From Pseudofrankia coriaricola (GTDB lineage Bacteria; Actinomycetota; Actinomycetes; Frankiales; Frankiaceae), in NCBI RefSeq assembly GCF_001854805.1, contig NZ_MBLO01000265.1, forward strand, positions 1 through 35,486: DNA of 35,486 nt. The letters are read 5' to 3'. Numbering within the stretch: position 1 is the first letter of the stretch; each line of letters starts with the position of its first letter. The notes beneath the pieces are model-generated. The model had not been told where the DNA came from. It saw only the letters and a list, made by a program, of their open reading frames with translations, and did not search any database. Positions 1-35,486 of this stretch are shown piece after piece. Position numbers and translations under genes: made by a program.

Positions 1-93
1 GCGGCCGTTGTCCCCAGGATCACTAGAGGGCCAAAGGGTGTGCGAAAATGATCTTCCTTCGCACGCCCGGCGGCCGTTGTCCCCAGGATCACT
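1..93. repeat. Two 24-bp direct repeats with a hairpin between them
   Basis: Bases 1-24 and 70-93 are identical (both begin GCGGCCGTTGTC and end AGGATCACT), giving a 69-bp period. Between them, 36-46 and 58-68 form an 11-bp stem with one G-T pair and an 11-nt loop. The first copy starts at the window edge, so the array may continue to the left. The period would suit the end of a CRISPR array or another tandem repeat; two copies do not decide it. Confidence 0.5.
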
Positions 94-222
94 GACGGCG
101 GGGTTCGATCCCGCGGCGCGCTTCCAACGCGGGACCGGGCCAGCGCAGCGCCCGGCGAGCCCGGCACCTCCGGCGGGCGGCTGTCGCACCCGGGATACGC
201 CCGCCGGGGACCTTGATGCCAA

Positions 223-252
223 CCGTTATAACGACAGGGCCGTTATAACGAC
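223..252. promoter_or_regulatory. Two tandem palindromic sites, operator-like
   Basis: CCGTTATAACGAC occurs at 223-235 and 240-252, 17 bp apart. Each copy contains the perfect 10-bp palindrome CGTTATAACG. Paired AT-centred palindromes in GC-rich DNA look like a repressor site; the regulator is unknown and the nearest gene start is 500 bp away. Confidence 0.4.
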
Positions 253-418
253 GGGGCCTCGCCGCCGACGGCCCGAAGGTGAAGCGGTTCGTCGTCCGCC
301 GCGACAGCGGCGTCATGCCGCGCCCTGGCGACAGGAATACCGTCGGATTCCACCCGGGCGTGAGCGCGTCTTCGACGGGCCGTCGGAAATCGGACCCGTC
401 GGCGGTGGCCGATGTTAC

Positions 419-463
419 CCCCGCTCCCGACCGGGATTTCCCGGATCCTGGTCGGGAGCGGGG
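419..463. terminator. Perfect 14-bp inverted repeat, possible terminator
   Basis: Arms CCCCGCTCCCGACC (419-432) and its exact complement (450-463) enclose 17 nt. There is no T-run, as is usual for actinobacterial hairpin terminators. It lies about 290 bp before the nearest gene, so it may end a transcript coming from the left. Confidence 0.4.
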
Positions 464-752
464 CGTCAGAAATACCAGGTCGGCGCGGGTGCCGCCGTCC
501 GGCACGCCCAGTGTAGGAGGTCAGATCGGCGTGCAGAGCCGTCTGCTCGCCCGCGGCGCCATGGCGCTCGCGGATATGGCGTTTCGCCCGTATTGAGGAC
601 CGCTGCTCCACGCCGACGAGCGCCACCAGCTCGGCCGAGCCGGCGGCCTGACGAGCCGGCCGGGACCTGGCGCCGGTCGTCTGGCCCGGTGCCCGGGCCG
701 GCTGGCGGATTTCGGCCCACCCGAGGAGCGGTTGTCTGGCAGGGTGAACGGC

Positions 753-1625
753 ATGTCGTCGGCAGCGGGCGAGCGGATGCGGGCGGGCCGGCCGGCCGGT
801 CCGGTCAGGGTGCTCGGCGTGGACGCGTGCCCCGGCGGGTGGGTGGCCGTCGAGCTGGCCGGCGGCGCGTTCAGCGGCGCTCGCTTCGCCGGCGAGCTGC
901 GCGCGCTCGTCGACACGACGACGGTCGCGGTGATCGGCGTCGACATGCCCCTCGGCCTGCTCGATGAGGGCTGGCGGGCCGCCGACCACGCCGCCCGAGC
1001 GGTGCTCGGGCCGCGCCGGGCGAGCGTTTTCCTGGTCCCGCCGCGCCCGGTGTGGGGGTACGCCGACTTCGGCGCCGCGAACGCGCGCTGCCGGGCGCTG
1101 ACCGGCGCCGGCCTCACGCAGCAGACCTGGGGCCTACGGCACAAGCTCCTCGAGGCCGACGTGCTGCGCGAACGGATGCCCGGCCGGCTTTACGAGGTGC
1201 ATCCGGAGGTGGCGTTCGCCGCGATGGCCGCCCGCCCGCGTACCGATCCCGCCGAGGCCTGGATGGCGATGGTCGCGGCGGGCCGGGAGACCGGCGACCT
1301 GATCCCCGGCGACATCCTGGGCAGTGACGTGCGCGCGGTCGTCGCTCGCGGCGGGGTTCCGGCCATGCCCGCGCACGCCCCGCTCGCCCACGCCAAGACG
1401 ACCTGGGCGGGCGCGGCGCGGCGGCGGGCTCTGCTGCGCGCCGCCGGCGTCGTGCTGCCCGACGACCTCGGCGGCGCGAACCTCGTCCCGCCGGTCGACG
1501 TCCTCGACGCCGCGGCCGTCGCCTGGAGCGCGCACCGGATCGCCACCGGCCAGGCCGGCCGGCTTCCCGCCACCGAGCCCGCCCAACTCGACGACCGCGC
1601 GGAGCCGATCGTCATCTGGTACTGA
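753..1625 (+). CDS. DUF429 family protein (predicted RNase H-like fold)
   Basis: This 290-residue protein carries the family hallmarks: an N-terminal GVDACPGGWV, a VIGVDMPLG segment about 50 residues on, and YEVHPEVAF in the middle. The acidic residues in these motifs sit where an RNase H-like active site would be, and the family has been predicted on that basis to be a nuclease; its real reaction is unknown. The protein is soluble, with no signal peptide. The start is uncertain: ATG 753 has a weak AGGG 8 nt upstream, whereas GAGGAG at 723-728 would serve TTG 732 or GTG 744. It appears monocistronic, with 78 bp to the next gene. The family call is firm and the function is not. Confidence 0.85.
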   Translation: MSSAAGERMRAGRPAGPVRVLGVDACPGGWVAVELAGGAFSGARFAGELRALVDTTTVAVIGVDMPLGLLDEGWRAADHAARAVLGPRRASVFLVPPRPVWGYADFGAANARCRALTGAGLTQQTWGLRHKLLEADVLRERMPGRLYEVHPEVAFAAMAARPRTDPAEAWMAMVAAGRETGDLIPGDILGSDVRAVVARGGVPAMPAHAPLAHAKTTWAGAARRRALLRAAGVVLPDDLGGANLVPPVDVLDAAAVAWSAHRIATGQAGRLPATEPAQLDDRAEPIVIWY

Positions 1626-1703
1626 CCTCGTCACCTGTTGGCCGGGGCCGGATGGCCGGCGAGGCATGTGAGTACCGCCTGGACGGGTCCTATACTTTGC
1701 TCG

Positions 1704-2282
1704 ATGTCCGATATAAGTGATATCAGAGCGGCGCTCGGATTTATTCGTTTAATGTTCGTCCTGAGTCCCGACGACATCGCGGCCGCGGCGGCGGCCCGGA
1801 TCCGTGGACCGGTCGCCCGGCAACGGATCGTGATGACAGTGGTGATCGTCTTCTCGCTGCTGGTCGTGTATGCCAGTGAGGGCGGGCCGACCGTGTTTGC
1901 CGTCGTGTTCACGGTGATCCTGCTGGTGCCGCTGTGCCTCCTGCTGTTTGCGTGGCTTTCGCCGCGGCGGCTGGCCAGCTCGGCCGTGGGCAACCAGGTG
2001 CGCGACAACCCGTGGCTCGCGAGCCCCATTACCGTCGAACTCTGGCCGACGGGGGTGCGCACCCAGACGGTGACGGCGACCGCGTCGATGAGCTGGCAGC
2101 AGTACCCCTTCCGGATCGAGACCGACAGGTTCGTGCTGCTGCTCACCGGACCCGGCCGTTACGCCCAGGTGCAGATCCTTCCGCTCAAAGCGGTGGATGA
2201 GGCCGGCAGGCCCGCCCTCATGGCGCTGCTTGCCCAGCACACCCAGCTCATTCCTGATGGCCGTGCGGGGCGGTCACTGTAA
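1704..2282 (+). CDS. YcxB-like membrane protein
   Basis: The 192-residue product has a short N-terminal region, two adjacent hydrophobic segments (about residues 45-65 and 70-90), and a soluble C-terminal domain. That domain contains SMSWQQYPFRIETDRFVLLL, which resembles the 'W-x2-[FY]-x7-[FY]-x-L' pattern of YcxB-like C-terminal domains. Function is unknown in the family. I chose ATG 1704 because the residues before it look non-coding. Its last 9 bases overlap the 3' end of the convergent SGNH-hydrolase gene. The family call rests on architecture and one motif, so it is moderate. Confidence 0.65.
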   Translation: MSDISDIRAALGFIRLMFVLSPDDIAAAAAARIRGPVARQRIVMTVVIVFSLLVVYASEGGPTVFAVVFTVILLVPLCLLLFAWLSPRRLASSAVGNQVRDNPWLASPITVELWPTGVRTQTVTATASMSWQQYPFRIETDRFVLLLTGPGRYAQVQILPLKAVDEAGRPALMALLAQHTQLIPDGRAGRSL

Positions 2283-3413
2283 TGCGCCGATGGTGAAGGT
2301 GGTGGCGGGGCCGGGGGCTCCGGGCATGCGGCCCTTCATCGGGACGATGCGGTAGGCCACGGTGATGCCGGCGAGCAAAGGGTCGCTGGTCCAGCTGTAG
2401 CCGGTGACCGGCGCCGGCGCTCGGATGAAGTCCGGCTCGTGCCAGGAGACGACCTGGCGCTCGACGACGTACTCGGTTGCGCCTGGTGTGGCGGCCCAGG
2501 AGACGGTGGCGCGGCTCTCGCCGGGCCTGGTCAGGACCACGGTGGGTTTGCGGCCAGTCCCCGGCCACGGGATGTGGCCGGGGAGCGGGCCGTAGGGCGC
2601 GCCGATGCCCAGACCCGCGAGAGCGTCGGCGAAGCCGCGGGCGATGATCACCTCTCCGTCCGGAGTCGGGTGCGAGCCGTCCCAGGCGTCGCGCAGCGGA
2701 TCCCAGTCGATGTCCGTGCGGGCGACGACCACCTTGGACGTCGGCGTCGACCAGCCGGGCGCCTGCGCGTCGAGGATCGCGTTGAACGGCGGCGCGCCCG
2801 GCAGGTTCATGCTGTTGTCGCGGAAGTCGGCCCTGGTGAGCACATGACCGACGACGAAGTTCATATTCGGGTTCACCCGGCGCGCGTTGTCGATGAGCTG
2901 CTTCATCAGCACGGCGGTGTCGGGTGGCTGAGTCCAGTAGGTCAGGTCGTTGGCGCCGATCGCGATAAGCATGACGTCGGCAGGGTGTGCGCGGACCGCG
3001 GCCTCGATCTGCGGCACCTCACTGCGCAGCGAGGTCCCCCAGCGGGCGTGGTGCTCGCTGTCGAAGGCGGGGTCGGCGTAGTCGTGCGAGCCGCCCTTGT
3101 CGGCGACATTGTCCCAGATGTCGTCGCGGTCGCCGACGAAGTCCACCCGCCCGGTCGCCGTACGGGTCAGGTGCTCGGCGAGCCGGTAGCGCCAGGTGTA
3201 GTCGCCGGCGGACTCGTGGGTGATCGAGTCCCCGACGATCATGACGCGCAGCTGGGGCGGGGGAGAAGTGGCCGTCGCGCGGCCTCCGGCCGCCGCGTCG
3301 CCGGAACAGCCGGCGACCAGCACGGCGGCGACGAGCGCGATGAGCGCGGCGAGCTGGACGCGGCGCGCGGCGCGGTGGCGCGTGGGGCGGCACCGCCCGG
3401 CTGTCCTGCGCAA
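2274..3413 (-). CDS. SGNH/GDSL-type esterase lipoprotein with C-terminal FnIII-like domain
   Basis: A 379-residue exported hydrolase. An Arg-rich N-region, a hydrophobic core and LVAGC form a lipoprotein signal with the lipidated Cys at about residue 36. The SGNH blocks are in order: VGDSIT (nucleophile Ser about 63), the IGAND block, and DGSHPT near residue 250, supplying catalytic Asp and His. The last 90 residues (TVSWAATPGATEYVVERQ and onward) look like a fibronectin type III domain, often used for carbohydrate or surface binding. The likely substrates are acyl or acetyl esters on cell-surface glycans (inference). Start: TTG at 3413 lies 6 nt after a perfect GAGGAG; no ATG in frame fits as well. 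Neighbours are convergent on one side and a separate DUF456 gene on the other. Confidence 0.85.
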   Translation of the reverse strand: MRRTAGRCRPTRHRAARRVQLAALIALVAAVLVAGCSGDAAAGGRATATSPPPQLRVMIVGDSITHESAGDYTWRYRLAEHLTRTATGRVDFVGDRDDIWDNVADKGGSHDYADPAFDSEHHARWGTSLRSEVPQIEAAVRAHPADVMLIAIGANDLTYWTQPPDTAVLMKQLIDNARRVNPNMNFVVGHVLTRADFRDNSMNLPGAPPFNAILDAQAPGWSTPTSKVVVARTDIDWDPLRDAWDGSHPTPDGEVIIARGFADALAGLGIGAPYGPLPGHIPWPGTGRKPTVVLTRPGESRATVSWAATPGATEYVVERQVVSWHEPDFIRAPAPVTGYSWTSDPLLAGITVAYRIVPMKGRMPGAPGPATTFTIGALQ

Positions 3414-3664
3414 GCACGTCTCCTCATGCCGACGTCGATATCCGCCTGAATCGGATGGATCGGACGATCGGTCGGCGCTGGCGCCGGAGGTCGCATGACG
3501 GCCGAAGGCCACATGACAATGGCGAAGCCAGCGCGGCCGAACGTCCGCCAACAGTCTCAGACCGGGCGACGACCGGCCCGGCAGGCTCATTCTGCCGTCT
3601 GACCGCCGCGGCGCCAGCGAGGGTGGCCAACCGCGTGCCGAGAGTGACCGGGGTCTCAGGCGCC

Positions 3665-4147
3665 CTAGAGGACGAGGGCGGCGATGAGCCAGGTGAGGGC
3701 CGCGAGGACGCCGGCGGCCAGCTCGAGGACGAGGCCGATGCCGATCGCGACAAGGGCGGCCCAGGTCGAGCCGAGGGCCGCCCGCCAGTCCTTGAGCCGG
3801 ACCGCCTCCGCCAGGTAGATGCCGAGCAGACCGCCGATCAGCAGGCCGAGCACCGGGATCGCGAAGAAACCGATGATGGCGCCGACGACACCGAGAAGCA
3901 GCGTCGTCGGCGGCGCGCCCCGGCCCGCGGTGGCCTTGGCCGGCAGCACGTACTTGGCCCCCGTGCCAAGGGCGGCCAGCACCACCATCACCGCGAAGAC
4001 CGCCCAGCGCGCTCCGCCGCCGTCGGCGATGGTCCACCACAGCCCAGCACCGAGGATGATCAGCAGTCCGGGCAGCACCGGCAGGACGACCCCGATCAGG
4101 CCGACGGCCATGAGCACGCCGACGACCACCTGCATGCCGACACTCAA
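3665..4147 (-). CDS. DUF456 family membrane protein
   Basis: A 160-residue, very hydrophobic protein with about five membrane segments. Gly-rich stretches such as GLIGVVLPVLPGLLIILGAG and GFFAIPVLGLLIGGLLG are typical of DUF456. Length matches the family. Function is unknown. I placed the start at TTG 4147, which has GGAGG 7 nt upstream; the ATG at 4135 is the alternative and costs only four residues. It is transcribed alone, with 251 bp to the next gene downstream. Confidence 0.8.
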   Translation of the reverse strand: MSVGMQVVVGVLMAVGLIGVVLPVLPGLLIILGAGLWWTIADGGGARWAVFAVMVVLAALGTGAKYVLPAKATAGRGAPPTTLLLGVVGAIIGFFAIPVLGLLIGGLLGIYLAEAVRLKDWRAALGSTWAALVAIGIGLVLELAAGVLAALTWLIAALVL

Positions 4148-4340
4148 CGTGCGACCTCCGGGGCCAGGGACAGCCAGCGCATCGTCGGGCCGTCGTCCGC
4201 GGAACCTACCCATCCCAGCACGGATATCCCAGAACGGGTGGCGGCACTCAGACCGACGGGTAACCAGCCAAACTCCGCCCACCGCCGCCGTGCGGCCCAC
4301 GATCCGTAACCGACGTGGGCGCGAGTTCGTCCTGGCGAGC

Positions 4341-4402
4341 TGTTCGCCCAACCCGGCCACCCGGTCTCATCTTTGTTCGCCCAACCCGGCCACCCGGTCT
4401 CA
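4341..4402. repeat. 29-bp perfect direct repeat, 33-bp period
   Basis: Bases 4341-4369 and 4374-4402 are identical (TGTTCGCCCAACC to GGTCTCA), separated by 4 nt. A weaker third copy lies at about 4413-4470: it shares CCGACGTGGGC, TCCTGGCGAG and CGCCCAACTCCGCCAC with 4308-4362. Origin is unknown. Confidence 0.7.
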
Positions 4403-4632
4403 ATTGTCCATGAGCCGACGTGGGCCGACATCATCCTGGCGAGTCACCCGCCCAACTCCGCCACACTGGGTGACGGCGCTTTGGCGCAGCGCCAAAGCAA
4501 CCACGTCCCTGGGCTGGATCCAGACCGGCCACCGCCATATGCCTCGGCCCCGAACCACGTGGGGAGCAGGGTTCCTGCCGGATCGACGGAGCTTGCGGAG
4601 TCGATCTGGGAGGTTAGGCTCAGCGCCCGAAA

Positions 4633-4657
4633 CGAGGCGAGCGCGTTCAGCGCCTCG
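4633..4657 (-). terminator. Hairpin just downstream of amt
   Basis: CGAGGCG (4633-4639) and CGCCTCG (4651-4657) form a 7-bp stem with an 11-nt loop, 4 nt past the amt stop codon. It lacks a T-run. Confidence 0.45.
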
Positions 4658-4661
4658 CTCG

Positions 4662-5906
4662 CTAGAAGTCGTAGGCCCGCTCGCCGTGCAGGGCGATGTC
4701 CATGCCCTCGCGCTCCTCGTCGACGGACAGCCGTATCCGGACGAACATGCGGATCACATAGCCGATGATGAGGGTGGCGACGAACGAGTAGCTGACGACC
4801 GCGGCGACCGCGAGCCCCTGCTTTCCGAGCAGGTCGAACCCGCCTCCGTAGAAGGCGCCGTCTTCGCCGCCGGTGTCGGACGAGCCCCAGAAGCCGATCA
4901 GCAGCGCGCCGAGGCTGCCGCCGACGAGGTGGACCGCGCCGACGTCGAGTGCGTCGTCGATACCGACCTTGCCCTTGATCCCGGTGACCGACGCGCACAC
5001 GATGCCGGCGATGAAGCCGATGAAGATCGAGCCGACAGGCGTCACGTAGCCGGCCGCCGGCGTGATCGCGACCAGGCCGGCGACCGCGCCGGAGGCGGCG
5101 CCCAGGGTGGTCGCGCGTCCGTCACGCAGCTTCTCGGTGAGGATCCAGCCGAGCAGCGCGCAGGCGGTGGCGGTGTTGGTGTTCATGAACGCGAAGCCGG
5201 CGAGGGTGTTCGCCTTCAGCGCGGAACCGGCGTTGAAGCCGAACCAGCCGAACCACAGCAGACCTGCGCCGAGCAGGACGAACGGCACGTTGTGCGGCCG
5301 GAAGTTGCCGTCCGGCCAGCCGCGCCGTTTGCCGATCACGATGGCGATGGCGATGGCCGCGGCGCCGGCGTTGGCGTGCACCACCGTCCCACCGGCGAAG
5401 TCCTCGGCACCGTGCTCGAACAGCCAGCCGGTCGGGGAGAAGACCCAGTGCGCGACCGGCGCGTACACCAGGGCGGACCACAGGACGATGAAGGTCGCGA
5501 ACGGGCCGAAGCGGAACCGGTCCGCCGGTCCGCCGGTGATCAGCGCCGGGGTGACGATGGCGAACATCAGCTGGAACGCGGCGAAGACGATCGGCGGGAT
5601 GCTCTGTGCGAGCGGGCCCGCGTACCCGGGTACCTGCTCGTTCATGTGCTGCAGCCCGGCGAAGTGCAGCCCGCCGAAGTAGGCGTTCTGGCCGCCGAAG
5701 GCGATGCTGTAGGTACAGGTCACCCACAGCAGGCTGACGATCCCCATACAGAAGAAGTTCTGCATCAGCATGCCGAGGACGTTCTCCACGCGGACCATTC
5801 CGCCGTAGAAGAACGCCAGACCGGGCGTCATCACGAGTACGAGCGCGGAGCTGGCCAGCAGCCACGCGGTATCTCCGGTGTCGAGCGCGCCGACGTCGAA
5901 CGGCAT
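4662..5906 (-). CDS. amt: Ammonium transporter (Amt/MEP/Rh family)
   Basis: This 414-residue inner-membrane protein moves ammonium or ammonia into the cell. It starts with the family block DTAWLLASSALVLVMTPGLAFFYGG. It contains the signature DFAGGTVVHANAGAAAI, carrying the first pore histidine, and DVGAVHLVGG, carrying the second, so the twin-His pore is intact. About eleven membrane helices are visible, with a short cytoplasmic C-terminal tail ending ERAYDF. ATG 5906 begins MPFDVGALDTG with a weak AGGACAGG upstream; the in-frame extension before it reads as non-coding. In many actinobacteria amt is followed by glnK and glnD; here neither is present downstream. A GlnR-like box lies about 115-150 bp upstream, so nitrogen control is likely. 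Confidence 0.95.
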   Translation of the reverse strand: MPFDVGALDTGDTAWLLASSALVLVMTPGLAFFYGGMVRVENVLGMLMQNFFCMGIVSLLWVTCTYSIAFGGQNAYFGGLHFAGLQHMNEQVPGYAGPLAQSIPPIVFAAFQLMFAIVTPALITGGPADRFRFGPFATFIVLWSALVYAPVAHWVFSPTGWLFEHGAEDFAGGTVVHANAGAAAIAIAIVIGKRRGWPDGNFRPHNVPFVLLGAGLLWFGWFGFNAGSALKANTLAGFAFMNTNTATACALLGWILTEKLRDGRATTLGAASGAVAGLVAITPAAGYVTPVGSIFIGFIAGIVCASVTGIKGKVGIDDALDVGAVHLVGGSLGALLIGFWGSSDTGGEDGAFYGGGFDLLGKQGLAVAAVVSYSFVATLIIGYVIRMFVRIRLSVDEEREGMDIALHGERAYDF

Positions 5907-6019
5907 GTCCCGCCTGTCCTGAGGCTTGAGGGGATTCGGTGGCGACCGGCCTCCTGGACGGCGCGGTACCGGATCATCACACCGGCAGGAGACCCAAGGG
6001 GGCAGGTTGCGCACCAGCC

Positions 6020-6057
6020 GTTCCGATGTGGTGTCGTATCTATTTCCGTGGTGTTAC
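6020..6057 (-). promoter_or_regulatory. GlnR-like binding box of amt
   Basis: Read on the minus strand the site is GTAAC-N6-GAAAT-N6-GACAC-N6-GGAAC. The known actinobacterial GlnR consensus is gTnAC-N6-GaAAc, often present as two such units; here both units are present with exact N6 spacing and one mismatch per imperfect half site. Position upstream of amt matches known GlnR targets. Assignment is by motif only. Confidence 0.75.
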
Positions 6058-6273
6058 GACAGAGATTTGGGCTGGGTTTGTCTTGACCGTCGGTGGGTGG
6101 TGTGCATTGCGGGTGGCGTGGTTGCTCGTCCGGCCGTCTGGCGGTGAGGGGCGGTCACTGTCTGTGGTGCGTCGGGTGGGTGACCCACGTCACCGGGTGG
6201 GCGCCGCGGACGGCCCGTGGCTGGCTGGCGGCGCCGGTCGTGCCGGGCCGCGCACCCGCCACGCAGTGTCAGT

Positions 6274-6297
6274 GACGTACATATCGACGTACATATC
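6274..6297. repeat. Tandem 12-bp repeat, possible operator
   Basis: GACGTACATATC occurs twice head to tail (6274-6285, 6286-6297), flanked by AGTGA at 6271 and TCACT at 6296, which are complementary. It lies 39 bp downstream of the binding-protein gene end, far from the amt start. Confidence 0.5.
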
Positions 6298-6335
6298 ACT
6301 GAGTATGTCTCAAGGGTGCCGTCGTTCCGGCCGGG

Positions 6336-7697
6336 TCAGCGCGCGACCGGCTGACCACAGCGCGGGAGCGGGTCGACCGGGGTGAACTGCGTCCCGTCCG
6401 GGTTGACCTGGACGAAGGCGAGGCAACGAGTGAGCTTGCCGAAATCGGCCCGGAAGTCGATCGGCTGCGTGAGCAGCCCGTCGGCGGTGTAGCCGCGTAC
6501 CGCCCGCAGCGCAGCGATGAAGCCGGCACGAGTCGGGCAGTCGCCTGACACCTGCAGGCCGCGCAGCATGATGTCGGCCGAGATCCAACCGGACAGGGCC
6601 GCCTGCTGGGTGGCCGGCTGCGTCTCAGGGGCATAGCGCGACATCGCCTCCAGGAACTCGCGGTGTGCCGGACGGGCCGCCTCGAACGGCAGGAAGTCGG
6701 CGACGAAGTACGCCCCCGCGATGGTCGCCTTGAACACGTTGAGCATTCGCTGGTCGTAGCCCGCCGGCGAGAGGATCACCTGGAGGTTCGCCTGGGCGCC
6801 GCGGGCGGCCAGCACCGACTGCCCGAAAGATGTGCCGGTGACCGTGCCGACGAGGACGTCCGCGCCACTGTCCTTGATCTTGCGGCCGAGGCCCTCGAAG
6901 TTGATCGGCGCGGTCGCGTCCACCGTCGCGACCACCTCGATACCGGCCGCCTTCAGGCTGGCGGTGAGTTCCGCGGCGACGTCCAGCGATGTCTCGGTGT
7001 ACTGGGAGACGACCATGACCGCGCTGTGCCCGCCATGGGCGGCGACGAAGTCGCCATAGGTGGACACCGATCCCGATTCCGACAGCAGGTTCGAGTAGCT
7101 GAACATGTTGTCGTAGATCGTCCAGGGCTCTTCCAGCGACGTCCCCGTCACCGGTATGCCCTTGCTGTGTAGGAACTCGGCAGATCCGCTGGAGGCCGAG
7201 GTGGACTCGAGGATGGCGAAGGCTCCTCGGTCGACCAGCGCCGTCGCGCCGGCGAGGTTTGTCCTCGGGTCGGACGCGTCATCCTCCCAGTCGTAGATCA
7301 CCTGACGGCCGTGGACGCCGCCGGCGGCGTTGGCGACGCCCAGCCGGGCGTCCACCCCGGCGCGGAACGACCCGAACAGCGACTGGGCGCTGCCGGAATC
7401 CGGGAAGAGCAGGCCGAGCCGAACATTGCCGGCGGTGACGCCGGGTGACCCGCACGCGCCGCCGACCTGCGCGGAGCCGGTCTCGCCGGACGTCCCGCAG
7501 CCGACGAGGGCGCCCGCGGCGGCGAGAAGCAGGGCGGCGAGCGCGCAAGCCCGGAGCCGGCGGGTGGGCCGGCGGGCCGCGGCTGGGCGGCCCGGATGTC
7601 GATGGTCGGGAGGTCGACGGCCCGTGGGCTGGCGGTTCGAGGGCTGGCGGGTCAGGGATCGGGACGGGTGGTCCAGGCTCGTCCTCACATCCCTCAC
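6336..7697 (-). CDS. ABC transporter substrate-binding lipoprotein (branched-chain amino acid type)
   Basis: A 453-residue extracellular binding protein of the Leu/Ile/Val-binding (periplasmic binding fold type I) family. After a long Arg/Pro-rich N-region comes a hydrophobic core and the lipobox LVGC (Cys about 67). The mature part shows the family layout: RLGLLFPDSGSAQSLFGSFRAGVDARLGV at the first strand-helix, a VIYDWEDDASDPRTNLAGATALVD block, and ILESTSASSGSAEFLHSKGIPVTG. No permease or ATPase genes adjoin it, so its transporter partner and ligand are unknown; it may also act as a sensor. GTG 7697 has no clear ribosome site, and a later start nearer the signal peptide is possible. Confidence 0.85.
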   Translation of the reverse strand: MRDVRTSLDHPSRSLTRQPSNRQPTGRRPPDHRHPGRPAAARRPTRRLRACALAALLLAAAGALVGCGTSGETGSAQVGGACGSPGVTAGNVRLGLLFPDSGSAQSLFGSFRAGVDARLGVANAAGGVHGRQVIYDWEDDASDPRTNLAGATALVDRGAFAILESTSASSGSAEFLHSKGIPVTGTSLEEPWTIYDNMFSYSNLLSESGSVSTYGDFVAAHGGHSAVMVVSQYTETSLDVAAELTASLKAAGIEVVATVDATAPINFEGLGRKIKDSGADVLVGTVTGTSFGQSVLAARGAQANLQVILSPAGYDQRMLNVFKATIAGAYFVADFLPFEAARPAHREFLEAMSRYAPETQPATQQAALSGWISADIMLRGLQVSGDCPTRAGFIAALRAVRGYTADGLLTQPIDFRADFGKLTRCLAFVQVNPDGTQFTPVDPLPRCGQPVAR

Positions 7698-8182
7698 AAT
7701 GGCCCGAATCGTGCCGCCGTGGTGCGGATCTGTAGGGATCGTGATGTCAGAGCGCCGTCAAGTGTGCCTCTGGTGGTAGTCCTTTGGCTTCTGTCAGCTT
7801 TCACGCTGTGGTTGAGGAGTGGAACTGGTCGACTAGGGGAGCCGCGATCGGAGCTTTCGATGGCGACCGTTCGCGGTCGCCGGCCCGCGGCCGTCGCGCC
7901 GCACTTGCCCGCCTTCGGCCGGCGAGCGGCGGCGGTCGCCGTGAGCGCCGCCCGCGCTCGTGCGGCCGCCATGGGTGGACCGGGCGCGTATGGTGGCGCA
8001 GCGTGGTCACGGGATGCTGCCGGCGACACGGGCGATATACCGGGAAATCGGCTCGTGACACGGCAGGATCCCAGCATGACAGTCGGCTTGGCGAAGGCCG
8101 CCCCGAGGATCGCTCCGTGAGGACAGCCCGGTGAGGATGGCATCGTGAGGACGGCACCATACGGCGCCATGAGGACGGGGTC
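7698..8182. other. Divergent intergenic region before the sliding-clamp gene
   Basis: No convincing gene in 485 bp. It includes a hairpin at 7862-7881 (GGCGACCG arms with a TTCG loop) and the 14-bp repeat series at 8117-8182. Promoters for both flanking genes should be here. Confidence 0.5.
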
Positions 8183-8189
8183 GTGAGGG
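8117..8189 (+). repeat. Degenerate 14-bp tandem repeats running into the dnaN start codon
   Basis: GTGAGGA-type units begin at 8117, 8131, 8145, a decayed one near 8159, then 8169 and 8183; the spacing is 14 bp apart from one 10-bp step. The last unit supplies the GTG start at 8183. Each unit resembles a start codon and Shine-Dalgarno combined. Confidence 0.6.
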
Positions 8190-9373
8190 TAACGGTGCCG
8201 CGCGCGGAGTTCGCGGAGGCCGCCGGATGGGTGGCGCGCCACCTGCCGGCGCGGACGGTGCCAGGGCCGGCGGTGGGCGGCGGAGTGCTGATGGACGCCG
8301 CGGACAGGTTGACGCTGTCCGCGTTCGACTACCAGGCGGCCGTGACCGCGACCGTGGACGTGACGGCGACGGTGCCCGGCAGGGCGCTGCTGCCCGGTCG
8401 GCTGGTCGCCGAGATCATGCGTAGCCTGCCCGACGAGTCCGTGCGGTTCAGCGTCGACGAGGGCTGGCTGCTGGTGCGTGCCGCCGGCGCCCACTACCGG
8501 GTGCCGACCCTGCCGCTGGACGACTACCCGGCGCTGCCCGCGTTCCCGCCGCCGGTCGGCCAGGTGGACACGCTCGGCTTCGCCGCGGCCGTCAGCCAGG
8601 TCGTCCCGGCGGCGGCCAAGGACGAGACGTTTCCGGTGCTCACGGCGCTACGGCTCGAGTTCACCGGCCGCGGCCTCACACTGGTCGCCACCGACCGCTA
8701 CCGCCTCGCGGTGCGCACGATCCCGTGGCAGCCCTCGGTGCGGGCACCGGAGGCGGTGGCGCACGTGCCAGCCCGCATGCTTTCGGATCTCGCCCGGATC
8801 CCGACCGCCGCCTCCCGGCTCGCGCTCGGCCTCGGCGCGGACGACGACGGCGGCCCGCGGTTCGGGTTGTCGACCGGGTCGCGCCGGGTGGTGGTCCGGC
8901 TTGTCGACGGGACGTTCCCGCACTACCGGCGGCTGTTTCCCGAATCGGTGCCGCTGTTCGCGAGCGCCCAGGTCGCTCCGCTCGCGGCGGCGATCCGACG
9001 GGTGTCGGTGGTCGCGCCGCGCACAGGCCCTGTCGTGCGGGTCACGCTCGCGGCGGGCACCCTGACCGCGGACGTCGGCCCGGACACGGGCACCACGGCC
9101 GCGAGCGAGTCCGACCCGCTGGGTATCGCCTCGGCCACCGACTCGGTGCCGATCGACTACAACGGGCCCGACCTGGTCGCCTGGTACAACCCCAACTACC
9201 TGCTGGACGGGCTGGGCGCGGTCGACGGCGACGAGGTGACGATCGGCTTCGCCTCGACAGACCCGGACGAGGCCGCCAGCTCACCGGCCATCCTCACCGG
9301 CAAGGACGACCACGGCTACCGCTACGTCCTCATGCCGGTCGTGCGATCGGGTGGTTCCGCGGGACCGGAGTAG
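8183..9373 (+). CDS. dnaN: DNA polymerase III beta subunit (sliding clamp) homologue
   Basis: A full-length 396-residue clamp. Each of the three domains shows family landmarks: LPDESVRFSVDEGWLLVRAAGAHYRVPTLP pattern in domain 1, LVATDRYRLAVRTIPW and the DGTFPHYRRLFPE motif in domain 2, and YNPNYLLDGL plus the C-terminal YRYVLMPVV, which forms part of the partner-binding pocket. It should encircle DNA and tether polymerases. There is no dnaA, recF or gyrB nearby, so this is probably an additional copy rather than the oriC-linked one (inference). GTG 8183 follows GAGGACGGGG by a few bases. The 3' end overlaps the convergent LysR gene by 52 bp. Extra clamps in actinobacteria can serve specialised polymerases or confer resistance to clamp-targeting antibiotics such as griselimycin. 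Confidence 0.9.
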   Translation: MRVTVPRAEFAEAAGWVARHLPARTVPGPAVGGGVLMDAADRLTLSAFDYQAAVTATVDVTATVPGRALLPGRLVAEIMRSLPDESVRFSVDEGWLLVRAAGAHYRVPTLPLDDYPALPAFPPPVGQVDTLGFAAAVSQVVPAAAKDETFPVLTALRLEFTGRGLTLVATDRYRLAVRTIPWQPSVRAPEAVAHVPARMLSDLARIPTAASRLALGLGADDDGGPRFGLSTGSRRVVVRLVDGTFPHYRRLFPESVPLFASAQVAPLAAAIRRVSVVAPRTGPVVRVTLAAGTLTADVGPDTGTTAASESDPLGIASATDSVPIDYNGPDLVAWYNPNYLLDGLGAVDGDEVTIGFASTDPDEAASSPAILTGKDDHGYRYVLMPVVRSGGSAGPE

Positions 9374-10305
9374 ATGTTGGGGGCGGGGTGGACGCCAGGG
9401 GGGAGCATGTCGGCCGCCGCCGCGTTGGCGACGAAGTCGACGAGGGTGGCGCGCAGCTCGCGGGCCGCCCTAGGCGGCTCGACGTCGCGCCGGTGGGCCA
9501 GGCCGATCGTTCGGTGCAAGCCGGGAGGGGCGAACGGCGTCGTCCGCAGCGGCTGCCGGAAGGCCACCATGCTCGGGATCACGGCGATCCCGAGGCCCGC
9601 CATCACGAAGCCGCAGACGGCGTCCATCTCGCCGCCCTCGACGGCGAACGTCGGATCGAACCCGGCGGCCCGGCACGCGCCCACCGTGAACTCGCGCAGG
9701 TCGTAGCCCCGGCGGAACATCACCAGCGGGCGGTCGCGCAGGTCGCTCACCGCCATGCGGGTGGCGCGCACCGGCGGCGGGCCGTCGGGGGAGGAGATGA
9801 CAACGAGGTCCTCGCGCAGTAGCGGCGTGGTGGCCAGCGCCGGGTCGCTGCCCTGCAGCGGCAGGATGATCAGCGCCAGGTCGAGCGCGCCGACGGCGAG
9901 CTCGCCGACGAGGTCGCGCGAGCCGCCCTCCTCGACGAGCAGCCGGATGCCCGGGTAGCGCTGGCGGAACAGCCGCAGCACCTCGGGCAGCATCCCGGTG
10001 CACAGGCTCGGGGTGGCGCCGACACGGACCTTCCCGCGGCGCAGGTCCGTCAGCTCCTGGACCTCGCGGCGGGCGGTGTCGGTGTCCGCGAGGATCCGCC
10101 TGGCCAGCGGCAACAGCGCCTCACCGGCCGCGGTGAGTGTGATATTCCCCCTAGCCCGGTTGAACAGCGGGCTACCGAGCTCGGTCTCCAGCGCCCGGAT
10201 CTGCGCGGACAGTGACGGCTGGGCTACGTGAACGCGTGTAGCGGCCCTGGTGAAGTGCTTTGTCTCGGCCACAGCGACGAAGTAGGCCAGCTGATGCAAC
10301 TGCAC
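9322..10305 (-). CDS. LysR-family transcriptional regulator next to sdhCAB
   Basis: A 327-residue regulator. The N-terminal winged helix-turn-helix reads QLHQLAYFVAVAETKHFTRAATRVHVAQPSLSAQIRALETELG in order, typical of LysR proteins, followed by FNRARGNITLTAAGEALL and a two-lobe effector domain (GKVRVGATPSLCTGMLPEVL and onward). GTG 10305 gives the usual LysR N-terminus; the longer in-frame extension reads into the promoter. It is divergent from sdhC with 83 bp between starts, so control of the succinate dehydrogenase operon and of itself is likely. A T-N11-A dyad sits 10 bp upstream of its start. The effector is unknown. Its 3' end runs 52 bp antisense into dnaN. Confidence 0.9.
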   Translation of the reverse strand: MQLHQLAYFVAVAETKHFTRAATRVHVAQPSLSAQIRALETELGSPLFNRARGNITLTAAGEALLPLARRILADTDTARREVQELTDLRRGKVRVGATPSLCTGMLPEVLRLFRQRYPGIRLLVEEGGSRDLVGELAVGALDLALIILPLQGSDPALATTPLLREDLVVISSPDGPPPVRATRMAVSDLRDRPLVMFRRGYDLREFTVGACRAAGFDPTFAVEGGEMDAVCGFVMAGLGIAVIPSMVAFRQPLRTTPFAPPGLHRTIGLAHRRDVEPPRAARELRATLVDFVANAAAADMLPPGVHPAPNIYSGPAEPPDRTTGMRT

Positions 10306-10314
10306 ACCCAGACG

Positions 10315-10329
10315 ATAGTCCTGGGCTAT
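10315..10329. promoter_or_regulatory. LysR-type T-N11-A dyad
   Basis: ATAG-N7-CTAT is a perfect dyad whose T10316 and A10328 are separated by exactly 11 bases, the classic LysR recognition pattern. It lies between the LysR gene and sdhC. Confidence 0.55.
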
Positions 10330-10350
10330 TGACACGAGCACTTTCATGTC

Positions 10351-10380
10351 TTGGACCGGGGGCTTGACGGTCCGTACGTT
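10351..10380 (+). promoter_or_regulatory. Candidate sdhC promoter, possibly leaderless
   Basis: TTGGAC (10351-10356), 18-nt spacer and TACGTT (10375-10380) precede the GTG start of sdhC at 10389 by 8 nt. That places the predicted transcript start at or near the start codon, and no Shine-Dalgarno sequence is visible, consistent with a leaderless message. Confidence 0.35.
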
Positions 10381-10388
10381 GCTCACTC

Positions 10389-11105
10389 GTGGCAGTAGCG
10401 ACCCCGGCGACCCGGGTAGGGCGCACCTCGGCCGTGGCGACCCTATGGCGATCGAACATCGGCAAGAAGGCAGTGATGGCCGTCACAGGCATCCTCATGC
10501 TGCTCTTCCTCATCCTCCATATGGCGGGCAATCTCAAGATTTTCTTTGGCAGGGATGACTTCGACTCGTATGCCCACTGGCTGCGCACGATCGGCAGCCC
10601 GGTTCTGCACAACGCCTGGTTCCTCTGGATCCAGCGGTTCGTGCTCCTGGTCGCCATCGCGCTGCACGCCGTCAGCGCCTACCAGCTGAGCAGGCGGGAC
10701 CTGAAGGCACGCCCGGAGAAGTACGCCCACCGGCTGCGCCCGACCGCGAGCTACGCCACCAACACGATGCGCTTCGGCGGCATCATCATCGGCCTGTTCG
10801 TGATCTACCACATCCTTGACCTGACCGCGCTGGTCGCGAACCCGAACGGGGTCGAGGGCGCCGCCTACGACAACGTCGTCGCGGACTTCTCGCACTGGTA
10901 CATCGCGCTCGCCTACATCGTCGCGATGCTCGCGCTGTGCCTGCACATCGCGCACGGCTTCTGGAGCGCGGCGCGCACCCTCGGGGCCGTCACCAGCGCC
11001 ACCCGCGCGACCGCGTACAAGGCGACCGCCGGCGTGCTCGCCGCCGTGATCACGCTCGGCTTCCTGGCTGTCCCGATCGCCGTCATGGCCGGTTTGGTGG
11101 ATTGA
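10389..11105 (+). CDS. sdhC: Succinate dehydrogenase cytochrome b subunit
   Basis: A 238-residue membrane anchor of complex II. It has five hydrophobic helices and the family start [33 protein letters not shown]. Histidines in helices ([47 protein letters not shown]) provide the usual ligands for two hemes. One five-helix subunit replaces separate SdhC and SdhD, as in the Bacillus-type enzyme. GTG 10389 is the start and appears leaderless. The gene is followed by sdhA after 2 nt, showing one operon. It passes electrons from SdhB to menaquinone. Confidence 0.92.
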
Positions 11106-11107
11106 GC

Positions 11108-13050
<1,943 letters not shown>

Positions 13051-13054
<4 letters not shown>

Positions 13055-13800
13055 AACTCACCCTGCGCATCTGGCGGCAGAGCGGTCCGAACGCCCAGGG
13101 CACGCTCGTCGACTACGTGCTGGACGACGTCAGCCCGGAGATGTCGTTCCTGGAGATGCTCGACGTCCTCAACGAGAAGCTCATCCTCGATGGGGACATC
13201 CCGGTCACCTTCGACCACGACTGCCGCGAGGGCATCTGCGGCGCCTGCGGCATGGTGGTCAACGGCGCGCCGCACGGCCCGCAGACCCTGACCACCACCT
13301 GCCAGCTGCACATGCGGACGTTCTCCGACGGCGACACCATCGTCATCGAGCCGTGGCGGTCGGCGGCGTTCCCGGTGGTCAAGGACCTGATGGTGGACCG
13401 GTCGGCGTTCGACCGGATCATCCAGGCCGGCGGCTACGTCAGCGTCACCACCGGCAGCGCGCCGGAGGCGAACACCCAGCTGGTGCCGAAGCCGGACGCG
13501 GACCTCGCGTTCGAGAACGCCGAGTGCATCGGCTGCGGCGCCTGCGTCGCGGCCTGCCCGAACGGCTCGTCGATGCTGTTCGTCTCGGCCAAGGTCTCGC
13601 ACCTCAACGTGCTGCCGCAGGGCCAGCCGGAGCGCGAGTCCCGGGTGGTGGGCATGGTCGAGCAGATGGACGCCGAGGGCTTCGGCGGCTGCACCAACAC
13701 CGGCGAGTGCACCAACGCCTGCCCGAAGGGCATCCCGCAGGCGAGCATCGCCCGGCTCAACAAGGAGTACCTGCGCGCGTCGCTGACGCACCGCCGGTAG
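13051..13800 (+). CDS. sdhB: Succinate dehydrogenase iron-sulfur subunit
   Basis: A 249-residue electron carrier joining SdhA to SdhC. The N-terminal ferredoxin domain binds [2Fe-2S] through [10 protein letters not shown] (Cys 58, 63, 66) and TTCQ (Cys 84). The C-terminal domain binds [4Fe-4S] and [3Fe-4S] clusters through [15 protein letters not shown] (Cys 159, 162, 165, 169) and [15 protein letters not shown] (Cys 214, 220, 224). All ligands are present. It starts inside the sdhA stop (ATGA overlap) and is the last gene of the operon, followed at once by a hairpin. Confidence 0.96.
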
Positions 13801-13801
13801 T

Positions 13802-13823
13802 GCCCGCGCGAGGTCGCGCGGGC
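13802..13823 (+). terminator. Terminator hairpin of the sdh operon
   Basis: GCCCGCGCG-AGGT-CGCGCGGGC forms a perfect 9-bp stem with a 4-nt loop, starting 2 nt after the sdhB stop. Confidence 0.75.
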
Positions 13824-13877
13824 GGTCACCAGCCGTGCGACCCCGCCCGGCGGAATGGCCCGGTCATCCTCCGTGGA

Positions 13878-13912
13878 GCGGGCGGGCTGGCCTACGGGGC
13901 CAGCCCGCCCGC
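13878..13912 (+). terminator. Second strong hairpin after sdhB
   Basis: GCGGGCGGGCTGGCC (13878-13892) pairs perfectly with 13898-13912 over a 5-nt TACGG loop, a 15-bp GC stem. Together with the first hairpin it insulates the sdh operon from the downstream gene. Confidence 0.75.
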
Positions 13913-13976
13913 CGCTTCAGGAACCGAGGTGTGACCGGGCCGTTCCTGTTGGGGGCGTTTCGCTGGCGGCTACTGT

Positions 13977-14029
13977 CGGTACAGTCGCGTTGTACCGGTG
14001 TTGAGCGACTTATGAATGTTGAGCGACTT
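13977..14029 (+). promoter_or_regulatory. Dyad and direct repeats upstream of LCP gene 1
   Basis: CGGTACA-N7-TGTACCG (13977-13997) is a perfect dyad. Next to it TGTTGAGCGACTT occurs twice, at 13999-14011 and 14017-14029 (18-bp period). Both lie 84-136 bp before the gene start, a plausible regulator-binding region. Confidence 0.5.
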
Positions 14030-14112
14030 CTTCCGTCGCCGACGGCCACGCGGGCCGCCCCCACGGCCACGCGCCCGGCGGCCCCCTGCGGTTCGGAGGC
14101 TGGATCCCGCCC

Positions 14113-16305
14113 GTGGCGACTGCTCGGTTTGATGGGTCGCCCGCGCCCGGCGACAGGCGTGTCTCGCCTGCCGCCGCGACGGCGGACCCGGTCGACGGCG
14201 CCGAGGCGGCTGGGGACGGGGCTGCCGACATGACTCGAGCTGGCGACGCGGCCCGCGGGCCCGACGCGGCCGGTGGGTCCAGGCCGGCTGGTGGGCCCCC
14301 CGTGGCTGGTGGTGCCGGGTCGGCTGGCGAGCGGGAGCCGGCTGGTGACGCGCCTTTCTCAGCGTCAGCGCGGCTGGTCGTGGGTGAACGGCTCTCGCCG
14401 CGGGCGCGGCTCGCCCGCCTGGCCGGAGGCCCCGAAGGCGAGCCGGCGCCGGCCGCGGAGACAGGCCCCGGCGGCGACGGCGAGGAACGCCCCGCCGACG
14501 CGCCGGCCACGACCGCCCTCCCACGCCCACGCCGCAGCCTCGCCCAGGGTGGCGCCAGGGCGGCGCGCGTTGCGGCTGCCCTACCAGGCCCGGTCACCGA
14601 GCCGAGCCAGCTCGCTGTGCCAGCCCAGTCCGCGGAGCCGGCCCGGCCCGCGGAGCCGGGCTCGGCCGCGGCGAACGACGCCGCGGGCGTCGATCCGGCC
14701 GGCGGGCCAGCCCTTGCCGGCGGCGCCGCCGGGGAGTCCGAGCCCGATGACGCGGCCGCCGAGCTGGACGACGGGGACGGCTCGGACCTTCCACCAGAAC
14801 TGAGCCCACGCGGGGAGAACGATGAGCGCCGGCGGCGCGGACTGGCGAGGGCGCTGCTCCTCGGGCTCGCGGGGATCGTGTCCTGCGCGCTGTTCCTCGT
14901 CATCGGCCTCGGCTACGGCGCGACGAAGTACTACGACTCGCGGGTCGACCGGACCGATCTGAGCGACGGCGACGTCGAGGGCACCCGCCCGCCGCAGATC
15001 CCGCATGGCCGGGAGGTCTGGCTGCTGGTCGGCTCCGACGTGCGGACCGGTTCCGATGCGGCCGACGTGGGCGGCGCCCGCTCGGACACGATGATGATCG
15101 CGTATCTCGGTGCCGACGAGAAGACGACCCTCGTGTCGATCCCACGGGACCTGAAAGTCAGAATTCCGGCCTATACGGATTCCAAGGGCAAGCGGCACGC
15201 CGCGCGTACCAACCGGGTCAACGCGGCGTTCAACGACGGCGGTCCCGCCCTGCTGCTGCGCACTCTGGAAGACGTCACGAATCTGCGTATCGATCATTTC
15301 GCCGAGATCGACTTCAACGGCTTCAGGACGATGAGCAGCGTCCTCGGCGGCGTCGAGGTCTGCATGGTGAAGGACCCCTACCGGGACCCGTTCAAGGATG
15401 ACCAAGGGCGGAGGCGGGTCTCCACTAACCTCGACGACTCGATGTCGGGCTTCCACGGTAAGGAGGGCGTCAACCTCCTGTCGGGCGACAACGCGCTCGC
15501 CTTCGTCCGCCAGCGGCATGGCTTTCCGAACGGCGACTACACCAGGGTCCAGCGGCAGCAGGCTTTCCTCGCGGCAGTCTTCCGCAAGGTCAAGAGCGGC
15601 GACCTGCTCACCAACCCGGGGAAGCTCACCGGGTTCCTCAACGCCGTCACCGAGTCCGTGACGGTCGACTCGGGCACCGACCTGAACGACCTGAAGGTGC
15701 TTGCCGAGCGGATGCAGGCGATGAGCGCCGGCCAGGTCACCTTCACCACGATCCCGCTCTCGGGGGCCACCAGCGGCAGCGGGCAGGCCTACTACGCGCT
15801 CTACGACCCGGCTACGGTACGCGCTTTCTTCGCGTCGATCGTCTCCGAGACCGGTGGCCAGGGCTCCGCTGGAACGGGCCCAACGGCGCCGACGGCGGCT
15901 CCGACCCCGATCGTCGCGCCGAGCCAGGTCAGGGTACGGGTGCTCAACGGCACGACGACCGGCGGCATCGCCAAGACCGTGGCGAGCAAGCTGCGGAACG
16001 CCGGCTACGACGTGGTCGGCTATGGCGTCGCCGACGACCGGAACCAAGCCCAGACCGAGGTGCGCTTCGCCCCGGGGGACGCCGCGGCCGCGAACCGGCT
16101 GGTCGCCGATGTCTCCGGCGCCCGTGCCCTGTCCGGCGCGGGCTCCGGGGCGGCCGGCGAGATCGTCCTCGTCGTCGGCAACGACCTCGTCGACGGTGAC
16201 ACCGCCGTCATCGCCTCGCCGGCGGCCAGGGCGTCCGCGGGCACCGCCGCCACGCCGTTCTACACCCAGGCACCGGTCTCCGCCGACAACCGCTGCGTGA
16301 AGTAG
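14113..16305 (+). CDS. LytR-CpsA-Psr (LCP) family cell-wall glycopolymer ligase with long cytoplasmic tail
   Basis: A 730-residue membrane protein. Residues 1-240 are a disordered Ala/Pro/Gly-rich tail, followed by one membrane helix (about 245-268) and an external LCP domain (about 300-490). Motifs include LLVGSDVRTGSD, ARSDTMMIAYL, TLVSIPRDLKVRIP, NAAFNDGGPALLLRTLE and LAFVRQRHGFPNGDYTRVQRQQAFL, covering the conserved Arg and Asp residues that bind the polyprenyl pyrophosphate substrate. A LytR_C domain (VRVRVLNGTTTGGIAKTVASKLRNAGYDVVGYG) lies at about 605-700. LCP proteins attach secondary polymers to peptidoglycan. GTG 14113 is the longest start, with GGAGG 13 nt upstream; ATG 14230 is an alternative. 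The tail is unusually long for the family. Confidence 0.9.
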   Translation: MATARFDGSPAPGDRRVSPAAATADPVDGAEAAGDGAADMTRAGDAARGPDAAGGSRPAGGPPVAGGAGSAGEREPAGDAPFSASARLVVGERLSPRARLARLAGGPEGEPAPAAETGPGGDGEERPADAPATTALPRPRRSLAQGGARAARVAAALPGPVTEPSQLAVPAQSAEPARPAEPGSAAANDAAGVDPAGGPALAGGAAGESEPDDAAAELDDGDGSDLPPELSPRGENDERRRRGLARALLLGLAGIVSCALFLVIGLGYGATKYYDSRVDRTDLSDGDVEGTRPPQIPHGREVWLLVGSDVRTGSDAADVGGARSDTMMIAYLGADEKTTLVSIPRDLKVRIPAYTDSKGKRHAARTNRVNAAFNDGGPALLLRTLEDVTNLRIDHFAEIDFNGFRTMSSVLGGVEVCMVKDPYRDPFKDDQGRRRVSTNLDDSMSGFHGKEGVNLLSGDNALAFVRQRHGFPNGDYTRVQRQQAFLAAVFRKVKSGDLLTNPGKLTGFLNAVTESVTVDSGTDLNDLKVLAERMQAMSAGQVTFTTIPLSGATSGSGQAYYALYDPATVRAFFASIVSETGGQGSAGTGPTAPTAAPTPIVAPSQVRVRVLNGTTTGGIAKTVASKLRNAGYDVVGYGVADDRNQAQTEVRFAPGDAAAANRLVADVSGARALSGAGSGAAGEIVLVVGNDLVDGDTAVIASPAARASAGTAATPFYTQAPVSADNRCVK

Positions 16306-16406
16306 GGCCCTGACCGCGAATGGAGGCGGTGAGGCGTCTCCCGGTCGCGGGCTGTTCGAAGCGCCGCTGACGTCGCCGCGCAGCGAGTTGGCCGTAGGTT
16401 CGATGA

Positions 16407-16430
16407 GACGGGGTCTCGGACGGGGTCTCG
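16407..16430. repeat. Tandem 12-bp repeat in a convergent gap
   Basis: GACGGGGTCTCG is repeated head to tail (16407-16418, 16419-16430). With the preceding GA it makes GAGAC/GTCTC pairs that could fold, so it may help terminate the two converging transcripts. Confidence 0.4.
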
Positions 16431-16579
16431 GTGGGCCCTGTCCGCATGACCCCGCGATGGGTGAGGAGCCGAATCCTCGACGAGACGTCGGCTCCCCACC
16501 CACTCCGCGAATCTTCAGCGTCCGGCCCGCCGGGCCAGCCGCCGGACAACCGACGGATCTGGGATTTTGCGCTGTCTAC

Positions 16580-17029
16580 CTACCAGGACGAGGTCGTAAC
16601 GATCTTGCCGCTTGGGCCCCAGCCCATCGCATGTGACAGTGTGCCCCTGTCCCAGAAGGCGGGCGTCTTGCAGTTGCCACCGTTCGAGGGGTCGTCGGGC
16701 CAGCCCGAGCCCTCCGCATTGGTGGTGTCGTTGTGAATGTTGCAGCCGAGCTCGTCCCCCAGATTCTGACCCGGGTTGTCGCGAACGGTCTTGCCCCAGA
16801 CCGACTGACAGGTCGCGCTGTACCAGAGCTCGACCCGGAAGCCGATCCCACTGTCGGTCGCGTGCGTGTAGTAGATCAGGTCGCCGTCGTTGCCGTACCC
16901 GCCGTTGATGCCGCAGGGCGGCGAGGGCGGCGCGACGGCCTGGGCGGCGGGCATCGCGGCCCACGAGACGACGGCCGCCGGGATCGCCATGGCCGTCGTC
17001 GCGGCCGCGGCGCGTGTTACGCTGCGCAA
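16580..17029 (-). CDS. Small secreted four-Cys protein, DUF2690-like (paralogue 1)
   Basis: A 149-residue exported protein. A Sec signal peptide (Arg-containing start, Ala-rich core, cleavage near MPAAQAVA about residue 32) precedes a mature domain of about 115 residues. Its core RVELWYSATCQSVWGK matches the '[VL]ELrYS-x2-C-x2-aWgr' pattern that I associate with DUF2690. Four cysteines remain after cleavage (PPCG, ATCQ, GCNIHND, GNCK), enough for two disulfides. The same core recurs in three genes at 22-24 kb, but this copy is the most diverged and lies on the other strand. TTG 17029 has a strong AAAGGAG 8 nt upstream. An 18-bp palindrome lies 75 bp before the start. Function is unknown. Confidence 0.75.
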   Translation of the reverse strand: MRSVTRAAAATTAMAIPAAVVSWAAMPAAQAVAPPSPPCGINGGYGNDGDLIYYTHATDSGIGFRVELWYSATCQSVWGKTVRDNPGQNLGDELGCNIHNDTTNAEGSGWPDDPSNGGNCKTPAFWDRGTLSHAMGWGPSGKIVTTSSW

Positions 17030-17643
17030 ATTCTTCTCCTTTGAGTTTCGTTTCCACGGCCCGCCGTGGCTGTGGCGGACTCGTGGAATAACGGGATTGC
17101 CGTCCCGCCAATATTGGCGGGCCGATTGAGGTCGCCGACGGCATGGCCGACGGGACGTTTCTGGTGAGTCTCCGCATCACGACGTGGACGATGACGGTCG
17201 GTGCCGGCCGTGAAAATGAGGCGCCGTTCTACCGCTTTTCGGCGGGCGGGTGCCGGCTCCCGTCGGATTCGTCGCGCGGGACCGTCTCGAAAGGCGACGC
17301 CCTGTGTGAGCGTGTCAAGGCGGAGAATCTATCGAAGCCTGGAACGACGGTGTCCCAGCCATGCGTAACGAGGCGACAGAGGAAGCGTAACAGGACCTAC
17401 CGCGGTTCGCATCGAGTTCGGCGGAGAAAGTAGGCAAGGAGTGCACCGCGAATTCGCTGGTGCTGGTTGTTCGTCACCGGTTGCCGGGGGAGGATTTGGG
17501 CTCGGGGCTGGCACCGATCCGAAAAGATTTAGGGGTAGTCGGCGGGCTTGGCCATGGCATACGGGTTGGTAGGATCCGAGATGATCACCATCGTCCGCCA
17601 CGGCGGCTGGGGCGTCCGCGACTCCGACACGTCAGACGTTGCC
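17030..17643. other. Non-coding gap between paralogue 1 and the NTF2-like gene
   Basis: No credible gene in 614 bp; the short frames here have no start signals or recognisable content. It contains the 18-bp palindrome at 17104-17121. Base composition is less GC-rich than in the flanking housekeeping genes. Confidence 0.5.
17104..17121. promoter_or_regulatory. Perfect 18-bp palindrome upstream of paralogue 1
   Basis: CCCGCCAATATTGGCGGG is self-complementary over its full length with no spacer. It lies 75 bp upstream of the secreted-protein start on the minus strand, a position suited to an operator. I do not recognise the regulator. Confidence 0.55.
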
Positions 17644-18093
17644 TCAGCCAGTACTGCCATAGACGTAACGGATAGGCGGAGTGGGCCCGTAGAAGGCGGT
17701 GACCGAGGCGATCCGTGATTGTTCGGTAAAGGTCAGCACGTCGAGTCCGGTGAGGCTCGTCCGGCCGGCGTGGTCCTGGAAGGCCCATTCCAGCCGGGCG
17801 TACCTGTGGTGGAGGTCGACGGCACTGGTACGGACGGGGCGGAAGCCGGGGTAGGCCCGGTGAACCTCCCCGATGAGATCGGTGTACTCGTCGAGGCCGA
17901 CGGCGGTGCCCAGCGGGCTGGCGTACTCGACGTCCGACGCGCAGCAGGCCGCGAGCAGGTCGCGCCGTCGGGTGGGGTCGGGCTCTGTCCAGGCGGACAT
18001 CCCCTGCGCGAGCAGGCTCGCGATCGTGTCGGTGACGGCGGGGTCGACGCCTATGCCGGAGACGATGTCGTGGCGGGCGACGCTGCTGGTCAT
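17644..18093 (-). CDS. NTF2/SnoaL-like protein of the acyl-ligase operon
   Basis: A 149-residue soluble protein. After a start region MTSSVARHDIVSGIGVD it shows a SnoaL/nuclear-transport-factor-2-like pattern: DPTRRRDLLAACCASDVEYASP, then GLDEYTDLIGEVHRAYPGFRPV, then YARLEWAFQDHAGRTSLTGLDVLTFTEQSRIASVTAFYG. The last block is the typical 'G-x-D-V-x-x-F-x-x-G-R-I' ending of the fold. Members act as isomerases, cyclases, hydroxylases or small-molecule binders, so the reaction cannot be told. Its ATG overlaps the stop of the ligase gene (ATGA), so it is probably translated with it and works in the same pathway. Confidence 0.75.
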   Translation of the reverse strand: MTSSVARHDIVSGIGVDPAVTDTIASLLAQGMSAWTEPDPTRRRDLLAACCASDVEYASPLGTAVGLDEYTDLIGEVHRAYPGFRPVRTSAVDLHHRYARLEWAFQDHAGRTSLTGLDVLTFTEQSRIASVTAFYGPTPPIRYVYGSTG

Positions 18094-19721
18094 GAGGCGC
18101 CGAACCGGCGGGCCGCCTCGGCGCGCTGCAGCTTGCCGGATGGTGTCTTCGGGATCGAGCCCGGCGGGAGAACGCGGGTCGTGACCGGCCACAGCCCGAT
18201 GGTGGCCAGGAGATGGTCGGCGACGGCGCGCTCCACGGACGTCGGATCCGGCGCTCGTGACTCCACGGCTATGCCGAGGCCTTCGCCGAAACCACCCGTC
18301 CGCTGGACGGAGAACGCGATGGCGTTGCCGGCGCGAACACCGGGCACCTGCTCGGCGGTCCGTTCGACCTCTTCCGGGTAGATGTTGCGGCCTCCGACGA
18401 TGATCAGATCCTTCTGCCGGCCGCAGATCACCAGCTCGCCGTCGACGAGGTAGCCGAGGTCTCCCGTGCGCAGCCAACCGTCGACGACCGGGCCGGGCGC
18501 GGAGGTGGCGCCGCGGTAGCCGCTGGTGACGGCGGGTCCGCGGACCTCGACCTCACCGACCGTGCGGTCGGGTAGCACGTGGCGGGTGGCCGGGTCGGTG
18601 ACCCGGATGGTGGTCTCGGCGATGGGCGGCCCCAGCAGGGGCAGGCGCCGGGTCGGCCGCCCGGCGCGCGGCGGCCGGGCGGCGCCGGCCGCCGTCAGGT
18701 CGTCGGCGTCGATCTCGTCGACGCGGAGCCCCCCGAGCGGGGCGGGGATCGTCACCGCGAGCGTGGCCTCCGCGAGACCGTAGCCGGGCAGGAACACACG
18801 CGGGTCGAGGCCGTGCGGCCGCGCGGCTGCGAGGAACTTCTCGATGACGTCTGGGTCGATCGGTTCCCCACCCGACATCGCCTGCGTGACGCGGGAGAGG
18901 TCGAGGCGGGGGCCGAGGGGAAGGAGCCGCGCGGCTACGGCGTACGCGGAGGCCGGGCCGATGATGGTCTGGACGCGGTGGCGCGCCGCCTGCCGCAGCC
19001 AGCTGGCCGGGTCGGCCAGATATTCGGTGGGTGAGGTCAGGAAGAGGTCGCACTGACCACAGGTGAGCGTGGCGGCGAGGACCCCGACGAGGCCCATGTC
19101 GTGGGAGAGCGGCAGCCAGGACAGCATCCCGCCATGCCGCTGCCCGTGGCCGATCGCGGCCGCGGTGCCCCGCAGGTTGGCCGCGAGGTTGGCGTGGCTG
19201 ACCAGCACGATCCTGGGCTCGTCCGTCGTGCCGCTCGTCAGCTGCAGGATCACCGTGTCGCCGTCGGCCACCTCGGGGCGCCGCCAGTCGGACACCGGGC
19301 CCGGCTCCAGCACCCGGTCGAGCGGAGTCACCGCACGGCCGGTGGCGGCCAGCGGCGCGGCCAGATCCTCGAAGGGCGGGCCGACCAGGACCAGCGACGC
19401 TTCCAGCCGATCCAGATGCCGCGCGGTCGCGGACAGGAATGCGTCGACGTCCATCGTCCGCGCCGGGGTCGGCAGCACGGCGACGCCCGCGCCGGCGAGC
19501 CAGACCGCCGCGATGGCCGTGACCGCGGCCCGGGAGGTCAGCCCGAGGACGGCGACCGTCCGGCCCGGGCCGATGCCGTCCTCCTGCAGACGGGCGGCCT
19601 GACGCAGCGCTACCTGATAGAGCTCGCCCCAGCTCACACGGTCGTCGCCTTCGGGGGAAAGAAAGGTGACCGAGCCGTCCTCTCTACTGGCCCGTTCCAT
19701 GGCGTCCAGCAGGTAGACCAT
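18090..19721 (-). CDS. Fatty acyl-AMP ligase (FAAL-type adenylate-forming enzyme)
   Basis: A 543-residue ANL-superfamily enzyme that should activate a fatty acid as acyl-AMP and load it on an acyl carrier protein. FAAL-like blocks are seen: WLPLSHDMGLVGVL (202-215), SPTEYLADPASWL (230-242), YGLAEATLAVT (314-324), RTGDLGYLVDGELVICGRQKDLIIVGGRNIYPEEVE and the A10 motif PKTPSGK with Lys about 530. The A3 phosphate loop is unusual: TSGTTDEPR (162-170) in place of the usual TSG[ST]TGxPKG, so a Gly and the Lys are replaced. The operon context (carrier protein upstream, NTF2-like gene overlapping downstream) supports acyl loading onto the carrier. ATG 19721 is the start. FAAL rather than CoA ligase is inferred from these blocks. 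Confidence 0.88.
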   Translation of the reverse strand: MVYLLDAMERASREDGSVTFLSPEGDDRVSWGELYQVALRQAARLQEDGIGPGRTVAVLGLTSRAAVTAIAAVWLAGAGVAVLPTPARTMDVDAFLSATARHLDRLEASLVLVGPPFEDLAAPLAATGRAVTPLDRVLEPGPVSDWRRPEVADGDTVILQLTSGTTDEPRIVLVSHANLAANLRGTAAAIGHGQRHGGMLSWLPLSHDMGLVGVLAATLTCGQCDLFLTSPTEYLADPASWLRQAARHRVQTIIGPASAYAVAARLLPLGPRLDLSRVTQAMSGGEPIDPDVIEKFLAAARPHGLDPRVFLPGYGLAEATLAVTIPAPLGGLRVDEIDADDLTAAGAARPPRAGRPTRRLPLLGPPIAETTIRVTDPATRHVLPDRTVGEVEVRGPAVTSGYRGATSAPGPVVDGWLRTGDLGYLVDGELVICGRQKDLIIVGGRNIYPEEVERTAEQVPGVRAGNAIAFSVQRTGGFGEGLGIAVESRAPDPTSVERAVADHLLATIGLWPVTTRVLPPGSIPKTPSGKLQRAEAARRFGAS

Positions 19722-19788
19722 TTGTGTGTCAGCCTCTCGTGAGGGGTGATCTTCAGGCCCTTGACGGCTGTGCGAGACGGGAAGGACG

Positions 19789-20064
19789 TCAACCAGCCGG
19801 GTGGGACGCGCTGGGCATCGGCGCCGTGATGAGCCGCTCGAGCAGGCGGCTCATCGACACGCAGGTCTCGAAGTTCGCGTTCGCCAGATCGGCGCCTTTG
19901 ATCAAAATTCCGAACTCGTCGTTCAGCCTCCCGATGAGGCGGATCAGCTCCATGGAGTCCAGGAGCCCCGACGACAGCAGGGGCTCGTCTTCCGGGAGAT
20001 CCTCCTCGACGTCGACGAACCCCTCCGAGACCAGCATCGCGCTCAACTGCGCCGCATACCGCAT
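19789..20064 (-). CDS. Acyl carrier protein
   Basis: A 91-residue carrier protein with the usual length and an acidic four-helix pattern. GLLDSMELIRLIGRLNDEFGI contains the Ser (about residue 37) that would receive the phosphopantetheine arm. ATG 20064 is chosen because GGAG lies 8 nt upstream and the resulting length fits the family; upstream ATGs at 20088 and 20106 lack good ribosome sites. It is the first gene of a minus-strand unit, 67 bp before the acyl-AMP ligase, which is its likely loading partner. Confidence 0.85.
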   Translation of the reverse strand: MRYAAQLSAMLVSEGFVDVEEDLPEDEPLLSSGLLDSMELIRLIGRLNDEFGILIKGADLANANFETCVSMSRLLERLITAPMPSASHPAG

Positions 20065-21017
20065 TCTGTTGTCTCCACGTGGCGTCATGAGTATGTCCGC
20101 GGGCATGGGAATATCGACCCAGGCGCGGCGGGTCGTGTAAGGTTAAATTGTGGTGAAATGTGTCCGCGCGATCGGTGGCCGTCTTTGGTGCGGGCCTTGG
20201 CCGCCCTCGGCACCTGAGGCGCGCGGGCGTTTTGTTGTTGTGTGGTGTGCCGAGCCGGTGGTACTGCGCGTCAGTGGTTCCCGGCGCGAGTCACTCCCGT
20301 TCGTCCATATCGTCTCGTGCTCCGTCCGCGACGCCGCGGGCGCAAGCGGGTCGGGCGAGCCTGAATCCCGGTTCGGAGCCGTGCCGAAAACGGTGCCCGG
20401 CCTTTCGCCAGATCTGAGCGTGCGGGCGGGTCAAATGCTTTGACTTGCCTTGGTGGATGGCGCTCCATTGCTGGCGCCACGGACTGAACCGCTGGCGGAC
20501 CACCGACGGGGGCCGGGCCGGCGCCATGCCGTCGGCCCGGCCACATCTATACCACGCAGCGGCGCCGCGATGTAGCTGAAGTCGTGCGGCCCTGCCTGTG
20601 GGGCATCCATCGGATACCGTCGGTCGTCGCGAGCGAGCATGGCACGAACGCAGTTTCGTGCGCGCGGTGGCTTCGGGAACGCCTGTCACTGATGGTAGCC
20701 GTGGGCGATGCCGGATTCAGGGCTCTATCCGCTGGTCAGCCCCTCGGGCGTCCAGCTGGTCCGAAGATCAAATCACGACTCCTCGGCGTGACACATCACG
20801 GTGTGTATCTATTAACGGGTCGAGGTGGGCCCATTTTTTGCCAGTGCTACCTACTGGACACGAATCGTCCGCATGTGCCATCCTGTTGACGCAGCGCAGA
20901 TCATCGCTTAGGCGCAAAGATCATTCGCCCACCGGACGGTATGCAGGGCTTGCGCTCGCTATGGCGCTGGCGTGTGGCAGGTACATGCAGTCGGACAACT
21001 GTTTGAGGACCGCGACC
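20065..21017. other. Long divergent non-coding region between the two carrier-protein genes
   Basis: About 950 bp without a gene I can support. Short frames here lack recognisable domains and ribosome sites. It contains an inverted repeat with GGCCGGGCC arms (20511-20519, 20534-20542), a small dyad CGTGA-CACA-TCACG (20787-20800), and two AGATCAT sites 20 bp apart (20898, 20918). Around 20810-20880 it is markedly AT-richer than its surroundings. Promoters for both divergent units should lie here. Confidence 0.5.
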
Positions 21018-21896
21018 ATGCAGATGACCCAGGCGGACTTCGAGGGCCTCCTTGCCGCGAGGCTCGGCTGTGAGCCGCCACAGGTTTCGTCCACGGCGGT
21101 GCTGGAGGATTCATTCGGGCTGGACTCGTTCAGACGCCTGGAACTCATAACCATCCTCGCCGAGGCGGGGATTGAGCTGACGGAAAAAGAGATCACCTCA
21201 CTGAGAACCGTCGGGGATCTCTACGATGCCTACAGCAGGGCCCAGGTGCGGCCGGACGACGTGGGTTCGCTTCGTGCCTCGACTCCCGTCGCCCCCGACG
21301 CGGACGTCACTGGTTCGGTCATGCCGGCGCCGCGGGCGACGAAGCGTTTCAGGTTCGAGCCGATCTCGCCCGAGCTGATGCCGTTCATGTATCGGATGGC
21401 GATCGATCCCGATGTCGGCCACCGGTGGAAGTTCCGTGGGTTCGTTCCGGACTTCGAGAATTTCTGCGCCGGCTTCAAGGCCGGCGCCCTGGTGCAGTTC
21501 GCGGTGATCTCGAACGAGACTCGGCAGCCCGTTGGGCAGGTTGTCTGCTACAACTGCGATCATGTGCAGCGTTTTGCGTTCTTCGCGGCGCTGTTCGTGC
21601 CCGAGCTCGTCGGCACAGGTATTCCCGTCGAGGCGTCGGACGTGTTCGTTCGGTATCTGTTCGCGACCTGGGACCTCAGGAAGATCTACATGGAGGTCCC
21701 AGCCTTCAACTTCGGCTCGTTCAGCAGCGGGGAGGGCCGCCAGTTCGAGGTCGAGGGTATTCTCAAAAATCACAGCTACTATGCGGGCAGGCACTGGGAC
21801 CAGTACGTCCTGGCCATCTATCCTCCGCCTGAGCACGGTCGGCCGAACGATGGCGGCGGTCGTGTGTTCACCGGAGGTTCCTCGGGGGTCCGCTGA
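21018..21896 (+). CDS. Acyl carrier domain fused to a GNAT acyltransferase
   Basis: A 292-residue two-domain protein. Residues 1-75 form an acyl carrier domain: LEDSFGLDSFRRLELITILAEAGIEL with attachment Ser about 37. A linker (75-107, Ala/Pro/Asp-rich) leads to a GNAT domain (about 108-275): FRFEPISPELMPFMYRMAID, QFAVISNETRQPVGQVVCYN, then FFAALFVPELVGTGIPVEASDVFVRYLFATWDLRKIYMEVP, the usual RimJ/RimL-like order. The fold could transfer an acyl group held on its own carrier domain to an amine, instead of using acetyl-CoA (inference). ATG 21018 has GAGG 9 nt upstream; the longer open frame before it reads as non-coding. It is divergent from the carrier-protein/acyl-ligase unit, which would supply the acyl group. 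Confidence 0.85.
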   Translation: MQMTQADFEGLLAARLGCEPPQVSSTAVLEDSFGLDSFRRLELITILAEAGIELTEKEITSLRTVGDLYDAYSRAQVRPDDVGSLRASTPVAPDADVTGSVMPAPRATKRFRFEPISPELMPFMYRMAIDPDVGHRWKFRGFVPDFENFCAGFKAGALVQFAVISNETRQPVGQVVCYNCDHVQRFAFFAALFVPELVGTGIPVEASDVFVRYLFATWDLRKIYMEVPAFNFGSFSSGEGRQFEVEGILKNHSYYAGRHWDQYVLAIYPPPEHGRPNDGGGRVFTGGSSGVR

Positions 21897-22131
21897 CGCG
21901 GATTCCTCGCGGGCCTAGGCTGTCGAGGACCTGCCGCAATAGCCATGGGTGGGCAGTTGTCGGGATAGGCACGAGTGTGCGCGGGCGTCGAATTCTGTCG
22001 GGGCACCGCCGCGGCGAGGCTGGAAACTCTTTCGTGCTCCGGGTCGGCATGCGGTGCTGATTCGGTGTCGGTCCGACCAGGTTCTGTTCGGACGGTTCGT
22101 TCGGCGGACCGTGCTACGAGAAGGAGTTGAC

Positions 22132-22572
22132 GTGCGCGTCTGGCGTGGTGGGTTGATGCTTGCCGGGACGGTGGTGCCGGCCGTCGTTGGGTCGTGGGTG
22201 GCTGGTCCGGCGGCCGAGGCGGCCTCGTCCTGGAACTCGGTGTCCGAGTCGCAGAGCGCGCAGCTGGCGTGCAGCGAAAGCGACGGCGTCAAGGTCGGCA
22301 GCGCCGACTACCAGGGCACCGAGGTCGGGCAGCTCTGGTATAGCTCCAGCTGTCGTACCGTCTGGGGCAAGTGGCTCGGCGATGACGAGGCGTCGCTGGG
22401 CTCGCCTACGGGGTGGCTTGTCCGGTCGGACAACTACAACACCTCGCACGACATCGGCTGCGGATTCGACGGCTGGTGCGTGACGGATCACATCAATGAC
22501 GCCGGTTACACGACCAAGCTGCAGGTGCAGCTGTTTTGGCACGGCCCGATTGTCTCGACCCCGGCCTATTGA
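22132..22572 (+). CDS. Small secreted four-Cys protein, DUF2690-like (paralogue 2)
   Basis: A 146-residue exported protein. The signal peptide runs RVWRGGLMLAGTVVPAVVGSW to about AAEAA (residue 28). The mature part contains ACSESDGVKVGS, the core QLWYSSSCRTVWGKW, RSDNYN, a Cys-Gly-x4-WC pair and HINDAGYTT near the end. Four cysteines allow two disulfides. GTG 22132 has AAGGAG 5 nt upstream. The gene is nearly identical at DNA level to paralogue 3 over its first 190 bases, so the two arose by recent tandem duplication. No function is known; export points to the cell surface or medium. Confidence 0.85.
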   Translation: MRVWRGGLMLAGTVVPAVVGSWVAGPAAEAASSWNSVSESQSAQLACSESDGVKVGSADYQGTEVGQLWYSSSCRTVWGKWLGDDEASLGSPTGWLVRSDNYNTSHDIGCGFDGWCVTDHINDAGYTTKLQVQLFWHGPIVSTPAY

Positions 22573-22667
22573 CGGTTCGGCCCGACGGGTCCAGCGGCCG
22601 GCGCACCGTACATCAATGGGCCGCTGGCTGGCGACAGGTGTCCAAATGTACGAGGAGAGGAGCCGAG

Positions 22668-23114
22668 ATGCGTGTCTGGCGTGGTGGGTTGGTGCTTGCC
22701 GGGACGGTGGTGCCGGCGGTCGCGGGGTCGTGGGTGGTTGGGCCGGCGGCCCAGGCGGCCTCGCCCTGGAACTCGACGTCCGAGTCGCAGAGCGCCCAGC
22801 TGGCGTGCAGCGAAAGCGACGGAGTGAAGGTCGGCAGCGCGAACGACTCCGTCAGCGGCATGGAACTCGGGCAGCTCTGGTACAGCCCGAGCTGTCGTAC
22901 CGTCTGGGGTAAGTGGCTCGGCAACGCCGACCATCCCATCGGTCCCCCCAAGGGCTGGCTTATCAGGTCGGACGGCTATTCGACGCCGCATGAAATGTGC
23001 TGGGACGAAAATCAGTGGTGCAGCACCATCCACATCAATGATGCCGGCTACACGACCAAACTCCAGGTCGAGGTGTACCCCGGGGGCCCCATCCGTTCGA
23101 CCCCGCAGTACTGA
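22668..23114 (+). CDS. Small secreted four-Cys protein, DUF2690-like (paralogue 3)
   Basis: A 148-residue tandem copy of the preceding gene, 95 bp downstream on the same strand. The signal peptide (RVWRGGLVLAGTVVPAVAGSW, cleavage near AAQAA) and SESQSAQLACSESDGVKVGSA are almost unchanged. The middle and C-terminal parts differ: the core is QLWYSPSCRTVWGKWLG, with a Cys-Trp-Asp and a WC pair, then IHINDAGYTTKLQVEV. Such divergence after a conserved first half suggests selection on the exposed part. ATG 22668 has GAGGAGAGGAG just upstream, the best ribosome site of the family. Confidence 0.85.
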   Translation: MRVWRGGLVLAGTVVPAVAGSWVVGPAAQAASPWNSTSESQSAQLACSESDGVKVGSANDSVSGMELGQLWYSPSCRTVWGKWLGNADHPIGPPKGWLIRSDGYSTPHEMCWDENQWCSTIHINDAGYTTKLQVEVYPGGPIRSTPQY

Positions 23115-23344
23115 CCGCTGGGTTCCTTCGCGGTACGAGTCGCGGCGGCCACCGCGGGGTTCTTCGGATGCGGTAGGCCGTCTGGGCCGGATCCCCGTTG
23201 CCCGGACACAGCCCAATGGAGTTTTCCTGTCGACAACATCGGCTTGGGGCGGAGCCGTTGTAGCACGCGAAACCCGTTCCTTCCGCCGCTCCGTCGACGA
23301 CAACAGCCAAGATTGCTATTCTTTACTCTGAAGGGTATTCGAGA

Positions 23345-23800
23345 GTGTCTCCTCGGAATTACGCTGGGTGGACAGCCGTCGCGGCACTGGGCCTGTCCAC
23401 TTCTTCCCTGCTGGGTGCATCCGTCGCACAGGCAGCCACTTCGTCGGCAAACACTCCGGAGGGAGTCGCCGGTGGGGCGGCGGCCCTTGCTTGCGATGAG
23501 ACCGACGGCTACAGGGTCTACAGCGCGAACTACAGCAACGCTACGGCGGAGCTTTGGTACAGCCCGAACTGCCGTACCGTGTGGGCGAAGATGCAGGCTT
23601 CGGGATCCAGCTATCCTGGATGGGGCCTTCGTGCTCAGGTTATCAGAAGTGACGGCGTCTCTTCTGAATGCCGCCTGGACGGTCCGCCGCCGTGCGCGAC
23701 CGGCCATCTGAATGACGCCGGATACACGTCTTACGCGAAGGGCCTTTTCGACGTTACACCGGGCGGACAAACAATTTATTGGACCACTCCGTCCTACTGA
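23345..23800 (+). CDS. Small secreted four-Cys protein, DUF2690-like (paralogue 4)
   Basis: A 151-residue exported relative, 230 bp beyond paralogue 3. The signal peptide (VAALGLSTSSLLGASVAQAA, cleavage about residue 31) is unlike that of copies 2 and 3. The mature part keeps LACDETDGYRVYS, the core AELWYSPNCRTVWAKM, IRSDG, a second pair of cysteines and GHLNDAGYTS. GTG 23345 has GAAGGG about 8 nt upstream, and GCTATTCTT at 23313-23321 could be its promoter -10 region. GC content is visibly below that of the neighbouring housekeeping genes, which hints at separate ancestry. Confidence 0.82.
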   Translation: MSPRNYAGWTAVAALGLSTSSLLGASVAQAATSSANTPEGVAGGAAALACDETDGYRVYSANYSNATAELWYSPNCRTVWAKMQASGSSYPGWGLRAQVIRSDGVSSECRLDGPPPCATGHLNDAGYTSYAKGLFDVTPGGQTIYWTTPSY

Positions 23801-24786
23801 ATCCTCGGGATTCCAGGGCGTAGTTTCGCGTTTTGCGAATCAGGCGGCCAGGATGGTCCGCCCGGGTTCGCCGAATTGATCAGGCTGTTCCACAGCCTGG
23901 CAAGGGCACGTTCGGAGAGGTTTTCCCGGTTGCGGCCTGGGAGGTTACGGATCTTTCACCCGGGGTCGCTGTCGAGTCCGCGCCGGACTCCCAGCAAGGT
24001 CGTGGCGCGGCGGACCTCGCCAGCGCCGGCACTGCCGGGAATGACTCGGTGAACGACCGCCTTCCGAACAGCGGCTCCTGGCAGTATTACCGGCGCTTTG
24101 ACCTCCGGCTATTGGGGAAGGAGAGTGGGGACTCGGCCCGCGAGGCCTTTCGCGGAGCGTGACATCGCTGACCCTTTGTCACTGGTCGTCGAGCGAAGGT
24201 TGGCCCAGGTCTTTCGTGCCCTGGCCGGATGTGATCGTGGCTGACCTTCCACTCTTGTTGATGTTGAGTTGTACCGTTCGGCCGGGGGTGGCCGCGGCGG
24301 GATGCCCTTGCTGTCGCGCGGGGTGGGAGCCCGGCTCACGTCCGAGGCGGCGTTTCTTCCGATCGGCGGGGTGGTCGGCGGGGTGGGACGTCGGTGGGTC
24401 GGGTCATCCGGAGCGGGCAGGGCGCGCGAGGTGGTGATCGCCCGGACGGCGAGTGGTGTCCAGGGCGGTGGGCGGTCAGGTGCGGCACGGTCTGGCGGGC
24501 GTGGCGGCCGGCGAGCCAGAACAGCCGACGGCGTAGTCATCTCGGTTCCCAGCGCCGCGCTGGCTGGTTGGGCGGGGAGAGCATCTGGGGCCTGGGCGAC
24601 GAGTCGAGGGCGAGCGCGGCGAGGGCGCACCGGACCTCGCGCCCGCCATCTCGGCGGGCCCACGGGCGACGCCCGCGAGCACCGCCAGGTCAAGATCGAC
24701 AAATGGTGAAGATGGTGCGTACCGGATGAAACGCCTCGTTTACCATTATCGTCGGGGTACCTGAGGCGAACCGAGGAGACGTGGTC
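23801..24786. other. Non-coding gap before LCP gene 2
   Basis: Nearly 1 kb without a gene I can support. Frames on both strands are Arg/Pro- or Gly-rich shadows with no domain and no ribosome site. Close to the LCP start are an imperfect inverted repeat (AATGGTGAA near 24703 and TTTACCATT near 24739) and a 12-codon open frame at 24727-24765 that ends just before the LCP ribosome site. Confidence 0.5.
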
Positions 24787-26346
24787 GTGCCAGGAGAAGT
24801 GCCGCTTCCCTCCCACCTGAGCCCGCGAGGTGGCAGGCGCGGCCGGCCGCGACGCGGGCGGGTTCCCGGTGGTCGGCTCGGCTCCGGGCTGCTGGCGCTG
24901 ATCTCCGCCGCCATACTGCTGGTCTGCGCCGGAGGATGGGCGCAGTACACCTACGCCAACGGAAACGTGGGCCACGTCCGGCTCGACCTGGGAGGCGATC
25001 GACCGCCCACCGAACGCGGTGTGGCGAACTATCTGCTCGTTGGTACGGACAGCCGCGCGGGCACCGGCGACGAGTACGGCGGCTCATCGGTCGTCGGCCA
25101 GCGGTCGGACAGCACGATCCTGATCCACATGGCCAAGAACGGGGAAACGACGATGGTCTCGTTCCCACGGGACACCCTCGTCATCATTCCCGAGTACACC
25201 GACGCGGCCGGCAAGACTCACAAGTTGCACAAGGGCAGGTTCAACTCGGCCATTTCCGACGGCGGGCCCTCGCTGCTGGTAAAGATGATCGAAAGCCTTA
25301 CCGGAATGCGGGTCGACCACTACATCTCCGTCGACCTCGCGGGGTTCAAGAAGATCACCGATGCGATCGGCGGTGTCGACGTCTGTGTGCTGCCGTCGGA
25401 CTTCAAGGACCACTTCAAGGATGACTTTGGTGTGTGGCGGCTGAGCACCAACACCAAGGACTCGATGAGCGGCTGGTCCGGGGGCCCGGGCATCGTGCAT
25501 GTCAACGGCGAGCAGGCACTGGCGTTCGTCCGCCAGCGGCACGGTTTCCTCGCGGGCGACATCGCCCGGATCAACCGCCAGCAGCAGTTCCTCGGTGCCG
25601 TGTTCCGCAAGGCCACCAGCAGCGACGTGCTGACAAATCCGATCAAGTCGACGGCACTGATCAAGGCCGCGACCGATGCGCTCGCCCTCGACGAGAACAC
25701 CTCGCTCGATGACCTCAAAGACCTCGGCCTGTCGATGAAAGGCATGGCGGCGGGGACGATGCACGTCGAGACGCTGCCGACGCGCTCGCCAGGACTCGCG
25801 GACGGCGGAAATCCGGCGAATGGAACGTTGCCTGGCTACGGCGCGGTACTGCTCTACGACCCGGTCGACCTCGCGAAGATCGTCGTCCCGCTGGGCGGGC
25901 ATGTCGACGGTGTCACTCCCGCTGGCACCACTGCGCCGGCCACGCCGGATCCCGGGGCGACTCCAGGTCCTGTCACGGTTCCGCCCGCGCAGATCAGTCT
26001 CGATGTCTACAACGGTTCCACGAGGTCCGGGCTGGCTTCGACGGCGGCGACCGCTCTGACGCGCGAAGGCTTCCGCGTGGGAAGCACCCTCAACGCCGAC
26101 CCCCGGAACTACACGACGTCGCGGGTGCTCTATGGACCCGGCCAGCAGCAGGCCGCGTGGACCGTGCAGGCGGCGGTCCCCGGCGCGATCACCCGGGCTG
26201 ACCCGACCATCACCGGGATCCACCTCATTCTCGGCGCCGAGTACACGACGGTCGTCTCCCCGATGACCGCGGGCGCCACGCCTGCCGCCGGCCCGGCACC
26301 TGCCGCCCCACAGGGCCCACCGCCACCCCCCAGCTGCACCCTGTAG
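24787..26346 (+). CDS. LytR-CpsA-Psr (LCP) family cell-wall glycopolymer ligase, second copy
   Basis: A 519-residue protein with a short cytoplasmic N-terminus, one membrane helix (about 33-56), an LCP domain (about 80-265) and a LytR_C domain (about 400-490). Motifs: NYLLVGTDSRAGTGDE, RSDSTILIHM, TMVSFPRDTLVIIP, NSAISDGGPSLLVKMIE and LAFVRQRHGFLAGDIARINRQQQFL. It resembles the LCP protein at 14.1 kb, even in the FKDDFG...STNTKDSMSGW loop, but lacks the long N-terminal tail. GTG 24787 lies 8 nt after GAGGAG; GTG 24781 is too close. It should join a polymer from a lipid carrier to peptidoglycan outside the membrane. The two LCP genes bracket the acyl-transfer and secreted-protein genes. Confidence 0.92.
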   Translation: MPGEVPLPSHLSPRGGRRGRPRRGRVPGGRLGSGLLALISAAILLVCAGGWAQYTYANGNVGHVRLDLGGDRPPTERGVANYLLVGTDSRAGTGDEYGGSSVVGQRSDSTILIHMAKNGETTMVSFPRDTLVIIPEYTDAAGKTHKLHKGRFNSAISDGGPSLLVKMIESLTGMRVDHYISVDLAGFKKITDAIGGVDVCVLPSDFKDHFKDDFGVWRLSTNTKDSMSGWSGGPGIVHVNGEQALAFVRQRHGFLAGDIARINRQQQFLGAVFRKATSSDVLTNPIKSTALIKAATDALALDENTSLDDLKDLGLSMKGMAAGTMHVETLPTRSPGLADGGNPANGTLPGYGAVLLYDPVDLAKIVVPLGGHVDGVTPAGTTAPATPDPGATPGPVTVPPAQISLDVYNGSTRSGLASTAATALTREGFRVGSTLNADPRNYTTSRVLYGPGQQQAAWTVQAAVPGAITRADPTITGIHLILGAEYTTVVSPMTAGATPAAGPAPAAPQGPPPPPSCTL

Positions 26347-26429
26347 ACCTCGGCGGCGGACGGGCCCGGCCGGGTGGGGAGAGTCTCGCCGACGGCCCCA
26401 TCCCGGGGCTTGCCGCCGCCGCCCGACCG

Positions 26430-26460
26430 CACCATCCGGATTCCGATGTGGCGGATGGTG
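26430..26460. terminator. Inverted repeat downstream of LCP gene 2
   Basis: CACCATCCG (26430-26438) and CGGATGGTG (26452-26460) form a perfect 9-bp stem with a 13-nt loop, 84 bp after the stop. It may terminate transcription or be an operator. Confidence 0.4.
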
Positions 26461-26633
26461 ATCTTCCGCAAAGGTGCTGGGTGGCGACCTGTGTCGTGAC
26501 GCGGCCATGATTCCGCCTCGTCTGCTGGTCGCGACGACGGTTCAACCGCGTTACGGTGTGGTCCCTACCGGCGGTGGACCCTGGCGTGACTCAGACGTGC
26601 ATGCCGGACTGGGGCGAGCGGAAGGAGTCCGCC

Positions 26634-26954
26634 ATGGCCGACGTTCCCGACGCGCTGTCCGCGGAGCAGATCGCCGACGGGCTGCGCGGGCTGCCCGCGT
26701 GGTCGTTCGCGGACGGGACGATCCGCCGCACGGTGACGGCGCCGACTTTCCTGGCCGGCGTCGAGCTGGTCCGGCAGGTCGCCGAGGTGGCCGAGGGCAT
26801 GAACCACCACCCGGACATCGACATCCGTTGGCGGCGGGTGACGTTCGCGCTCGCGACCCACGACGCCGGTGGCGTCACGTTCCTCGACCTGGAGCAGGCC
26901 CGGATCATCGACGGTCTCGCCGCCGAAATCACCGCGGCTGACGGCGCTCGCTGA
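26634..26954 (+). CDS. 4a-hydroxytetrahydrobiopterin (pterin-4a-carbinolamine) dehydratase
   Basis: A 106-residue cytoplasmic enzyme that dehydrates pterin-4a-carbinolamine during cofactor recycling. The core VAEGMNHHPDIDIRWRRVTFALATHDAGGVTFLDLEQARIID matches the family, with the catalytic His pair in MNHHPD and the THDAGG motif. Length is normal. ATG 26634 has AAGGAG 7 nt upstream. No aromatic amino acid hydroxylase adjoins it; in bacteria lacking that pathway, members are suspected of roles in molybdopterin metabolism or of correcting pterin side products. A 13-bp tandem duplication spans its stop codon. Confidence 0.93.
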   Translation: MADVPDALSAEQIADGLRGLPAWSFADGTIRRTVTAPTFLAGVELVRQVAEVAEGMNHHPDIDIRWRRVTFALATHDAGGVTFLDLEQARIIDGLAAEITAADGAR

Positions 26955-26962
26955 CGGCGCTC
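26937..26962. repeat. 13-bp tandem repeat across the dehydratase stop
   Basis: GCTGACGGCGCTC occurs at 26937-26949 and 26950-26962, with a partial third copy after it. The stop TGA (26952-26954) is supplied by the second copy because 13 bp shifts the frame. Confidence 0.7.
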
Positions 26963-27415
26963 GCTGACGACGCCGGCCAGCGGCGCCGGCGGGCGACGCC
27001 CGCTGACGGCTGGCACCTCGACGCCCGCCCCGGGAGGGCGAGGACCCGAGAGACGGTGCGCCCGCCGGCCGAGGGGCGTCGTGGACGGGCGGCGACGGTC
27101 GCCGGCGATGACCAGCGTCGAACCCTCCATCGCCACTGTATGTGCGCGATCTTCTTCGGCCAGGTGGGCCACCAGTGGGCGGCGTCGTCGGGCAATAACT
27201 CGCCGTGCGCGGTCATGGATGGTGTTGTCCCGCTGCTGCTAATGCCAGATGACGTTCCTGAATCGCCGCCGACCGCATCGGTGCATCCACTGCATGTGCG
27301 ACTACTGTGAACCGTCTGTGCGGAATCTCTTCGCACGGAATCAACTCACGGAATCAACTCGTGGAAACCGGTCGGCCGGACAACGGCCGAGGGGGCCGGC
27401 AGCTAGGGGGACGGC
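26955..27415. other. Intergenic region before the acyltransferase gene
   Basis: No gene seen in 461 bp. Apart from the 13-bp repeats at both ends (26937-26962 and 27335-27360) it holds nothing I recognise. Confidence 0.5.
27335..27360 (+). promoter_or_regulatory. Tandem 13-bp repeat upstream of the acyltransferase
   Basis: ACGGAATCAACTC occurs twice head to tail (27335-27347, 27348-27360), and CGGAATCTCTTCGC at 27321 is a partial earlier copy. It lies 55-80 bp before the ATG, where a regulator could bind. Confidence 0.4.
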
Positions 27416-29200
27416 ATGGGCGCGAGTCCGCGCGAACCGGGGGAGGAGCCCGCCGGGCGGGATTCGGCGCAAGGCCGAATCTACACGGATGTAGAATACA
27501 ACCGCTACTCCGTTGTAGACAACGGTCTGCGGGATCTCGACCGTACTTATAGTTCCTCCGGGGCCGGCTCGTCGTCGTCATTCGTCGACAGCGGTCTCGA
27601 GGATCTCGGTGACTCCGGCGGTTCTTCGGAGCCTTGGCCGCGCACGTCATCGTCCTCGAGCCCGCCGTCATGGCCCGAGCCTGCCGGGCACCCGCGGCGC
27701 CGGCGTGCCGCGGCGGCCGGCGGGACGACCCGGCGGCGTGGCTGGACGGGCGGGCGGCTCGACCGGCGGGACACCGCGGCCGGCCGGAGCGGCAAGGGCG
27801 GCCAGAGTGACCAGGGCGCCCCGGTCCGCGAGGCCGACCGGGGCGGCGAGGCCCGTGGTGGCATGCGGCCCGGCGGCTACAACCCGGCGCTCGACGGTCT
27901 GCGCGCCATCGCGGTTCTGTGCGTGCTCGGCTACCACATGGCGGCGCTGGGCGGCGGCTACCTCGGGGTGGACGTCTTCCTCGTACTGAGCGGCTTCCTG
28001 ATCACCGGCCTGCTGCTCGCCGAGCGGGACCGGACCGGCGGGATCTCGCTGAAGGCGTTCTACGTCCGGCGCGCCTTCCGCCTGATGCCGGCGTACTACG
28101 CGTTCGTCGTGATCGGCGCTGTCCTGGTCGTGCTGCTCAAGACGCGCGCCGACCAGCTCGACTTCCTCGACAACGCCCTCACCTCCCTGCTGTACGTCAA
28201 CGACTACTTCAGGGTGCTGCGGCCCGACTCCGGCGGTGCCTGGTTCGGGCATGTGTGGTCGCTGTCGCTGGAGGAGCAGTTCTACCTCCTCTGGCCGGTC
28301 GCGCTGGTCGCGATCTGCCGCCGCGAGGCACTCGCCCGCCGGCTGCCCGCGATCCTGTTCGGCGGTGCCGTCGTGGTCGCCGTCTGGCGGGCCACGCTCG
28401 CCGACCTCGGCGTCTCCGGTAACCGGACCTACTTCGCGCTGGACACCAGGTCGGACAGTCTGCTGATCGGCTGCGCGCTCGCGGCCTGGCTGCGCGCGTC
28501 GAGGCTGGAGGCACGGGAGGGCGAACCACACGCGGGTGGCGCCGCCGGTGCTGGTGCCGGCACCAGCGCCGGCGGGCGGGTGCTCGCGCGCATTCTGGCG
28601 GCGCTGCCGGTCGCCGGGCCGCTCGCGCTGGCCGCGCTCGCCGTGGCCGTGCTGACCGTGCCCGAGAACGGCGCGCGCACGACGGTCATGGACCGGGGCG
28701 GCTTCACCGGCGTCGCGCTGCTCGCCGCGGCGCTGATCCTCGCGCTGGACCAGGGCAGGCCCACGTGGCTCTTCCGGGTGATCGGGTGCCGCCCGCTTGC
28801 CTGGCTCGGCCGGATCTCCTACGGCTTCTACCTGTGGCACTTCCCCGTCACCGGGTTCGCGGGCGACAAGCTGGTCGCGCGGCTCGGCCGAGGCCCGGCG
28901 ACGGTGGTCGCCGGGCTCCTGGCGATCGGCCTCGCCGCGGCGTCGTACTACCTGCTCGAGGGTCCCATCCAGCGCCGGCGACCGAAGTGGGCCTCCGGCC
29001 GGTCCGCTCCCGTCCAGACGGCGGGGACAGCGGGGACAGGGGTGCCGGGGGTTCCAGTGGCCCGCCCGGCGTCCGTGGCCATGCCCGTCGGCGAGACGAC
29101 CGTGCGCCTGTCGAGGCCTGTCGGGCCCGTCCCTGTCTTCAGCGAGACCACCATGCGCCTGCGCCTCCCACGGCGTGGAAACGACGGCCAGGAGCGGTAG
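27416..29200 (+). CDS. Acyltransferase-3 family membrane protein (OafA/YrhL-like)
   Basis: A 594-residue integral membrane O-acyltransferase. Residues 1-150 are disordered and hydrophilic, containing two similar acidic motifs (VDNGLRDLD, VDSGLEDLGD), a Ser-rich run and an Arg-rich stretch. The acyltransferase-3 domain begins YNPALDGLRAIAVLCVLGYHM (about 155), with the RAxxxxxVxxYH-type start, then GGYLGVDVFLVLSGFLITGLLL, FYVRRAFRLMPAYYAF, and HVWSLSLEEQFYLLWPV; about ten helices follow. Members acetylate or acylate sugars or peptidoglycan at the membrane. ATG 27416 has AGGGGGA upstream. The C-terminus carries a Pro/Val/Thr-rich tail of about 75 residues. The substrate is unknown. Confidence 0.9.
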   Translation: MGASPREPGEEPAGRDSAQGRIYTDVEYNRYSVVDNGLRDLDRTYSSSGAGSSSSFVDSGLEDLGDSGGSSEPWPRTSSSSSPPSWPEPAGHPRRRRAAAAGGTTRRRGWTGGRLDRRDTAAGRSGKGGQSDQGAPVREADRGGEARGGMRPGGYNPALDGLRAIAVLCVLGYHMAALGGGYLGVDVFLVLSGFLITGLLLAERDRTGGISLKAFYVRRAFRLMPAYYAFVVIGAVLVVLLKTRADQLDFLDNALTSLLYVNDYFRVLRPDSGGAWFGHVWSLSLEEQFYLLWPVALVAICRREALARRLPAILFGGAVVVAVWRATLADLGVSGNRTYFALDTRSDSLLIGCALAAWLRASRLEAREGEPHAGGAAGAGAGTSAGGRVLARILAALPVAGPLALAALAVAVLTVPENGARTTVMDRGGFTGVALLAAALILALDQGRPTWLFRVIGCRPLAWLGRISYGFYLWHFPVTGFAGDKLVARLGRGPATVVAGLLAIGLAAASYYLLEGPIQRRRPKWASGRSAPVQTAGTAGTGVPGVPVARPASVAMPVGETTVRLSRPVGPVPVFSETTMRLRLPRRGNDGQER

Positions 29201-29211
29201 GTGACGGTGCG

Positions 29212-29248
29212 GGCACGGATGCCGGGTGAGCCCACCCACATCCGTGCC
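29212..29248 (+). terminator. Terminator hairpin of the acyltransferase gene
   Basis: GGCACGGATG (29212-29221) pairs perfectly with CATCCGTGCC (29239-29248). An inner GGGTG/CACCC pair extends the fold. It starts 11 nt after the stop codon. Confidence 0.65.
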
Positions 29249-29292
29249 TACACACGTTCCGATGCCACCCCGCGTCGGGAGCATGGTCGTCC

Positions 29293-30201
29293 GTGTCCGC
29301 CCTTGTCGTCCTGCTGGTGGGCCTGGCGGCGGGGGTCGCCTTCCGGCGCACCGGTAAGGCCGGCGCGGACACGCAGCACGCGGTCACGTTCTGGGTGCTC
29401 AACATCGCGCTCCCCGCGCTCGCGCTGCGGGTGATGCACGAGGTCCGCTTCCCCGGCAGCATCGTCGCCGTCGTCGCGATGCCCTACCTGCTGTTCGCCG
29501 TCACGGTCGGCCTCTACCTGGTCATCGCCCGGCCGTTGCGGCTCGGCCGGGAGGCGGTCTACGCGCTCGTCGCCACGACGGCCGTGGCGAACACGTCCTT
29601 CGTCGGCATCCCGATGGTGACCGCGTTCTTCGGCGCTGGCGACGTGCCGATCGCCGTCATCGTCGACCAGCTCGGCTCGTTCGTCCTGCTCAGCACCGCC
29701 GTGACCACGCTGGTGGCGATCGCGGCGTCCGACAGGACCCGGGTGGCGCCGCGTGAGATCGCCCGCCGGATCCTGATCGCGCCACCGCTGCTCGCTCTGG
29801 TCGCCGGGCTCGCGCTGCGGCCCGTCGGCTACCCGGGCTGGCTGACCGAGGTGCTCACCCGGCTGGGCGACACGCTCACCCCGCTGGCGCTGTTCGCGAT
29901 CGGTCTGCAGGTGGAGGTGAGCGCGGCCCGGCGGTGGTGGCGCGAGCTGGTCATCGGCCTCACGGTGAAGCTGCTGGTCGCGCCGGCGCTCGTGATCGCC
30001 GGTTACGCGCTGTTCGGCGCGCTGGGTGACCGGGCGCTGCAGGTCGCGCTGTTCGAGGCGACCATGCCGCCGATGGTCGCCGGCGCCCTGATGGCCTCCC
30101 GGCACGACCTGGCGACGCCGCTGCCGAGCATGCTCGTCGGCGTCGGCGTCCCCGTCTCGATCCTCACCTGCGCCGGCTGGTCGTTCCTCCTGCACCTGTA
30201 G
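29293..30201 (+). CDS. AEC-family transporter (auxin efflux carrier-like permease)
   Basis: A 302-residue membrane protein with eight to ten helices. AEC features include the early segment TFWVLNIALPALALRVM, the NTSFVGIPMVTAFFG motif after a central loop, and the second-half helices LGDTLTPLALFAIGLQVEV and EATMPPMVAGALMASRHDLATPLPSMLVGVGVPVS. Family members export or import organic acids such as malate or malonate, and the substrate here is unknown. GTG 29293 has GGGAG about 11 nt upstream. The gene follows a terminator and is followed at once by a hairpin, so it is probably transcribed alone. Confidence 0.9.
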   Translation: MSALVVLLVGLAAGVAFRRTGKAGADTQHAVTFWVLNIALPALALRVMHEVRFPGSIVAVVAMPYLLFAVTVGLYLVIARPLRLGREAVYALVATTAVANTSFVGIPMVTAFFGAGDVPIAVIVDQLGSFVLLSTAVTTLVAIAASDRTRVAPREIARRILIAPPLLALVAGLALRPVGYPGWLTEVLTRLGDTLTPLALFAIGLQVEVSAARRWWRELVIGLTVKLLVAPALVIAGYALFGALGDRALQVALFEATMPPMVAGALMASRHDLATPLPSMLVGVGVPVSILTCAGWSFLLHL

Positions 30202-30208
30202 GCCCACG

Positions 30209-30234
30209 CCGCTGCCTCGTGTCACAGGCGGCGG
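30209..30234 (+). terminator. Hairpin after the AEC transporter
   Basis: CCGCTGCCT (30209-30217) pairs with AGGCGGCGG (30226-30234) through nine pairs including one wobble, with an 8-nt loop, 8 nt past the stop. Confidence 0.55.
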
Positions 30235-30426
30235 GAACCGGCCTGAACAGTGGACGAGCGGAAGGTGACATCTTTGTCCCCCCTGTCCACTGATGCCGCG
30301 GGGTGGCGACAATGGCGCCCGCTGCTCCGCGTACGGCGCTTCGAGCTATGGCATCTCGGGCCGGGCGGTGACGGTGCGTCCGGCCGGTCACAGCGCCGCC
30401 GGACCCCAGGTGAGGAGGATGCGACG

Positions 30427-31296
30427 ATGGTCGGTGTGTGGCGGGCTCCGGCGCGCATGGCGTTGGCGGCCGGGGCGGCGGGCGTGCTGTTCGTCGGCGC
30501 CGCGGCCTGCGGCGGAGGCGACGACGACGGCGCGCCGGCCGCGACGACGAGCGCCCCCGTGGCGGCGACCAGCGCCGCGCCAGCGCCCGCGCCGCTGACC
30601 ATCCTGGTGACCAACGACGACGGTGTCGGCGGCCCCGGCATCGACGCGGTCGCCAAGGCCCTCGCCGCCCTGCCCGCGGTGACGGTGCAGGTCGTCGCGC
30701 CTACCACCAACCAGAGCGGGACGGGCGGCAAGACGTCGCCGCAGCCACCGGCCCACCACGACGCGACCACGGCGAGCGGCACCGCCGCGACCGCCGTCGA
30801 CGGCTTCCCGGCGGACAGCGTCAACGTCGCCCTCGACACCCTCGGGGTGAAGCCGAACCTGGTCGTGTCCGGCATCAACCAGGGCCAGAACCTGGGCCCG
30901 GTCGTCGACCTGTCCGGCACCGTCGGCGCCGCCCGGGCCGCCGCCACCCGCGGGATCCCGTCGATCGCCACGAGCATGGGCCTCGGGTCGACCTACGACT
31001 TCACACAGGGCGCCGACCTCGTCGTCGCCTGGGTGACGAAGCACCGCGGCGAGTTCACCGGCACCGGCTCCGGCACGGCGCTGGCCAGCATCCCGAACCT
31101 GAACATCCCGAACTGCGGCACCGCCAAGATCCGCGGCGAGCGCGAGCTGCCCACCGAGCCGACGTTGACGGACATGTCCAAGGCCCTCACGAACGGCCAG
31201 GACTGCTCGTCGACCGAGACCCCGGCCGACGAGGTCGCCGCCTTCAACGTCGGCTTCGCGACTCTCACCTCCATCCCCGTCAAGCCCGCGTCCTGA
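30427..31296 (+). CDS. surE: Exported SurE-family nucleotidase/phosphatase
   Basis: A 289-residue protein with an export signal. The SurE landmarks are all present: ILVTNDDGVGGPGI (metal-binding Asp pair), VAPTTNQSGTGGKTS (for the usual VAPxxNQSGxS), NLVVSGINQGQNLG (metal-binding Asn) and DLSGTVGAARAAATRGIPSIATS. Typical SurE is a cytoplasmic 5'/3'-nucleotidase. Here a hydrophobic segment (MALAAGAAGVLFVGAAACGGGDDD, residues 11-34) and an Ala/Thr/Pro linker precede it, so it is likely anchored outside, possibly as a lipoprotein with an atypical AAAC box. ATG 30427 has GAGGAGGA about 8 nt upstream. Its stop lies 5 bp from the stop of the convergent hydrolase. Confidence 0.9.
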   Translation: MVGVWRAPARMALAAGAAGVLFVGAAACGGGDDDGAPAATTSAPVAATSAAPAPAPLTILVTNDDGVGGPGIDAVAKALAALPAVTVQVVAPTTNQSGTGGKTSPQPPAHHDATTASGTAATAVDGFPADSVNVALDTLGVKPNLVVSGINQGQNLGPVVDLSGTVGAARAAATRGIPSIATSMGLGSTYDFTQGADLVVAWVTKHRGEFTGTGSGTALASIPNLNIPNCGTAKIRGERELPTEPTLTDMSKALTNGQDCSSTETPADEVAAFNVGFATLTSIPVKPAS

Positions 31297-31301
31297 CCCG
31301 C

Positions 31302-32258
31302 TCAGCAGGAGCGGCGTAGGAAGGTGATGGTGGCCGCGGCCGCCTCGCTGACGTAGGGCTCCGCGTCGTAGAGGTCGATGTGCGACGTCGTGTCGAGCCA
31401 GACGATCTCGGCGGTGCCCGGGGTGCCGGCGGTGCCGGCGGGGCCGGCGGCGGTGGTTCGCCTGTGCATCTCGGCGGCGAGCTCGGGGGAGCAGTAGTCG
31501 TCGACCCGCCCGTGCACGATGAGCAGCGGCACGCCGGCCAGCAGCGGGGCCGCGCTGAGAGCGTCCAGCGTCATCAGCGAGTGCAGCGAGCCGCGGGTGA
31601 CCTCGTTGCGCCAGTGCGGTGACGTCGAGCGCGCGGTTCCGTAGTAGGCGTACGGCTCCGGGCCACCCATCGCCGCCTCGCCGCCATCTGGTGCGACCGC
31701 CGGGATCGGCTCGTCATAGCCGGCCAGGAACGACGTGAGCGCCGACCGGTAGACGGGCAGCCCCATGCGCTCGGCAAACCACGCCGGGCTGTTGTAGGCG
31801 CCGGCGATCCCGGCCACGGCCCGCAGCCGCGGATCGGTCGCCGCCGCGCGGACGGCATAGCCGCCGCCCAGGCACACCCCGACCACCGCCAGCCGCTCCG
31901 CGTCGACCTCGGGGCGGGCGGCGAGGAGGTCCACGGCGGCCCGCAGGTCGGCGAGCTTGCCCTGGCTGTCCTCGTGGCCACGGCGCCCGCCGCTCTCGCC
32001 GAATCCCCGGTGATCGAACGCGAGCGTCGCGAAACCGGCGGCGGCGAGCCGCTCGGCGTACCGGCCGACGACCTGCTCCTTCACCCCGGTGAACGGACCG
32101 GTCAGCACGACGCCGATGGCGCGGGCGCCGGCGGGGTCGGCGTCGTCAGCGGGGAGGCGGAGCTCGCCGACGAGGGGCACGCCCTCGGCGGCGAACTCGA
32201 CCCGCTCGACGTCGACGCGGGCGGTGTCGGTGGTCTGCACGCTCGGGGTGGAACTCAT
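31302..32258 (-). CDS. Alpha/beta hydrolase with Cys nucleophile (dienelactone hydrolase-like)
   Basis: A 318-residue soluble hydrolase. Landmarks: LTGPFTGVKEQVVGRYAERLAAAGFATLAFDHRGFGESGG (oxyanion region and typical RGxGxS), the nucleophile elbow GVCLGGG with Cys in place of Ser, HGRVDDYCSP (Asp) and TTSHIDLYD (His). Cys-Asp-His triads occur in dienelactone hydrolases, whose relatives cleave lactones, esters or cyclic compounds. The true substrate is unknown. ATG 32258 gives the normal length. It is divergent from an HxlR-type regulator with 253 bp between starts, which suggests control of this gene by that regulator. Confidence 0.85.
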   Translation of the reverse strand: MSSTPSVQTTDTARVDVERVEFAAEGVPLVGELRLPADDADPAGARAIGVVLTGPFTGVKEQVVGRYAERLAAAGFATLAFDHRGFGESGGRRGHEDSQGKLADLRAAVDLLAARPEVDAERLAVVGVCLGGGYAVRAAATDPRLRAVAGIAGAYNSPAWFAERMGLPVYRSALTSFLAGYDEPIPAVAPDGGEAAMGGPEPYAYYGTARSTSPHWRNEVTRGSLHSLMTLDALSAAPLLAGVPLLIVHGRVDDYCSPELAAEMHRRTTAAGPAGTAGTPGTAEIVWLDTTSHIDLYDAEPYVSEAAAATITFLRRSC

Positions 32259-32511
32259 CGGCGTCCTCGTCTGCGCGGCCGAAGGAATCGGCACGAATAG
32301 CAGGGAATCGGCGGACGGGAGCCGCCGCGCCGTCACCGTAGGACGCACCGGGGCGCACGGACCAGACGGAACTTTCAGGTGCCCATGGGCCGGCGCGGGT
32401 GGGACCAGGAGCAGTCGGACGTCGACGCCCGCCCACGCCGCCTTTTCCCAGGGTGGTGACCGCGAGATGCTGGGGACCGTTGAGCCCCGGACCCAAGGCG
32501 GAGGAGCGGCA

Positions 32512-32958
32512 ATGGCCCTCGTGATCCCGGACGTGCTGGAGGAGTCCTGCGCGACCCGGCAGGCGCTGGAACGGCTCGCGGCGAAGTGGCGGGTGCTGGT
32601 TGTCTACGCATTGCTCGCCGGGCCGCAGCGGCACGCCGAGCTACGCCGCCGGCTGCCGGGCATCACCCAGAAGGTGCTGACCGAGACGCTGCGCGGGATG
32701 GAGTCGGACGGGCTGGTCGCGCGCACCGTGGTCCGCCAGGCCGCGCCCCAGCACGTCGAGTACGCCCTCACCGACCTCGGTCTGACTCTGCGTGATCCTT
32801 TGGCCGCGATCTGCGCGTGGGCGCTGGAACACCCGGCATCGGCTCCAGCTCTGGTTCCGGCCTCGGAGACGGAGCCGGAGACGGGCGTGGCGGCGGCGCG
32901 GAGCGGGGAGTCTCGGGTGCTCGCGCACGCGGCTGACGGTCCTGTCGGCCGGGGCTAG
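32512..32958 (+). CDS. HxlR-family transcriptional regulator
   Basis: A 148-residue regulator with the HxlR winged-helix layout: CATRQALERLAAKWRVLVVYALLAGPQRHAELRRRLPGITQKVLTETLRGMESDGLVART, then VEYALTDLGLTLRDPLAAICAWA. The first block has the conserved 'KW-x-[VL]-x-[IV]' and 'GI-[ST]-x-[KR]-[MV]-L-[TS]-x-x-L-[RK]' signatures. The leading Cys near the N-terminus (EESCAT) recalls the redox or aldehyde-sensing Cys of HxlR and QorR/HypR proteins. ATG 32512 has GAGGAG 5 nt upstream. It is divergent from the Cys-type hydrolase, its likely target. Confidence 0.9.
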   Translation: MALVIPDVLEESCATRQALERLAAKWRVLVVYALLAGPQRHAELRRRLPGITQKVLTETLRGMESDGLVARTVVRQAAPQHVEYALTDLGLTLRDPLAAICAWALEHPASAPALVPASETEPETGVAAARSGESRVLAHAADGPVGRG

Positions 32959-33154
32959 GGTGGGTTGGATGCCACGTCTCCGGGGGTTTCGGGCCAGGCG
33001 GGTGGCGTCGGATGGTCATCCGGGGGGTGACGTTCGGCCCATTTAGCTGGACGTCCGAAAGTCGGCCTTCCTAAAAAGGAAAATGGACGGCCGGGCCGAG
33101 GCCGGCATGAACGAGGGAACCCGGACAGGGCGCGCGAGCGGAGGAGGACTCCTG

Positions 33155-34039
33155 GTGGACGGCGAGCGGGTCGAGCTGTCGGCGGTCGAACGTTTGGGTG
33201 TCGTCGGCTGTGGCCTGATGGGGTCCGGCATCGTCGAGATCGCCGCGCGGGCCGGCGTGGACGTGCTGGTACGCGAGATCGACGCCGGTGCGGTGGAGGC
33301 CGGGCGGGCGCGGGTCACCGCGTCGCTGGACCGGGCGGTCAAGCGGGGGAAGCTGTCCGCCGAGGACCGGGACGCGACCTGGGGGCGGGTGGCCTTCACG
33401 ACCGACCTGGGCGACTTCGGTGACCGGCAGCTGGTCATCGAGGCGATCGCCGAGAACGAGCAGCTCAAGACCGAGATCTTCTCGACTCTCGACAAGGTCA
33501 TCGCGGCCCCCGAGGCGATCTTCGCGTCGAACACGTCGTCTATCCCGATCATGAAGCTGGGCATGGCGACGAGCCGGCCGGAGCGGGTCATCGGGATCCA
33601 CTTCTTCAACCCGGTGCCGGTGATGCCGCTCGTCGAGCTGGTCCCGTCGCTGCTGACCGCCGACGCCACCAAGGACAGCGCGCGGGCCTTCGTCACGGGC
33701 CCGCTCGGCAAGCAGGTGATCTCGTCGCAGGACCGCGCCGGCTTCGTCGTGAACGCGCTGCTCATCCCGTACCTGCTGTCGGCGATCCGGATGTTCGAGT
33801 CCGGCTTCGCCTCGGCCGACGACATCGACAACGGCATGGTGCTCGGCTGTAGCCACCCGATGGGCCCGCTGCGGCTGTCTGACCTGATCGGCCTGGACAC
33901 CGTCAAGGCTGTCGCCGAGTCGATGTACGACGAGTTCAAGGAGCCGCTGTACTCGTCGCCGCCGCTGCTCGCGCGGATGGTGGACGCTGGCCTGCTCGGC
34001 AAGAAGAGTGGCCGCGGTTTCCACGACTACCGCGGCTGA
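33155..34039 (+). CDS. 3-hydroxyacyl-CoA (3-hydroxybutyryl-CoA) dehydrogenase
   Basis: A 294-residue NAD-dependent enzyme of fatty acid or butanoate metabolism. The nucleotide-binding motif GVVGCGLMGSGI follows the start closely. Catalytic residues are seen in IEAIAEN (Glu), ASNTSSIPI (Ser), IGIHFFNPVPVMPLVELV (His) and AGFVVNALL (Asn). The C-terminal domain ends in LLGKKSGRGFHDY, as usual. GTG 33155 follows GGAGGAGGA by about 6 nt and gives the usual length. ATG 33083 is open too, but its only AGGA is 2 nt away and is buried in a TTCCT/AGGAA hairpin. The acyl-CoA dehydrogenase gene follows after 102 bp, consistent with a beta-oxidation pair. Confidence 0.93.
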   Translation: MDGERVELSAVERLGVVGCGLMGSGIVEIAARAGVDVLVREIDAGAVEAGRARVTASLDRAVKRGKLSAEDRDATWGRVAFTTDLGDFGDRQLVIEAIAENEQLKTEIFSTLDKVIAAPEAIFASNTSSIPIMKLGMATSRPERVIGIHFFNPVPVMPLVELVPSLLTADATKDSARAFVTGPLGKQVISSQDRAGFVVNALLIPYLLSAIRMFESGFASADDIDNGMVLGCSHPMGPLRLSDLIGLDTVKAVAESMYDEFKEPLYSSPPLLARMVDAGLLGKKSGRGFHDYRG

Positions 34040-34141
34040 CGCGCCGCGCGGCTGGGACCCGGCCGCGGTGGGGAACGCCGTGGCCGGCCTGGGTAGCAGC
34101 AGGGTGAAGGCTTCACGAGCGAAGCAGGAAGAAGGCCGAAG

Positions 34142-35305
34142 GTGGACTCCGGGTTCGATCTGTACCGGCTACCGGACGAGCACATCGCGCTGCGTGAGGC
34201 GGTGCGTGACCTCGTCGACAAGGAGATCGTTCCGCACGCGGCGGACGTCGACGAGCACGAGCGCTTCCCTCAGGAGGCGCTCGACGCGCTGAACCGGGCC
34301 GGGTTCTCGGCCGTGCACGTCCCGGCCGAGTACGGCGGCGAGGGCGCGGACTCGGTCGCGACCTGCATCGTGATCGAGGAGGTCGCCCGCGGCTGCGCGT
34401 CGAGCTCGCTGATCCCGGCGGTGAACAAGCTCGGCACGATGCCGATCCTGCTCGCCGGGTCGGAGGAGCTGAAGAAGCGGGTGCTGCCGTCGGTCGCGGC
34501 CGGCGAAGCGATGGTCTCCTACGCCCTGTCCGAGCGGGAGGCCGGCTCGGACACGGCGTCGATGCGGGCCCGGGCCAGCCGGGACGGGTCGGACTGGGTC
34601 CTGAGCGGCACCAAGTGCTGGATCACCAACGCCGGCATCTCCACCTGGTACACCGTCATGGTGGTGACCGACCCGGACGCGGCCCGCAAGGTCGACGGGA
34701 TCTCGGCGTTCGTCGTGCACAAGGACGACCCGGGTTTCGAGGTCGGCTCCAAAGAGCGCAAGCTCGGAATCAAGGGCTCGCCGACCCGGGAGATCCACTT
34801 CACCGACTGCCGGATCCCCGGTGACCGGATCATCGGCGCCCCCGGCACCGGCCTGCGCACCGCGCTGGCCACCCTCGACCACACCCGGCCGACGATCGGC
34901 GCGCAGGCAGTCGGTATCGCCCAGGGAGCGCTGGACGCCTCGATCGCCTACACCAAGGACCGTAAGCAGTTCGGCCGGCCGATCGCCGACAACCAGGCCG
35001 TCGGGTTCATGCTCGCCGACATGGCGATGCGCATCGAGGCGGCGAGGCACATGGTCTACGTCGCCGCCGCCCGGGCTGAGCGCGGCGAGCCGAATCTCGG
35101 CTTCATCACCGCCGCCGCGAAGTGCTTCGCCTCCGACACGGCGATGTCCGTGACGACGGATGCCGTCCAGCTGTTCGGCGGCGCCGGTTACACCCGCGAC
35201 TTCCCCGTCGAGCGCATGATGCGCGACGCCAAGATCACCCAGATCTACGAGGGTACGAACCAGATACAGCGCGTAGTGATGTCGAGGCAGATCCTCAAGG
35301 GCTGA
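34142..35305 (+). CDS. Acyl-CoA dehydrogenase
   Basis: A 387-residue FAD enzyme that oxidises acyl-CoA to enoyl-CoA. The family sequence signatures are YALSEREAGSDTASM (FAD/substrate contact) and QFGRPIADNQAVGFMLADMAM, then QLFGGAGYTRDFPVERMMRDAKITQIYEGTNQIQR. The Glu in YEGT is the catalytic base, in the short/medium-chain position. Length and domain order are normal. GTG 34142 has AGGAAGAAGG upstream. It follows a hydroxyacyl-CoA dehydrogenase on the same strand, and the two probably act in consecutive steps of one acyl-CoA pathway. The chain-length preference cannot be read from the sequence. Confidence 0.95.
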   Translation: MDSGFDLYRLPDEHIALREAVRDLVDKEIVPHAADVDEHERFPQEALDALNRAGFSAVHVPAEYGGEGADSVATCIVIEEVARGCASSSLIPAVNKLGTMPILLAGSEELKKRVLPSVAAGEAMVSYALSEREAGSDTASMRARASRDGSDWVLSGTKCWITNAGISTWYTVMVVTDPDAARKVDGISAFVVHKDDPGFEVGSKERKLGIKGSPTREIHFTDCRIPGDRIIGAPGTGLRTALATLDHTRPTIGAQAVGIAQGALDASIAYTKDRKQFGRPIADNQAVGFMLADMAMRIEAARHMVYVAAARAERGEPNLGFITAAAKCFASDTAMSVTTDAVQLFGGAGYTRDFPVERMMRDAKITQIYEGTNQIQRVVMSRQILKG

Positions 35306-35486
35306 TCTTCCTGCTGTTTTCGCTGGTCAGAGGCCCCAGGAGTCATCTGGGAGGTCGGCGGCCGGGCTGGGCTCGCTGACTCTGGGTGTCCGGTTTGGTC
35401 CGGCTGCCTCCGGTGGTATCCGAGTGTCTGTGGATTTTCCGTGGATTTCTGCGGGACTCGCGCCCTGCATGGTCGCCGGTGCGCCT

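Follow-up and report, generated by a model that had tools for sequence, protein, structure and literature searches.

What do four adjacent genes, encoding an acyl carrier protein (ACP), an acyl-AMP ligase, an NTF2-like protein and an ACP fused to a GNAT domain, do together in Pseudofrankia coriaricola? They lie in a 35,486-nucleotide stretch of DNA (contig NZ_MBLO01000265.1), referred to below as the window. An initial annotation had proposed that the ligase arms one or both carriers and that the GNAT domain moves the acyl group to an amine, in the absence of polyketide synthase (PKS) or nonribosomal peptide synthetase (NRPS) genes. With moderate confidence we favor such a compact acyl-transfer module, in which the fatty acyl-AMP ligase (FAAL) charges the ACP domain of the fusion, the SnoaL/NTF2-like protein tailors the chain and the GNAT domain forms an amide.

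A compact set of genes

The ACP, FAAL and NTF2-like genes do form a tight minus-strand unit, with a gap of exactly 67 bp between the ACP and FAAL genes and an overlap of exactly 4 bp (ATGA) between the FAAL and NTF2-like genes, and the divergent gene encodes an ACP domain fused to a GNAT domain (Table 1). The domain matches of all four genes exceed the Pfam gathering score, both matches of the fusion included; the start codon of the fusion was chosen by alignment, and its open frame extends up to 20598. A Pfam scan of 21 window proteins found no PKS or NRPS domains besides the two carriers, and no gene for making a dedicated amine was recognized in the window.

Table 1. Module genes and nearby genes for predicted secreted proteins in the window.
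Feature	Position	Strand	Length	Basis
SnoaL_2/NTF2-like protein	17644-18093	-	149 aa	Pfam SnoaL_2 1.9e-6
FAAL-type fatty acyl-AMP ligase	18090-19721	-	543 aa	Pfam AMP-binding 1.5e-47
Stand-alone ACP	19789-20106	-	105 aa	Pfam PP-binding 1.7e-6; serine in DSM motif
ACP-GNAT fusion	21018-21896 (most likely)	+	292 aa	PP-binding 6.7e-6 (residues 10-70), Acetyltransf_3 5.6e-6 (residues 110-235)
DUF2690-like small secreted protein (predicted), first of tandem three after fusion	22126-22572	+		DUF2690 E=0.033, below cut-off
DUF2690-like secreted paralogue (predicted), second of tandem	22668-23114	+		71% identical to first
DUF2690-like secreted paralogue (predicted), third of tandem	23345-23800	+		Pfam DUF2690 23.8 bits, cut-off 23
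Small secreted protein (predicted), weak DUF2690 similarity, downstream of NTF2 gene	16580-17029	-		E=0.0032, below cut-off; 29% identity in alignment

SurE is encoded among the genes that flank the module. LCP genes stand beside the ACP-GNAT gene in the window and in loci L040/L056 only, and were treated as neighbors. Pst phosphate genes, present in one set of Frankia loci only, were rejected as members. A prolyl-tRNA synthetase (ProRS) that adjoins a Frankia module (F7, TIGR00408) was likewise rejected as a resistance gene or partner, because in the three genus g6 genomes searched (G012, G016 and G029) only a family I ProRS scores above the cut-off and family II does not.

The ligase, the fusion and the NTF2-like protein recur together

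The FAAL, ACP-GNAT and NTF2-like genes are one unit, more than a chance neighborhood, because the trio recurs across many genomes. We placed the FAAL, NTF2 and GNAT clade cut-offs where the scores show gaps. In 36 genomes, 13 of the 14 FAAL-clade genes of full length then have an ACP-GNAT gene no more than about 5.2 kb away, and all NTF2-clade genes (15/15) adjoin a FAAL or GNAT gene. ACP-GNAT genes interrupted by a stop, such as that of L048, were excluded from set A1. The presence of GNAT and FAAL is concordant in the 36 genomes (both in 12, GNAT only in 1, FAAL only in 0, neither in 23), and the genomes that lack the module are scattered within the same genera as those that have it. Some genomes hold two or three copies; in L035 all four genes are broken, yet a second module there is intact. 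P450 and SARP genes neighbor the module in relatives, and NTF2 was not detected in the Micromonosporaceae and Actinophytocola loci. The recurrence of SnoaL, these P450 and SARP genes and the secreted neighbors described below go beyond the initial annotation.

The link between the ligase and a carrier-bearing GNAT is strong: a FAAL gene is present within 4 kb of 29 of 37 ACP-fused GNAT genes (some of the remaining 8 are near contig ends) and of 1 of 13 other GNAT genes, that one being cut by a contig end. The Fisher test was run on 29/37 vs 0/9, a comparison that excludes L061 (frameshift), L086 (contig end) and L088 and L094 (free ACP genes adjoining the GNAT) and whose nine non-ACP GNATs include two copies (L095, L096) and two on short contigs (L100, L103). 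The order of the domains is reversed (GNAT-ACP) in L091, L093 and L140; L091 and L093 both adjoin a FAAL gene, and acidimicrobial relatives show this reversed order with a FAAL alongside. GNAT and FAAL distances are correlated across 33 modules (Mantel r 0.81, species kinship being ignored); nearest neighbors by the two distances differ for L070, L084 and L037/L038, and 59 of 99 top-three neighbors are shared.

The stand-alone ACP behaves otherwise. It has matches in 4 of 58 genomes, its own included: a 55% identical relative in G001, a fragment in G003 and two weak matches (26-31%) in G019. Near a module it is found in the window, in L034 and as a remnant in L035/L058. Thus, the expected co-occurrence of four families holds for the FAAL, ACP-GNAT and NTF2 and breaks down for the separate ACP. 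Since the latter so rarely co-occurs, the fused ACP is the core carrier; the proposal of two module carriers stands for the fused one, and the stand-alone ACP is a local extra, an accessory carrier of the window's subgroup, most modules having a fused carrier only.

Predicted activities of the module proteins

The best PDB sequence match of the ligase is EcFAAL 3pbk (5.8e-62). FAAL-type NCBIfam models outscore the acyl-CoA ligase (FACL) and amino-acid adenylation models, with the exception of the top model, PRK07768 (546.9 bits, cut-off 572), after which come MbtM and the PRK09192 FAAL. As PRK07768 is named long-chain-fatty-acid--CoA ligase, the name of the ligase's best NCBIfam model is, at the level of sequence scores, a point against the module model. 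When aligned to 3pbk alone (FACL not included), the ligase has no long gap in the segment following the YGLAE motif, which we take to be the location of the FAAL-specific insertion (FSI).

The SnoaL_2/NTF2-like protein, a recurrent module member, is probably a tailoring enzyme of the acyl chain. Its closest PDB sequence, 3dxo, is also the best Foldseek match (1.3e-13) of its AlphaFold model (pLDDT 87.4), and R88, D93, H95 and H96 are invariant among 12 aligned NTF2-like proteins, the window's included; the NTF2 queries spanned 17659-18093, so their final residues are missing.

In the fusion protein the ACP domain occupies about residues 5-77 and a RimJ/SpeG-type GNAT domain about residues 108-270. 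Pfam matches to the latter are Acetyltransf_3, above the cut-off, and Acetyltransf_4, below it, and the top Foldseek neighbors of the AlphaFold model (pLDDT 78.7), among them 9iy3 and SpeG, are amine N-acetyltransferases. Of the 28 columns that are invariant in an alignment of 16 ACP-GNAT proteins, 24 fall within the GNAT domain, among them R136, W137, Y178, E226, N231, W260 and D261. The carrier serine is intact in all 16 proteins (D36-S37 invariant), and the CoA-pyrophosphate loop is degenerate, with only its last glycine, G201, invariant. This combination suggests that the GNAT domain would use an ACP thioester and not CoA. At the position aligned to the SpeG tyrosine, which we take to be the general acid, every one of these proteins has Gly, Ala or Val, and therefore catalysis must differ or be lost.

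From these features we infer the acyl substrate, the order of the steps and the amide product. The FAAL would adenylate a fatty (or related) carboxylic acid and load the phosphopantetheine of the GNAT-fused ACP; the ACP-bound chain would be modified by the SnoaL-like enzyme, joined in some relatives by a P450; and the GNAT domain would pick up the acyl group from the ACP to which it is fused and pass it on to an amine, so that an N-acyl amide is formed. The stand-alone ACP may serve in this genome as a second carrier that holds the acyl group during tailoring. The proposed route from ligase to carrier to GNAT in the absence of PKS or NRPS genes is supported in outline by the FAAL genes found beside ACP-bearing GNATs.

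Predicted secreted proteins beside the module

The signal peptides of all four DUF2690-like proteins of Table 1 were called by a home-made predictor. The four share, when aligned, a W[GA]K motif with an invariant lysine. The first tandem protein matches only this tandem among 36 genomes (at E 0.001; more divergent copies may escape), so that DUF2690-like proteins are unsupported as a Frankiaceae-wide conserved partner. The fourth protein was missed by the sequence search that found the tandem and had no tblastn match in 20 loci or in 50 loci.

Predicted secreted neighbors are frequent outside Frankiaceae, where the co-directional genes directly adjoining the module were predicted to encode secreted proteins in 21 of 37 cases (controls 22/132), made up of 13 of 22 (controls 13/74) and, in a second set of 12 loci, 8 of 15 (controls 9/58). 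As a general rule this fails in Frankiaceae, whose adjacent co-directional genes show no enrichment (2/23 vs 11/81), nor does a wider count (11/62 vs 17/120). A first, stricter predictor had given 23/129 vs 23/199 in 50 loci; after re-tuning, the values were 35/115 vs 33/232 for all loci, 24/53 vs 16/112 outside Frankiaceae and 11/31 vs 12/86 for the 12 later loci. The adjacency criterion was fixed after this last count, which is therefore the only held-out one, and its loci are not fully independent: L134, retained there, shares 93% identity with L080 across 2.4 kb (it contributes one gene, non-secreted, to the adjacency count). L096, the copy of L095, was removed from the adjacency count and kept in the earlier re-tuned one. 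The loci are related to one another, and the Fisher values of all these counts ignore kinship. The predicted secreted partners listed are of diverse kinds; in L034 the ACP gene is preceded on the same strand by the gene of a large protein that contains Golvesin_C and GDSL domains and has a homologue in L035.

Alternative functions

These neighbors raise the possibility, rather unlikely in our judgment, that the acyl group of the fused ACP is passed to a lysine or the N-terminus of a secreted protein encoded next door, before export, much as HlyC and CdiC act. The enrichment outside Frankiaceae and the Golvesin_C/GDSL protein ahead of the ACP gene in L034 point this way, as does the tandem after the fusion, unmatched elsewhere in the 36 genomes and carrying the invariant lysine; it is similarly doubtful that in this window the tandem proteins would be the targets, charged by the FAAL through the GNAT-fused carrier. 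Against protein lipidation, Frankiaceae, home of most of the complete modules, show no enrichment, the secreted partners listed are of diverse kinds, P450 and SARP neighbors point to small molecules, and no HlyC family match was found with Pfam at E 0.1. The predictor, moreover, was re-tuned after a weaker first run, and one held-out locus is a near copy. If lipidation were nevertheless the function, the HlyC/CdiC principle would have an equivalent in actinobacteria, one that brings its own supply of fatty acid.

The remaining readings concern the carrier chemistry. It is improbable that the ligase charges a carrier with an amino or beta-amino acid and that the GNAT domain then acetylates or acylates it there from acyl-CoA: the stand-alone ACP does score best with the cispentacin ACP AmcB among NCBIfam models (1.6e-7, below the cut-off; DltC is second), and the GNAT domain is nearest to acetyl-CoA enzymes, but the ligase favors FAAL models (319-329 bits) over the amino-acid adenylation model (122 bits) and the CoA-pyrophosphate loop is degenerate. 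GNAT-ACP fusions are known from polyketide loading modules, and YiiD, a malonyl-ACP decarboxylase, has a GNAT domain. A starter-loading or decarboxylating role of the GNAT domain for its ACP is nonetheless very improbable, since the 21 window proteins scanned include no ketosynthase, the FAAL would be redundant and no GNAT of that type is among the 60 PDB sequence matches listed. A malonyl-ACP decarboxylase with a GNAT link has been reported (PMC8666670), which speaks for such a role. Finally, the substitution at the SpeG tyrosine position would fit a catalytically dead GNAT domain that only docks or presents its carrier, and this we find hardly credible given how many GNAT-domain residues are invariant.

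Relation to described systems

Our preferred reading, acyl transfer from the fused carrier to an amine, has closer precedents than the initial annotation allowed in calling the pathway unknown from described systems, a statement that was too strong. In the parts of the SB-203208 report at hand (Streptomyces sp. NCIMB40513; PMC6331615), the adenylating enzymes SbzL and SbzB load the ACPs SbzG and SbzK, and the GNATs SbzI and SbzC transfer the ACP-borne group, SbzI to an amine and SbzC by O-acyl transfer; CoA did not substitute for the ACP. That system and the window module would share their logic, a dedicated adenylate-forming enzyme, an ACP and a GNAT, and the window encodes together the three components that transfer of this type requires. 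The differences are that each SB-203208 ACP and GNAT was cloned and assayed as a protein of its own, the words "fused" and "didomain" being absent from the text, and that the cargo there is an amino or sulfamoyl acid with acceptors from a larger cluster, whereas in the window the ACP and GNAT are fused, the ligase resembles FAALs and a SnoaL protein is the recurrent companion.

The same parts of that report cite the N-acyl amino acid synthase FeeM as another GNAT whose substrate is supplied by an acylated carrier protein (PMC6331615), as is predicted for the module's GNAT; the latter matches Acetyltransf_3/SpeG and no FeeM-type family, and, unlike FeeM, has a fused carrier and a dedicated FAAL. 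The lysyl acyltransferases HlyC and CdiC carry out acyl-ACP-dependent amide formation on a protein encoded next to the enzyme (PMC8510554, in part), where those parts mention neither a dedicated FAAL nor a fused ACP; the module differs in lacking an HlyC Pfam match, and its protein partners are putative. Selidamide GNAT maturases such as PhaN acylate the Orn/Lys side chains in ribosomal peptides with fatty acids, and for phaeornamide it is primary metabolism that supplies the fatty acid (PMC9505594, in part). Nothing resembling a proteusin-type precursor was noticed with the module. No mention of a carrier-GNAT fusion was found, under any spelling tried, in the open-access papers searched, and "GNAT" is absent from the main text of a 2025 FAAL review (PMC11837247).

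Implications

The module occurs in plant-symbiotic Frankia and in several further actinobacterial lineages. If the proposed mechanism holds, these few genes would suffice to turn a free carboxylic acid into an amide, dispensing with NRPS and PKS, and their transferase would bear its own donor arm. For biochemical work the carrier fusion offers a clean point of entry, and the secreted neighbors that recur open the idea of protein lipidation to direct testing.

Gene content and surroundings of the module

The arrangement described in the initial annotation, a minus-strand unit of ACP, FAAL-type ligase (FAAL) and SnoaL/NTF2-like (NTF2) genes with a divergent gene that fuses an ACP to a GNAT domain, is present as described, and the 67-bp gap and 4-bp overlap reported within the unit are both exact. 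The window lies on contig NZ_MBLO01000265.1 of an 11.2 Mb genome; its flanks encode succinate dehydrogenase, two LCP-family proteins, SurE and acyl-CoA enzymes, and the 21 window proteins scanned contain no polyketide or nonribosomal peptide synthetase domains besides the carriers.

Genes of the module and its secreted neighbours
Feature	Position	Strand or location
Weakly similar fourth DUF2690-like gene	16580-17029	behind NTF2
SnoaL/NTF2	17644-18093	minus
FAAL	18090-19721	minus
Stand-alone ACP	19789-20106	minus
ACP-GNAT fusion	21018-21896	plus, divergent from ACP/FAAL/NTF2 unit
Three tandem secreted DUF2690-like genes	22126-23800	after fusion

LytR-CpsA-Psr genes lie on both sides of the module (14113-16305 and 24781-26346), and in Parafrankia EUN1f (loci L040/L056) a different ACP-GNAT gene adjoins an LCP gene that is 72-73% identical to the window's second LCP. 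The window also encodes a DNA polymerase III beta-clamp homologue (8183-9373). Elsewhere in this genome, on contig C6 (locus L053, 9750-12371), a second ACP-GNAT gene is accompanied by an NTF2 gene, with no FAAL in the fetched 19-kb stretch. Prolyl-tRNA synthetase families I and II occur side by side in genomes G000, G001, G002 and G006 of the host genus; among the three genomes searched from a second genus (g6), family I alone scored above the cut-off.

Co-occurrence and joint decay

FAAL, ACP-GNAT and NTF2 genes form one unit and are not chance neighbours; the module is real and conserved. The ACP-GNAT protein has matches, some of them weak, in 33 of 58 genomes (own included; E 1e-3). Of 20 regions retrieved around the stronger of these matches, 16 hold a FAAL of the module kind, 14 an NTF2 gene and 13 all three genes, nine of these 13 in the same-strand order ACP-GNAT, FAAL, NTF2. 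Profile searches of 36 genomes (22 of the host family, own included, and 14 others), in which scores were obtained for only the best candidates from a first look, delimited a FAAL clade of 14 full-length genes above 750 bits (next score 517) and an NTF2 clade of 15 genes above 130 bits (next score 92). An ACP-GNAT gene lies within about 5.2 kb of 13 of the 14 FAALs; the sole exception, in G005, adjoins an NTF2 gene on a contig different from that of G005's ACP-GNAT gene. All 15 NTF2-clade genes adjoin a FAAL (a fragment in two cases) or a GNAT gene. By genome, GNAT and FAAL occur together in 12, GNAT alone in one (G011), FAAL alone in none and neither in 23; genomes without the module are scattered inside genera, and Fisher's test of this concordance, uncorrected for kinship, gives 1e-8. 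The three genes thus co-occur beyond chance, as the proposal of a single module had anticipated. Further evidence for one function comes from Frankia sp. AgB1.9 (locus L035), where a window-type remnant (3429-4948 and 9659-10180) adjoins an intact P450-type module; its ACP, FAAL, NTF2 and ACP-GNAT genes are each broken or truncated, so that all four were lost together.

The separate ACP did not hold up as a regular member. Its one clear relative (55% identical) is in G001; G003 contains a fragment, and G019 yields two weak matches (26-31%). Separate ACP-like matches were found in one of 30 FAAL-bearing loci (L058, on the L035 contig), both in the decayed copy. Since it is so rare in relatives, the fused ACP is, judged by these comparisons, the core carrier of the module and the separate one an extra.

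Distribution and rearrangements

A pattern-based, non-exhaustive scan of 84,980 species genomes yielded 50 loci, from Frankia, Parafrankia, Pseudofrankia, Micromonosporaceae, Actinophytocola, Yinghuangia, Acidimicrobiales, Thermoleophilaceae and other actinobacterial MAGs. The domains are joined in one frame as ACP-GNAT in 35 and as GNAT-ACP in two, with neither in 13; 30 loci have a FAAL within 4 kb and 20 an NTF2 gene within 6 kb. A FAAL at that distance accompanies 29 of the 37 ACP-bearing GNATs versus one of the 13 others (L086, where a contig end cuts the locus). Nine GNATs of this set have no detectable carrier and none has a FAAL beside it, the pattern that a FAAL acting on the fused carrier would give. 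Reversed domain order was seen in L091, L093 (both Pfam scores slightly under cut-off) and L140, and a FAAL comes directly after the first two. In a sample of the phylum, 26 of 396 genomes (own included) match at 1e-10, many over part of the GNAT domain.

The NTF2 and ACP-GNAT genes share an ATGA overlap in Yinghuangia (L060). A P450 gene family (F4; assigned from L037, the one member scanned) follows NTF2 in L035-L038 and L048. Seven Micromonosporaceae/Actinophytocola loci (L075, L079, L080, L081, L083, L085, L089) carry a large divergent gene of family F12 beside the FAAL, or beside the fusion in the case of L089; a scan of one member, that of L075, identified a SARP-type regulator.

The transferase and the SnoaL-like protein

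In the AlphaFold model of the fusion (pLDDT 78.7) a low-confidence linker connects an ACP helix bundle to a GNAT fold. Its top Foldseek match is 9iy3, an iterative lasso-peptide N-acetyltransferase, and most of the 50 matches listed are SpeG polyamine N-acetyltransferases. GNATs bind the CoA pyrophosphate with a [QR]xxGx[GA] loop; in 16 aligned fusion proteins this loop is degenerate, its last Gly alone being invariant, and all 16 have Gly, Ala or Val at the position of the SpeG tyrosine, the general acid of that enzyme. Both features are compatible with a donor other than CoA but also leave catalysis itself putative.

The SnoaL-like model (pLDDT 87.4) matches 3dxo, the Diels-Alderase SdnG and other SnoaL-like proteins, as well as limonene epoxide hydrolase and ketosteroid isomerase. 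In the aligned SnoaL/NTF2-like proteins an Arg, an Asp and a His-His pair are invariant, which argues that the protein is an enzyme; its putative substrate is the acyl chain.

Secreted neighbours

The first tandem DUF2690-like protein, searched against 36 genomes (own included), finds just the three tandem genes and does not recover the fourth; all four aligned proteins share the Lys of a W[GA]K motif. Outside the Frankiaceae, a home-made predictor, re-tuned once, flags as secreted the products of 13 of 22 immediately adjacent co-directional genes versus 13 of 74 controls; at 12 further loci, one of which copies an earlier locus, it flags 8 of 15 versus 9 of 58 (pooled, 21/37 versus 22/132). 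Within the Frankiaceae there is no excess (2/23 versus 11/81). The partners are diverse: those scanned include an I36 inhibitor and a protein resembling AMIN, and others were judged by eye alone. These neighbours may reflect protein lipidation, exoproteins that are co-regulated with a small N-acyl molecule, or another cause.

In an actinomycete MAG (L095, 810-4890) a secreted protein, a SnoaL, two module-family GNATs and a sulfotransferase form one run, in which neither ACP nor FAAL was found; in a Thermoleophilaceae MAG (L097, 7251-9804) one such GNAT is tightly flanked by two paralogous secreted proteins (family F38).

Relation to known systems

The initial annotation knew of no described counterpart to transfer from ligase to carrier to GNAT to amine. 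For the logic this does not stand, as excerpts of published work show. In the SB-203208 pathway the ACPs SbzG and SbzK are charged by two adenylating enzymes, SbzB and SbzL; the GNATs SbzC and SbzI then transfer the group from the ACP, for which CoA is no substitute (PMC6331615, which also describes FeeM as a user of carrier-bound substrate). Secreted proteins are the targets of HlyC/CdiC, whose donor is acyl-ACP (PMC8510554), and selidamide GNATs acylate side chains of peptides (PMC9505594). Other operons place GNATs, acyl-CoA ligases and ACPs around peptide ligases that resemble tRNA synthetases, with a predicted role in lysine acylation; the excerpted text names no fusion (PMC2922099). The word GNAT is absent from the excerpted portion of a FAAL review (PMC11837247), and six spellings of a carrier-GNAT fusion were matched in none of the open-access papers searched. 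Nor did those papers contain the fused form with FAAL and SnoaL or an account of how widely it occurs. The module is best read as ligase-ACP-GNAT acyl transfer in a new form, in which the product would be an N-acyl amide of a putative amine acceptor.
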